From: Cyanodermella asteris
Lineage: Eukaryota > Ascomycota > Lecanoromycetes > Ostropales > Stictidaceae
Reading direction: 5' to 3'
Assembly (NCBI GenBank): GCA_900618795.1
Contig: UYJD01000003.1
Location: 344,262-408,261 of the forward strand
Length of the DNA: 64,000 bases
Position numbers and translations under genes: made by a program. Positions 1 through 64,000 of this stretch are shown here, in pieces (position 1 is the first letter of the stretch; each line of letters opens with the position of its first letter). Under the pieces are notes generated by a model. That model was not told where the DNA came from and made no database searches. It saw nothing but the letters and a program-made list of their open reading frames with translations.

Positions 1-1
1 C

Positions 2-1484
2 GTGCGATCCTTCCACGTCAACTTGGTTGGCATGGTCTTGCCCAACGACGATATCGAAGTCAGGCTTGTCCATACTGGTATGGTTGCTGGCCGCAAGATC
101 ATCAAGGTTGAGGCAAGCAACAAAGAGACGGAAGACAAAGTCCTGCTCGGCGAAGCTGAGGTCGAGCAGCCTGTCAGCGCATTTGTCTTCACTGGACAAG
201 GCTCGCAAGAGCAAGGTATGGGTATGGAATTGTACAACAGTAGCGCCGTCGCAAAGGAGGTTTGGGACCGAGCCGATACACACTTCATGGAGAACTATGG
301 TTTTGCCATCACAAACATCGTCAAGAACAATCCGAAGGAGCTGACAATCCACTTTGGTGGTCCACGCGGAAAGGCGATCCGTGCCAACTACATGGCTATG
401 ACCTTCGAGACGATCAACGCAGATGGCTCCATCCGTTCAGAGAAGATCTTCAAGGACATTGACGAAAACTCCGCTTCCTATACCTACAAGTCCCCACAGG
501 GTCTTCTGTCAGCGACGCAGTTCACGCAGCCTGCTTTGACTCTCATGGAAAAGGCAAGCTTCGAAGACATGCGGTCAAGAGGGCTAGTACAGAGAGACAG
601 TAGTTTTGCCGGCCACAGTCTCGGCGAATACAGTGCTCTTGCTGCCCTGGCCGAGGTCATGCCAATTGAGTCATTGGTCTCGGTTGTATTCTACCGTGGT
701 CTGACCATGCAGGTTGCCGTTGAGCGCGATGAGACCGGAAGGTCTAATTACGCCATGTGCGCCGTCAACCCAAGCAGAATCAGCAAGGACTTTACCGAGC
801 AAGCCTTGCAATTCGTTGTCGAGAACGTCGCCGAGGAGACCGGCTGGTTGGTTGAGATTGTCAACTACAACGTTGTCAACTCGCAGTACGTTGCTGCTGG
901 AGATGTAAGTCCCAAGTCCTTTCGCCATGTTGTATTTGACAAACTAACTTTTATAGCTGCGAGCACTCGACTGCTTGACCAACGTCTTGAACTACCTGAA
1001 AGCACAGAAGGTTGATATTCAGGGTCTGATGAAGACAATGTCAATTGAAGACGTCCGAGCACACCTGCTCGACATCGTTCGTGGATGCCAGAAACAGACC
1101 GAAGCCAAGCCACAGCCGATCGAGCTCCAACGCGGTCTCGCGACCATTCCACTCAAAGGCATCGACGTGCCCTTCCATAGCACGTTCCTTCGCTCCGGTG
1201 TGAAGCCGTTCCGATCCTTCCTCTTGAAGAAGATCAACCGTACGACCATCGATCCGGCCAAGCTGGTCGACAAGTACATTCCGAACGTCACGGCCAAGCC
1301 GTTCAAGATTACGAAAGAATACTTCGAGGAGGTTCACAAGTTGACAGGGTCGCCCAAGCTTGCTCAGATCATTGCGAACTGGGACAAATACGAAAATGGC
1401 GAGAGCGGAGACGACACTCCAACATCCACTGGCTCAGTCATAAATGGTGTTAACGGCACAGGTGCTGTCAACGGAGTGCATTGA
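2..1484 (+). CDS. fas1: Fatty acid synthase subunit beta, C-terminal part (5' end outside the window)
   Basis: Type I fungal fatty acid synthase beta, cytosolic, working with the alpha subunit. Only the last 476 residues are present, covering the malonyl/palmitoyl transferase domain that loads malonyl-CoA and unloads the product. The nucleophile motif [10 protein letters not shown] lies at fragment residues 204-213 (Ser 206), and [18 protein letters not shown] opens the transferase fold. One intron is clear, 905-956 (GTAAGT to ATAG, 52 nt); splicing joins AAGD to [15 protein letters not shown] in frame. The stop is TGA at 1482-1484, after a Gly/Asn/Val-rich tail. The fragment reads like primary-metabolism FAS beta. 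I cannot exclude a specialised FAS paralogue, because the upstream neighbours lie outside the window. Confidence 0.95.
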
Positions 1485-3134
1485 ACTGAAAAGATGTAAT
1501 AGAAGCAGGATTGAAGCGACTTTATATCTTTGGGGGACCCATTTCGGGAACGGTCTCAAGAAGTCGGGCTAAAATTTAGCATGCACATATGTTGCCAGGG
1601 TTCGCTATTAAGAAGGGGATGCATTCAAGATGATTTACATATTAGATAATCAAAGAGCAATCTTTGTAAGTTCACACCGCTTTCAACGACGCTTGCTTTG
1701 GCTTCAAGCCATCCAATTCTGTGACCGCCAGCCTCCATATGTTGAGGATGTAAATCTATCAGTGGTATAAATTTTGCAGGTCTGGAGGCGTACTTCGGAC
1801 GTAGTGATGACATTTGGCTGCAGCCGGACTCGATTCTATGTGTCGACGAAGTGGACGGAAAACGCATTCGGATGAACGTCTATCGGCGCGGTCGACCTTC
1901 TGAACCAAGAACCGTGGTGAGGGATGTGGGCGGCAATTGTGTCCGAGAGCCAGCCTGTGAGTCGCAAGGCGCGCTACCCAAAGGTCGTTGCGAATGTACT
2001 TCCCCACTGAGTTCTTTTTTTTTTTTTTCTTTTTCTTTCCTTCCAGGACCAAGACAGCGTCGGACGACACCTGCGGGTATCACCGCGTCGGACCCAAAAG
2101 GGATTCATCGCTGGTCATGTGTCTATAGTGCCCGTGGTACTGATTAGAACAGTAAAGTGCACGCCGCCCCCATTTGGGAAAAAAAAAAAGAGAGTCTGAA
2201 TTGGACCCCTTAAGGAGTACAGAGGACCTCCAGATAGTGTTCCGCGGGGGTGATGGTCGTCCTCGTGGTCTACCAGCTTGAGAGCCGGCGGTCACCGGCG
2301 TCGTTGAGTCCTGCTCATACACGAAGAAAAATGCTCACTGAATGGCAGCCTGGGATAGGGCTTTCTTGGTATACAGTACAGCATTGTCGAAGCCTGCAGT
2401 GGACCACGCCGTCCCGGCAATCTTTTCCAACCCCTTCGAAGTTGGCTGAAGATGGAAATGTGAGGCAACACGAGCACACGTGCCGACGCCGACCACGCCT
2501 TTCCGGTGAGACCCAGAGCGTCACGTCGCGCGGACGCAGTCGAGGTGTGAGCAGCGGATGAGGGTTCTCACAAATGTGTCTTAGATTATATTTAATAGAT
2601 TTCGTTGTGTCCATGTTTGCGTGGGACTCGCGCGGAAGTTCGAATTGCAGCCCTTGCATAGTTCCAGATCGGACATGTTAGTGTCAAGTACGCTCTGCGT
2701 TCAACGCCCGGATGACGGTGAATGGCGTGGGCGATGCGCGGAATGAATCTTGCATCGTTTTCGACCGAGTCATGATGAAGAAAGAGGGGATGAAGAGAAC
2801 CTGCGGACGGATTTTCACGTCGGAGAACATGTCAGCTCAGCCTAGCCTTCAGCCTCGCCCGTTAATAGTGGATGGAGGGTCAATGTCTGGCTACGCCCTG
2901 TGATGACAGAGTGCATTGCGTATCGTGACAATGTACACAAAGGTAGTCCAGCAACATTGCGAAACTGGTTCATTGCGTCTCACAACATGTTTTCCCCTTC
3001 TCATCGATCGACAGTCGATATATACAATTGATCATAAATCATAAGACGATACCATAGGCCCAAATCCTGAACGCCTCGCTATTCGAAGCCAGCACTTGGT
3101 CCTCGATCGGCATTGCATCGCGCCTTCCCAATTC
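1485..3134. other. Intergenic, no gene seen
   Basis: Contains the presumed 3' UTR of fas1 and, convergently, that of the MFS gene. Several short open frames exist on both strands, but none resembles a protein family or carries a convincing splice pattern. Holds a pyrimidine tract at 2012-2044 and an A-run near 2179-2189. Confidence 0.6.
2012..2044 (+). repeat. Polypyrimidine tract
   Basis: A run of about 14 T followed by CT5CT-type sequence, almost pure pyrimidine over 33 nt. Simple low-complexity DNA between convergent genes; no function is evident. Confidence 0.8.
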
Positions 3135-5699
3135 CTAACCAATATTCCCAATTCCTCGCTCGTTACCAGACTCCGCCTCAGGAGTATTTCCAACGCCATT
3201 TTGTCTTTCCAACTCCTTTTCAAAGTCTATCATTGCAGCTGAATTCATGCCGGTCGACGCTTGATCTGCGACGTGGCTCGGCTGATCGTCTTTTGTATGT
3301 CTTGAGATAGCAGGTTCGTCGTCCTTCATTGACTTTCGTCGCCGTCTTTCCGACCTCCTTTTCTTCTTCTCTTCTGCGGCGGCGCTGGTGCCGAACGACC
3401 TGTTTGGATCGACCATGTGTCGCACAGGCGCATAAATACCGAGATATAATGGGTATAGAAGGCCAAGACTCATGGCTGCGATGGTGATGGTCAGTCCAAC
3501 CTGCGTGTCGCGTACAGCATTTACACCTGCACTCATCAGAGGCCAGATGCAGCCACCTGATATCGCAGAGGTAAGAGCTACAGAGCCCCATTTTGTATGC
3601 TTGCCGAGACCTCTCAGCCCGGTAGCGTATATGAGGGGAAAGATGCCGCCTTGGAAGAACTCATAGAGAGTGAGTACTATCGCTACCTTTCTGCCAGTCA
3701 AACCCACGGCAAGTGACGAGCAAATGATCACCCCAATGTACAGCAGGTTGAGAACGAACCATGGAGGTAAGAATGCTGTCATGGCTGCAGTGGCAAAACG
3801 TCCTGCTGCGAAGGTTCCATAACCAATGGTCTGCCAATCGCTCGCTCTAAGAGACGACGTAGACACGTCCATCAGGTCCACAACAGGTTGAAAGGCAACA
3901 GCGATAACTTCTTGACCTCCAACGTAAGCGAACATGGCGACGACGGCCAAGACAAACGTGAAGTAGACATATCTCGGAATTCTGCGATCGTCTTCGCTGA
4001 TCTGATGGCTCTCTGGAAGGCTTAGTAGGCGCACAGCTTCAAAGTCATCGTCAGATGCTTCAGGTAGAGGAACATAGTAGAACACCACGGCGAGCGCGAC
4101 GTCGAACAGGGCAATAGCAAGGTACGCCCACTGAACATCGACCAAGCTTTCAGCATCGTGGAAGCCTGCAAACAGTACCCTTTGTGCCAGTGGAGGAGCA
4201 ATGACCGTGCCGACAGCTTGTACTCCTCGACAGATGTTCAATCGTGTTTCGGCATATTTTGACGTACCGCAGAGGGCAACAAAGGGATTCGCCGCAGTTT
4301 CGAGGACCGCAACGCCGAATCCGACGACGAAGTTTGATATGAGGAATGCCGGGTATGATGTGAGAACGGCAGATGGCCAGAAAATGAGCGTGCCCACACC
4401 GTAGATGCATAGTCCGCAAATAAATGTAAGCTTGAAGCCACATTTGCGAAGAACGAGTTGTCCAACTGTAGGTGGAGCGAGAAGATAAGCAGCGTAATAG
4501 ATACTGTGCAGGGCAACGGTTTGCGTGGTATTTAGCTCAGCGACAAGCTGGAACTGGGAGTTGAGCTGTTCCAAAAGTCCGTACGAGAGACCCCACAGGA
4601 AGAACAGAACCGTTACCAGAGCATTAGGCAGTAGCGACTCTCGATCAGACAGTTCGGTCATGCACTTATGATTCCCAATGTTGTAAAAGTCGAAGAAGGT
4701 CGGGTCCCTGTCGTTTCGCGGTGACATGGTAGTGGTCGTTCCGATGGTAGCATGCCGCGTCAATGCTAAAGGACTTTCCGGAGTCGTGAGAAACTCGACA
4801 AAGTCCATGGGATGACTGTCATTGTTCCCTGCTGCTTGGTTCGATTCGGGTCGTTCTGTATCAGAAGAATTATGCTCATCGATCGCGTTCAAAGTCGATG
4901 GTGGTCGTTCTTCGCTACCGTTGGCATTCGGCACAGGCGAAGACGGGTAGTCAGCTTCGCTGGCAAAGTCATGAGACCGAATGTGAGCCAGGGGCAGTTC
5001 CGGGTTCAGCGGAGGGCTTGGATCGGAGCTCGTTTGTCGGTTTGGCGGGACAGAGTCACTGCCATATCCAGCTCGCGGGGAAGGCAGTGGATCAGATGAA
5101 TGCGGTCCTTCGTCGGCGAAACAGAAAAAGGAGCGTCTGAAGAAGTTTCTGGCCCTTCTTCTGTGCCAGGTCGAATGCTCCAATTGACTTTGTGTATCGT
5201 AGAGGATAGTGGGCAATATCTTGGCGGCCAGGGGTTTCAGTCCGGGAACATTAGCACACATCAAGCCGATGTGTACTTCGATTGCAGACCACATGAAGGA
5301 ATATGCGGCATACCATGGAAAGTCGTCCTGGACTTTGAGAAGCTCCGATGTGACCGCGTTGCCTTTTGTTACCTCTGATATGCGCATTTCGAATGCCTCT
5401 TGAAGATATGCGATTCTGATAATGTCCACCACGGCGACAAACAGTCCGAAGCCGAATGTGACGATGAGAATTACCTTCTGTTTCCTTGGCATGCGCATGG
5501 CTGTCAACATGGGCATGGGCAGTAAGAGCAAAGCTAGATCTGTGATGATGTTGACGGGAGAGCTTGCGAGGTATATCGCGACGATATCGATGCAGACAGC
5601 GTTTGGCGGGATCATTTCCTGTAACAGAGCTCCAGGAGGACGGCATTGGAAGGCGTTGACGAGGGTCAAAGCGATGCCGGCAAGGTTGACGACTGCGAG
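3135..5699 (-). CDS. Fucose-permease-type (FHS) MFS transporter, in one open frame with the C-terminal part of a rhodopsin-like domain
   Basis: The last ~500 residues are an MFS permease of the fucose/galactose/glucose-H+ symporter type. It starts around MTELSDRESLLPNALV and has FLWGLSYGLLEQLNSQFQ in the first helix region and ETAANPFVALCG near helix 4. A basic tail (EEKKKRRSERRRRK) follows the last helix. Upstream in the same open frame lie the last four or so helices of a fungal SAT4/Pth11-type rhodopsin-like domain (VNAFQCRPPGALLQ; FPWYAAYSFMWSAIEVHIGL), joined by a ~150-residue Ser/Pro-rich cytosolic linker. The 5' part of that domain is interrupted (next entry). The transporter could be made alone from an ATG at 4808, 4727 or 4662. 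The substrate is probably a sugar, by family only. I see no intron. Confidence 0.75.
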   Translation of the reverse strand, partial: LAVVNLAGIALTLVNAFQCRPPGALLQEMIPPNAVCIDIVAIYLASSPVNIITDLALLLLPMPMLTAMRMPRKQKVILIVTFGFGLFVAVVDIIRIAYLQEAFEMRISEVTKGNAVTSELLKVQDDFPWYAAYSFMWSAIEVHIGLMCANVPGLKPLAAKILPTILYDTQSQLEHSTWHRRRARNFFRRSFFCFADEGPHSSDPLPSPRAGYGSDSVPPNRQTSSDPSPPLNPELPLAHIRSHDFASEADYPSSPVPNANGSEERPPSTLNAIDEHNSSDTERPESNQAAGNNDSHPMDFVEFLTTPESPLALTRHATIGTTTTMSPRNDRDPTFFDFYNIGNHKCMTELSDRESLLPNALVTVLFFLWGLSYGLLEQLNSQFQLVAELNTTQTVALHSIYYAAYLLAPPTVGQLVLRKCGFKLTFICGLCIYGVGTLIFWPSAVLTSYPAFLISNFVVGFGVAVLETAANPFVALCGTSKYAETRLNICRGVQAVGTVIAPPLAQRVLFAGFHDAESLVDVQWAYLAIALFDVALAVVFYYVPLPEASDDDFEAVRLLSLPESHQISEDDRRIPRYVYFTFVLAVVAMFAYVGGQEVIAVAFQPVVDLMDVSTSSLRASDWQTIGYGTFAAGRFATAAMTAFLPPWFVLNLLYIGVIICSSLAVGLTGRKVAIVLTLYEFFQGGIFPLIYATGLRGLGKHTKWGSVALTSAISGGCIWPLMSAGVNAVRDTQVGLTITIAAMSLGLLYPLYLGIYAPVRHMVDPNRSFGTSAAAEEKKKRRSERRRRKSMKDDEPAISRHTKDDQPSHVADQASTGMNSAAMIDFEKELERQNGVGNTPEAESGNERGIGNIG

Positions 5700-6111
5700 T
5701 GATCCAGACGCCCCACCGGAAGAATTTCTGGTTCTTTGCGATGGACAGATAGAACAAGCATATCGAAGTCTTGGTTGACATTAACACCGGATTGTAGAGG
5801 ACTGAGAATGAATATTCGGACTGTCGGAGAGGTAGTTCGTTGGATTCGGGGTTGTGTTCAGCATGCACGCCGAGGCCATGGCGAACAGCCCAGCAGATGC
5901 TGAAGGAGAAGCCAAACGCGAGGGCCCATGCGAGGACTATAAACCAATCGTCGAGTTTCTAGCGGCCAACGACGAACAGGCGCGATATGCATCGAAGGAA
6001 TGTGAATGTGAAGGAGAGGACGGTGAAGATGATGGTGACAACGAGCACCGTCGGTCCGCGGTTCTCATCTGCTCTACCATCTAGCGAGGTCGAGTTCCCT
6101 CTCGGGTCCAT
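5697..6111 (-). pseudogene. 5' part of the rhodopsin-like (SAT4/Pth11-type) domain, interrupted twice
   Basis: From an ATG at 6111 one reads MDPRGNSTS, a first hydrophobic helix (VLVVTIIFTVLSFTFTFLR), CISRLFVVGR, then a TAG at 5961-5959 where the family normally has Trp (GRW-LDD), then KLDDWFIVLAWALAFGFSFS and on to ICLFYLSIAKNQKFFRWGVWIT. At about 5703-5697 the frame shifts by one before LAVVNLAGIALTLVNAFQC, which continues the same domain. No GT-AG intron of workable length (at least 40 nt) removes either lesion. So the gene is either newly decayed or carries sequence errors. The TAG corresponds to CpA>TpA on the opposite strand, the change favoured by repeat-induced point mutation, but one site proves nothing. 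Confidence 0.65.
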
Positions 6112-8104
6112 GCTGTGTTAGGGGAAGGGCTAAGTGGTGTGGTGTCGGTATTGTCGCCTGAGCCCCGCCATGGCCATACAGCGGGACAGAGATGGCTCAC
6201 TCGACCGCAGGACGGAAGTGGTTGCTGTATGTCCTCCTCTTGCAAGCTATTCAGGCGGAATCCGCCGTCGCTAAGATACACAGCTTAGAGCTCTGTTGGT
6301 AGCTGGAGAGAAGAGACGACGAGAGAACATGAGAGGAGAGGAGAGGAGAGCATGAAGGACAGTCGCGAGGGAAGGGGACGGCACACAGAGGGGAGACGTA
6401 GGAAGGGAAGGCGGCTGGACGCAAATTTGGCTCCGTGGGAGTGGAGGTGTGGTGGAGTGAAAACCCAGAGCCAGAGACGAGCGAAGGCCGCGCCCACGAC
6501 TGCGAGCGGCGGATCATCAGCGCTCCCATGGCTCTCAGCACTGACAGCTATACAACACCAGCCTGGTCGCCCTTGGGCCTTCGATGCCTCTCGTCGACTC
6601 ACGGAGCCTGCCCATGAGCTGGCCGGGGCTGATCGGCCATCATGTATTTGCCTTGCAGACCGACGTGGGAAGGAGGGTCGCAACCGGCTTTGCTTCGTGC
6701 TCGGCTCGTCATGTCGGTCAGCAACTGTGTTCCGTATGTTGAATTTTCACTGTGCTTCTTCTCGTTACTCCTCCCTCGATCTCGGTGCCGACAGTCAAAG
6801 ACTGCTGTGCGATGACGTGGGCGGGCTGAGAAGTCGGTGCGACAAGCCATTTTGCGGGGACGAGACACGGCAGCTAAAATCGTGCACACGAGACACTGAA
6901 CTCGAGAACATGCCTGCTTCCTGTCACCTCTGCCGCGGCCTGGTCGGAATCATCGGCGGCTCCCGACTCAACTCCATCTACGGCTCGACATGTTGCTAAG
7001 CGGCATCGACCTGCCTCGGACGGAGGTCTTGGTTTCAGATTTCAACTCATTCGATATCGCTCTGCTGTCCCTGGTATACCTTGTTGTATCCAGCGCATGC
7101 AGCCCATGTCCGGCCATTAACGCGTCGGCCTTGCCATCACTTCGACCCCGAGTCGGGATGGTTGTTGACCGCGTGGGCTCGCGTCAATGTGCTGCGTGTT
7201 TCGTACCGCTGGTTTACCTTGATCGCCACCGTTTACGACCAGCACCCTTTCTGGCCGCGAGTGTTCATTTTGGGGCGATCACCCACTGGCACTCGCGCAA
7301 TGGCCCATCCACCATCCATCGCAACCCCCTCGCTTGCCGGCCTCGCCGATGTACGACACAGCGCACGCCAGGTACCTTAAATTGCATGCGCGGTGCCTGG
7401 ATCGCAGAAATGCCCAGTAGCACCAAGAAAGAGATGACGATGTGTCACTGCTCTCGCCAGCGCGACGAATTTGCGACGAGGTTATACGATGTCTTGTGAT
7501 GCTCCCTGGCCTGGGTTGGGGCAGCGCTCCGAGCCGCGAAGACATCAGGCTGGGCAGTTCATTGTTTTGTCGCTTTGAGTTATTACAGACGCCAAACTAT
7601 AAGCTTGCAAGTAGAAGGAAATGATAATGGTATTAATGAGCTGCCGAGCTGCGGTGTGGTAGTAGTCGGCTTGCGATCTTCAAGGCCTCTCAGACGACCT
7701 CGAAATGAGTTTACTTCTGTACCTGAAGCTCCGACGTTCTGAAGTATCGCTGTGACGCCAATAGTGTTGTCTGCCGCTCTGTCAAAGCTGTAACATACTA
7801 TGAGCGATCTTTCGCTCTCAATGCAAATCAGGCCTTGTGCCATTTGAAGGTATTTGCCACTGGACTTCCGGCTGACCGAGTTCACACCCCACGTCCATAA
7901 ATTTGCAGGCTCGTATGCAATCGAGCTTAAATCAGTACAGTGAATCGAAGCTAGCTTTTATATCCATTCCTGATCGCATCACAAGTTTTACCTAGAACCA
8001 CTTTGAGATGGTCAGTTTGCACTGCGAACGCACACCTAATCAATCCCGCATTCGAGACATAGCACACCCGATCTACATACCAACTTTTAGACGCTCAGGT
8101 CACA
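6112..8104. other. Intergenic, no gene seen
   Basis: About 2 kb between the divergent MFS locus (-) and the DsbA-like gene (+), so it should hold both promoters. Open frames of up to 215 codons exist, but they are Arg/Ser/Pro-rich on both strands in a GC-rich stretch and look like chance. A (GAGAG)n microsatellite lies at 6331-6350. Confidence 0.6.
6331..6350 (+). repeat. GAGAG microsatellite
   Basis: Four perfect copies of the 5-mer GAGAG in a purine-rich surround (about 6304-6375). Simple sequence in the presumed promoter region of the rhodopsin-like/MFS locus. Confidence 0.85.
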
Positions 8105-9039
8105 ATGGTCTACGACTCCCAGATCACATTTACACTCGACACAATATGTCCATGGTGAGTAAACCGCTCTGCCCTCTTATACCAATCGATGGCTGACAGA
8201 GGCTTGCCAGGACGTATGTTTCAATCCCGGAGCGAACATTTCGAGATTGGTGGAAACCCTGTGGTTTAGTGGCTGACCAGAGGAAACAGATATCTGGGTA
8301 AGCGCCGACTCGAGCGGGCTCTCGCGATTGTCAGGGAGAAGGATATTCCAGCCAACTTTACCGTGAAGTATCTTCCGTTCCAGCTTTACCCGGAAGCTTC
8401 GCAGGAGGGCGAAGACAAGTTCGCATGGTGAGTAGGAACGACCAAGTCATATCTCCTGATATAACGCCTTCTCTCGCCACCTGCTGGGCCCTCGTCTGGA
8501 TTGTCAAAAACGAGGAAGAACACCACAGTTTGACCACTTCCAGGTACCGCAAATCCCGCTACGGCGACTCAGACGAGAAGATGACCATGTACGTAACGCT
8601 CATGAGCGCCTACGGCCAAGCCGAACAGCCACCCATCAACTTCGCCTTCGGAGGCACCGTCGCCAACACCCTACTAGCACACCGCGTCATCGAGCACTTC
8701 CAAGACACGGCCGGGCTGGAGACTGCAGACCGGCTGGTTGCGAGTCTTTACCGCCAGTACTTTGAGGAAGAACGGCATCCGAGCAGTGCAGAGACGCTTT
8801 TGCGGGCGTGCGCGGACTCTGGCATCGAAGCGGAGGAGGCACGCAAGGTGGTTGAGGATGTTGAGGGCGAGGGTGTGCAGGACTTGAAGGGGATCATCAG
8901 GGAGCAGAAGGGAAATGGTGCGGATGCCGTGCCGTATGTGGTTGTGGAGGGGAGGAAGAGGGATTATACGCTGGAGGGATGTAAGGAGGTGGAGGAGTAC
9001 GTGAAGGTGTTGGAGTTGTGTGCGAAGGAGAGTTCGTAA
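8105..9039 (+). CDS. DsbA-family (FrnE-like) thioredoxin-fold oxidoreductase, 4 exons including a 3-nt exon
   Basis: 228-residue DSBA-like thioredoxin-fold protein. The N-terminus MVYDSQITFTLDTICPWTYL has the family's active-site position as CPWT, keeping one Cys of the usual CxxC, as I recall for fungal FrnE-type homologues. A helical insert and a C-terminal GADAVPYVVVEGRKRDYTLEG strand region (cis-Pro VPY) follow. Exons are 8105-8154, 8211-8213, 8290-8427 and 8544-9039; introns begin GTGAGT, GTATGT and GTGAGT and end in CAG. The 3-nt exon GAC is needed: it completes Trp (TG+G) and supplies two bases of Thr (AC+A). Skipping it creates TGA. The total, 687 nt, is a whole number of codons. The substrate is unknown; probably cytosolic, since no signal peptide is seen. 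Confidence 0.88.
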
Positions 9040-10137
9040 GGGACTGCCTACTATTCATTTGACGCAATGCCTGTCTTCAAGTCAGGGCTGGTCGATACGA
9101 CTCCAGAACGAATGCCCGTCGTCTACTGTCGACTTCGATATGTGTCCTCCTCTTTTTGCTATGGCCAGTTATAGCTGCAGCGTAATTTGAGGTCTGGAAA
9201 CAATGGTCATTCGAGCACTTGAACCACTCTTGATGCTGCGTAGGCCTATCTTTGGTCAATATGCTGAAACCTACCTCGGTCTAAGTAGGTCTGCATGGAC
9301 TGGAAGGCCACCATCCGTAAAGGTCAAACTCAAACCCGACACAGGCTTAATTCCTGCATCAAGCTCCCGGAGTGCTCGCTGCCTGTTTCCTCGGAATGAC
9401 TTCCAGCGGAGGTCTTCTGTTGATTGACATGGACCTGATCGAGGCTAACAGTCTTGAAAGCATGGAACAGGCGAAGCTAACTGGCAGCTAGCTTGTCAGT
9501 TCCGTGCTGTGAAGGCCAACGTCGCGCATGTGTACGGGCTCGGATGCTGGACCAAAGGAACGGGCATGACGATCTTGAAGATAACAGAGTAGTCCAGAGC
9601 GACAAGCCGTGTGAATAATCATATTTCCTCAAGCGGCGTGACGCATTTGCCGTTGGCTGAAAGCCGCGTTCAGGCCCGCGTTCAGGAAAGAAGTAGGGCA
9701 GGAAGTCGTTCCTCAGGGGCTCGCTCTCGCAAGCAGAGGAGCAAGCTGCATGGTCAACAACGCGCCGCGGCACTTGCCTTGCACCAAGCTATTCTCCGTC
9801 CGAGACAAATCTTGCTGTGGGCTTGGGAGTCTGTCTGAAGCTTTGATGAACGAAGATCTCGGTGATGTTGTATGTTGCCGGCTAGCGAGCTGCCGCCTCC
9901 CGCCTCAGATCAGACCTTTTCGCTCACAGCTTCCGTCCGACTCACAAACAGTCACAAACATTCACTCCGCCTCAAAAACCCCACCGCCTGGCGGTCTCTT
10001 CTAAGGCGGCGCAGCTCCGCTCAATTGAAATTTCTGGCATCCTCACAATTTCCCGCAACATCGTGTAAGGCGTAGCGACATTTGCCCTCCCAACAACTGA
10101 ACTCTCCAGACCCCATACCACAGCAGCATATTTCAAG
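9040..10137. other. Intergenic, no gene seen
   Basis: Between two same-strand genes. Short open frames only, with no recognisable product. The last 200 nt, with C-rich stretches (CCGCCTCCCGCC), probably hold the promoter of the zinc-knuckle gene. Confidence 0.6.
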
Positions 10138-10980
10138 ATGGGGGACATCTTTTCTTCTAACCCTTACGCTCCGATGAAGGCTATCCAGCCACTTCGCTAT
10201 CACTGCGAGCTGTGCGAGCGGTCCATCCTTTACAAAGACAAGGCTGCTCACGAGCGCGGCAAGAAGCATCGTGAGCTGTGGAATGCCAAAAACAAACCCG
10301 AGGGAAACGGCCTTGGAGCTTCGGACCATCCGCCTGCTCCCGGTAAGAACGGTTTTGCATGCCACAACTGTGGTGGTGATCACAAGGCCAGAGACTGCGA
10401 TCAGCCCCGCAAGGACACCCGCGAGTGCCGCAACTGCAAGCAGAGTACGTACACGTTCGCTGGACTTACCGATGCAAGAAGGATTCTGACCGAGCATTGA
10501 AAACAGTTGGCCACATCTCCGGTGACTGCCCGAATCCAAAGGTGTTGACCTGCCACAATTGCGATGAAGGTAGGTCGCTCACCACAGCATCCAGCTGCAG
10601 CATCCGGCAACTCGATAGACTGACTGGACACACAGTTGGACACATGCGACAGGACTGCACCAAGCCTCGTAGGCCCCGCGACCCTGCGACTATCATCTGC
10701 AACAACTGCCAGACGCGTAAGTCTCATTTTTCTGACTCCCCCAGCCCATTTACACACGCTGATGAGCCCCCTTTTAGGCGGCCACTTCGCTCGTAATTGT
10801 ACCAATGAGAAGGTTGAACGCGTCGAGGCGACCGGTGGCGACGACAGTGGATTTGACAATTTCGGCGGTGGTGGACCCGCCGCTGGCGGCAACGCCGACG
10901 ACTTTGGTTTTGATGCACCACCAGCGACCGCCGAAGCTGGCGGAATCGGCGGAGGCCAAGGTGGCTTTGATGCGTGGTAA
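10138..10980 (+). CDS. CCHC zinc-knuckle nucleic-acid-binding protein (Gis2/Byr3/CNBP-like) with an N-terminal C2H2 finger
   Basis: 217 residues, four exons: 10138-10444, 10507-10569, 10636-10716 and 10778-10980. The N-terminus holds a U1-like C2H2 finger (CELC, then HERGKKH, residues ~24-45). Then come a variant knuckle CHNCGGDHKARDC (three residues instead of four before His) and three standard CX2CX4HX4C knuckles ending GHISGDC, GHMRQDC and GHFARNC. The C-terminus is Gly/Asp/Ala-rich and ends QGGFDAW. The family binds single-stranded DNA or RNA; the U1-type finger suggests RNA. All three introns are phase 1 and split the codon just before the Gly-His of a knuckle, so exons 2 and 3 are symmetrical repeat units. 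Spliced length (654 nt) is a whole number of codons. Confidence 0.9.
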
Positions 10981-12453
10981 TTCGCTGCGGGTCGATACGT
11001 GTCATCCGGACAAGCAAGAGAGGCGCCGACGGGCGAGTTCGAAATACGGAGAGATAGAATCACAGCCTGGTGATCGAATTTCTACCAGAGAAACAGGTAC
11101 AGAATTTGAAGCCTGCTTTCTACTCTAGATGAAATCTCTTTACAAAAGAAGGGCTAGCGAGCTGTAGTAAAGGTCCGGGGTCTTACTCGATTCTGTACCT
11201 CTAAATCCTCCCTTAGCCATGACAATTTGAAGAGAAGACTGGCCGATTCGTGCATCGATATTACCAGCAAATCCGACACAATGTTTCCTGTAATCAGGCC
11301 CGTGCTCGTAAACGCGTAACGAACTAATATTGCAAAACTGGTGATGGATGTCGCATAACAGGAAGGTATGTTGCCATCGAGGACTTCGTTGAGGTATAGA
11401 TATTGTTGTCGCTGTGTTGGAAAGATGGCGACCGCGCGGATCGTATCGAACGTTGATCAGGTAATATTTTAGTCATCTGAAGCTACCGAGGTCCATCTCA
11501 ACGATCCCCATTGATTCATCAATCACCTTTAGAGACAATTATTGGAAAGTCGAGCCTGACTTCAGTCAATTGCGATTCCGCGGCTATTGTGCCGTGTATC
11601 TATGTTGTTCAAAGCAGCGCTCTATCAATAACCCGTTGCTGCGAAACGGACCCTCCCGTAGTTAACCAGTCCACTCTGTAAACACTTGGAAGATCAAAAT
11701 TGCTGCCGGCAGTTGTTCGCTAGAAAAGCGCGAAGTGACCTCGAAATATGATGCTGTAGAGAATTTGGCTAGTTTGGCGCGAAGATGAGGCTTCGAGGTT
11801 GAGTGAAAGGAGCTGCGCGTGCCGAAAATCATCTGTCGTCCTACGATCGTTGGTTTCACGCCTGCAATGCCGGCGCATGAACAGTTTTCGGACATACGAG
11901 AAAGCACTTGCGAAGCCTGCTATCCCCCAACTGCCAATCATTTATCGAACATTGGAGCGGACAGCATGAATGCTCGAGTGTCCAGTAATTAGCCGTCGTC
12001 TCACCGCATTTTTACTAGAAGCGAAGTACTTTCGAACTGCTGTTACATGAGGTTTGGCCCGCTTCTACATCCCCAAGTCTGCGCATTTCGATGCCAGTGT
12101 GCTCAACGTGCCTTATGCTTTCGAAGCCTCCAAGGCATGTATGATTGCTTCACCATGGTTTCTCCAGAAACCTGCTGGGCGTCGGTATCCGATGATCTAT
12201 CCCAAAGCGGCAGGTGCAGCAGTGGGGCCGCGAGGCTAGCCATGAGCCTCAAGTGCATGAAGCAAGTAAGCTGCGTCTCATGTGCCGCACCAAGCTGCTG
12301 AGGAAACAAGTACTCAGGCGTACATCAGACAGTATCTGATAACATCCTCGCGTTTGAGCATCGCCATGACTGTGTAACTGGGCTGACAACAGTATTCCCG
12401 GACGACGTCGTCATACCCCGCTCGCCTCGTTTGCCTGAAGCTCTACACCCACC
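10981..12453. other. Intergenic, no gene seen
   Basis: Nothing recognisable. A 60-codon frame at 12054-12239 (+) reads somewhat like protein but has no partner exons that I can find and no family match. A C/T-rich promoter-like stretch precedes the HRI1-like start. Confidence 0.55.
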
Positions 12454-13686
12454 ATGGACGGCTTCCAGAGAGCAAGTAGCTCTTCGGGGCAGTTCGGATC
12501 TCAAGGACCGCAGAAGACTCAGCAAGGAGCTCAGGGGGGATCATTATTTGGACAAGGACAGAACATTCAGGGAGGATCCTCTTACTCCCAAGGCAACGGA
12601 GCTCAAGGAATCTCGGCATTCTCACAGGGTCAAGGATCGCAGAACTATTCACAGAATCAGAACAGTTATGGTGGAGCTTCCTATTCGTCAGGTCAGACTC
12701 ATGGACAACCACAAGGTCAAGCGGAGGCTCGACAGACATTTGGAGGCCAAGCACCCCAGCATGCCGTTGGTACGAAAGCGACCGACGAGTCAAGGCCGCC
12801 ATCGACCAGCCGACGCAAGTATATCAAATGGGTACGTCCAAATAGCCAAAGTACAGAAACAAAATATTATGCTGATACATCACAGAGCATGGTCTCGAGT
12901 CATGGCGACTCAGAAGACACTGAGACGCTCGTCCTGACGGATCCAGAATCCGGACTCTTCGTCGACGTCCGCCTCCTAAAAGTGCATCTGCGGGAGGTGC
13001 AAGCTGGCGATCATGTCCAGCTCGAAACTGACCAGATCGACTGGGCGTTTGCCGGCAACACGATCTCCACGCCTCTCGGTCTCGACAAGGCGCCCTACCA
13101 CCGTCACGTCAAATTCAACCATTGGATCGATTCGCGAAGTCTGAACCCGGAGGAGATTGTGGACAATGCATATATGTGCTATGCAACTGATGGAACCGAC
13201 GATGAGATCGAGGTCGGCTCCATGGTCAATCCACACACCGGTGATAAGCAGGGTTATGAGGAGCGTTGGGCGGAGGAGGAGGTTGTTCCAGCTGCAGGCC
13301 AGAACCAGAGAATCTGCATTGTCATGACGACGGAGCAGGCAGATGGAACAAGGGGCTCGGTCATGATCTTGGGTCAGTGGGCTCAGGGCGTGCTGAGAAC
13401 AGGACAGGGAACGTTGCATATCGAGAGATGGTATTCAGGCTCTGACGCAGGTCTAGAGACGTCGCCACTTGGTGCTGGCCAGACCAACGTCAATGCTTAT
13501 CCATCGCCTCAGTCCGTCCAGGCAGGACTAGTGGGCGAGAAGAGCGACACATGGCAGCTACTTGCTCGGGTTGGAGTGCCAATCTTGCCCAGTCCAGCGT
13601 CCTTCATCAACGAGCAGCTTACAGTTGACACCATATGCTCCGTTAAGGGAATGCAGTGGAAGGTACGCGCAATCAGGAGATGGTGA
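12454..13686 (+). CDS. hri1: HRI1-like protein with a Gln/Gly/Ser-rich N-terminal extension
   Basis: 392 residues after removal of intron 12832-12885 (GTACGT to CACAG, branch-like GCTGAT). Residues ~122-392 resemble the fungal HRI1 family: KYIKW, then ETLVLTDPESGLFVDVR, QIDWAFAGNTISTP, FNHWIDSRS, a Thr-Gly-Asp-x-Gln-x-Tyr-Glu-Glu segment, MILGQWAQGVLRTGQG and a C-terminal QWKVRAIRRW. In yeast, Hri1 is a non-essential protein reported to interact with Hrr25 kinase and the Sec translocon; its activity is unknown. The first ~110 residues are low-complexity Gln/Gly/Ser/Asn, prion-like in composition, with Phe/Tyr spaced between (LFGQGQ, AFSQGQ, NYSQ). The intron is 54 nt, stop-free and in frame, so a retained form would add 18 residues. 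Confidence 0.82.
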   Translation: MDGFQRASSSSGQFGSQGPQKTQQGAQGGSLFGQGQNIQGGSSYSQGNGAQGISAFSQGQGSQNYSQNQNSYGGASYSSGQTHGQPQGQAEARQTFGGQAPQHAVGTKATDESRPPSTSRRKYIKWVRPNSQSTETKYYADTSQSMVSSHGDSEDTETLVLTDPESGLFVDVRLLKVHLREVQAGDHVQLETDQIDWAFAGNTISTPLGLDKAPYHRHVKFNHWIDSRSLNPEEIVDNAYMCYATDGTDDEIEVGSMVNPHTGDKQGYEERWAEEEVVPAAGQNQRICIVMTTEQADGTRGSVMILGQWAQGVLRTGQGTLHIERWYSGSDAGLETSPLGAGQTNVNAYPSPQSVQAGLVGEKSDTWQLLARVGVPILPSPASFINEQLTVDTICSVKGMQWKVRAIRRW

Positions 13687-14128
13687 TTGGGATGTTCGAC
13701 CAAGGACTTGCTTGGGCGACGAAGTTGAAACCTCTCAAGGTCCAGGACTAAAAAGTTGTAGCATCAGATGCACAAGTATGAAGCCATTGATCAGGGTTGA
13801 TATGCCCGATCTACTTCACCAACCCTATGTCTCATTAGACACACAACGCCAATGTTATCGTTGTAGAAGTATGGCCTGTCTGAATTGCCACTGCGCCGGC
13901 GATATGCCATTAGTCGAACCAGCACAAATGAGCTTGTCGCTTGTCATGACCGGACAGTGGTTCAGCCAATCAGAATCAATCCATCCGCAAAGCTATCTGA
14001 TAGAAGAACATACCCATATCGGGACAAGTGCTGATCGCCCAACACCGGGTCTTGGCACCAACCGACCATCACCAAACCTCGACCTCCAAAACGCAAGTCC
14101 GCAGTATCAATTGCACCACACCGCCGCA
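13687..14128 (+). other. Intergenic spacer between same-strand genes
   Basis: Presumed 3' UTR of the HRI1-like gene and promoter/5' UTR of the complex I subunit gene. No supported gene. Confidence 0.6.
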
Positions 14129-14935
14129 ATGGAGACCTCAACGCCGATGCAGCAGAGGGCTGTCGTCCCCTCCCGAACCCTCGACACCCCATACCCTGTA
14201 AGTTGAACCCAATGCCACTGTTCCAGCTGCACAGCGCAGAAAAGACAGCTTACTGACGAGCTCTCTAGCTCATCGATTGCGACCCGTACGTCCCGCCACT
14301 CCACGCCTAGAACTCAGAGAAGAGAAGGGATGCTAACGGGGCAGATAGACACATCAAGAGAGTACTCGGATATGCCCGACCATCAGATTGGGTCAAGGCA
14401 GCGGGCATGGCAGCGATCCCGCCCGGGTTGTTGTATGCTTTCGAGCGCTGGCAGCCTTCGGGGGTCGGCAAGGGCGGGTTCGCGCCAGTGATGAGGATGA
14501 ACGTTGCGATAGGGTTGGTTGGTGGATTCTTCTGGCTGGCCACACAATCAAGCAGTATGTGGACAACAAGAGAGCGGGCGAGTCTTGGGCTGACGAGGTG
14601 ATCAACAGACCGGTTTTATGGTTTCCAGGAGAACAAGCGCGAGATCGATATGGATATGCGGGAGATGGTCGACAAGGTCAAGAAGGGAGAGCCCTTGTAT
14701 GGCAAGAGTGAACTGAGCCCATACATGCAAGGTGTTGCGGCCAGGAACTCTAGGTACTCGGGCGTTTTCTTGTATGCGATGCCCTGGTTCAACATGGTCA
14801 ACCACGACCAGGTACGAGATTGCAGCTCTTCTGATGGGACAATATCGAGCTGACGTTTTCTAGCACGGAGTCGACACAGCAAAGTACTACCTGGAGGCAG
14901 AACGCGAGCTTGAAGCTGAAAAAGCCAAAGCTTGA
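14129..14935 (+). CDS. NADH:ubiquinone oxidoreductase ~21 kDa accessory subunit (fungal complex I)
   Basis: 188 residues over five exons: 14129-14197, 14269-14285 (17 nt), 14349-14554, 14609-14811 and 14864-14935. The spliced product has the N-terminal signature LIDCDPHIKRVLGYARPSDW, two hydrophobic segments (AAGMAAIPPGLLYAFE; MNVAIGLVGGFFWLA) and RFYGFQENKREIDMDM. The C-terminal domain holds GEPLYGKSELSPYMQGVAAR, FVNH-like NMVNHDQHGVDTAKYY and an acidic/basic end. These match the two-part fungal 20.9-21 kDa subunit of the inner-membrane complex I. Spliced length (567 nt) is a whole number of codons, and each junction restores family sequence. The 17-nt second exon encodes the conserved LIDCDP. 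Confidence 0.9.
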
Positions 14936-15180
14936 ATCTTTTATTTGTGAAGCAAATATGGCTAATACCAAAAAAAAAACTACTGAAATGCAGGCCATCT
15001 CAGAGCCCTCGTGTACTCCATCAAGTACTGCTCCAGCAACTTAAGCAATATCCTCTGTCATGCATGCAATGGTGGCGTTCTCCCGGCAAATTAGTGTACA
15101 GAATTGGACTTTTCCCTGACAAGTTAGCTTGCGCCGGCGAATTGTTGTGAAAGAGCGCAACCTCGAAATGAAACCAGACT

Positions 15181-16293
<1,113 letters not shown>

Positions 16294-16381
16294 AATGTCA
16301 CCGCCTCTGTCACCGCCCGATCAAGGATGCTAGAAAGGTTGTGGTGGCACGAAGAAGGAGAGAGAAACCGCCACGCGAATC
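16294..16381. promoter_or_regulatory. 88-bp shared head-to-head promoter of tad2 and the ATR gene
   Basis: The two start codons (16293 on -, 16382 on +) are only 88 bp apart, so 5' UTRs and core promoters of both genes must lie here or overlap the opposite coding region. No TATA box is evident. Inferred from spacing alone. Confidence 0.6.
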
Positions 16382-19300
16382 ATGGAAAATACCATGAACG
16401 GCACCGCCAACGGCCACGCCCAATTTGCAATCAACGGTATCGGTGCCGGACCGCCGCATTCAACGCTTGCAGCACAGATTGTTGAAAATATTCAACACTC
16501 ACGACCGCGCCGGGAACGGACCGATGATTTACAGAACCTGCTTGATGAGTTTCTGAGGGCTGGCCCTGAGGCGTTTGCGGGCACGGACCTGCCGACGCGG
16601 TATCAGCTTATTGGCGTCCTCCTCAAAGCATGTGTAAAGAACCTGAGCAGCGTCGGCCCGTTTGACGACATCGATGCTATCAATAGGCAGTCTGTACAGG
16701 TGCTCGAGGCTGTGCAACATACCATTACCCAGTCGGCGGATGTTTTGCTATTTGTGCCTGACGCCATCTCGTCGGTCGACCATCTCTCAGCTCCTTTCTT
16801 CTTATCGTTACTGCCACGTCTCTTTCACTTCGTTGGTGACAACTATGATGAGCGAATCGCACATGCTAGCCTCGACGCCGTTAAAGCTTGTTTGCGAGCA
16901 GAGAGCAAAGGCAGCTTCTTGAAGGCCGTCGCGAAACCCATCACTCGGTATGTGCACCACACCATCCAAGATGTCGTCCGTTTGCTGGGACATGGACAGT
17001 TGCCTTCAGTGTCCGTGCCTTCAGACCAGAGCCTGGCAGCGGTTTGGAGTTTATCAGACGTCCGATGTGTTCCCAGGTTACAGGTCCCCGAGCCTAGATT
17101 GTCATGGCTCTGTGCCGTCGCCATAAGGCTGCTTGATCTCCAGGTGCCGGAACTTCGTCCAAAGAGGAAGTCTCCTGTGCATTTTGACTTGGAGCCTCTG
17201 AAACATGCGGCGCGCCTTGTTCAGTCCTTGCGTCGTCGACAGACGCTTTTGCAGAACAATGCAAGATCGGGTCCGTTGTATAAAGGGCTTCTTTCTACGT
17301 TACGACGTTGCCTCATTATGCCAACGCAGAGGACTCCACAGCGCCAGATTTTGTCAATCATGGTCCCTGCCATGGCTGATCTTTTGGAGCAGATCCTGAG
17401 TAACAAGCTTCTGCTCGAAATCGTGCAAGATGAGGCATGCTTCGCGCTTTCTTGCTTATTCACGACATATGCGGCGAAAATTGAGCAGAGATCTGTTTTC
17501 TCCGACAACTTTACCGCTTATCTACAAAGCTTGCTCGATTCTCCCGGTGATTGGACATCCACGTCTCTCGATTTGAGGCTTTCATTTGCACTAGTCTCCT
17601 TGACGATCCTCGAACGCGATTTAGATGGATCCGCCGAGGCATATATCAGCCAGATCAAGAGCATACCACTGGCTCTTGAGCTTTCTGCTGCTTCTCAGAG
17701 CCTTGATGTCAATAATCCCAGCACCCAATCCGTGGACAGTCGGCCGAGGAAGCGGCTGCGACTAGCTATCCTCCCCGAAAACCGCTTGGAGTCTCATCCA
17801 AGATCCGCTCTCGAGGCAATCTTAACTGAGAGGGGACTCGCTTCTATCGGCGATAATGCGATCGGTGATTCATGGAAACGACTGCCAGGAGACGGTGATC
17901 CTGTTCAAAGTCTGCTGCTCGTGGAAATGGGGAGAGCCATTTGCCAAAGCAATAGCGGTTCCAATGATCGCACGTGTCTCAAGTGTGATGTGGTGGTTGA
18001 GTCAGTTTCACTGGACGGCGAAGCACACGATCAAGCTTTCTGTGACTACTGTTTCGCTGTTCTCACCAGTATGGCAACTGTACATCCTGACCAACCTCCT
18101 TCAGAGCTGCTCATCAAAAGTCCGCTCTCGCGCACTATTGCCTTGTCTATTTTGGACCGGCTCCTCTCACACTCAAAGAATCCCAGTCATTTCAGCTTAG
18201 AGGGATCGGCACTCGGGAAATGGTGCCAACAGTGCCTTTTGAGCAAGTTCAAAGAGGTCAGAGTGCTAGCCGGCAAGACCCTACGACGCTACATGAGCTT
18301 CAACAGCGATTCGGAAGTATCACGCCGCAATCGTGTCATCTCTTTGGATACGCTGCGCAAAGTGTCCGAGAGGAGCACTGTCCAGGAGCATGAGACCTGC
18401 ATTTGGGCCCTGGGGCAACTCGCAAACCTCAATCCCGGCCACGATGAGATGAACATCATCTTGTTCAAACTTGTTGACTATTTGAGTCACCCAAATCCTC
18501 TTGTCAGCGGACTTGCGTATGACGAACTTCTGAGACTGGCAAATCACGAACCTGCAACAGCGAAGAGGCTGCTGGAACCCTTCTGGAACACCATCGCTGT
18601 CAAAGTTGTTGGGGATCTTGTCACAAGACCTTCGGCAATTCAAAGGCTATGTGACATCCTTGGCGTCTCTGTGGCATTTTTCCTTTCATATACTCGACTT
18701 CATACAGTTCCATACATGGTGTTGACGAAGAAACGGGACGTCCTTGAACGCATAGCCGCAGCCACTGTACGCCCGGATGACAGTCCATCGACAGTTCTGC
18801 AAGTCTGCTTGACGACTGACCAGCTACCATTATTGCTTGCAAGGATCTTAATGGAGCCCTCCCCTGATCTGGCAAGCTTGATGCAAAACTTGCTGTCCCA
18901 TGCCTCCGCAGAATTTGATGGGATGGATGTTTTCGATCTGCTCAAGATCGATCAGGCTCCGATTGCTTTCGAGATATTCCAAAGGGCTGGCGAACTTGGG
19001 GATGATCATACGGAACAAGTGCGAAAGGCTATCGCATTCCTGGCTGAGAATGGTCAGCGCCGTCAGGGGTCCTCATCTCGAAGACCGACTCGTAAAAGCA
19101 CCGACAATACCACGCAATTGATCCATTCTTTCTTTGAGGCGCACGATCTCGCCATCATCAAGTCTCTGTCCGATATTGTTACTGAAGTCGAACGCCCGCA
19201 AATATTACCTGACCGACGCCGGTGTCTGGTCGGGATCAGGCAGATGATTGCCGTCGCAGGAGATAGCCTCTCCCGCGCTTCAATTCAACTGTCTGCTTGT

Positions 19301-22300
19301 TTGCGCTCAACTGTCGCGAATCCTGACCTATGCGACGACGGATTTGCTGCATGGACCCTTATGATGAAATCTTTCGAGGACACTGGAAGTTTAGTAGATC
19401 CGACCTTTGCACTGATCGAGCGTAACTGGAAGATCTTCAGCTTGTCGACACAACAAAAAGCTCAGGACTTGATTGCATGGGTCTTTTCAGAACAGCGAGA
19501 ATACTTGAACGACTTCATACATGAGCTGCCGTCCCTTGGAGATATCCCGCTGCTATCGAAATACGAAACAGAGATCGTGAAGTTCAAAGCGCAGCTTGAT
19601 CAGAAACGCACAGTCCTGTCATTTATCAATAGACTACAACCTGAGGATCCTGATGTAACCAGAAGGACGCTTGAAGAATTGGAAGCCTGGTTGGAATCAA
19701 ATGCGAGCTTTATCCAGCAAGCGGCACAACTAGAACGCCCAGAACATATTGTCGGCAACGTGCTGCAGACACTCTTGGACACTTGTGTCCGCCATGCTAG
19801 CGTGGACAAAGAGATAGCTCTTCTCTGCGCGCGATGTCTCGGTCTGATTGGATGTCTTGATCCGTCACGCATCGAACTGTCCCGGGACAGTCGAGAGATT
19901 GTTGTCCTGTCGAATTTCTCTGATCGAAATGAGACTGTTGACTTTGTTGCCTTCTTCCTGCAAGAAGTTATTGTCCCTTCATTCCTATCGAACATGAGCA
20001 CACGCTCCCAAAACTTCCTAGGATTTGCTATGCAAGAGCTTTTGCAGGTCTGCGAGTTTAAATTCTCAAGTTCTCGAGGAATTGAGGACACAGATTCGTA
20101 CCGAAAATGGATGAAGATGACCGAGGAGAGCAGAGCCGTTCTCATGCCGTTCATGAATTCAAGATACACGTTACGGGAGGGAAACCCTGGATCTGACAAG
20201 AAGTACCCCATCTTCAGCCCCGAGAAAGGCCATGATGAGTGGCTTCGTGAACTTTGCTTTGACCTCCTCCGCAAAGCGCAAGGAACCAATGCCGCTATGG
20301 TGTTTTCGATCTGCAAACGAATTGTGAGAGGCCAGGACATCGCCATCGCATCATTTTTGCTACCTTTTATTGTGCTCAACATCCTTGTAGGGGATGAGCT
20401 GGAGCATCGAGCTGACATCGGCACCGAGTTCATGCATGTACTCGGCTGCCCTCTCCAGGATAAGCCTCGTGATGTGCAAGACAACATCATCCTGTGCAGT
20501 CAGAACATGTTTCGAACTCTTGATTACCTCTCAAAATGGATGCAAAAGAAGCGAACCTTCTTAGCAAAGTACAGAATTGCGCAAGCAGAGCGCCAAAATA
20601 GTGAGCACTCGATTCAGGTGGTGCAGAGCCTCCTTGATGGCACTCCAGCTGAAATAATGGCCAGCAGGGCCGTGGAATGCAGGAACTATTCACGAGCTTT
20701 GTTCTATTGGGAGCAGTACATGCGCCAATGGCTGGATCAAAATGTAGAGCGCCTCAAGCAAGAGCCTCAAGCATCGGACTTCTTGTATGAGAAGCTGCAA
20801 GAGATCTATGTCGCTATTGACGAGCCTGATGGCATTGAAGGCGCATCTGCGAATGTGCATATGTTTGACATTACCCAGCAGGTGATGGAACATCGCAAAG
20901 CAGGAAAATGGACGGCCGTGCAAAGCTGGAACGAACTTCAAGTCGCTGAAGAACCAGGCAACGAGCAAGCTCAAAGCGCCTTGCTCAGTAGCATCCGCGA
21001 AACCGGCCAGTACGAAGTGCTTCTCAACGAATTTTCAGCCATGACCATGTCTGAGTCGGCTGCAGCAGCCTGTAGGCCGTTGATGATCGAAGCTTGTTGG
21101 GAGACCTCAAACTGGGAGAGACTTAAGACATTCGTCTCCAAAGACAAAGCGAAACAGGGAGCCGATTTCACTTCCGGAGTCGGATCAGCTCTCCAGGCTC
21201 TGTATGAAGAGAACAAAACCGCATTTGAGAACTCGCTTCAGACCATGCGGGTCGAGCTGGCCCGCGGTCTTTCGAAATCTTCAGTAGCAAATTTGCAAAC
21301 ATGTCGACAAACTCTGCTTCAGCTTCATGCTCTGCATGAAATCGAAGTTATTGCTGACGTCCATGGCATCGCCGAGCAACTGTCGCCGGAGTTGAAATCG
21401 AGTCTGAACCTAAGATTGAATACTATCGGTGCTTTCTCCTCGGACAAGCAATATGTTCTTGGCCTTCGCCGAGCTGCTATGGAGCTCTCTCCCCCTGGCT
21501 GCTATGCCTTGGACCTTTCAGCATCGTTGCTCGAGTCTGCACGACTTTTCAGGAAACAAGGTCAGATGCCGCAGGCCTTCAAGGCCATTCTGCGCGCGGA
21601 GCTGCTTGACGACGAATCGGCGACAATTGAACACGCTCGCTTGCTTTGGAAGGACGGAAATCATCGAAAGGCCATTCAGAGTCTCGAAGGTGCAATACAA
21701 ACCCATGCATTTGCGTTGCGCGCTACCTCTGCCGTCATTGAGGACTCCGTGGCTCAGACTGCCGCGGATAGTCAGAAGCAACAGAACATACTCGAGGCGA
21801 AGGCAAAATTGTTGCATGCGAGATGGGTTGACAAAGCAGGGCAAACGCAATCCGACGCGATCATCAAGGAATACCAAAATGCCTGCCAGCTTCACTCACG
21901 CTGGGAAAAGGGCCAGTATTACCTTGGCAGACACTATGACAAACTTCTCGAATCGGAGAGGATGAAGCCGCCAGGAAAGATAGCCCAGACCGTTTTGACA
22001 GGCGAGCTTGCGAAACACGTCATCGAGAACTATATCAGAGGCATGGCTTGGGGTGTGAGATATGTCTATCAGACTTTACCACGTTGTCTGACCTTGTGGT
22101 GCGAAATGGGCTCTATGGCCGATCAACCCCCTGAGTCGAAGTATGGCACAGACGAGGTGTTCCGGGCCCACATCATCAAAAATCGTCGGAAGATCTTCGA
22201 CTTAACCCAATCCCAGCTGAAGAAGTACATTGATCGTCTGCCGGCATGGATATTTTATACGGCTTTGAGTCAAGTATGCGCGCGTATTTGTCATGCCAAT

Positions 22301-23752
22301 GTCAAGGTCTACCAAACGCTGTCGGAAATCGTCACCAAAGTGTGTGTCACACATCCGCAGCAATCATTGTGGGCGCTTCTTGCAATGATTCGGTCAACAC
22401 AAAGAGATCGCATGCAACGTGGTCAGCAATGTCTTGCCAAAGTTCAAGACTCGGCAAAGCGGAAAAGCGCGGCTGTTGCGACTGAAGTCAGCGATTACAT
22501 CCGTCAGGGCGCTAGCACAACTGAGCAGCTGCTTACATTGTGCAACGCAGATCTTAAGAAGTTTCCCCGAGGACAAAAGACCTTGAGCATGAAGGAGCTG
22601 GGCTTTTCCCACAAGCAAGCAAGTCCTTGTAGGCTTGTCGTACCTGTACAGTCTGGTCTTGCTCTCTCGCTCCCCCCTGCAATTGACGGGGTGAGCACGA
22701 GGCAACACAAAGCCTTCAGCAAGGAAGTCGTCACAATTAAAGCGTTCCTTGACGATGTACTGCTTATGAGTTCACTACAGCGGCCACGAAAAGTCGATAT
22801 CCTGGGCAGTGATGGCAGGAGATACAGCTTGCTCTGCAAACCCAAAGACGACCTGCGACTCGATCAGAGGCTGCTTGAGTTTAACGCTATGATCGAGCGT
22901 CTGCTCAAGAAGGATGCCGAGAGCAGCAAGCGGCGTTTGTATGTCAAGACCTATGCTGTGACACCGCTCAACGAAGAGTGCGGCCTGATCGAGTGGGTTG
23001 ACGGGCTGAAGACCCATCGTGACATCCTCCTACAACTGTATAAAGACCACGGCATTCATCCGCAATACCAGGAAATTGGGCAGCTGCTCGAAGAAGCTAT
23101 TGGAGGCAATATCTCCAAATTTGACAACGACGTTATGGGAATGTTTCCTAATGTCTTCCATGAATGGTTCACCGACACGTTCCCAGAGCCCGAAGCATGG
23201 TACAATGCCCGGCTGCGGTACACAAGATCAGCAGCCGTCATGTCAATGGTGGGCCACGCCCTCGGACTGGGAGACCGTCACAGCGAGAACATCATGGTCG
23301 AAGAAGGGAACGGCGGTGTCATGCATGTGGACTTCAATTGTCTCTTTGATAAGGGCTTGACCTTCGAAAAGCCTGAGAAAGTGCCGTTCAGATTGACATC
23401 GAACATGGTAAGCGCCTTCGGCGCTCACGGCTACGAGGGACCTTTCCGCAAAGCATGTGAGCTAACCATGGGTCTGTTGCGGCATAACGAAGACACGTTC
23501 ATGACCATCCTGGAGCAGTTTTTGCACGATCCAACAATTGACCTCATGGGAATGAGGAAGAAGAGGACGAATGTGGACGTGGCAAATACGCCAGAAGGTG
23601 TCCTAGAGCAAGTGCGAAACAAGCTGAGAGGAATGCTGCCAAAGGAGTCGGTGCCATTGTCTATTGAAGGATATGTGGAGCATCTGATCTTACAAGCAAG
23701 AGATTCGTTCAATCTGGCGAGTATGTACATAGGCTGGTGTGCCTTCTTGTGA
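16382..23752 (+). CDS. mec1: ATR/Mec1-type checkpoint kinase (phosphatidylinositol 3-kinase-related)
   Basis: 2456 residues in a single uninterrupted exon. Apical nuclear kinase of the DNA-damage and replication checkpoint, recruited by its partner (Ddc2/ATRIP) to RPA-coated single-stranded DNA; called UvsB in Aspergillus and Mus-9 in Neurospora. The N-terminal two thirds are helical-repeat sequence, and the region around residues 1350-1900 fits the FAT domain. The kinase domain has LLCKPKDDLRLDQR near residue 2145, the catalytic loop GLGDRHSENIM near 2294, HVDFNCLFDKG (metal site) near 2312 and an activation segment with PFRLTSNMVSAFG. The last ~32 residues are the FATC tail, ending FNLASMYIGWCAFL. 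Length and FATC match ATR rather than ATM or TOR. The start is the first in-frame ATG. Confidence 0.96.
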   Translation: MENTMNGTANGHAQFAINGIGAGPPHSTLAAQIVENIQHSRPRRERTDDLQNLLDEFLRAGPEAFAGTDLPTRYQLIGVLLKACVKNLSSVGPFDDIDAINRQSVQVLEAVQHTITQSADVLLFVPDAISSVDHLSAPFFLSLLPRLFHFVGDNYDERIAHASLDAVKACLRAESKGSFLKAVAKPITRYVHHTIQDVVRLLGHGQLPSVSVPSDQSLAAVWSLSDVRCVPRLQVPEPRLSWLCAVAIRLLDLQVPELRPKRKSPVHFDLEPLKHAARLVQSLRRRQTLLQNNARSGPLYKGLLSTLRRCLIMPTQRTPQRQILSIMVPAMADLLEQILSNKLLLEIVQDEACFALSCLFTTYAAKIEQRSVFSDNFTAYLQSLLDSPGDWTSTSLDLRLSFALVSLTILERDLDGSAEAYISQIKSIPLALELSAASQSLDVNNPSTQSVDSRPRKRLRLAILPENRLESHPRSALEAILTERGLASIGDNAIGDSWKRLPGDGDPVQSLLLVEMGRAICQSNSGSNDRTCLKCDVVVESVSLDGEAHDQAFCDYCFAVLTSMATVHPDQPPSELLIKSPLSRTIALSILDRLLSHSKNPSHFSLEGSALGKWCQQCLLSKFKEVRVLAGKTLRRYMSFNSDSEVSRRNRVISLDTLRKVSERSTVQEHETCIWALGQLANLNPGHDEMNIILFKLVDYLSHPNPLVSGLAYDELLRLANHEPATAKRLLEPFWNTIAVKVVGDLVTRPSAIQRLCDILGVSVAFFLSYTRLHTVPYMVLTKKRDVLERIAAATVRPDDSPSTVLQVCLTTDQLPLLLARILMEPSPDLASLMQNLLSHASAEFDGMDVFDLLKIDQAPIAFEIFQRAGELGDDHTEQVRKAIAFLAENGQRRQGSSSRRPTRKSTDNTTQLIHSFFEAHDLAIIKSLSDIVTEVERPQILPDRRRCLVGIRQMIAVAGDSLSRASIQLSACLRSTVANPDLCDDGFAAWTLMMKSFEDTGSLVDPTFALIERNWKIFSLSTQQKAQDLIAWVFSEQREYLNDFIHELPSLGDIPLLSKYETEIVKFKAQLDQKRTVLSFINRLQPEDPDVTRRTLEELEAWLESNASFIQQAAQLERPEHIVGNVLQTLLDTCVRHASVDKEIALLCARCLGLIGCLDPSRIELSRDSREIVVLSNFSDRNETVDFVAFFLQEVIVPSFLSNMSTRSQNFLGFAMQELLQVCEFKFSSSRGIEDTDSYRKWMKMTEESRAVLMPFMNSRYTLREGNPGSDKKYPIFSPEKGHDEWLRELCFDLLRKAQGTNAAMVFSICKRIVRGQDIAIASFLLPFIVLNILVGDELEHRADIGTEFMHVLGCPLQDKPRDVQDNIILCSQNMFRTLDYLSKWMQKKRTFLAKYRIAQAERQNSEHSIQVVQSLLDGTPAEIMASRAVECRNYSRALFYWEQYMRQWLDQNVERLKQEPQASDFLYEKLQEIYVAIDEPDGIEGASANVHMFDITQQVMEHRKAGKWTAVQSWNELQVAEEPGNEQAQSALLSSIRETGQYEVLLNEFSAMTMSESAAAACRPLMIEACWETSNWERLKTFVSKDKAKQGADFTSGVGSALQALYEENKTAFENSLQTMRVELARGLSKSSVANLQTCRQTLLQLHALHEIEVIADVHGIAEQLSPELKSSLNLRLNTIGAFSSDKQYVLGLRRAAMELSPPGCYALDLSASLLESARLFRKQGQMPQAFKAILRAELLDDESATIEHARLLWKDGNHRKAIQSLEGAIQTHAFALRATSAVIEDSVAQTAADSQKQQNILEAKAKLLHARWVDKAGQTQSDAIIKEYQNACQLHSRWEKGQYYLGRHYDKLLESERMKPPGKIAQTVLTGELAKHVIENYIRGMAWGVRYVYQTLPRCLTLWCEMGSMADQPPESKYGTDEVFRAHIIKNRRKIFDLTQSQLKKYIDRLPAWIFYTALSQVCARICHANVKVYQTLSEIVTKVCVTHPQQSLWALLAMIRSTQRDRMQRGQQCLAKVQDSAKRKSAAVATEVSDYIRQGASTTEQLLTLCNADLKKFPRGQKTLSMKELGFSHKQASPCRLVVPVQSGLALSLPPAIDGVSTRQHKAFSKEVVTIKAFLDDVLLMSSLQRPRKVDILGSDGRRYSLLCKPKDDLRLDQRLLEFNAMIERLLKKDAESSKRRLYVKTYAVTPLNEECGLIEWVDGLKTHRDILLQLYKDHGIHPQYQEIGQLLEEAIGGNISKFDNDVMGMFPNVFHEWFTDTFPEPEAWYNARLRYTRSAAVMSMVGHALGLGDRHSENIMVEEGNGGVMHVDFNCLFDKGLTFEKPEKVPFRLTSNMVSAFGAHGYEGPFRKACELTMGLLRHNEDTFMTILEQFLHDPTIDLMGMRKKRTNVDVANTPEGVLEQVRNKLRGMLPKESVPLSIEGYVEHLILQARDSFNLASMYIGWCAFL

Positions 23753-24399
23753 GATTTGACATCTTGTCAGATTTGAGAGCTAAATGTGCTAAGAACTTGG
23801 AAGATGAGAGGCGCCGTCTTGCGGTGCCCAGCGTACAATACAATTTGAAACGGCTGTTGAATGATAGAACCTCTCTCCGTGACTCAATGACTTGCTGGAA
23901 CCAGCCTGGCGTGTCCCGGATCTATATCCTGCGCGATTTCAGGGCCCGTGGGACCCTCGATCGACGACACTGACAGGTACTTGAGGCAGAAGAGCCATCC
24001 CAGCGGGCCCCAAAGTTATTGCAGCCTTGCCACGGTGATTGCGTAAATCGATGATTTGCAGCATCATAGCATGGCCCGACATCGCCTGCTGCACAGCTTC
24101 GCCCCATCCTTTCCCAAGACGGTAAGACAGGCCCAGCTGTTGCCGAGCACGCCTTTTTGCTTAGTTCTGCTAGGAAGCTCTTCTTAATCCAAGCGTTTCC
24201 CAGGAGCTTGTGCATGCTCTAGTCTCCTCGAGGCGTAGGAATCCAGACATGCTCTTCTCGCAAGGCTTGAGGCTTCTTCGATCCAGACGTCACCGTCTCT
24301 GAGACTCAGAACCTCATCCAATAGGTGACGCTTCCTTACCCAGCTCATGTCATTAACCCGAAGGTCCATCTCTTGCATACCCCAAACAATTCACTGCAT
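23753..24399. other. Intergenic, convergent 3' regions
   Basis: Between ATR (+) and COX16 (-). No gene recognised. Confidence 0.6.
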
Positions 24400-24750
24400 T
24401 CACCTCAAAATCCCGTTCCCCTCCCCCTTCAATCTCTCCACCCTCTTATTCTCCCAATTCTCCAAGTCCTTCCCGGCCAGCTTCGCATACTCCTCCGCCA
24501 TGGTCGTCTTATCCACCCTCCGACTGCCCTTGCCGAGCCCGAGCCTCTCTTCTTCCGTCACGCTCTGCACTTTGCGGTCGTGCCGCTCGTATCGGATCGC
24601 GGTCGTGGGCGTCAGGAAGAAGCTGCCGGCGAGCATGGTGAAGATGAAGGGTAGGCCGAAAAGTGCAAAGGGATGGTTCTTGAGCGCGGCGCGATAGCGA
24701 GTTTGGGCGGAGTAGCCGCCGTTAAAGGGGCGCGAGGAGAATACAGGCAT
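24400..24750 (-). CDS. cox16: COX16, cytochrome c oxidase assembly protein
   Basis: 116 residues, intronless, the usual length for fungal Cox16. A single membrane helix (FALFGLPFIFTMLAGSFFL) is followed by the family signature TPTTAIRYERHDRKVQSV, then an EEERLGLGKGSRRVD stretch and KDLENWENKRVERLKGE. It sits in the mitochondrial inner membrane and helps assemble complex IV (Cox1/Cox2 maturation) by family knowledge. No long presequence; the helix and its basic N-terminal flank probably serve for import. Confidence 0.93.
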   Translation of the reverse strand: MPVFSSRPFNGGYSAQTRYRAALKNHPFALFGLPFIFTMLAGSFFLTPTTAIRYERHDRKVQSVTEEERLGLGKGSRRVDKTTMAEEYAKLAGKDLENWENKRVERLKGEGNGILR

Positions 24751-25774
24751 TGTTGGTCGTGTCTGAGGGGGGAGTGGAGATGAAGATCGGGGCGTCGGCT
24801 TGGAGAAGGGAGTTTGGTGTGATAGGGGACCGCTGAGTGAGGGAGGAATTGGGTCAAAGCTCGAGGTCGAGGTTGGTGAGTCTCAGCCTGAGCAATATGG
24901 AGGCATGAGCTGATTGCCGAGTGGTGGACCTCCGATGTGATAGAAGGACCTTAGTCAGAAGTGAGAGGTGAGGAGATGATGCTGATTTACTTGCGTGGAC
25001 GGATGGAACGATCTGACGATTTGAGGATCTGCAGCCGTGCGTTGCCTCTGCAAGTGAGATGCCAAGCGCAGCGGAGCACTGTTCCGACGAGCAATTAAGC
25101 TCAAAGTGTGGGGCAAGCGGGTAGGCGAGGGAAAGTCGACGTGGGTGATGTCGTGTCAGCTATGTATTTTACGAGGTAAGGTATTGGAATAGAACGGCGG
25201 CTATGTGCTGTTGGATTGGACTACAAATCTCTAATGTGACGACAAGCCTCTGGAACTATCGACTAGTCCAAAGCTAGATGGGCCAATTCTACTGTGAAAA
25301 TTGATCGCGGTGTGGACTGGGTTGGTGCTCGACTAGCAACCTGCCCGACTCTGAAACACTGGCGGAAAGTGGCTTTCGAGGTATGCCCTTGGTAGGAAGA
25401 CACATGGAACAGGAGGCCTTTCAATGCACTTTGAAAATGCCTCTACGGTATCACAAGACCGAGAGGTATGGAGCAGCATTGCACGTGATGGTAATTTTAA
25501 GCGCTTCTTTGTACCCGACCTATGTCCAAGCACAAGAGTAGGACTTTGTGAATACTGTGTATGGTACTTGTGTGGCATGCTGGTTCCTCCTTGCAATGTC
25601 GCGGGGTATCCTGGTCTACCATAACCTACCGACCAGCCTCTCAAACGAGATGCTATGAAATCATTTCACGTTACCAATGGCCGAGCTCAGAACATGTGAA
25701 TGCTTGCTCCATGCAGCCTCAATCCCATCTCTTCTTGCCAAGATGTCGTCACTGCCGGTGGTCAGCGTAGCCCT
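24751..25774. other. Intergenic, no gene seen
   Basis: Upstream of COX16 and downstream of the importin gene, both on the minus strand. Only short, unconvincing open frames. Confidence 0.6.
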
Positions 25775-28700
25775 CTACTGCTGAGGGTTGCCTCCATTCA
25801 TGCCGGCCTCGACTAGGGCAGCTGCCTGAGCAGCTGCTGTTGCATTCGCCTGTGCCTGATTGATGACCTGCTGTATGACGTTCTGTTCTTCAGGATTCAA
25901 AATCTTCGTCAGATTCTCATACAGTTGCGGCTGTTCCTGTTGCATCTCTGTATCGTTATCAGCGCAGCCTAGACGGTCGCTCCGATCAAAACTTACTGAG
26001 CAGCGTGTCCCGGAAGATCTGGTAAGGCTCGACCTTGTCAAGAGGGCTTTCAAGCACGTTCTCTTCATCAATCATTTCGTCGTCATCGTCATCGTCCTCA
26101 TCTGCGCCAACATGTCCAAATTTCTGGGCCTGAACCTTGGGTTAGTACAGATCACGTGTTATCGTCAAGAAAACTCACTTCCTGGTCTAAGAACTCCAAG
26201 TACGCAGCGTTTTCGTCCTTGACATCGCCTTCTTGCGCGTCGTCCTCATCACCATCTTGCCATTCAGTCTGGTCGCCTTTCCACTCGTCATCTTCCTCGG
26301 CTGATAGTTGGAAGTCGTTCTCTTTGCTGGCCTCCTCTCTGTTCTTGATTGCAGCAGGCAAAGTGGAGAATAGCTTTGTCGCCCCTTGCATCAGACGTGG
26401 CCAACCTTGCTGCACACTTGGAGGGACTTGATCAGCACGTAGGTATAGTAGAGCAGTAATGGCGAGGATTGAAAGCTTCTTGTCATGAACCCGTGTGAAC
26501 GAGTCGATGTTGGAGAACCAGAGGCTGAAGAACTTATTCGTCCATTGCTTGGCCTCCAGGACCTGGAGAGCGATGATGGGATTGTAGTAGAGGGTATTGA
26601 TGACCAGCTCAAGCAGGTAGGTCCGGTAGGATTTAACCTTGTGTTCGTTATTGGTCAAAGTGACCATGCCGAGTTCAACAAATAGAGGAATGTACTGGTC
26701 GATGTGGCCTTTGAGATTGAGCATCAAGCACTCCGCTAACTTGCATGCACATATCCTATCCATGTTACCCACACGCGTTGTGTCTGAGAACATATCCTGA
26801 CACATCCCGATGAGGGCCTGCTGGTAGTCGACACTTGATATGATTGTTGGGGCACCGAAAGTGACAAAGTTCTCAAGCGCGGGAAGCATATCCTCCAAAT
26901 AGAGCTCAGCGCCACTCTTGAAAGTCCTTTGCATGATCTCGAAGCATGACCACATCGTAGGAGAGATAGCCTTGGCTGAGAAAGTGCAACTATCAATTAT
27001 CTCGAAGACCTCATTGAACAAGTCGTAAAGCTTATTCTCGAGAGTGATCTGAATGACCGGCATGAGAATGGTTTCCAGGTGCTCAAGGACGTCTGGAGTG
27101 CTCTCTAATGTCAAGATCAAGGTGCCAATGGTCTGAAGGACGCCCAATGCGGTAATGCTCTTGTCATCAAGAAAGTCCCCGTACAGCTCATCGCCTTCCT
27201 TTGTCGCTTGCTTCTCAAGGAGCTCGCGAATAATTCGTAGGTAGGTGTCGCGTAGCTGCTCCGTAAGCGCCACAGCGAATGGAGTAAGCTCCGCGGAGAA
27301 GACTTCCACGAAGTCTTCCATGACTTGAGCGAGGGCGTCAACGTCCACGTCGTTCGCAAGCTTCAAGAGCTGCTGCATGATTTGAGGGATGCTCTGGCGC
27401 ATTTCCTTGTGAATCACGTCGTGCCGAATCAGATTCTGAAGAGCAAGGGCAGCCTCGATTCGAACAGGAAGCTCACTGTCTGTCAGTGATTCAAGGACGT
27501 TCTGGTATGTCATAATCAAGTTGGCCTCCTCCTTGAAATCAAGCTTCTCAAACTTCTGGAGAACATCGCAAGCCCGTGCACGGAGAAAGCCATGTTGGGA
27601 CCTGAACTCGGGGAAGACGTGTCGGACGAAGAAAAATTCCACTTGGTGGGCGATAGGGCTGTTCTTGCCCAGCAAGACCTCCGAAAGAGTTCCTATCATG
27701 CGCAGTGCTCCGTCCTTCTCGCGGGGGCTCTTCTCGGCATCAGACGCCGCTTCATATCGGTTGACAATATCATTGATGAAAGTGAGGAGGCTGAAAGTCT
27801 GCTTCTTGCGGCTCTTAGTAAGGGACACTAGGAATGTTGAAGCAGCTACATCAGGAGCGGAGACTTCCTCGTAATAGTTTAGTTTCCGGTGTACGTATTC
27901 CTGGGGTTCTTCTTGGAAAAGTTCCAGATCTTCGTCCGACATGCACAGAACAGGAAAGATAAGATGGGAAATGAGGTTATCGATATTGGGTTTGAGGTGC
28001 TCCCACGTCGACTTGGGCTTGACGCACTCGTCAAGGAATTGGATGGTGTATGAGAGAGCGGGCCGGCTCAACCAGACAGTCTTCTGAACCCACTTTTCGA
28101 TCTCGGACAAATAGGCCTTGAGAATTTCGGGCGCATAATCGGTGATGAACATATTGGCAAACTGTTTGAACTCCGGCTCGGCTTTCTTGGTCGGCACGGT
28201 CGGATTGCCGTAGCGGACAAACAGGCGGTTGAGATTTGCGTATGCCCACTTCTTGGCCTTCCACCAGTGATTTTGTTCCCTTTCGACGAGATCTTCCGGC
28301 ATGGAGCAGGCGGGCGGGGGCTTGTTGACTGTGCGGATAAACATAGTACACCACCCCACCATTTGCTGTTGCGACATGAGGTATGTTGGAAGCTCGAAGT
28401 AGATGGCCTGCTTGTAGGATTTGATGACCAGACGCAGCATCTCGGCAGCCTCCAAGCTCTCCTGGTCCAACATATTTGTACCTATGGACAGCAACTGGTC
28501 GAAACAGACCTGGACTATCCGATCAAACTCTTGTCTATGATCCCCCGCCTTGAATCGATAAGTCCTGCATATTGCCAACACGCATTGCAGACCCGTGAAA
28601 ACCTCGCTTGCATTCTGAGTTCGTAATAGTTGCATGGAGATGTCCAAGAAATCCGGCCATCGGGCTGGGAAATCGTATTGTAGGATCTTTTGGAGGGCGG

Positions 28701-29138
28701 GAATCAGGTTGGCGCGGATCTTCGCATCGGAGGCAGCAACAACGGGCAACAGACGTTGTCGCAATGCGGGCTTCTCATCTTCGGGCACTGGTTTCGTTGT
28801 AGGAGGCTCGTCTGCAGGCGACCAACCGCGGTTGACCTTGTTCTTGAAGTAAATGGCAGCTGTGGCGGCGTGGTCAGTGTGTGCGGTAGGGATTTTGAGG
28901 GGCTCAAGGCAACGAACCTGAAAGTCGCACCCCAGGATCCTGCTCCGCTTGCAGAACGTCTAGCAGGGCGCTCGTGAAGCCGGGCTGGTCTTCGGCCTGT
29001 GGTACAAGTCAGTAGAGGTGGAGAGATCGTGCAGAGGGCAGGACGCACATAGCGTAAGTCGAGCTCGGCTTGCTGTCGGACTGGCTGACTGGGGTCAAGG
29101 GTTGCCTTGATGCGGTCCCTGATGGCGCCGACATCCAT
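25775..29138 (-). CDS. Importin-7/8-type karyopherin beta (Sxm1/Nmd5-like)
   Basis: 1051 residues, five exons: 29138-29049, 28996-28918, 28859-26179, 26129-25997 and 25947-25775. The N-terminal importin-beta (IBN) region reads QQAELDLRYAEDQPGF, then RLSAAIYFKNKVNRGW, and HEAT repeats run through the protein (LIPALQKILQYDFPARWPDF is typical of importin 7/8). Near the C-terminus lie acidic stretches (EEDDEWKGDQTEWQDGDEDD; DEDDDDDDEMIDEEN), as in Nmd5/Sxm1, which bind cargo and Ran. It carries proteins such as ribosomal proteins and stress kinases into the nucleus in yeast. The ATG context is strong (GCCGCC before ATGG). All four introns are GT-AG, 49-58 nt, and the total (3156 nt) is a whole number of codons. 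Filamentous fungi usually have one such gene, so I do not choose between the yeast names. Confidence 0.92.
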
Positions 29139-30166
29139 GGCGGCCGTGTTGGAATGGAGGCGAAAGAGAATGAAAGCAAGACCAGCGATAGAAGGACCGT
29201 CGTAGGACGCAGAGAGGTGGGCAGTCAAGTCCCGTTGCAGCCAAGCTGCGAGGGCGGTCTGAAGGCAGCGAGTTCTGATAAATTTAAGTCTGTCGAGAGC
29301 GGGTGTTTTTTAATTGTTGTTGTACGGTACCGCCCGCATAAATACCCTGCCCATGTTTGGTACACTCCGACGAATCTCAATCTCCAGCGTCTGTAAGTAG
29401 TACCCAAGCACATGTCCAGGCAGTAATAGTAAGGCAATCACATCCCCTGGGGCTTGCTAGGTTGGAATCATCTCGCCATGGCTGTTGCACTTGCCTGGCT
29501 GTCGCTTTTCTGCCCCGCCCCACGCCGTCTACACGTTGACTTCCCGCCGCGACGGCAGGCCATGATTGCCCGTCAAGCTTTCAGCCCTTTTCATTTGTCT
29601 GTTGTGTTACGGTGATGCGTCCGGATGACAATGACTGCTTGTGGTCTTGTCAAGCTTCTGACCTGCCCTGAGCGGCAGATGCTATTTGGCCAATACCGGG
29701 CCCTTGCATGGTCCGCCCCCCTTGTACAACTGCAGCATCTTGTGTTCTTGTTACAGGCTGGCACGTTGTATTGCCAATGTACCCTACGCCGGCATCAGGT
29801 GGTGATAAGTCTGTAATGGTCACGTCGTCGCGTCTACGGTGCTGAAAAGCTACCCACACTTGTCTGATCGCGAGCATGTATCCGAAGCAAATAAATTCGT
29901 TCACAATAGCTGGGCATCGGAAGGTCTACAAACGCATTATTAAGGCATTAAAGTCAGATTGCGCGACCACAAGAGTGAAGGTGTTTCCGCTATGCATCGA
30001 GAGCCAATGTGGCACTAATCGTACATAAAGTCCCAATCATCTGCTCCCCAACGCCTTGCTGATTGCGGTGAAGTCTTACCGAGAGAAGTGGTGAAAGGAA
30101 CGCGGACTGAACGTTGCAAGCCCTTCCAGATCAAGCCGAAATATTGTTCGCATGATACCAATCCCT
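29139..30166. other. Intergenic, no gene seen
   Basis: Promoter region of the importin gene and 3' region of the FHA kinase gene (both -). Nothing else supported. Confidence 0.6.
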
Positions 30167-33100
30167 TCATTTCGATGCTCCAACGTTCCCCAGTGCGGTT
30201 CCGTTCCTGGCAATATCCTTGGCGATGGCTTTCTGAAGAGCATCCTCGCCCGCAAAGACCTGAAATTCATCGTTCTCATGGTCACGCTGCTCGCTCGCCG
30301 CACCAAACCAGAAGCGAACATAGAAGTTCAAATGCTCGTCGCTGCCCGCCGACTTGAAGATAGAGATCTTGTCACCAGAGCGCAACAAGCCCAGGGGGAC
30401 ATTTATCTCGTTTTGTGGCTTTCGAGTCAGAGGCACACCGTTAATATAAATTGGTCTGGAGCCACGAGTGCTGATGACAGCATAGAAGTGAGTCTTGGTC
30501 CAATCTGTGTTGGGGTCCTTGAGTCCGCGACGACCTGTCTTGGGATCCCAAAGATGTATCATGAACGCCGATTTCGATACGCGCACGTCGTTTGGATATG
30601 GATAGACGTGAGTGCAGCTCGGAGCACGGCCCCATTCAGTGAGCGGCAAGGTAATATGGAGCTCATCAATCGGGATGGAATGATGACCAGGAGTCAAGAC
30701 TCCTAGCGCAGACACAACAGATTGGTCGAGATTGGCCTGGAATGACGGTGTCGATGGTCGACTTGAATTGGTTGATGGACGTCGAGCTGGTGGGGGCATC
30801 GCAGCAGAGTCATTTGAGACAGCAGACGTATCTGCCAGGTTTCCCGGGTCACTTTGTGTCCCACCACCTTGAGTGATAAACGATTGAGCGGCCGCAGTCT
30901 TCGGAAGGGCTTGACGCTGTGGCGCATCCGAAGGGAAAGCCATATTCGCTGTAGCAAGCTTTGGGCGGGGGCGAGGTGTTATTTGGTCGGAAGAGTCGAC
31001 ATCCATACCAGCCTCAGGCGTCACAGGTCGTTGAGTGGTAGCAGATCCTGGCATCTCACGTTTTGCTGCCGCAAATCTTCCACGCTTGGAGCTGGCTTCG
31101 AGTGACTCGTCATCATCAGTCAGATGGTGTTTAACGGATGTTGCAGCGGAGGCAACATTGTTGAAGCTCGGCGCAAAAGATACCTCGCTTTCTGGTGACT
31201 TCAGCCCGTTTGCATCGACTTCGCCCTGAGCATCGCTCAAGCTTACGGCAGATTGAGCACCACGATTGCCAGCAAAACTTGCTGCATGCGAGAAGTTGCC
31301 GGCAGTTACGGCTATGGAGCGAACAGGTTGAGCTGGACTGGGTGCTCCGATAATATGTGGCGTATTCGCGGCTGAACCAAAGACACCTGACTCTGCGATT
31401 TCTCCAAAGAGCTTTCCAGGCTGTTGAGGGACGGCGGGAGTTAGTGCTGCCTCTTTGCTAGCAGTCTTTCTCTTACGCGGGCTGGAATCGGGTGGCTGCC
31501 TAGGAGTTTCTCCTCTCGCACGCAAATTGTAACGCGATGAATGTTGACTTTGCAAGTGCGACTCGGCGGGCAATTTCTTATCGGCCAGACGTATGCCGAG
31601 ACCATGTCCAGCACGCGGGAGCTCGTTGGCCTCTATCATTCCCTCATCTTCCTCGTCACTGTCATCGCGGTCGTGAATGCTGAGCTGAGAAGGATCAATA
31701 CCGGCATCTGTGTCCATATGCTCTTCAATGATCGAATCTAAGCCGGTCATCTCATCGTCACTGCTCTCCTCTTCGAATGCCAAGGACGTCGCTTCTGTCT
31801 TGAACTCATAGTCGATATCGACGACATCTGGGATGCGTTGCATGAATGGCAAGGTGAGGAGCTTCCTGGCACTCCATCGCTCGACAGGTGAAAGTGCTAG
31901 CGAATTCAAGAAGAAGGTCTCCCAATCGGGGTGAGCATCCGACTCTTCGAATTTCGTCTGGGGAAAACGCTCCTCCATAATCGAGTTCAGCATGTGAACC
32001 CCGTGATTTGCTGCTGAGGCTGAATACGGCGCCTCACCAACGACAAGGTGGAACATGACAGCTGCAAACGACCAGATATCGACGGCAACGCTGTATGGAT
32101 CGGATCGTGATCTCTTGGGATCCGGCTTCTCTCCTCGCCGTGCTTGCGCCCAGCCAGGATAAATTTCAGGGGCACAGTACAGTAGGGTGCCGCAGAAGGT
32201 CTGGTAGACAGTGTTGTCTCCTTGGCTGATGACTTTTGACAGGCCGAAATCCGTCAGTTTCACCCAAATTGGACTGAGGGCTTTCTTGAGAATGTTGTCC
32301 GGCTTGACATCACGGTGTGCGATCGCATTGTCGTGGAGGTAGGCCAGTGCATGGCACATCTGTTTCGCAACTGCACGAAGATCGACATCGCTCAGTCGTG
32401 CCGACACACCAAGGTGCTGCGTGAGGTCGCCGTAGGGCACGCATTCCATGACGATGATCAGATCGCGCGGCGTGTCGTGATGTTCGAACGAGCGAACAAT
32501 GTGCTGATGATTTATCCGCTTCAGGATGTTGAGCTCGTTGTGCATCTTCACATCCAGAACTCCATTTCTCATGAATCGTCGCTTGTCGAGTTCTTTTCCG
32601 GCAAATTCAGCGCCAGAGCGGACGTCGACCAGTTTGTAAACGGTTGCAAATGCGCCTGCCCCTATTTTAGCCACAATCTTGTACTTGCCTCCTCCATTCC
32701 ATCTCGCTCCATGATTGAACGGCATCGTGCCGGCGGTGAGAAAATCCATGTCGGCTTGATTGTTAGGAGCTTCCATTTTGATTTGTACTCCTGGCTTGGT
32801 CTTTCCTCCCGCGTGAGCCAGCTGTCCTAGATTTCGCAGGTTGGCAGTCTTTTGAGCGCGTACTCTCTTGATCTCATTGACGTATGCTCTGAGCACGTTG
32901 TTCCAGGCCATCTCGTCACGACGCTCCGGAATCTTGGTGTAAAATCGTGCAGTCCTCCGATTATCGTCCACATAAATCTCGATTATGGAACCGTTGGACA
33001 GCATTCTGCGGACAGAGTTGCCTACTACAGGCTTTTTGAATTTGAGAAGTATGTTGTCGACCATGGTACCATTCGTCGATGTGTCCTCGATCATGATCAC

Positions 33101-33643
33101 ACCACTTTCATTGAGAAAGATTCGGAAGTGCATGCCGCTCACTCTGACCGAGGCTTCATTCGGCAATTCGAGCACAATGTCAGACTTGCGCTTGTCTCTT
33201 CCGAAGACGAAGCCCAAGTCCTTGTCCCTAATCTGAGATGACAGTCGAAGCGCAAACTCTCCGGGAACGTCTCGCACTGAGTTGCCATTGATCTCTGGAG
33301 TTGCCTGCTGAGTGGGAGCCAATGATTCATGTCTATCGTATGTTTCGATGACTACACGCTGCTGATGCGTAATGCCTGAATGGCGGAAAACATGCTGGGG
33401 GGTATCCTCATTCGCCCTGTGGACCATCTCGAAGGCGGCTGGATTTGTTGGACAAAGAGTACAAATGATGTCAAGCTCTTCGCTCTCAGAGAGACCTGAC
33501 ATGCTGAGTTGCTGGGTGCCCAAACCGGCTTCCTGCGTGGCTACTGGCTGCTGTGTCGCGGTCTCCTCGTCGTCTGTTCCTTTGGGAGGGCCCATCCTGA
33601 CCCTGTCGAGTTCGTCGTCAAGCGCGTTAGTGTTACCGGCCAT
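30167..33643 (-). CDS. Rad53/Chk2-like checkpoint kinase with two FHA domains
   Basis: 1158 residues, one exon, starting at ATG 33643 (MAGNTNALDDE). The order is FHA, kinase, FHA, as in yeast Rad53. The N-terminal tail has Thr-Gln sites at about residues 30, 36, 43 and 111, the cluster type phosphorylated by ATR/ATM. FHA1 (~132-222) shows FVFGRD, SGMHFRIF and DTSTNGTMVD. The kinase (~321-603) shows IGAGAFATVYK, AGKELDK, HRDVKPDN, DFGLSKV and CAPEIYP, with a basic insert in the activation segment (RRGEKPDPKRSRSD). A long Ser/Pro-rich acidic linker with basic patches (SPRKRKT) follows. The C-terminal FHA (WGRAPSCTHVYP, SKSAFMIHLWD, IYINGVPL) covers about the last 150 residues before a short tail. 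Probably nuclear. Another possible identity is a Dun1-like paralogue. Confidence 0.92.
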   Translation of the reverse strand: MAGNTNALDDELDRVRMGPPKGTDDEETATQQPVATQEAGLGTQQLSMSGLSESEELDIICTLCPTNPAAFEMVHRANEDTPQHVFRHSGITHQQRVVIETYDRHESLAPTQQATPEINGNSVRDVPGEFALRLSSQIRDKDLGFVFGRDKRKSDIVLELPNEASVRVSGMHFRIFLNESGVIMIEDTSTNGTMVDNILLKFKKPVVGNSVRRMLSNGSIIEIYVDDNRRTARFYTKIPERRDEMAWNNVLRAYVNEIKRVRAQKTANLRNLGQLAHAGGKTKPGVQIKMEAPNNQADMDFLTAGTMPFNHGARWNGGGKYKIVAKIGAGAFATVYKLVDVRSGAEFAGKELDKRRFMRNGVLDVKMHNELNILKRINHQHIVRSFEHHDTPRDLIIVMECVPYGDLTQHLGVSARLSDVDLRAVAKQMCHALAYLHDNAIAHRDVKPDNILKKALSPIWVKLTDFGLSKVISQGDNTVYQTFCGTLLYCAPEIYPGWAQARRGEKPDPKRSRSDPYSVAVDIWSFAAVMFHLVVGEAPYSASAANHGVHMLNSIMEERFPQTKFEESDAHPDWETFFLNSLALSPVERWSARKLLTLPFMQRIPDVVDIDYEFKTEATSLAFEEESSDDEMTGLDSIIEEHMDTDAGIDPSQLSIHDRDDSDEEDEGMIEANELPRAGHGLGIRLADKKLPAESHLQSQHSSRYNLRARGETPRQPPDSSPRKRKTASKEAALTPAVPQQPGKLFGEIAESGVFGSAANTPHIIGAPSPAQPVRSIAVTAGNFSHAASFAGNRGAQSAVSLSDAQGEVDANGLKSPESEVSFAPSFNNVASAATSVKHHLTDDDESLEASSKRGRFAAAKREMPGSATTQRPVTPEAGMDVDSSDQITPRPRPKLATANMAFPSDAPQRQALPKTAAAQSFITQGGGTQSDPGNLADTSAVSNDSAAMPPPARRPSTNSSRPSTPSFQANLDQSVVSALGVLTPGHHSIPIDELHITLPLTEWGRAPSCTHVYPYPNDVRVSKSAFMIHLWDPKTGRRGLKDPNTDWTKTHFYAVISTRGSRPIYINGVPLTRKPQNEINVPLGLLRSGDKISIFKSAGSDEHLNFYVRFWFGAASEQRDHENDEFQVFAGEDALQKAIAKDIARNGTALGNVGASK

Positions 33644-35826
33644 GGCTGACAATTGTGGTCCCAGTGGAAGCAATGATGATTGCTGGTGTTGTTGGAAGAA
33701 GCAGAAGAAGAACGAGCGGTCGAGTCCAGAGGAAGAATTTCATGCACGAAATTTATGTTGAGTATTGAGTGTTTGTTTACTTATCTTGAGTGGACTTCAG
33801 ATTGCTCTTCATTCGCTCCAGGCTTCAGAATAGGGGAATCAGTACGTCATCAACGCAACCCGTTACTGCCTGGTGAAGAAAGCACGGTCTTTTGAGCCCT
33901 GCCTAAGCTTGCGTGACTGACTCACTGCACGCCAAACAGCTGACCAAGGTCGCTGAGTCTGAAAATAAAATACAAGTGAAGAGGTCTTCTCGTGTTCGTA
34001 AGCATTCGCGTGATTTTGCGGCGGCTTTGGTTCGGCTCGTTCGCTTCACGCTAGCGTGAAGGCGACTGTTGCTGTGCACAAACGCTTTTCGAACTATGAC
34101 GTTCTCGTGAAGCTGGACCTTGGCTGAACGGCCGGGCGAAATTGTTACCGGTTTGTTGTGTCTGCTATCGCGATGCTCTCTGAAGTTATCTGGTAGAGTA
34201 CGCGTCAGTCTGAAATATGCTTCAATTTTAACATGCTGAGTCAGGTCAACAATCGATGTCCCAGCTACGGATATGCCATCCCGTCACTGCACATCTCACA
34301 AATGCGCCCACATTGGAATCGCAGTTCTCTTGACCGCAAGTCACCCCTGGATCGAATTCCCAAGCGACGGCAGTTCTTTCTGTTGACTTGGAACGTTTGC
34401 GAAGAGCTCGAGTCTTGGTCATTGACTTTCATTTTAGACTCTGCGCAAATAGAAAAACACAGTTTGCAGGAAGTCATGGAGACGGTGGCCTACCTTGTTA
34501 TGAGGAGATGAATAAATTCGTGTTTCTGGATCAGCGCTGCGCTCGATGCCAAGCCTCTCGTCAGCAACCAACAAATATACAAGATATTTCATGCCTGTTT
34601 CGCCATTTCTTGTTAGCAGCCGGATCCAGCTCAGTCAGTAGTAGATGTTGATTCTCTGAACGCTGCTTGTTGTTCGTGAGCTTGAAAGTACTGTAGGGTG
34701 TAGAACGCAGGGACAGGATATCGCAAAGTCTTGAGCGGACGAGGCTCAATTGGCACCGCTCATCGCTAAGTACAACGTAAAGAGTTGCCACTTGCTTCAG
34801 AGTAGAAGGTGAAAGCTTTTCGGAGATAGAACCATGTACCAAGTGCTTAATGACAACAATTGAACGAACCTTGGACTGCGAACGTCTTGCAGCTGAGAGA
34901 AGCACGGCCAGAGAGCGCAAGCACCTTTGTCGTCGGGTGTTGTTTCGACAGTGTCCGCAGGCCAGCAGAGCCCTGCGAAAGAATCGAGGCGCGTCTGCCT
35001 ATTAGTGTCGCAATCGTTAGGGCAGTCTGGCTGCTCGCGATGTTGGCCTGGAAACACCTCGAGTGTTGCGCCGATGGTGGGCGAGCCTATTGAGTGGACG
35101 ACAGAGCCGAAGTACCGCGCGCGAAAAGAAACGCCGAATCGACTTGACGAATATGATCCCAGCTTACAGTGGCCTCAAACACCAGCGCGCAATGTCGAGA
35201 AACACGTCAGCAAATGCAAGAGCGACCGGTTCTTGGGAAGAGCAGGATCAAGCCCGGAGAAACATGTACAAGGACACCGCGGCGAAATAGAGTGAAGGTG
35301 AACGAGCAGGCGACGATAAGACTTCAAAGCTATGACCATGGCTGCGGGTGCCTGCGCGTTGAGATCTTCAAGGTTGCGCTCCATTGTTATGGGAGGCTCT
35401 CCGGTGAGCACGCGCCTATGAAAACTTGAGATACTTCCGAAACGCGCTGAAAGCTTCTCTACGCGACCACCTCACTGCTGAAAGGGCGTATATTGGACGA
35501 TGAACAATGGACACTGCCAAGAACGACCAAGCAGACATGTTATATTGAAGCTCGAGCGTCAGGGTTCCTGCTTTGCCTCACTGCCGCCTGGCCACCAAAC
35601 CGGCATAGGAAAGGCAGCCTTCAATGATGGGGGACCCTGTACTTCTGTGCTCATCATACCCAAGACGCCCACAACCCAGCAAATGCTCCTATACCTTCCA
35701 CCTTCTAAACATGTACATAATCGCTGTCCGGCTTCCTCGCCCTCTGGCTAATTTTAGTGCTCCATTCCTGTCGCTGAACGCTCATGAACTCCGACTCCGA
35801 CCGCACAGCGAATCTCTGCCACGTCC
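33644..35826. other. Intergenic, no gene seen
   Basis: 2.2 kb between two minus-strand genes. It includes the promoter of the FHA kinase gene. Open frames are short and look random. Confidence 0.55.
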
Positions 35827-36140
35827 TCACGACTCGCTCATTGTTGTGACAAGCTCAGGCTGGGCATCGTTGCCGAAGAAATAGAACGTCGCTCTGCGTG
35901 CTATCATCGCCACATGAGCCGGAAGGTAAAGATACGCCGCTGTGAAGATCATTCCGAGAATCAAAAGGACGAACGAGTTGAAGACGATCTGTTCGCCAGG
36001 CGACATGATGTACACCGGTAAAGTGACCGAATACTACGAGGTTGGTTAGCACTAGGTACCTCGGGTAGGGACTCGAACACGCGATAGCTTGCCTGCAGAT
36101 AGCGCAGGCGGGCCCACTTCAGCAACATGGCGAAGACCAT
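35827..36140 (-). CDS. Serine palmitoyltransferase small subunit (ssSPT/Tsc3-like), two exons
   Basis: 88 residues (84 if the second ATG at 36128 is used). Exons 36140-36081 and 36033-35827, joined across a 47-nt intron (GTGTTC to GTAG, with GTGCTAAC as branch site). The spliced product reads KWARLRYLQASYR, then YSVTLPVYIMSPGEQIVFNS, FVLLILGMIFTAAYLYLPAHV and RRATFYFFGND. The pattern aromatic-rich N-terminus, V-T-L-P-V-Y-I-M-S-P-G-E, F-N-S, hydrophobic helix, Y-L-P-x-H-V matches small SPT subunits (human: ALYMLEPWERTVFNS, then YVFMPQHI). These are ER membrane activators of the first step of sphingolipid synthesis. The gene is easily missed because the second exon alone looks like a 59-residue open frame. 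Confidence 0.78.
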
Positions 36141-36427
36141 CCTGGCAACTCCGAAGACGATAGCAAGAGCAGGAAGAGGACGACGACTCAACAAACAGCT
36201 TGGCCATGTTCAAAACTTAGAGGAGGGTGGCGACCAAATATGTTTCGGTGGGCTCGGAAATCGTCGTTCCGAGGCCGGCAGCGTAGGCAAGAAGTTAATT
36301 ATTCATACACGTTAAGAGGTCCTTGCCGTCCTGAGCAGTAAACACGGAAGGTCCTCCGTGTCTGCATGCAGTCGATAAGGGCCTTTGCCGGCTGAAACCG
36401 AGATACTATACGGTGCATTCCTGCTCT

Positions 36428-37030
36428 TCACCTGCCCTCGACACCTGCAGGGGCAACCTTATCGCCCAAAGCACCTCCAACGTCGACGCCCTGTTTTCGC
36501 TGCTCCTTAATGTCCTCACGAGCACCGGCCTGCTCTTTCTTCTTGCGGTCAAGATCGCTCGCCATGTCTTTCTGCTCTCCGAATCCAGTTTTGTGGAATT
36601 GCTTTTCATATATCTCGCCTTCACCCGGTGCGCGCATCTGCTCTCCATCCATTTCAGATGCTGCAGGACCAACCTAGAGATTTTCTTGTCAATAACAATA
36701 TCAAGAGGAGGAAGGCAACGATCTTTGACAAGACGCAAACACTCCGTATGCCAAAGGGAACGGTGCGAAACATACACATTCGCCCTTGTCTTGGTCAGAG
36801 TTCCGTACACCACGAGCCATTGAGGTCGGCACAGCAGAGCTCTGGTGCTGCGATTGAACTGGCAAGTCGCCCCGCTCGCGCTGCTCCGTTATTGAACCTC
36901 CATCGTTGCGGCTCTTGAAGGCGGCTTCGTAGTTCTCCTGTCCCGAATGGCTAACAGGATTGCCCTGCGTGTTGTAGGGTGTGTTGATGCTAGGCTGAGC
37001 CGCTCCCTTGGGATCAAGTCCGTCAGACAT
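36428..37030 (-). CDS. Conserved-looking small hydrophilic protein of unknown function
   Basis: Predicted 155 residues in two exons: 37030-36809 and 36673-36428, with intron 36808-36674 (GTACGG to CTCTAG, 135 nt). The acceptor is clear, because family-like sequence VGPAASEMDGEQMR follows. The donor is less certain; a GTG at another phase-0 site shortly upstream is the alternative. The product is disordered and charged: SDGLDPKGAAQPSINTPYNT near the start, then EGEIYEKQFHKTGFGEQKD, ASDLDRKKKEQAGAREDIK and GVDVGGALGDKVAPAGVEG at the end. From memory, ascomycete proteins with a similar EQ-DMASDLDRKK-GGALG pattern exist without a known function. No domain, signal or membrane segment. Confidence 0.65.
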
Positions 37031-37477
37031 GTTCGTAGTGGTCGAAGTAGCAAGGCTTTAGTGAATTTTAAATGGAATCTCCGACACTAGCAATATGGAT
37101 GCAATGAAATTTGTGAGAGAGTAGCTAAGCATATGGCAATTCTGAAATGCCATGATTCACGACTCAAGGATTCGTGCCTGGTTCGGTGACGTAGATGTCC
37201 ATCAACTGCCCCTCGAGCCCCTCCACCGCACATGTCTGCACACTTACGGCATGGCCCGTCATATGTAACGACATTTGCTAATATCCAAATGTCGGGACAA
37301 GTGAAAACTTGGGCCAAGTTGCGCCGCTGTACCACAGGATAGCAAGCATAACAGATAGCTAGCAGAAAAAGGCCGCGCAATTTAGCTTTTCGACCGGTAG
37401 AAAGCTACGGTCTCCCCCAAAAACACCAAGGATGCTTCGCAGAACGAGTCGATTGTGAAATCCAAACGCGACGCGAC
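37031..37477. other. Intergenic spacer
   Basis: Promoter region of the preceding minus-strand gene plus the 3' region of the next. No gene recognised. Confidence 0.6.
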
Positions 37478-38368
37478 TCATCCACCTCGTCTCTTGTGTC
37501 CACCGATCTTCCCAGCGCCGACGGTCTGCTCCTTCCCATCAACGAACGGTCTATACGGCGCCATCACAGCATGCTCCACCCCTTCCATTCCACCCTTCCC
37601 CGGCCTCCGCCTCTGCTCCTCATGCAACCGATCTAGCACTCCCTCTGCAACATGATACTTCCCCCAACTCACCGGCGGACACCTCACAATATCCTGTCCG
37701 CCCGGCATGACCTCCCTCATCTCCTCCCTCCCTTCCCCGTCGCCACCCTCGTCCTCGTCTTCTCCCTCACCATCGTCAGTTCCATCCAGCGATGGAAGGC
37801 GTAGCGCAGTAACCTCTCGATCAGCGTCCGCTTCCCGGATCTTCCCAGCGAGCAACCGTTCCGCGAAAAATTGCGGATCGAGTAGGGCTGCGTCTTTTTG
37901 TCTTCGTAGCGTATGGATGTCTTGTAGTGCTCGTCGGCGCTGGATCTGTAGGACGTCGAGCGCGGCGCGGACGGCGATGGCGTCCGGGTTCGTATCTTCT
38001 GAAATCGGGGTCGGAGGCGGCGGTGCCGCGATGCTTTCCACTGGAGGTCGGATTCTCGGTTGCGAATGACTTGAAGTTTGTAGACGCGAGGTTCGCGACT
38101 TGCGTTTCGTAGACGATGACGATGAGGTAGGGGATAGCTGGGGTATATTGGGAATGTCGAGGAGAGTGGCGCTGGATAGTGTCGGTGTCAGGGGTGAATA
38201 TGGTGGTGCTTCAGGAGTAGGGGAACGGGATCTGGTTTCGGCACCTGGTCTAGTATCTGTGTTTGGAGGAGGCTGTGGTGTCTTGCTGTCTGTAGAGGTC
38301 GAATTCGTGGAGGTGTGTGAGGTGCTGTCTTGGCTATCTTCGCTGGACAGGAGTACAGGCGAGGACAT
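37478..38368 (-). CDS. Protein of unknown function, Ser/Thr/Pro-rich N-terminus and a conserved-looking C-terminal half
   Basis: 296 residues, no intron, starting at ATG 38368 (MSSPVLLSSEDSQDSTS). The first ~120 residues are low-complexity Ser/Thr/Pro with a basic patch (TKRKSRTSR). Residues ~125-185 look helical (AIAVRAALDVLQIQRRRALQ, IHTLRRQKDAALLDPQFFAE). An acidic run (DDGEGEDEDEGGDGEG) is followed by QDIVRCPPVSWGKYHVAEGV, LDRLHEEQRRRPGKGG and MAPYRPFVDGKEQ. The Cys-Pro-Pro-x-x-W-x-K-Y-H motif next to a Leu-Asp-x-Leu-His repeat looks like a conserved short domain, but I cannot name the family. Probably nuclear, from composition only. Confidence 0.72.
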   Translation of the reverse strand: MSSPVLLSSEDSQDSTSHTSTNSTSTDSKTPQPPPNTDTRPGAETRSRSPTPEAPPYSPLTPTLSSATLLDIPNIPQLSPTSSSSSTKRKSRTSRLQTSSHSQPRIRPPVESIAAPPPPTPISEDTNPDAIAVRAALDVLQIQRRRALQDIHTLRRQKDAALLDPQFFAERLLAGKIREADADREVTALRLPSLDGTDDGEGEDEDEGGDGEGREEMREVMPGGQDIVRCPPVSWGKYHVAEGVLDRLHEEQRRRPGKGGMEGVEHAVMAPYRPFVDGKEQTVGAGKIGGHKRRGG

Positions 38369-39077
38369 GGTAGACACGGCCCCGCGGAGGTCAGGAACGG
38401 GAGATAGGGCTTGTTTGGTCTAATTGTGCGGATATGTCTTCATTGAACACCTCAGATACGCATGGACGGCCTGGTAGCAAGTACCTTAGATCCCTGCCCG
38501 TGGCGTGACGGAGCTTGAAGATCAGATCTCGCGAGGTCCCTTTGCCGTTTGCTGTCACCAGGTCTGAAGCCTATGCCGGACCGAGTGGCAGTTCAAAGTC
38601 GTGCAGACTCGACCTTCGCATCGAGTGGCTATCTGCTTGTTTCGTTGTCTTTGACCGCGCATGGGGTCATGATGGGTCTCGAGGCAGGGGCAGCAACAGC
38701 GGCCTTGCGACGGAACAGCTAAGCAGTGTGTAGGTACGTTTATATATATCGCATGCACTCTACCCTCGAGTTTGCTAGTATGAGCTAAAGACTATAACTG
38801 CATGATGCATACAGTCGCCTGCCGACCTCCGATCTATCGATAGGTAACGCTGTGTGACACATGGCGCCTAAAACGGGTCCACGGTTCAAAAAAAGCCTGT
38901 GGAGAGATGATGCCACTGTATGCGTACCACGGGTGTGAAGAACAGCCATTTTTAATAATTCCGTGAGGTTTGATCCTGTATCTAATTGACATGAAGTGCT
39001 GCAGAGCCAGCTATGAATGACAGTGGCAAGCTTGCCAGTATGTCGCGTCTTAACCTCTCCAAATCTCAATCATTCCT
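38369..39077. other. Intergenic, no gene seen
   Basis: Between two minus-strand genes. No supported feature apart from presumed promoter and 3' UTR sequence. Confidence 0.6.
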
Positions 39078-40901
39078 CTAACTATTCGCGTCCTCGATAA
39101 TGACTCGTGGAACAAGATTTTCCTGCATAACCAGCTCGTGTGAGAGGGGATAGGATTTTCCCGTTGTAAGGATGTGCCAGCAACCCCGAAGTCGGATGCT
39201 TGCTTCCAAAACGACTTGGCTAAATACCTGCAGCCGTCCTGTGGGGTAATCCATCCAAGCATTTGCCGCAGTGGAGCTGGAAGGTGTTGATGCAGCTCGG
39301 CCTGGCAAACTGGCAGCCTCTTTCAGCTCTTTCAGGTCAGCAGAAACGTCGCGCTCGGGGTTAGAGCTCAAGCCATTGGCTCTTCGCCGAGCCTTGGGGT
39401 CGTTCCTACTCCAATAAACAATTCCAAGAAAGACAACGGTAAGGATCATCAATGCCAGGAACAGTACAGGGAGCGCCTTTTGACCACGAGGGCTATGGGC
39501 AAAGTCTATGATACGCTCTCTGATCTGCGCACGGAAGCCTCGACTCTCGGTGTAGAATTCGCTTGGAAGCAGTTTCATCACCCGTTTTCCATGCGATGGT
39601 TTGTGGGGTGATGCCGGCTTCGGTGATTCCGTGTTTGCGTTGAAACCTTCCATGATCATTAGGCCAGCCAGCGAGCCGAGCAAAACCTTTGATGCTCGGT
39701 TACGTGGCCACCATGCTCTTGGCTCCTCGTCAAAGATGAAGGTATCGTCGACGGGATCAATCGAGGGCCGAGATTCTGGAGGTGCGTAATGCTGCTGCTG
39801 AGATATTGGCACTCTGTTGCGCGTAACATAATCTGGTACAGGAATAGAGCCCTTGACGCTATCAAAATCGATCAGATCAGAGGCAGGAGCTGGAGGAGCG
39901 GGTGTCGAGGGTGCTGATTCAGTGCTTGGTGCGGTAGGAGAGGGCGAGAGTGGCTCAGGCGTCGGGGCCGATGGTGCATAAGATGGCTGATCGGATGCCT
40001 CAGCTCTGAGTCTCTGGAAATCCGCAGTGACAGGTATTTTGCCAGACACAGTATCGGGGGATACTGGAGACACGATCAATCCGGTCTCGATTTGAACCTT
40101 TGCCGGAATGTGCAGACTGCTTCCGGTTGCGCTGGCTTCATCGGATCTAAAGTAGAGAGGCTTGGGGGCATTGACATCGCTAGTGTCTTGTCGAACCCTC
40201 CTTCTCAGTGTACTGTTTTCAGAGAGCAGCCTGGCATTGGCTTTCTCAAGCTGTTCGATGTACTCTGTGGCCTTGGTGAGAACCGTCGCTTTGTTGAACT
40301 TGATACCCAAAGCAGATGTCTTGTCGTCAGAACCCGACTCATCCGATCCACTCTCGCCGCCCTCCTTTTTTTGACTAGCCTGGAAAGCTGTTTTGAGGAC
40401 TGGCACGCTATCGCGCAGCCGCGCAATCTTGTCGTTGAGATTCGTCCGGTATCGCTTCTCAATCACATTGTGCGATATCTTCTGACCCTTAGGTTGGCGG
40501 GTCCTCGACTCCGCGCCATCGACGTACGTAGATGTTTTGCGCTTCTTGGTAGGCTGTCTTGAAATGGCGTCGTCGTTGAGGAGCGCCACCTTGTTGTCCT
40601 GGTCGATAGAGGGGATCCGGTAGAGTGGTGTCAACGGTGGCCGAGGAAGACTTTCGGCCTCAGACGGGCTGGTGCTGCCGTGGCTGACAGCGCCGGCGCC
40701 ATGAAGACTGACACTGCTACTGTTGCTCGGGCTTTTGGGTGTATGTGAGTCGAGAGATGCATCCCATTGCATCCAATTTTCCCATTCATCCGCGTTAAAT
40801 CTCTTGCTTTGGTGTGGATTATGACCGATCTTGCTCAGAGCTTGAGGATTGATAGTTGGTACCTGCCCAGTAGGGACTCTTCGGCCGCTTGAAGACGCCA
40901 T
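39078..40901 (-). CDS. SREBP-type bHLH transcription factor with two membrane segments
   Basis: 607 residues in one open frame. The bHLH-zipper lies at ~141-235: KISHNVIEKRYRTNLNDKIA carries Tyr (residue 151) in place of the usual Arg, the hallmark of SREBPs, and a loop extended by an acidic/Ser insert leads to helix 2 (FNKATVLTKATEYIEQLE). Two hydrophobic segments follow at ~404-420 (KVLLGSLAGLMIMEG) and ~476-497 (ALPVLFLALMILTVVFLGIV), spaced as in ER-anchored SREBPs. The protein ends ~110 residues after the second segment, so it lacks the long C-terminal regulatory region (DUF2014) of SrbA/Sre1; fission yeast Sre2 has a similar layout. A 105-nt in-frame stretch, 39227-39123 (GTATTT to TGCAG), could be an intron, but its translation looks coding, so I keep it. 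Confidence 0.85.
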   Translation of the reverse strand: MASSSGRRVPTGQVPTINPQALSKIGHNPHQSKRFNADEWENWMQWDASLDSHTPKSPSNSSSVSLHGAGAVSHGSTSPSEAESLPRPPLTPLYRIPSIDQDNKVALLNDDAISRQPTKKRKTSTYVDGAESRTRQPKGQKISHNVIEKRYRTNLNDKIARLRDSVPVLKTAFQASQKKEGGESGSDESGSDDKTSALGIKFNKATVLTKATEYIEQLEKANARLLSENSTLRRRVRQDTSDVNAPKPLYFRSDEASATGSSLHIPAKVQIETGLIVSPVSPDTVSGKIPVTADFQRLRAEASDQPSYAPSAPTPEPLSPSPTAPSTESAPSTPAPPAPASDLIDFDSVKGSIPVPDYVTRNRVPISQQQHYAPPESRPSIDPVDDTFIFDEEPRAWWPRNRASKVLLGSLAGLMIMEGFNANTESPKPASPHKPSHGKRVMKLLPSEFYTESRGFRAQIRERIIDFAHSPRGQKALPVLFLALMILTVVFLGIVYWSRNDPKARRRANGLSSNPERDVSADLKELKEAASLPGRAASTPSSSTAANAWMDYPTGRLQVFSQVVLEASIRLRGCWHILTTGKSYPLSHELVMQENLVPRVIIEDANS

Positions 40902-41813
40902 GTTGAATGGGCGGCCGTCTCAGTGTGTGAGAATGTTTTGGCGGACAGGCGGAAAGGGGTGCAAGGCGGTCACGAAAGGCGGGACACGGGACCTTGCGAT
41001 CCTATTCGGCAGAAAACTTGCTAGAGAGTCGTAAAGCGAGAAGCGAAAATACCCGTCATGTTTTGCGAGGAGCAGGAACGACAATGGCAGTGGTGATGAC
41101 CTCGAGTAGGCATAAGACGTCTAGTGTGGGATCGTGGTCTGATGCGGCACTACACTCACGACCTGCGGACCGAGAGGCGCAGCTTCAGCCCACGTAATCT
41201 GGCCGATAAAGACGTACCCGAGGACGCTTCAACGTCGCGACCTGTCCGATAAAAGAACTTCAGATCCTGCTACTGATCGTTCCATACAGCGGCCCTCTGT
41301 TGACCGACTTCACGCTGCGTGCGTTGGTCTGCCATCGGCTCAATACCTCCCCGAGTGGTCTGTCATTATGTGCTCTTTCGAGTATCCTTCTGCCGTCACC
41401 CTGCATGCATGAGCTAGCTTGCTCCCGCTATCCCTATTCAAGTAGTGCATCTCTGTCAGCAGTAGCAGGGTCTTGTAGGCTTCTTGGGCCGCCATGCCTG
41501 GTCAACACGTGGGCCGGCATTGCGCCGTTTGCGCGCCAGTCGAATAGGAGCATTCTTTCATATTTTCATTAATTTTGTAAAGCCACCTCAATGCCAGCCA
41601 TCAGCCATCTGCATAAAGCGTCCAGTCTATCTGTCCTGCAACTAAGGATATTGAAGAAGGAAAAGTCTAGTTGGTATGCGGGCCCGTCTGTCTCGATCTT
41701 TCGTATGTACGTTGTAAATGCAACCAACACAGCCGTGTCTAGGTACGAGCGGGCCAAATCCTCGTTGAGAACCACTCTCAAAATGCAGCGCTAAAAGATA
41801 AGCCCAAACTCAA
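40902..41813. other. Intergenic, no gene seen
   Basis: Promoter region of the SREBP-type gene and 3' region of the LIM gene. Only short open frames without family resemblance. Confidence 0.6.
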
Positions 41814-44104
41814 TCACATCATCATCAACCGTGTTGTTCGCCGCTCTGGATGTCGCCTGCCAGGGCCCAGGAGGTCGGTCTTTTTACTGTGCTTCTCGCA
41901 GTAGATTGCACCATCAAATTCAAAATAGTCGTGTCGCAGAATGAGGTGACATTCCTGTCGAGAAAGTCAATAACACGCTTCTATATATTGCGGAAACGAG
42001 CGATGCTTACCTTGCAAGTGAAACAATGAGGATGGAACTTCTTGAGTGCGTCTGTCTCCATATATGGCCCTTCAATTCCGCGGTCGCACACGGTGCACAA
42101 AGAGTCGTTGAGCGTATGGTAGTGTCTGTGGCAGTATGGATGATTGTCGATGACGTAGAAGTCTGCGGTCTGGAATGGCTCTTTGCACGTCCTGCACACA
42201 AAACACTGCTTGTGATAGCGGCCAGTGAGTCGACCATCTGCGGAGCTGACAGATTTGCCCATAATCACATCTCCACAGCCTCGACAATTCCCTTTGAATC
42301 CAGGCGTGGTAGGCCGACGCAGGGATCCGGCTGGCGAAGGTGGTACGTTTCCGTAAGGGTCGCCGGGTCGGATCGGGCGTGGCATATGAGGCAGACGTGG
42401 GGACATGGGTGATGTCGAAGGCGGAGAGCGCAACTGATCAGTTGGTGATCGCGCAGTAGACCCAGGAGAACCTCGTTCCGGTGCAGACCTCGGTGAGCGT
42501 GAGTTCTGGCGTTGCATCTCTTCCGAAGGCGATTGGGAGTCGGCTGTTGGAGCTCGAGTCTGAGCTGGAAGACGGTTCTGGGGTGGAGCATCGGCGGTTC
42601 TGGGTAATTCCAACTGAGCTGGCGTGTAGTTTGGACGACTGAAACTCTTTGCTGGCCCTCTACGACGCTGTTGCAGCGGAACTGGTGCAGCTGAAGGCGC
42701 AGGCGCGGGCGCCGACCCCAGTTCGGAAATCGATACGGGTTCGGTTCCTCGAGCGATGTCACTCAGCACTGAGTTGATGTTCTCTCCTCTTGGCAAGTCG
42801 TTCTGCATGGTGAATGAGGACGCGGACGTGGGCGGGCTGGATCGTGAGCTTGCGCTTTGGGCTACAGAGTAAGAAGATCCGTCTGAGGACGCCGACTCTC
42901 GTACTCTATTGCCAATTGACTCGTTGTCGCGCTCAGCAGGCCTTATTGTCGGGAGGTTGCTGAGAATATCATGGCCATGTTCTGCAGCATCTTCCTTCTC
43001 CGCAGCTTCCTCCGCCTCAACATGCTCCTGCATGTCAGGTAGTGCTGCTCGGGCTGGTAGGAGCGGGCTCTCAGGTAGAGCCGAATCTGTGTTCCACGGA
43101 TAAGGACGAGATTCTACTGCCGCCGACTGAACCTCAGGAACGAAGGTGGTTGACTCGTCATGGACATCATTCCTATGGCCACTTGCGCTTTGGCTTCGAG
43201 GAATGGCCAAGCCTAGCTCGTGGGCTGGCTTGCGAGCGCTACCGATGGCATCAAGAGGCTTTATGGCGGCAGAGAAACTCGGCTTCTTGAAGTGAGTCGA
43301 TCTCTGCGACGCTTGCCGGTGCATCTGTGCGGGTTCCTCGTGCAGCTCGGCAGCAGCGGAAGGCGGCGCGGTCAAGGGACTCATCGATTGGTGATCCAAT
43401 AATGGGTTGGGTGAATGCTCGGGTCGATTGGCTGGTAAGAATTCGCTCGGGCTGGGCGTGGGCAGCGGAGGCACAGGCTCATCGGGATCCATGTACGGTG
43501 ATGCTTGCTGACTTGACATGGAGCTCTTGCGAGGCCCAAACATGCCTCGAGGCAATGGCGACTGAGACACTGCTGGACTAGCAGAACGCGAAGCAGAGGT
43601 GCTGCTTGACCCCATCCTAGGACCCCTCGAACGATCCCGCGATTGACTCCGTGACACTGACTTGCTCCTCTCCCGGCCCTTCTTCGCCCGGTCTTCCCGC
43701 ACCTTCTTGGTCGGGAACAAGGGAAACGCACTGTCTTGTGGAATGCGCATTTCTGGAGAAGGAGATCGGTTGAAATGAGGAGCTGTTGCGCTTCGAGGCG
43801 GCATGCGGAATCGCCCACTTGCAGCAGAACCTGTTCTCGGAGGCCTCCCAAAAGGCGATGCTGATCTTATCTCGGCACTCAGTTGCGCAGGGGACATGAA
43901 TGACTCGTTCGCAGCAAAGGGGTCGATACGAGCGGGTGGAGCGAACTTCGGCAGCTTTCCAGGTAGAGGGCCGTTGCGATGCATGCTCAACGACGAAACC
44001 TGCCCAGAGAAGGAAGAAAGGGAAGACGAGCTTGGCTGTTGCATGTGTGACGCTGGATTGCCTGCGCTCGGCCGGTTGAGCTCTGCATTCAAATCGGTGG
44101 CCAT
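41814..44104 (-). CDS. Two-LIM-domain protein with a long disordered N-terminus (paxillin-like Pxl1 type)
   Basis: 744 residues, two exons: 44104-42011 and 41954-41814, with intron 42010-41955 (GTAAGC to CGACAG). Start is ATG 44104 (MATDLNAELN). About 600 residues of Ser/Pro/Arg-rich sequence come first, including an RS-like stretch (RERSKSVSRSQSRDRSRGP). LIM1 starts with CRGCGDVIMG at ~607 and closes with CHRHYH. LIM2 starts CTVCDRGIEGPY, passes HPHCFTCKECHLILRHDYF across the splice junction and ends YCEKH. The intron falls inside LIM2, so the second exon is needed for the zinc sites. In yeasts, proteins of this layout act in cell polarity and cytokinesis with Rho signalling; the role here is inferred. 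Confidence 0.88.
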
Positions 44105-47100
44105 GTCGACAGGATATTTAATTCCACCTCTTGATGAAAAACGCAAGCGCTTCCTTCGCCCGGCCCAGAGCGCGAATTTGCTGAAGATACGGCTACCACT
44201 GCATGTATTGGGTCGTTGACCTCGCGACGATGAAGAAGAGCGAGAAGCGACAAATGCGAGTTGGCCAATTAGTTAGAAACGAGTGTAAGGAGCGACTGGA
44301 AGCAAAAGAGTGTAGGTAGGCAAGAGAGTGGGCGGGTTGGTGTGAGAGTGGAATGGATTCGAGACGACGTCGACGCGGCAAAGTAAGAGACAGAAAATGC
44401 ACGGGCATGGAGAGAGCAGATCCGCAGTCTCGCGCTGGTGGCACGACGTATTTGCGTGTGCAGCGTCCACGAGTCAGGCGGTAGTGCCTAGCTTGGGGGA
44501 TACCTAATCAATAGGAACGACTGCTTCATTTCCTGGAAGGTCAGGCCGTCGGCGAGGAGCGGAAATCATGGTAGACATTGGATGCAGCATGAGCTCGAGC
44601 TCGGCGCTGCTGCTGATCGCTTAGCGGACGCGCCCGCTGATTGGAGCATTTCCGCAGGTCCGCCGCCGGCCCAGACGCCGCGCAACAGCGCAAATCCCAC
44701 TATTTCCCCTGAGCGTCCAAGGCGCCCTTGTCTAGCGTGTCTAGCAGCAGGCATGCTCCCGTTAGACCGCCGAGCACACGCTGACTTTTCCACCTCGACA
44801 TCGGGAACACCAATCACATTCTCCCGGGTTTCTTGCTGCTCCAACCCGATGTCTGCATCCCAACGCTAAGAATATCGCTCCCAGCATGGCAAAGTCACAT
44901 GGCGTCGGCGCATCTTAGCGCCTTCAATCGAAACACCATCTCGTGCTTTTTCCACTTCGCAAAAAGTGCTCTGTTGCGTCTGCCCGTTGCTATCTGCGCC
45001 AGGCGACTGGAACTCAGATAAGACCATGGAAGACACTGCCCTCCACGCAATGATCCCGGAGCCCGATCGCGCTCTGTGCTGCACGTTCTGGACTGGGCCA
45101 GAGGAGATCATCGATGCTTGGCTCGGAATTGCACACTACTGACTGCAGTCTACACACAGTAGTGAACAGGGAGTTTGGTGTCCCTGTGCTAATACAGGCC
45201 CAACACCATATCTGCATGGCGTGGCTGTTCCTTCACCAAGCCAACGTTACATGTGGCCTTTGTGGTGACATGTCTGATGTTGTGGCGTTGCCGCTCCCGC
45301 CGCTGTCAGATTATTATTACTACTACTGTCCCACGGGGGGGAAACGCCCGTTCGATGCCACGGCGGCGAGATCGACGGTTCGTCAATCGTCAGTAGGAGT
45401 TCTTCAGCGCTCTTGCTTCTGTACAGTCTTAGGCTTCCACCAGACTTGGATACCAAACCTTGGTCAGACACTCAACCGGACAAATAGTAAAGTACTTGTG
45501 TTGGGAGGACATAAGCCGCAAGGACTTTTAGCTACGTTATCTACTTGGTTGTCGAGCTGCGTGCTCGCTTGGCTGCTTCCTCGGATGCTTATCGAGGCTG
45601 TGGGTCCACGAATTACTTGGTGTACAGAACAGAAACAGGAAACCCTCAAACTTCGGTACTGGCAAGCAGAGCTCATGAATTGTACGATCCAGCAGCGATG
45701 TAGGAGATGTCGACTATAGACTTTCAAATCTCTTCTGCGGCTAGAGACTAGTATTCGCTTCGATGACCTCTCGACATGAAATGCTATCGTGCATCAAATG
45801 GCTGGAGATTGGGATGCACGTTGGTGGAATTTGCCATGAAGCTCCAGCTCGCGCGACAACCCACAAGTACTGACCGTTCTTGGAAATCAATGCACGTCCC
45901 GCCTCTGGTTGAGGCACGCGATACGATGAGACACGCCTGCATGCGGCCTGCATGTTGATCTTCGACTCTAATTGAACTGCTAACCGACAAGCAGCATGGG
46001 TCGGTTCATGCTGTCATACCGCATGCAAGACGCCCTAAATTTCCCCTCGTGACTGATTAAGTAAGAGATCCCGCAGCACCACAAGATTAGATCGGGTCTG
46101 CGTCTTGTCAAGAGCTTCACAATGAGAATTAGTACGTTCAGATAACACGGAGCATGGGGAAAGTGCCGGACATGGCCCCCCCTCAAATCTGGCGCCCCGC
46201 CACGAAACCTGAGCCACCAACTCAACATTCTTGCTTGGGATCAGGCCTCCTCTGACTCGATGGTTGGCGTGGGTGCTTGTGTAGGCTATAAATGACTGCC
46301 AGTCCAAGAAGAAATTCTCTGCCCCTAATCTCGGGTCAAGTACTGCTCCGTCCATGTCGAATATGAGAAGAGACTTAATCTAGGTTAAGCACTGGCGCTC
46401 TTCAACTCGTGCGTCTCGTTTGAGCACTGACAATACGAGTCTGCTGCGAAAATGGTAAGAGACGGATGAGAGCATTATGCATACAAGTCGTCGGCAAGCT
46501 CGACGACGGCAAGGAGTCCCGCGTGCGAGCACTTGAGGCAACTACTTTGAAGCCGCAACAACGTCGACTTCTAATTCATTGCTGCGAATGGGCACAAAAA
46601 CCATGATTACAGAGCGAAAAGTCGCCATTGGCTGACCACAATGGCCATGGAGAAAGCCACCATTTTATGCCGAAAAACACGGATTCGTGGTAAACGAGGG
46701 CTCGCGTGACCGAACATAAAGCACAAAATTATTTGCACACGCCGATTTCGCGGCTACACCCAGCTGCCGGCACCGGGGCAGTAATAACGTTTTGCGGGTC
46801 TGAGCATGGTGGGGCGGCTGCAGTGCTCAGTGCTCGCCGCCCACACGAATACATAAAATCAATTTACCCGTCTCTCAACTGCTTGGCCACCTCAATCGCA
46901 ATATTTCCGACCGACAAGCAAGCAGATCGCATTCCCGTGCGATCGTGAATACCGGCAAACTGTTTTCCAATCTTCTCAACTCGTGAGTATTCGCCGCCAG
47001 ATGGAAGCATCGGTCACTCATGTTTTCAGGACCCACCACCCGTACAACGGTGGAAAACGCGCTTCCGCCACGGGTGGTGCAGGAGAATTACCTGCCGAGA

Positions 47101-47138
47101 AGTAAAAGGAAATCTGACTGATCATCGAAACTCTCATA
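44105..47138. other. 3-kb intergenic region between divergent genes, no gene seen
   Basis: Separates the LIM gene (-) from INO1 (+). The longest open frame (45114-45719, +, 201 codons) has no recognisable domain and no coding-like composition. A short TTA/TAC repeat lies near 45311-45328. The last ~250 nt hold the INO1 promoter; I looked for the yeast inositol element core CATGTGAAAT and did not find it. Confidence 0.6.
46983..47029 (+). other. Possible 5'-UTR intron of INO1
   Basis: GTGAGT at 46983 and TTTTCAG ending at 47029 give a 47-nt stretch of typical local intron length, 109 nt before the ATG. It could equally be chance; no coding constraint tests it. Confidence 0.35.
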
Positions 47139-48734
47139 ATGGCTCCCCACGCGAATGGCGATGCCAACGGCTCCAACCATACAAATGGTACTTCTGCCAA
47201 GCCGCTGTTCACCGTTGACTCTCCCAACGTTCAATATACCGACGAGAGCATTGTCAGCCGGTACAACTACAGAACGACCAGCGTGAGCAAAGCTGCCAAC
47301 GGTTCGTATGTCGCTATTCCAAAGGAGACCGCGTACGACTTCAAGGTCGACCGCAAGGTTGGCAAGGTAGGAATGATGCTTGTGGGTCTTGGTGGCAACA
47401 ACGGAGCGACCGTGACCGCCGGTATCTTGGCCAATCGTCATGGCCTATCCTGGGAGACGCGAGAAGGTACACGAGCTGCCAACTACTATGGCTCCCTCGT
47501 AATGGCATCCACCATGAAGCTGGGAACGGACATGAAGACCGGAAAGGAAGTCAACATCCCCTTCCACGATGTCTTACCAATGGTTCACCCGAATGATCTT
47601 GTCATTGGCGGATGGGACATCAGCAAGATGGACATGGCCAGCGCCATGGACCGTGCCGCCGTACTTGAGCCGACTCTCAAGGGTCTGGTCCGCAAGGAGA
47701 TGGCTGCCATGGTACCATTACCGTCCGTCTACTATCCAGACTTCATCGCCGCAAACCAGGAAGATAGGGCCGACAACGTGCTGGATGGCTCCAAAGCCTC
47801 CCTGGCTCATGTGGAGAAGATCAGAGAGGATATTCGCAATTTCAAAAGCGCAAATGGGCTGAGCAAGGTCATTGTACAGTGGACCGCCAACACGGAGCGC
47901 TACGCAGACATCCTGGAGGGCATCAACGACACAGCCGACAACCTGATGCGAGCCATCGAGAACGGGCACGAAGAGGTGTCTCCCTCTACCATCTTCGCAG
48001 TCGCGTCAATCCTCGAGAATGCTCCGTTCATCAATGGCTCGCCTCAAAACACCTTTGTACCGGGATGTATCCAGCTGGCTGAGAAACACAATGCCTTCAT
48101 TGGCGGGGACGACTTCAAATCTGGACAGACGAAGATGAAGTCCGCTCTTGTTGATTTCATGATCAATGCTGGCTTGAAGCTCACTTCGATTGCAAGCTAC
48201 AACCACTTGGGCAACAATGACGGCAAGAACCTCAGCTCGCAGAAGCAGTTCAGGTCTAAGGAGATCTCCAAGTCCAACGTCGTAGACGACATGGTCGAGG
48301 CCAACAATGTTTTATACAAGCCAGGAGAGCATCCCGATCACACTGTCGTGATCAAGTATATGCCAGCTGTCGGAGATAACAAGCGTGCTCTAGACGAGTA
48401 CTACGCCGAGATCTTCATGGGTGGCCATCAGACTATCAGCCTGTTCAACGTCTGCGAGGACTCGCTTCTTGCATCGCCTCTGATCATTGATCTGGTCGTC
48501 ATTGCCGAGCTCATGACCCGTGTACAGTGGAGACTGGCTGGAAGCGATGATTGGAAGTCTTTCCACAGCGTCTTGAGCGTGCTTAGCTTCATGCTGAAGG
48601 CTCCGTTGACGCCACCCGGCACGCCCGTCATCAATGCCCTTGCCAAACAACGCAGCGCGCTCACCAACATTTTCCGTGCCTGTGTCGGACTTGAGCCAGA
48701 GTCTGACATGACGTTGGAACACAAGCTATTCTGA
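47139..48734 (+). CDS. ino1: Inositol-3-phosphate synthase
   Basis: 531 residues, no intron, full family length. Converts glucose-6-phosphate to myo-inositol-3-phosphate with enzyme-bound NAD, the committed step of inositol synthesis; cytosolic. The NAD-binding glycine-rich loop GLGGNNGATVTAGI lies at ~83-96. Other signatures are LVIGGWDISKMDMASAMDRA, a VQWTANTERY segment, NTFVPGC, FIGGDDFKSGQTKMKS, the catalytic region SYNHLGNNDGKNLS near 354, YKPGEHPDHTVVIKYMPAVG and LTPPGTPVINALAKQR near the C-terminus. The N-terminus has an Asn/Gly-rich extension typical of filamentous fungi. Confidence 0.97.
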   Translation: MAPHANGDANGSNHTNGTSAKPLFTVDSPNVQYTDESIVSRYNYRTTSVSKAANGSYVAIPKETAYDFKVDRKVGKVGMMLVGLGGNNGATVTAGILANRHGLSWETREGTRAANYYGSLVMASTMKLGTDMKTGKEVNIPFHDVLPMVHPNDLVIGGWDISKMDMASAMDRAAVLEPTLKGLVRKEMAAMVPLPSVYYPDFIAANQEDRADNVLDGSKASLAHVEKIREDIRNFKSANGLSKVIVQWTANTERYADILEGINDTADNLMRAIENGHEEVSPSTIFAVASILENAPFINGSPQNTFVPGCIQLAEKHNAFIGGDDFKSGQTKMKSALVDFMINAGLKLTSIASYNHLGNNDGKNLSSQKQFRSKEISKSNVVDDMVEANNVLYKPGEHPDHTVVIKYMPAVGDNKRALDEYYAEIFMGGHQTISLFNVCEDSLLASPLIIDLVVIAELMTRVQWRLAGSDDWKSFHSVLSVLSFMLKAPLTPPGTPVINALAKQRSALTNIFRACVGLEPESDMTLEHKLF

Positions 48735-49124
48735 TTGTGCTAGGGATAGATGACGCATGCATCGTCAGGGCTTTCGCAACAGCCCGGGGGTCTTGGGCAG
48801 TTTCAACAACGCATGTCCGTCCATTCTTTTGATCTTTGGGTCGTATGAGATACCATTTATTCTTTGACTTTTGCGAACGTATGCTGATGATCTATGTGTT
48901 CGTGCTTGAGATCAAAAATTGACATACGCGCTTTCCGCATGAAAACCCCCCAAGCACGCCGTAAACTGGAATTTAGTCATGTTCGCGCCTTCCTCGTCGT
49001 AGCCCCCTCGCCACCACATGTGCTAGATCTGCTCGCGCCATCTGTCGTGGCGAAGCCTTTGGCAACTGTACTCTGATGAATCGGACCAACACTCCATCAT
49101 TAACTTAACATGTAAATAAATACG
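48735..49124 (+). other. Intergenic spacer
   Basis: 3' UTR of INO1 and the promoter of the next gene on the same strand. No gene recognised. Confidence 0.6.
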
Positions 49125-50744
49125 ATGCACCAGCCTTCCATTCAGCAGTTCTACCCGCGTCAGACACAGCATGCCTTTGCTGGTAGTGTCGAAGGTATGC
49201 CCGCCGCTCCATCTCACAACCCTCGAGAGGATAATGAGGCCGCTGCTGGCAAGCCATCTCTTGGTGGCGCTGGACGAGACGAGCTTGACGTGTGTGATCT
49301 GGAGCCTGGTCAGTGTGCATCCCAGAAACCGAATATAATTCTTTGGCTTCAGCTAATCATGTCATCTGCATAGGACCTGTGTTTGCCATCTTGACATGTC
49401 GAATTATCGCTCTTCAAAACCGAAGGTCCATCAGCACGTCACCTGAGTCTCTCGGATCCGCTGGTCACTGGCGAATCTGTGCCAAGGACAATACAGGAGC
49501 TTTGACGATTCTCCTCTACTATTACACGAGGCAATATCAGCTTGTTCTCGGGAGTCTCGTCCGTATCAGCATCTCACATGTCTCTCATGGCAACTCTAAG
49601 ATTCACGTATACAGCTGTACTTCGTCGTTCACATCCATATTTCCGGAACGAGACAGGTCTTGCTCTTTCGAGGTCATCGAAGACCGGCAATCGTGCCGCC
49701 AGCCACTGCTAACCTCTCATGGTCGTTTCAAGCGAATCACGGCCACACTCGCAGAACTCCTGCGAGAAGATTCTGGCATGACAAACGTATCAGTGCTCGT
49801 TTGCGTCAAAAGTATCGGGCCCAAAATCGAGCGAATGGTGAAGGATCGGAGCGGCGAAGAGCGTAAGGCTGCAGTGACAGAGGTCCGCATTTTTGACCGC
49901 ACCGGAAGCTCGGTCATATCCTTCTGGAATGACCTTGCCGCATCGCCGTCTTGCTGGAGGGCCAGTGATACAATCCTTCAAATCTACTCACCGGGACTGG
50001 ATCCGTCGAAAACTGCTCTGCGTATCACTGGGAGTACCTATATCGACGTCGATCCCGCCGAGATGGAAGCGGCTGAGTTGAAGGCTTGGGCAAACAGAAG
50101 GACCAGGCCAGGAAAGAAAGATTGTTCTGAGCCACTGAGCTCCACTTTCGACGTCGAAGCAGCCTTGTCCGCGCAAAGGAAGATTCTCTTCACCGTCGCG
50201 TCGATAAATGAGTGGTAGGGCGTCTTTCAGCGATCCTTGCTTTGCCAGCTAACATACGCAGGGCTAGGGCAACGCCGGCTGGGACAACAGTGATGGGCTA
50301 CTTCAGTTTGATTATATTAGAGCTCAACATTTGCGAACTTCGCGTTGATCGAAGACTTTGCGTTTCGGAATGGTAGGTCTGGAAGCGTAGATTCAATCAT
50401 GAGGTGAAAGCTTTGATTAACAAGATCCCAGCTGTGGCATTCCGCTCTCTTCAAACTCCGTCACTGCGAAATGCAGACAATGCAATACAAAGATATCTCT
50501 TCGGCTGAATCCAGGTATGGTCGGCACGTTGATTGACGAAACTGGGTCCATAAGTCCCGGAAGCCTCCTCTGGACGGACAGGGCGTGGACGGAATTCCTT
50601 GGACGCGGGCCTGAAGACCTCACTCGCCAAGATGGGAAGTCTTTGCGAAGCTTGGAAGCTAGGATGTTGCACGTGCGACTAGCGTTCCTGCTCGGCTGGG
50701 AAACTAGTCGAAAAAAGCTGACAGTGCTTTCGGTCATGCCTTGA
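49125..50744 (+). CDS. RPA1/MEIOB-like OB-fold protein with an N-terminal PCNA-binding (PIP) motif
   Basis: 482 residues over four exons: 49125-49308, 49374-50214, 50262-50372 and 50432-50744. Every intron is GT-AG with a good branch site (GCTAAT, GCTAAC, GATTAAC), and the total (1449 nt) is a whole number of codons. Residues 3-10, QPSIQQFY, fit the canonical PIP box QxxIxxFF/FY. Two stretches look like OB folds (~62-130, with AILTCRIIALQ; ~180-290, with VSVLVCVKSIGPK, TEVRIFDRTGSSVISFWND). The C-terminal part resembles the RPA1 large-subunit C domain: a possible zinc ribbon (Cys 375, 379, 380, 393, 396; AKCRQCNTKISLRLNPG), then GTLIDETGSISPGSLLWTDR and LLGWE. By this architecture it should bind single-stranded DNA. 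The true RPA1 is larger, so this is a paralogue or MEIOB relative; exact identity uncertain. Confidence 0.72.
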
Positions 50745-51133
50745 AGTCACTTCTCGCCATTTTCCAGAAGTCTTTGTCCTTGGAAGCTCTGTTTTAGCGT
50801 CACACAACAGAGTATCCACCTTTATACGGCGAAGTGTCGGCGGTCTGCAATGCAAGTGGGTCAATGGACACCAGGAACCATACACGTCAAGACCGCGGTT
50901 TCTTGACGACATGCTTCGGATTTGCTTTGCAATGTATGTATTTTTTGTAGATGATAGCTTGCCGCTATATAGCTCAGCAATAGAATACCTTCCACCGGTT
51001 CAAACATACCTTGGCATACCCAAATCCTCCTCTTTGATTTTGTTTTATTTGATTTTTGATTTTTTTTGCAGCTGCTGAATCCGCGTTGTTGCCATCAATA
51101 ATGCATGGTCGACGAAACAGCTCAACGAACGTC
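50745..51133. other. Intergenic, convergent 3' regions
   Basis: Between the OB-fold gene (+) and the small mitochondrial protein gene (-). A T-rich stretch lies near 51036-51070. No gene. Confidence 0.6.
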
Positions 51134-51558
51134 TCAGGTGCCACCTTTCTAAATTCCAAGTCAGCGAGTCTAAGCAAAATGCGCCGTGCGCTAAAGACCA
51201 TACTCACACCACCACGCTCGTCCTGCATGCCAATGACGGGTCCCGGCGCTTTCGTCGTCTGTGCCGCTTTCTTATTGGCGCCACCAGGGTCTCTCTGCGA
51301 AGTAGCCGCACTAACACTCGAATCTCCCGATTGCCGGTCACGCTGGCCCTGAGCGGATGCCGCAGAGTGGATGTCCAGCTCGTCCTTGGAGTTGGTGACA
51401 TGCTGAGAAGTGGTCTTGCCCGTGTGTCCCGCCGAGGCCGACGCATTGTAGTCTCGGGCGGGCGAATCCGTGGTCTTGGGCTCCTTTGTAAGCCGCGTCG
51501 TCGTGGAGAGTGAGCGACGAGCCGGGCTGCTGAGGCTGGATCTGAGAACACGCTGCAT
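51134..51558 (-). CDS. Small mitochondrial-targeted hydrophilic protein, function unknown
   Basis: 121 residues in two exons: 51558-51208 and 51148-51134. The intron, 51207-51149 (GTGAGT to TTTAG), leaves a last exon of only 15 nt that turns the end into QDERGGKGGT. The N-terminus MQRVLRSSLSSPARRSLSTT is Arg/Ser/Leu-rich without acidic residues, typical of a mitochondrial presequence with a likely cleavage near RRSLS. The mature part is disordered and rich in Ser/Ala/Gly/Lys (TNSKDELDIHSAASAQGQRD; GPVIGMQDERGG). The ending GM-DERGG-KG is one I have seen in other ascomycete small mitochondrial proteins, but I cannot give a function. Confidence 0.72.
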
Positions 51559-52475
51559 GATGGGCGCTGGTAGGTGGATCTGATGGTCAACGAGGAAGAT
51601 TCGGCTCGTGTCACGGGATCGACAAATGTTTTTCTCAGTCGTAAGGAAGATTTGGATGGAAGATGAAGCTGGGAAGTGGTTGAAATAGCTTCAACAATTA
51701 CTGGTGACATGGAAGCTGGCATGCGCCGAGCTCTGAGAAGCTCATAATGATGACATCAAGACAGGCGGACCCTTCAAACGTGAAAGGAACTGTCAGTGTG
51801 TTACAGGGGCAGCACGTCCCGAACCTCCATTGAGCGGTCAGACCAGCATTGATTGATACCCTGCTCAATGATCATGATTTGTTCGTTGACGCATAGCCGT
51901 GTTTTTTCGTGATTCGGTTGCAAGTCTGCCAGCAGGGAAAGGTGTGGCCATGAGCCAAGTCTTCGGCACCTCGGAACTTTTGTGCCGTTTGTGATAGCCC
52001 AACCGATATTTCACTCCACTGTTAGAGATGCTACATTCCACTGACTGTCAATTGTTCTGCAAGACGGTTGTCCAGCGTACGTAGAAGGTTGATTAAATAG
52101 AGTGAATCGTTCAGCACCTGCGTTTTGTCCGTTGGTCCATATCTGGCAGCGTCGTGATCTAAATTTAGCAAAGCCAAATTAACACCAAAACAATTATGAT
52201 GGACAATACTTTGGGCTGACTCGGTAAGAAGATCAGTTCGATACCTGCAATAAACAGTTTTTGTTCTAAAAGTTCACAGGACAGCTACCTCTGAGCCTGA
52301 TATGCGTGTCAGACTCAACCAAGGTAAATCCGTTCTTGGGCGGCTTTCCAAAAGTGTCGCAAACCCTCGCAGAGGTACGAGAGAGGCTCTGGCAGTCGCG
52401 GAACCTTCTTTTGGTTCCAACCAATGAACGATATCGGTACCTACGGTAGCAGTACTATCACAGGAAAACATCACC
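51559..52475. other. Intergenic between divergent genes
   Basis: Should hold promoters for the small mitochondrial protein (-) and the SET gene (+). No gene recognised. Confidence 0.6.
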
Positions 52476-53983
52476 ATGAGGCGGATTTATCAGAACGTCG
52501 AAACGCTTCCGCAATGGATAGAGACCTACGGGGTCACACTGTCGGGCCTCCAAGTCCAGAAGACGCAGTTCGGCTCTGGGATCGTTACCATAAGATGCAT
52601 CACTCGCGTCGAGGAGCCCATGCTTCAAGTGCCAGCCAATCTGGTCTTATCGCTAGATTACGTTTGGAAACAGGCGGAGAAGGACCCACAATTGAAAGAA
52701 CTCTTGGGAAGCCTCGGGGAATTTGCAAAGGCTTGTATTCATCCAAAATCGCCATAGAGGATGTTAGCTAACCCGACCAGTCTGCTCGAGGGGCGATACT
52801 CACCTTTCTCCTGATGCAAATTTCCGCCACCTCTCTTGACATGCCTACTCGAGTCGGAATTGAAAACCCATGGACCACCTATGTCCAGTATCTTGTAACT
52901 GAGACGTCACTCCCTACTTTCTGGCCAGAGACGGTGCGAAATAATGCGGAGGGTACCACGCTCGCCCCTGCTATTGCAGCAAAGCTGAAAAGTCTTGATC
53001 GAGAGTTTGAGCTTTTGCGAAGCTCAGCTGCCAATATTCCCTGGTGTGCAAAAAGTTGGCTGCATCCGGAGAGTGGGTGTCTGACACTTGACGACTGGAA
53101 GGCTGTCGACGCAATCTACCGGTCTCGTGCAATGGAAATCCCATCTCACGGTCTCTGCATGGTTCCAGTCGCTGACATGGCCAACCATGCACACGGAACC
53201 CAGGTCAACAGCCGGACCGATGTCCATCATGACACGAGAGATATCAAATTGGAGCTTGACGGCCAGGAAAAGGTCGAGGAGGGCCAGCAGATCACAATCA
53301 CTTACGGAGAAGAAAAGGGTGCCTGCGAGATGATCTTCAGTTATGGGTTTCTCGACCAGGAAATGAATCGTGCCGAAAGCATGTTCCTTGACATGATGGA
53401 GCCAACGGACGATCCCATATTTGCAGCGAAAAAGCATGTGTTTGACTCTGCGCCTGGCTTTCGAATCATGTACCAACAGTCCGCCTACAAGATCAGTTGG
53501 ATAGGGCCATACGTTTGGCTTATGTGCATCAACGAAGAAGACGGTCTTCAATTAGAAGTCGTGGTTCGAGAAGACGGCGGCAAGGCGCTTCAGGCAAGCT
53601 GGAAGGGTCAGGAGCTGAAGTCGTTTGTCGATCTTGAGGCAGCGATGGCTCATGACGAAAACTGGGACGTATTCCAGCTCAGGGCCTATTCACTTGTCAG
53701 TGGACGTGTTGCAGAGGAGCGCGAACGCAGATCAAAACTGTTCAAGGCGCGTCAGACTGGAGACCTGTGTCAGCAAAGAAACGAGACATCGACAGCTTTG
53801 CGCGATATTGAGCGCCTCCGAGAGCTTGAATGGCAAATGCTCCAAAAGGCTGGCCGTGACTTTGAAAAAACTGTAAGCATTGTGATGGTGGCGATGATCA
53901 TGCCCAACGGCTGCTGACAGGTCTAGATCGACTGGCTCGCACAGTCCAAGGCAGTGCGGCGATATTTGAATGGCGACGAGTGA
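52476..53983 (+). CDS. SET-domain protein lysine methyltransferase (SETD6/Rkm-like)
   Basis: 467 residues, exons 52476-52730, 52781-53872 and 53927-53983. The split SET domain starts with a glycine-containing GSGIVTIRCI strand and VPANLVLSLDYV, then has GILTFLL-like ARGAILTFLLMQIS, the core HGLCMVPVADMANHAHGTQV (the N-H region of the S-adenosylmethionine/Lys channel) and GQQITITYGEEKGACEMIFSYGF with the catalytic Tyr. A C-terminal helical region follows (Rubis-subs-bind type). Intron 2 is GTAAGC to TCTAG. Intron 1 (52731-52780) has a good branch site (TAGCTAAC) and acceptor (CCAG), but only a GC donor (AAG/GCTTGT) keeps the frame; the nearby GT donor does not. The target is probably a ribosomal or translation protein, by family only. 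Confidence 0.82.
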
Positions 53984-54752
53984 TCAGAGTATGCTTAATG
54001 CCCGAGAACAGCCAGGAGAGAATGAACGAGAAATGTCAGCCACGACCGGGGTAGATGCAATCGAGGCAGTTGCGACCGCTCGAGCTTGAGCTCAGCAAAG
54101 CAGCTGCGTCGATTCAGAGGGAGCGCTCCACATTCAAGCGAGCAAGTCATCGGCCTTTTGCACAGCGCGGAGTAGCGACGAGACCTGTGCCCCAGACCAA
54201 CATTTAGACAGCTGCCGAATGCGAATGAACCGACGAGTCTCCTTGGTCATTGCGTCGAGGTGCACGACGTTGAAAACAACAATCACTCTGCTTGATTCCC
54301 CTCCCCCCTGCTGCGGTTCAGTGATGCCAGGGCCATCGCCATGACCCACTTTCCCACCGAGCATGAAGCTACAATGATGCCGCGAAAATAGCCGATGCCG
54401 CGTGATTTGTGTGGCATTCAAACCCGGCAGCAGCAGCAGAGGTTGCTGAAGTGAACGTGACTAGCTAACGCGATCAACACAGGTCACACTGGTTAGTAGG
54501 TGCCATGAGTGAAGTGATGCGGGTAGCTTCCTGCAGCTTCTGCTCTGGCTGAATTCGGCAGCAGCTCACTCACTTCCTTTCGCCGACTGGTTCCCTTGTT
54601 GGCCCTGACAACGTTTTCCAAAGCAGCTTTGCAGTCAACATCCAATTACAAAGCCAACTACCGCGCAATGCACGCCCGTGGATCGACTGATACACTTCCA
54701 TTTCTGCAGCACGTCTAAAGTCCAGTACTGGAACGCATCCTTCGATCTCAAC
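53984..54752. other. Intergenic, no gene seen
   Basis: Between two plus-strand genes. A minus-strand frame at 54134-54421 ends in a helix-like stretch but has no family match, so I do not call it. Confidence 0.55.
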
Positions 54753-56647
54753 ATGTCGCTACTCACAGATACGCCAACAGACCTTTGTCGGCAGGTTGCC
54801 GACAGCCTCGTCAACGAATGTACAGTCGAAGAAGATACCGTTGCTCACTTCCGGCATTTGATTGAAGACGGCTTGGGAGTTGACGTACTTGAATTATCAA
54901 ACAAGTACCAAGAATTGCTACACAACGTGACTTGGGATTGGGAAGACAGCCACTTGATTTGCAGCCACGTTTGCGATGTGGCCACCTCGCTCGAAATTGT
55001 CTTGGAGAGGCTGTCGCAGTCTGCAGCAGTGCCACCTTGGGAACTCGGCCGGAATATTCAGCTCAGAGAGCTGTTTGAGGAGGTAATTGATATGCGAGAT
55101 GCGCTGATGACCGAATTTCTTGGGATCGTAAGTGATTGCTTCCCTCCCGTCTCGGGTGCTTGCCGAAGTGCGCTGGCCGCGCTGGACCAGAAGCAACGCA
55201 AGATGCCCAGGTCTCCTCTCCAATCCCAGGTAGCAGGAACTGACAATTTCCAGACCCATGCAATAGGCAACACAATCAAAAAGCGAGACGTCAACTTTAT
55301 CACCCAACTCGCCCTTTACCAGAAGACGCTCAACTACGTCCAAGACTTTGCCCTCTTGATCTACATCGGCCTCACGCACACGAAGCAATTTTACCAATTC
55401 ATCCAGGCTGTGCCCGGATACTCTGACAGGAACCCGGTGATTTGGACGTCGATCCCAGAGTTTACAGACCTGAATAGAAAGGTCATAGATACGGCTTACA
55501 GAAAGTGGAAACGTCTTAAGGAGGATGCCAGAGCGATGCTTATCAGCGCTGCACACATTGAGGGCAAGTTAGGCATTGAGCCTTTCCCCGAGATCTTCGA
55601 TCGCCTCTTCGAGAGACTACTGGACATGTTCACGGCATCAAGGGATAGAATCGATAGCCTCGGGCAAGATCTTGACTTTTGTAAGTCAGACCCGATGCAG
55701 GCTACTGTCCTCGACCATGTTGACAATGACAAAATTATGGAGGCTTTAGAAGACGATATCCAACAGTTCAAAGTTAGCCTGAAAGACAAAACCGCGTTTC
55801 AGACAATATCACGGAATCTTGCCACGACCAATTTCGAAACTCTTGGAGCGTATCTCGTTGGGTCTTACCAACGAGTCCAAAGATGCGGGCCCAAGTGTGA
55901 TTGCGGCAAGGATCTACATCCAAAGCTCATGGAAGATGCGCAGGCGAACAGGCTTGCCTTCGACATTGACGCCGAGCTTGCTACCCTGCGAGAACCAACC
56001 AAGGTAGGAGCATGGTACCGTTAGCGACCATGAGAGCTAATCTTCTTCAGGACGGAACTCAGCTGATCAAACGTATCGAACGAAAATACAAACTTCACTA
56101 TCGGCGCGCCCGTAACACTGTGAGAGCCATCGACAAGAAGCTATACAGCAGCAACATGCCATCAAAGGCACGCGAGAAGCTGAGGTACAACACAGTGACC
56201 CTGAGGATCCTACCCCTAATCATACACGCCAGGTGGGAAATTGATGGTCTACAAGATCCCGCAGTGCGTCACGAGGCATGCATAAAAGCCACCAAAAGAA
56301 GAATCGGGGATCAGGAAAGGTGGCTTGCAGACATGGTGTATCAAGCAAACTGGTCAATGAAAGTGGTGGACAATGAAACGGAGAGAGCTGGGCCACTGGT
56401 TCTGAGTCCGGAAGAGAAGCGCATGGTAGCGGAAGGCAGGACCAGCCTGATGTGCACTGGCGATGAGTGGAAGGAGCAGGGGTTGGAATCCAAGAACAAG
56501 AAGACCACAGAAGGGTTCGATCGACACCCACTAATGCCGTCGGACCCTCAGCAGACTCAGCATGAACAGGCGCAGGGGAAGGGCGACAGCAAGCAGACGA
56601 GAAACAAGAATATGGGCAACAAGCAGGCAGGTAAGAAGCATCGATGA
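54753..56647 (+). CDS. Large helical protein of unknown function with a basic tail
   Basis: 615 residues, exons 54753-56003 and 56051-56647, with intron 56004-56050 (GTAGGA to CTTCAG, branch GAGCTAAT). Start is the first ATG in the frame (MSLLTDTPTDLCRQV); codons just upstream are open but lack an ATG. The product is largely alpha-helical with no membrane segment. I notice VTWDWEDSHLICSHVCDVAT, ALYQKTLNYVQDFALLIYIG, a cysteine group RCGPKCDCGKDLHPKLMED at ~390-410, and after the splice a basic RIERKYKLHYRRARNTVRAI. The end is Lys/Gln/Asn-rich and disordered (KGDSKQTRNKNMGNKQAGKK). I recognise no family. The Cys-x3-Cys-x-Cys-x5-His group could bind metal. Could be a lineage-specific protein. 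Confidence 0.7.
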
Positions 56648-59471
56648 AGGCTATTCGCATCGTCGTCAATCGCATAGCACCGTCTGGGAGCTTGAGCATC
56701 GAGCCACGCTGGAGGGTGTTCGAGCAAATTTCTACCAGTAGGCGACGATTCAAGCAACTCAACGAATGCGACGCTTCACTTCGAAGGGCTCCTCTTCTAT
56801 GAGAACGGGTTTACGATGAGCTGTGTTCGCGCAAGCGCTCCGGTGACGACTTTTGCACATGCTGTGATATAAAGTGGAAGTACGGTCGTCCTCGAGTTGC
56901 GGTCGTTCTGTACCGTTGCCTCACAAATAGCATGACCTAAACGTGAGCATGACGGTTACGTCTTTAACACGCCGTAGGGGCGTCAACGAGCTCCTGTTAT
57001 GGTGTCATGCTGCAGGGCGGAAGATGTGTCTTCAGTTGTGTCAAGGAAACATGCTAAACGAGGCCAGTCGTCATCGTGTACCGAGTACAAGTGGCGGAGA
57101 GGCGGAATGTGTTCCGTGCCGTAGGAGATAAAGTAGTTGCGTCGATCGAAACGATCACCGCGGAGTTGCAATGCTTTGAGGAGACGTGTGAGGACACTCA
57201 CGGTGCGACAGCTACCTTTGATGTTGTAGCTTCAGCTTGAAATCGCAAAACGCTCCACCTTGACGCAAGTGAGACAGGTGTTGTTGACGCCCGTGTATCA
57301 TTTCGTGGGTTGTTGGTGGGTTGTTGGCATGACATCTGCAGCGGCGTGAACTGGCAGCCCCGCTCCATCAGGGATAGGCTCGACCAGAGAAGTCCCAGGA
57401 CAGTAACGAGAAGGTTCGGCGACGCCTCGGTATATCGCCAAATCAGCGATAGAATTGCTCTGGAGGAGATGTCGACGGCGACCTCCAGAAACGACAAATG
57501 TCTGTGCCAGCGAGTCTGTTAATGCCTTCTAAGTCTCCTTGTTGTGCGACTTTCTCGAAGTGATGCCAGTCAACGACGCAATCTGTCCGTATGCTGAATC
57601 CTTTGCATCAGCGTAGATTGCTCTGATCACTCGTCAATAAGGGAGATGTAGGGAGTGATAGTGCAATTGCTATCATTGTGCGATTTCTTTTGTCAAGATG
57701 TCGCAAAAGCCTTTGTGCTGATCGATCACCTCTCATGGTCCTTGGCAATTTCCGACTGACTTCCGCGTTCAGCTTCGATGCGGAGAGGCTCAGAGTAGAT
57801 AGCCAAGGAGATGCAAGAACGGACAGCATCTTGGAAGATTGACAAAGTGATAGGCACGGAGCCAGAGGTCGCATGTCGGCAACTGGCAGAATGCTCACAG
57901 ATCATGACGCTTCTCCACACTGCAGGGCGTGCCGACTCAAGCTCTGACGCCAGAAGCCTCGACAAGCTTTGCACATCACCTAATTACTGCGAGGTTTATG
58001 CAGCTGGCATGTTCGGTACTGCAGGGCATCGTCCGAAAACGGCCTGCCAGGCTGCTGCCGCGACAGCCAAAGCGACGAATTCTCCTCATGCCTGCAATAT
58101 TGTCCGTTCCCGGCCGAAGCTCGTCTGATCTTCGACTTCTACCATCTGCTACGTAAAGCTGACCACCACTGTTGATGCGATTATTGTTTGGTGCTGATTG
58201 CGACATACTGAATAACACAATACCGGCCAAGGCAGAATCTCACGGCTGGTATGTATGGTGGCTGAGAAGCCGCAAATGCTGTCAGCCGCGATCTTGTCTT
58301 ACACATGCGATCGATGGTGGTGCAGAGAGGGGCAAAAGCTAGAAAGGACGGCAAGAATGTTTGTTGCTGCCATCGACGTGCGTTGACGTCGGATGCACAG
58401 CACGAGATGCGGGCTGCTGTTGTGACACCTGGCCAGCTCGACCTGAGATCGGATCGGGTGGCCACAGCATCGTGGCAGCGACGATTCTCGTACGGTAAGG
58501 CTCGCCACCGAAACCACGAACATGGAGGAGATGGTTGCAGTACAGTACGCATAGCCAGGTGAGGCTTTGTCCGAGTGCCATCGGCTCTGCGCACTGTTAA
58601 TGTTGAAACACTCTGTGGCTAAGCCGTATCATACTACACTGTACAGGACAAACAATTATGGGTGAGCAGTGCTTTTGGCAGATGTGGGTCCGCGTTGTTT
58701 TAAACCCGTCCTTCGCCCACGGCGCGCGTGCAGAAGGCGTTGGAGTGACACGCGAGGAGATGCCTCAGATTCTCAACCTCCTGCAAATAATCTACTGGAA
58801 TTCTAGCGACTGAGAACGCCGAAACTGCAGAAGGGCTGTGCGAGGTCCGTAAAGCTGTCGCCAGTACAAGGATCTGTTGAGACAGTTGCGGACCAGCTTG
58901 AGGTTGAGCGGACATGGATAAGAGCTCACTCGACTTTACAAGCCTTGCGCCCAGGATCGTTGTGCGTCCTGGGGTGGTGCATACGCCGGCATCAGTGATC
59001 GCCTCGACTAGCTTTGGCCCAATCGAGCAAGATTGCCAGCGGCTGGTCGGAGGGCCCAGAGCTCCATCATGGCCCGCGAGCCTCCAGTCATCGGAGCATG
59101 GTGCGGGCCACCGTGCGGGGATCCGCCTCGACCAACGAGCGCCCGACCTCTCACACTTTACTACAGTAACTCATCCGTGCCTGTCACGTTCGTATTCTTT
59201 CATCGAAACGTTCAGTCTCAGCGCTCTGGCATATGGCGGCGCCTCGCCTCAAATATCCTCTCCCGCGCTTGTGCTACATTCCTCCCTGCAATCTACCACG
59301 TGTGGGTATCCTCTAAAGCTCCCCTGTACTTTTCCTCAATGTGAACAATCGTGCTCCATCTATACCGATTGCGTGTATCCCACTTGTCTTATCCTCCTTG
59401 TCTTCTTTCCATCCGCCTCATATTTGTGGTGAATGCCGACGTCGGGGCGTTCCCCGGCCTAGTTCTTTGTA
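56648..59471. other. 2.8-kb intergenic region, no gene seen
   Basis: Upstream of the FacB/Cat8 gene. Overlapping Arg/Ser-rich open frames on both strands at 58181-58594 look like chance. The final few hundred bases should hold the promoter and a long 5' leader of the regulator gene. Confidence 0.55.
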
Positions 59472-62183
59472 ATGCCAGGCATCGTAAGTGTCCGTTTCCT
59501 GTCTCGAGGACATCGGTACTGACAATCTGGCAGATGCCAATGAAGATCATCAAGGTCGGCAGTGCTTCCCAGAGTCGAGTCGCCCAGGCCTGTGACCGGT
59601 GCCGCAGCAAGAAGATTCGCTGTGATGGCATCACGCCCTGCTGCTCCCAATGCTCCAATGTGGGCTTCGAGTGCAAGACGAGCGATAAGCTGAGCAGGAG
59701 AGCTTTCCCAAGAGGCTACACGGAATCTTTGGAAGAGAGGGTACGACAACTGGAGGCAGAAGTCCGTGACTTGAAAGGATTGTTGGATGAGAAAGACGAG
59801 AAGATCGACCTGTTGTCCAAGTTTCATGACTTTTCAACACGAAGACCTTCAACGAGCGCAGCGAACCTCAAGATTGAGTCCTCTTCGGAGAAAGAGACTG
59901 ATCCAGATCTCTTCTCGGTGAAGAATCCCAGCAGTCTTCTGAAAGTATCGACACGCAATGAACCACACTGGGCCGGTGCTTCGAGCTCGACAGCTTTTCT
60001 AGGTATGTTGGCTGATCAAAAGACACCGCTCTGTCTCACTTGTACTGACCGCTATAGATGTCTTCAAAGAAAAGGCCGCGGCTACTGGACGCTCTGTTCC
60101 ACCAGTTTCGCCTCGTGTGCTCTTCTCCGTAAAGGGACTGGCAGCAAAACGTCCAGCCGGTGGACATGCACGCTGCCCACCACGTCTCGTCTCTGATCGT
60201 CTCGTCAATGTCTTCTTCCAAGAGTTCGCGCCCCTATTGCCTATCCTGTACCGCCCAGCTTTCCTCCAGAGATATCGCGAATTCGCCGAAGGTTCTGATA
60301 AAATCGAAAACCACCACGCGATCGCTCAGCTCAACCTCATCTTCTCCATTGCTTCTACGGCTTGCAATTCAGGACGAGAACACAGCGGGTCATTTGACCA
60401 CAACTGGCAAGCCGCCCTGAATTGTGTCGTACATGACAACTCCCTAGCATCACTACAATGTTTGATCCTCGCACAGCTGTGCTGTCTTGTCAAGGGCGAC
60501 AGCAACAAGGTTCTACACTACGCTGGCATTGCCGTCATCATGTCCCGACGACTCGGCCTGCATCGAAGCCAGAGCAGCCTGTCTCTCGATTCATTGACGA
60601 CGGAAATGCGGAAACGCACTTTCTGGTGCCTGTACACTCTAGATGTCTTCACTGCCGCGAACCTAGGACTTCCGCGCCTGGTCAAGGACGAGGTCGTACA
60701 AACCGAAATGCCTCTCAACCTGGACGATGAGGATCTGTTCGAGCAACGCCTGACAACTGGCAGTGCCGAGACCAAGATGTCTACAGCGCTTGCCTTCTTC
60801 CAGCTATCTCGGCTATTCGCGCGAATTCTCGACACGGTTTACCAGGCTCCGACTTTGTCCGGAGTGTCGCTGAAAAAGATGTCTCGACTTTCCGACGAGT
60901 TGGATGCATGGCGTGAGTCGCTGGCGCCCCACCTACGTTTAGTCTTCGCGCACGATAAGCCGTCGACCCGCGTCACTGGCGACCGCTCTCCCCTGCTCTC
61001 ACTGGCGTATTATCACGCTCGTGTTCTCCTCCACCGCCCGCTTGCAACATCCGAACTTGGCACGAAAGCGGTTCCGGCTGTCATCGCTCTGGCTGACGCC
61101 AGCAAACACATCGTGCAGATCGCCCAACTTCTCGACGAGCGCCATATGAGCTTTAGCTTGCCCTTGAACAAGCACGAGGTCCTGGTCAACGCCGGTCTTG
61201 GACTCCTGTACCAAGGCTTGACCATTCCCGATGGCAAGAGCTGCCTTGTCAACGATAGTCAACGTTTGGTCTGCGCCGTCATCAGCGTTCTTGACAACGT
61301 TGCAGCGCCTTGCGCCACCGACTTGAAGGCCTTGGCGTGTGCCCTCATCACGGTCGATGGCTTCGCTCGGCGACGAGCTTCATCGTCCAACAAAGATTCG
61401 GTGAGTCCTCGCAGCAGCATCAGCCAAGTGTCGTGCAACCGACCACGTTCTGGCGACTACGAACAGGCGGAACGGCGTGGGTCCCAAGGTAGCAGTCAAT
61501 CAGGCGTACAAGCACCACTGGCTCAAAGGCGAGCGCAGTTTCCCGGCAAAATCTACCTGCAAGAAAATCATACCGCGATCTACGCTCAGCAGCAGGCAAT
61601 ACTGGCCAACAAGGTCGCCGTTATCACGCCGATGCGGTCCGAGCCTTCACTTCGCAAAGCTGCATCCTTATCCTTAACGCAAGAAAAGCGGGCCATGCTA
61701 CCCGGCGTCATGCTTGGCAATCTCGACTATCTTTCATTGGGTGGCACACCATCGCCCCCTGCGCACGCAACACCTCGCGCGCAGATTGCGAGGCAAAACA
61801 GTTTCCATGATAGCAATGTCTCGTGGGATCGCATCCTAGGATTGGACCAGAGCGGCGCTAGCATACCCTTGCCCTCGTCCACGGCGAGGAGCTCGCCCAT
61901 GGACATTTTCGCCGATCAGCTCGCTCTTCACAGTTCCCAGGACGATGCCTCTTGGCACGATCCAGCGAGCACTACCACATGGGCTACTGACACGACAAGT
62001 ATCCCAAGCGTCTTCGACGACTCCGGAGCCAGTTTGGCTAGTGGGGACGAGAGGACAAGTTTTGACCTCGGCAGTCAGACTGGTAAAGAGATGAACGTGT
62101 TCAGTGGCATAGAGCTCTCAAATACGCTCAACGACGATTTTTCTGCAGGTTTGATTGGTTTAGAAGGTGGGATCGCATTTTGA
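59472..62183 (+). CDS. facB: FacB/Cat8-type Zn2Cys6 transcription activator
   Basis: 868 residues, exons 59472-59483 (12 nt, MPGI), 59534-60002 and 60058-62183; introns are GTAAGT-CAG (50 nt) and GTATGT-ATAG (55 nt). The spliced N-terminus [13 protein letters not shown] closely matches FacB (MPGILPMKVIKVG, from memory). The zinc cluster is at 24-51 ([26 protein letters not shown]), followed by [20 protein letters not shown] and a coiled coil ([20 protein letters not shown]). The middle holds the fungal transcription-factor homology domain ([29 protein letters not shown]). The C-terminus is Ser/Asp-rich with acidic/aromatic patches ([23 protein letters not shown]). FacB/Cat8 turns on acetate use and gluconeogenesis in the nucleus when sugar is absent. 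Confidence 0.93.
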
Positions 62184-63786
62184 GTTAGGTCGGGATTCGG
62201 CAGGATCGGATCAGGTTACATGGCGGATTGCTGGTTACGGCCGTCGCAAACGTTGTCGATCGTCCTTATCAGAAATGGGTTTTATGACTTGACGATTTCA
62301 TGGGTCTTCCGGGAATGGCGGATGGTTCATTGGCTGTGAAGAGCGCCAAAGAGCTCATTCTCGTAATCTGCCCTGCGCAATTTTTCCAGTTTAGTTTAAT
62401 CGACGGATTCCTTCTGATCCAGCCAGCCTTAGGGCGATTCGCAATCATCGAACCAGACGTAGGAACCCGTGCAGGTGCATCGAATAATGCATCAGAAGAG
62501 CCAATGCCTTTACAGCTGCAGCGAAGAATGGATCCAGTGCAGCATGCCAAGTCGTCCAATTCGAACGCTACTTCCTAGCCTCGCAGGCAACGCCAAGTGT
62601 CCTGATAGCCCATCATCGTGCCGAAACGACACTGGCGATACTGTGCTACGCTTACTCTCCCTACTGTACTCTCTCACCAGGTTTCGGTATCACAGCCAAG
62701 AGTGGAGCTCGGCGCAGCGTGCATGATTTCTTACCTACAAGTACTGACACGATGCCCCTTGTGGAAAGGCACGATATCGAAGCAAATTGCATCCCACGTC
62801 TCTTTCTTGGCTGCATGATGCGCAAAACTCAACGCATCCCGACGGGCTCCTCGAGGACCGACAAAGTACATCATCTTTCAAAGTCGGTGAGGGAGACCAA
62901 AGTCTGCCGCTTCGGAAATCAGAGGCCCATTTTGAGACTTTTTTTTTTCGTTCTCAGTTTCCTTATCGACATCCCCGATGCACCCTGAAGTCTTGGTATA
63001 TATTGCAGGGCGGTCGACCCCCGGCAAGTTGGTACCCGCCTTTATGCGGCCGAGATTTGCGAAGATTGTGGCCGACTGTCCTTGGCGAACAGGCGTGGAT
63101 GCTGTTGCGTGGGAACACCCGCTGCGGACGTGCCTGCAATTCGCATTCGCCAGGCAGGGATAACACGGTATGGAGTGGATCGAGGTTGTTGCCTCAGGGA
63201 TTGTACTCCGTAGTGCTCCAGGGCCTAATTTCTAGAAGTTGGATGGGAGCTGTGCGACCATTCCAGGTCCCGCCATCCTTTTCATAGGCTATGATGCGAC
63301 AATAAACGACCCTTTCAAAGCATGACTAGGCTATTGTCCCATCAAAGTTACGCGCAATTTTCTCATAATCTTATGCGTACATGGTTCGGTGAAAGCATGT
63401 GGCATACATAGGTAGGCGTTGAGGCCACAATGCTGACAGAAAGATGCCTCCAGCAGTTGCCAGCGACAGCTTAAGCGAAAGGCACTATCTCAACCCGCCT
63501 GATGCATGTCCTCACAGCCATAGGGATAACAATGCCAACTATGTTAATTAGGTAAGTAACAGAATTCTTACGCATGTCGAGGGGCATCGGACTTGTTGTC
63601 CGTGGCCCCACCACATATCACCGCCATTGGCTCACAGAGCTTCGGAAAGGTTTGTGAAATTCCGTACTAGAAGTGTTGTGGCTTTGGTCAAATAATTGAG
63701 CAGCAGATATATTCCACATTCAATAATCGGAAAACGGAAGTCAGATCTGGGCCAAATCGAAATCATCAGACACCCACGCAACTGCG
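62184..63786. other. Intergenic, no gene seen
   Basis: Between FacB and the inositol monophosphatase gene on the same strand. A T-run lies at 62939-62949. No supported gene. Confidence 0.6.
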
Positions 63787-64000
63787 ATGTCGAGCCCGAA
63801 CCTTTTAGAAATTCACGAGGTCCTGGTGGACATTGCACGGCAAGCAGGAGAGAAAATCACAGCAGCACGTCCTTCCATCAGCGCCATAGACACGAAGAAA
63901 AATAGTTCAGATCTCGTGACTGAGACGGACAAGGCGGTGGAAGATCTTGTCTCGGCGACCCTCAAGACAAAATATCCGGATTACAGCTTTTTGGGAGAGG
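63787..64000 (+). CDS. Inositol monophosphatase family protein, N-terminal part (runs off the window)
   Basis: The first 71 residues are present, uninterrupted to the window edge. MSSPNLLEIHEVLVDIARQA, then GEKITAARPSISAIDTKKNS, SDLVTETDKAVEDLVSATLK and YPDYSFLGE match the N-terminal half of the IMPase fold: the conserved Lys-x-x-x-Asp-Leu-Val-Thr-x-x-Asp segment and the metal-ligand Glu of the -LGEE- motif. Family enzymes remove phosphate from inositol-1-phosphate, using Mg2+ and being inhibited by lithium; QutG-like relatives with other substrates cannot be excluded from this fragment. ATG 63787 is the first in frame and gives the usual start. Confidence 0.9.
   Translation, partial: MSSPNLLEIHEVLVDIARQAGEKITAARPSISAIDTKKNSSDLVTETDKAVEDLVSATLKTKYPDYSFLGE

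Follow-up and report, generated by a model that had tools for sequence, protein, structure and literature searches.

A MEIOB-like gene with a candidate PCNA-interacting motif at its N-terminus in an ascomycete

Introduction

MEIOB is an animal meiosis protein that coats single-stranded DNA, and the PIP box is a brief sequence by which proteins usually attach to PCNA, a DNA clamp. A gene in a 64-kb stretch of DNA from the ascomycete Cyanodermella asteris (the whole of this stretch is referred to here as the window) seems to bring the two together. Is its product a relative of MEIOB, or of the RPA large subunit (RPA1, RPA70), and might the octapeptide close to its start be a means of holding it on PCNA?

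Structure of the gene and its surroundings

The first-pass annotation had proposed a gene of four exons, with GT-AG introns and good branch sites, amounting to exactly 483 codons. This model proved sound: the coding sequence is 1449 nt long, or 483 codons including the stop, and gives a product of 482 residues. Its parts are as follows.

49125..49308, + strand: exon 1, residues 1-61 and one base more; PIP box motif in the N-terminal tail
49309..49373, + strand: intron 1, 65 nt, GTCAGT...ATAG
49374..50214, + strand: exon 2, putative OB1, OB2 and the start of OB3
50215..50261, + strand: intron 2, 47 nt, GTAGGG...GCAG
50262..50372, + strand: exon 3, part of OB3; C375 at 50359-50361
50373..50431, + strand: intron 3, 59 nt, GTAGGT...CCAG, splitting the codon of C379
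50432..50744, + strand: exon 4, C380 (50433-50435), C393 (50472-50474), C396 (50481-50483), the rest of OB3 and the stop

When GT/AG pairs were enumerated in short ranges around these junctions and the open models kept, four splice models resulted; introns 1 and 3 are identical in all four, and the three others (481, 480 and 479 aa) differ from the 482-aa model at intron 2 alone. Branch-like sites are present as CTAAT, 21 nt before the end of intron 1, as CTAAC, 13 nt before the end of intron 2, and as TTAAC (15 nt) in intron 3, and the donor of intron 1, GTCAGT, is less than the best consensus. A codon-usage score trained on nine long ORFs of the window favours the frame given here in the first two exons (0.157 and 0.045 per codon, respectively), and runs against it in exon 3 (-0.064) and exon 4 (-0.034), where another frame scores higher. 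Codon usage is too weak for judging exons 3 and 4 and, because it fails to favour their frame, these two exons rest on the homology described below.

The upstream neighbour (47118-48731, + strand) encodes myo-inositol-1-phosphate synthase. Elsewhere in the window, an uninterrupted frame of 2472 codons (16334-23749, + strand) carries M-HEAT_ATR, FAT, PI3_PI4_kinase and FATC domains and so specifies a checkpoint kinase of the ATR/Mec1 type, and a frame of 1190 codons (30170-33739, - strand) combines an FHA domain with a protein kinase, a layout like that of Rad53/Chk2. The occurrence of these two kinase genes and the MEIOB-like gene within one 64-kb stretch is perhaps due to chance. A single stop-to-stop frame of 881 codons (3138-5780, - strand) contains both fungal rhodopsin and MFS transporter domains, and may be either a fusion or two abutting genes. 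The presence of fungal domains nearby is consistent with a fungal host. A search of the window for tRNA genes with bacterial settings found none, and there was no match at the Rfam gathering thresholds.

Relationship to MEIOB and RPA1

For human MEIOB (442 aa) we used a provisional sequence entered by hand, which was then checked in three ways: against Pfam, it matched OB_MEIOB_N (2.7e-60) and REPA_OB_2 (2.2e-8); it carries the zinc ribbon C-2X-C-10X-C-2X-C that a 2015 review (PMC4830875) states for human MEIOB; and it has serine at position 251, the residue mutated in work cited in the same review. In BLASTP, residues 200-424 of the product aligned with residues 168-394 of this sequence, collinearly and through the zinc ribbon, with 61 of 243 columns identical (25%; 31.6 bits, E 4e-5 for the single comparison). 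Smith-Waterman comparison of the two gave Z values of 10.1 (BLOSUM62) and 11.1 (BLOSUM45), with no shuffled sequence scoring as high, whether shuffled in full (0/500) or locally (0/300). Among the 528 ORFs of at least 60 aa in the window, the stop-to-stop ORF containing exon 2 (from 49298 on) ranked first against MEIOB, with a score of 70, the runner-up scoring 55. These three lines of evidence bear out the assignment to an RPA1/MEIOB-like family that had been made from the letters alone, and they place the product with MEIOB in preference to RPA1.

Might the gene instead be a diverged but true RPA1, that is, a second RPA70 gene whose product serves in the RPA trimer of vegetative cells? The same OB and ribbon logic applies to RPA1, and with BLOSUM45 the product gave Z 4.5 both with human RPA1 181-616 (equalled by two of 500 shuffles) and with Ustilago RPA70 (one of 500), OB2 on its own giving Z 3.3 with human RPA1. 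In that same BLOSUM45 test, however, MEIOB scored far higher, as given above, and BLOSUM62 put both RPAs at chance (Z 0.1 for the human and -0.1 for the Ustilago protein). Moreover, only about 60 residues precede the first OB region, too few to accommodate the N-terminal domain of RPA1, for which a Pfam model was likewise absent among the matches listed for the full product. We consider a second RPA70 very improbable.

Other searches speak against the relationship. When tblastn was run on the window with MEIOB and RPA1, it missed the locus: the best match to MEIOB anywhere in the window reached 21.9 bits, 500 shuffled versions of MEIOB had a top ten at 28.1-32.0 bits, and one of those 500 attained the 31.6 bits of the BLASTP alignment. 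Profile comparison with hhalign gave a probability of 9% (P 0.0037) for the product against MEIOB as single sequences and 29% (P 0.00058) against an alignment of MEIOB plus two RPA70s; against the RPA70s alone the probability was 29% or less, with P 0.39. We regard membership of the MEIOB family as very probable, whether or not the protein binds PCNA.

OB regions and zinc ribbon

The similarity to MEIOB is unevenly distributed over the product, which can be divided provisionally as follows.

about residues 61-171, exon 2 (+ strand): putative OB1, an OB fold not being recognisable by sequence
about residues 172-302, exon 2 (+ strand): OB2
49787..50089, + strand: residues 200-300 of OB2, aligned with MEIOB

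OB2 is clearly similar to MEIOB (Z 8.1 with BLOSUM62, 6.3 with BLOSUM45), the letters identical or close between the two including VKSIG, EVRIFD.TGSS, W and DP...EA..L. OB3 taken alone is weak (Z 1.9 and 3.6, with 29 and one of 500 shuffles, respectively, scoring as high), and OB1 is at chance (Z 0.6 and 0.2 against MEIOB, and -0.1 to 0.6 when RPA is included in the comparison). Homology with MEIOB is thus supported by the alignments for OB2 and, when taken together with OB2, for OB3. Two OB-like segments had been predicted; OB2 and the ribbon-bearing OB3 emerge from the MEIOB alignment, and OB1, with its chance scores, does not, though it may be a diverged OB fold. The predicted Cys-rich ribbon is present, in the form of C375, C379 or C380, C393 and C396, in the region aligned to the ribbon of MEIOB, with a spacing of C-x4-C-x12-C-x2-C or C-x3-C-x13-C-x2-C depending on which member of the adjacent pair is counted.

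Domain libraries added little to this picture. The C-terminal RPA1-like region of the first-pass annotation found no counterpart in Pfam: no OB, RPA, Rep_fac-A_C or MEIOB model was among the matches listed for the product (E up to 10, filters removing most matches above 0.1), and OB_MEIOB_N was not among them, nor among those listed when the putative OB1 segment was searched by itself. Across the full product and five pieces of it, the lone match listed was a zinc ribbon below the cut-off, found with the full product at E 0.049. A PDB sequence search with the product returned three matches at chance level (E 1.1 each), and with the provisional MEIOB sequence as query no PDB entry matched at E 0.01. 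Folding exon 2 alone from its single sequence gave a mean pLDDT of 34.5, which is unusable either way.

The N-terminal motif

What, then, of the tail that precedes the OB regions? It contains the following motif, exactly where it had first been seen.

49131..49154, + strand: PIP box motif QPSIQQFY, residues 3-10, followed by PR

This is the sole such motif in the 482-aa product, and by its letters it is canonical, matching Q-x-x-[ILMV]-x-x-[FY]-[FY] in accordance with the consensus Q-x-x-h-x-x-a-a given in PMC6116012. By composition alone (63% disorder-promoting and 15% bulky hydrophobic residues in positions 1-60), the tail that bears it is probably disordered. The six reading frames of the window contain three matches to Q..[ILMV]..[FY][FY], and the one that has a methionine at most 12 residues upstream is QPSIQQFY of the MEIOB-like gene; the pattern is absent from all nine ORFs used for codon training. 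The N-terminal PIP boxes of DNA ligase I and Msh6 may offer a likeness in position.

Short motifs of this kind do arise randomly, and it is nearly as likely as docking on PCNA that we are dealing with an ordinary fungal MEIOB-like protein in which QPSIQQFY is a chance match, or the site of some other partner, with no binding of PCNA. From local amino-acid frequencies, the chance of the pattern is 4.0e-5 per site, which leads one to expect 0.019 matches anywhere in 482 residues and 0.48 at one given site among 12,000 proteins. The provisional human MEIOB sequence, moreover, contains no match anywhere, even allowing H for the aromatics, nor does human RPA1 181-616, and among open-licence PMC papers containing both terms there was no title on binding of MEIOB to PCNA. 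Against an incidental origin stands the strictness of the motif and its location at the extreme N-terminus of a protein of DNA-repair type, where the expectation for the first ten residues falls to 1.2e-4. Since the motif was chosen after it had been seen, among many motifs and genes (a pool of which the 26 long ORFs picked out in the window were part), it is suggestive, short of proof. Conservation might be expected to speak to this point; queries from exon 2, exon 4 and an alignment found no relatives in a collection of viral contigs, and queries from exon 2 and that alignment found none in a collection of prokaryotic genome contigs, a result that, given the viral or prokaryotic origin of the DNA in them, is uninformative on fungi.

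The motif also hinges on the start codon, because translation from the next in-frame methionine after M1 (M25) would drop it. An in-frame stop at 49113-49115, four codons upstream of the start ATG, belongs to the following element.

49110..49115, + strand: ATGTAA, a start-stop element 15 nt before the ATG of the gene, its TAA being the in-frame stop

From its sequence, ATGTAA is a possible minimal uORF, which could damp translation if transcribed. It is one of ten ATGs in the 365 nt examined upstream of the gene (from 48760 to the start), there being nine more.

Fission yeast Cdc24, a protein of OB type for which Pfam has dedicated models, is a replication factor with reported interactions with RFC and PCNA, and it is conceivable that the present gene is its counterpart, with a PIP box serving Okazaki fragment or flap processing and not meiosis. 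An interaction of Cdc24 with PCNA is in print (in the title of Tanaka et al. 1999, as cited in PMC545490), and Cdc24 partners Dna2 (PMC6943134). The Pfam matches listed for the product and its pieces, however, consist of the weak zinc ribbon alone, with no CDC24 model; the alignment of the product to MEIOB extends through the ribbon, the likeness to Cdc24 being judged by Pfam and description; and, according to PMC6943134, no Cdc24 homologue had been identified in other species. It seems most improbable, then, that this is a Cdc24, slightly more so than that it is a second RPA70.

MEIOB-like proteins in fungi

How new is such a gene? Souquet et al. (2013) reported finding no MEIOB in fungi, whereas the later review (PMC4830875) describes MEIOB-like sequences in several fungi, its text naming the ascomycete Neurospora crassa and also Mortierella verticillata, and the legend of its MEIOB/RPA1 tree including N. 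crassa, Coniosporium apollinis and Pneumocystis murina. Coniosporium apollinis is a member of the class Dothideomycetes. Neither S. cerevisiae nor S. pombe yielded such a sequence in the review, which considers that the role of the fungal MEIOB-like proteins is still to be worked out. It reports the ribbon motif for metazoan MEIOBs and for M. verticillata, ascomycetes being unmentioned in this connection. The earlier remark that no well-described ascomycete counterpart was known therefore holds for function, and fails for existence, three ascomycetes having been included in the review. Likewise, to speak of a novel kind of single-strand DNA factor was too strong, because ascomycete members of the family were already in print there; at most, the protein would be a member of that known family with a link to PCNA added. 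Among the open-licence PMC papers listed in our searches we found none on the function of an ascomycete MEIOB-like protein, or on a PIP box in one, and it may be that the PIP box is the new element in a family already known from ascomycetes.

A possible role at recombination DNA synthesis

The reading that we prefer, tentatively and at slightly less than even chances, is that the product is a fungal relative of MEIOB serving in the repair of meiotic breaks and docked on PCNA by an N-terminal PIP box. In this scheme the product would be a MEIOB-like paralogue of the RPA large subunit, lacking the N-terminal protein-docking domain of RPA1; by analogy with animal MEIOB, its OB folds would bind single-stranded DNA during the repair of meiotic double-strand breaks. 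The motif suggests that the tail may dock on PCNA, which could bring the protein into action at sites of recombination DNA synthesis, such as D-loop extension and second-end capture. Rather unlikely, though worth stating, is the wider proposition that tethering of this sort to PCNA occurs in some MEIOB-like proteins of fungi, the N-terminal PIP box replacing the docking domain of RPA1.

If that wider proposition is true, a meiosis-type single-stranded DNA-binding protein would sit on the very clamp that drives recombination DNA synthesis. A functional PIP box would tie MEIOB to a process in which a role for it has only been suggested. The rapid meiotic genetics of Neurospora and Sordaria would make the role of MEIOB-like proteins directly testable in ascomycetes.

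Comparison with known systems

In size (482 vs 442 aa), in the collinearity of OB2 and the ribbon-bearing OB3 and in having no RPA1 N-terminal domain, the product resembles human MEIOB, and MEIOB is described as being without that docking domain (PMC4830875). It differs from the provisional human sequence in its tail of about 60 residues with a PIP box, and from MEIOB in that its first OB is not recognisable by sequence. The spacing of the ribbon (C-x4-C-x12-C-x2-C or C-x3-C-x13-C-x2-C, compared with C-2X-C-10X-C-2X-C in MEIOB) is nearer to that of RPA1 (C-x4-C-x13-C-x2-C in the human protein), and an OB and ribbon layout is common to the product and RPA1/RPA70; unlike RPA1, the product has no N-terminal domain, shows weak overall similarity and begins with a PIP box, such as is absent from human RPA1 181-616. 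With S. pombe Cdc24 it would share the character of a PCNA-interacting factor, Cdc24 being a replication factor reported as such (title cited in PMC545490) and likened here by description; it differs in that no CDC24 model was among the Pfam matches listed for it.
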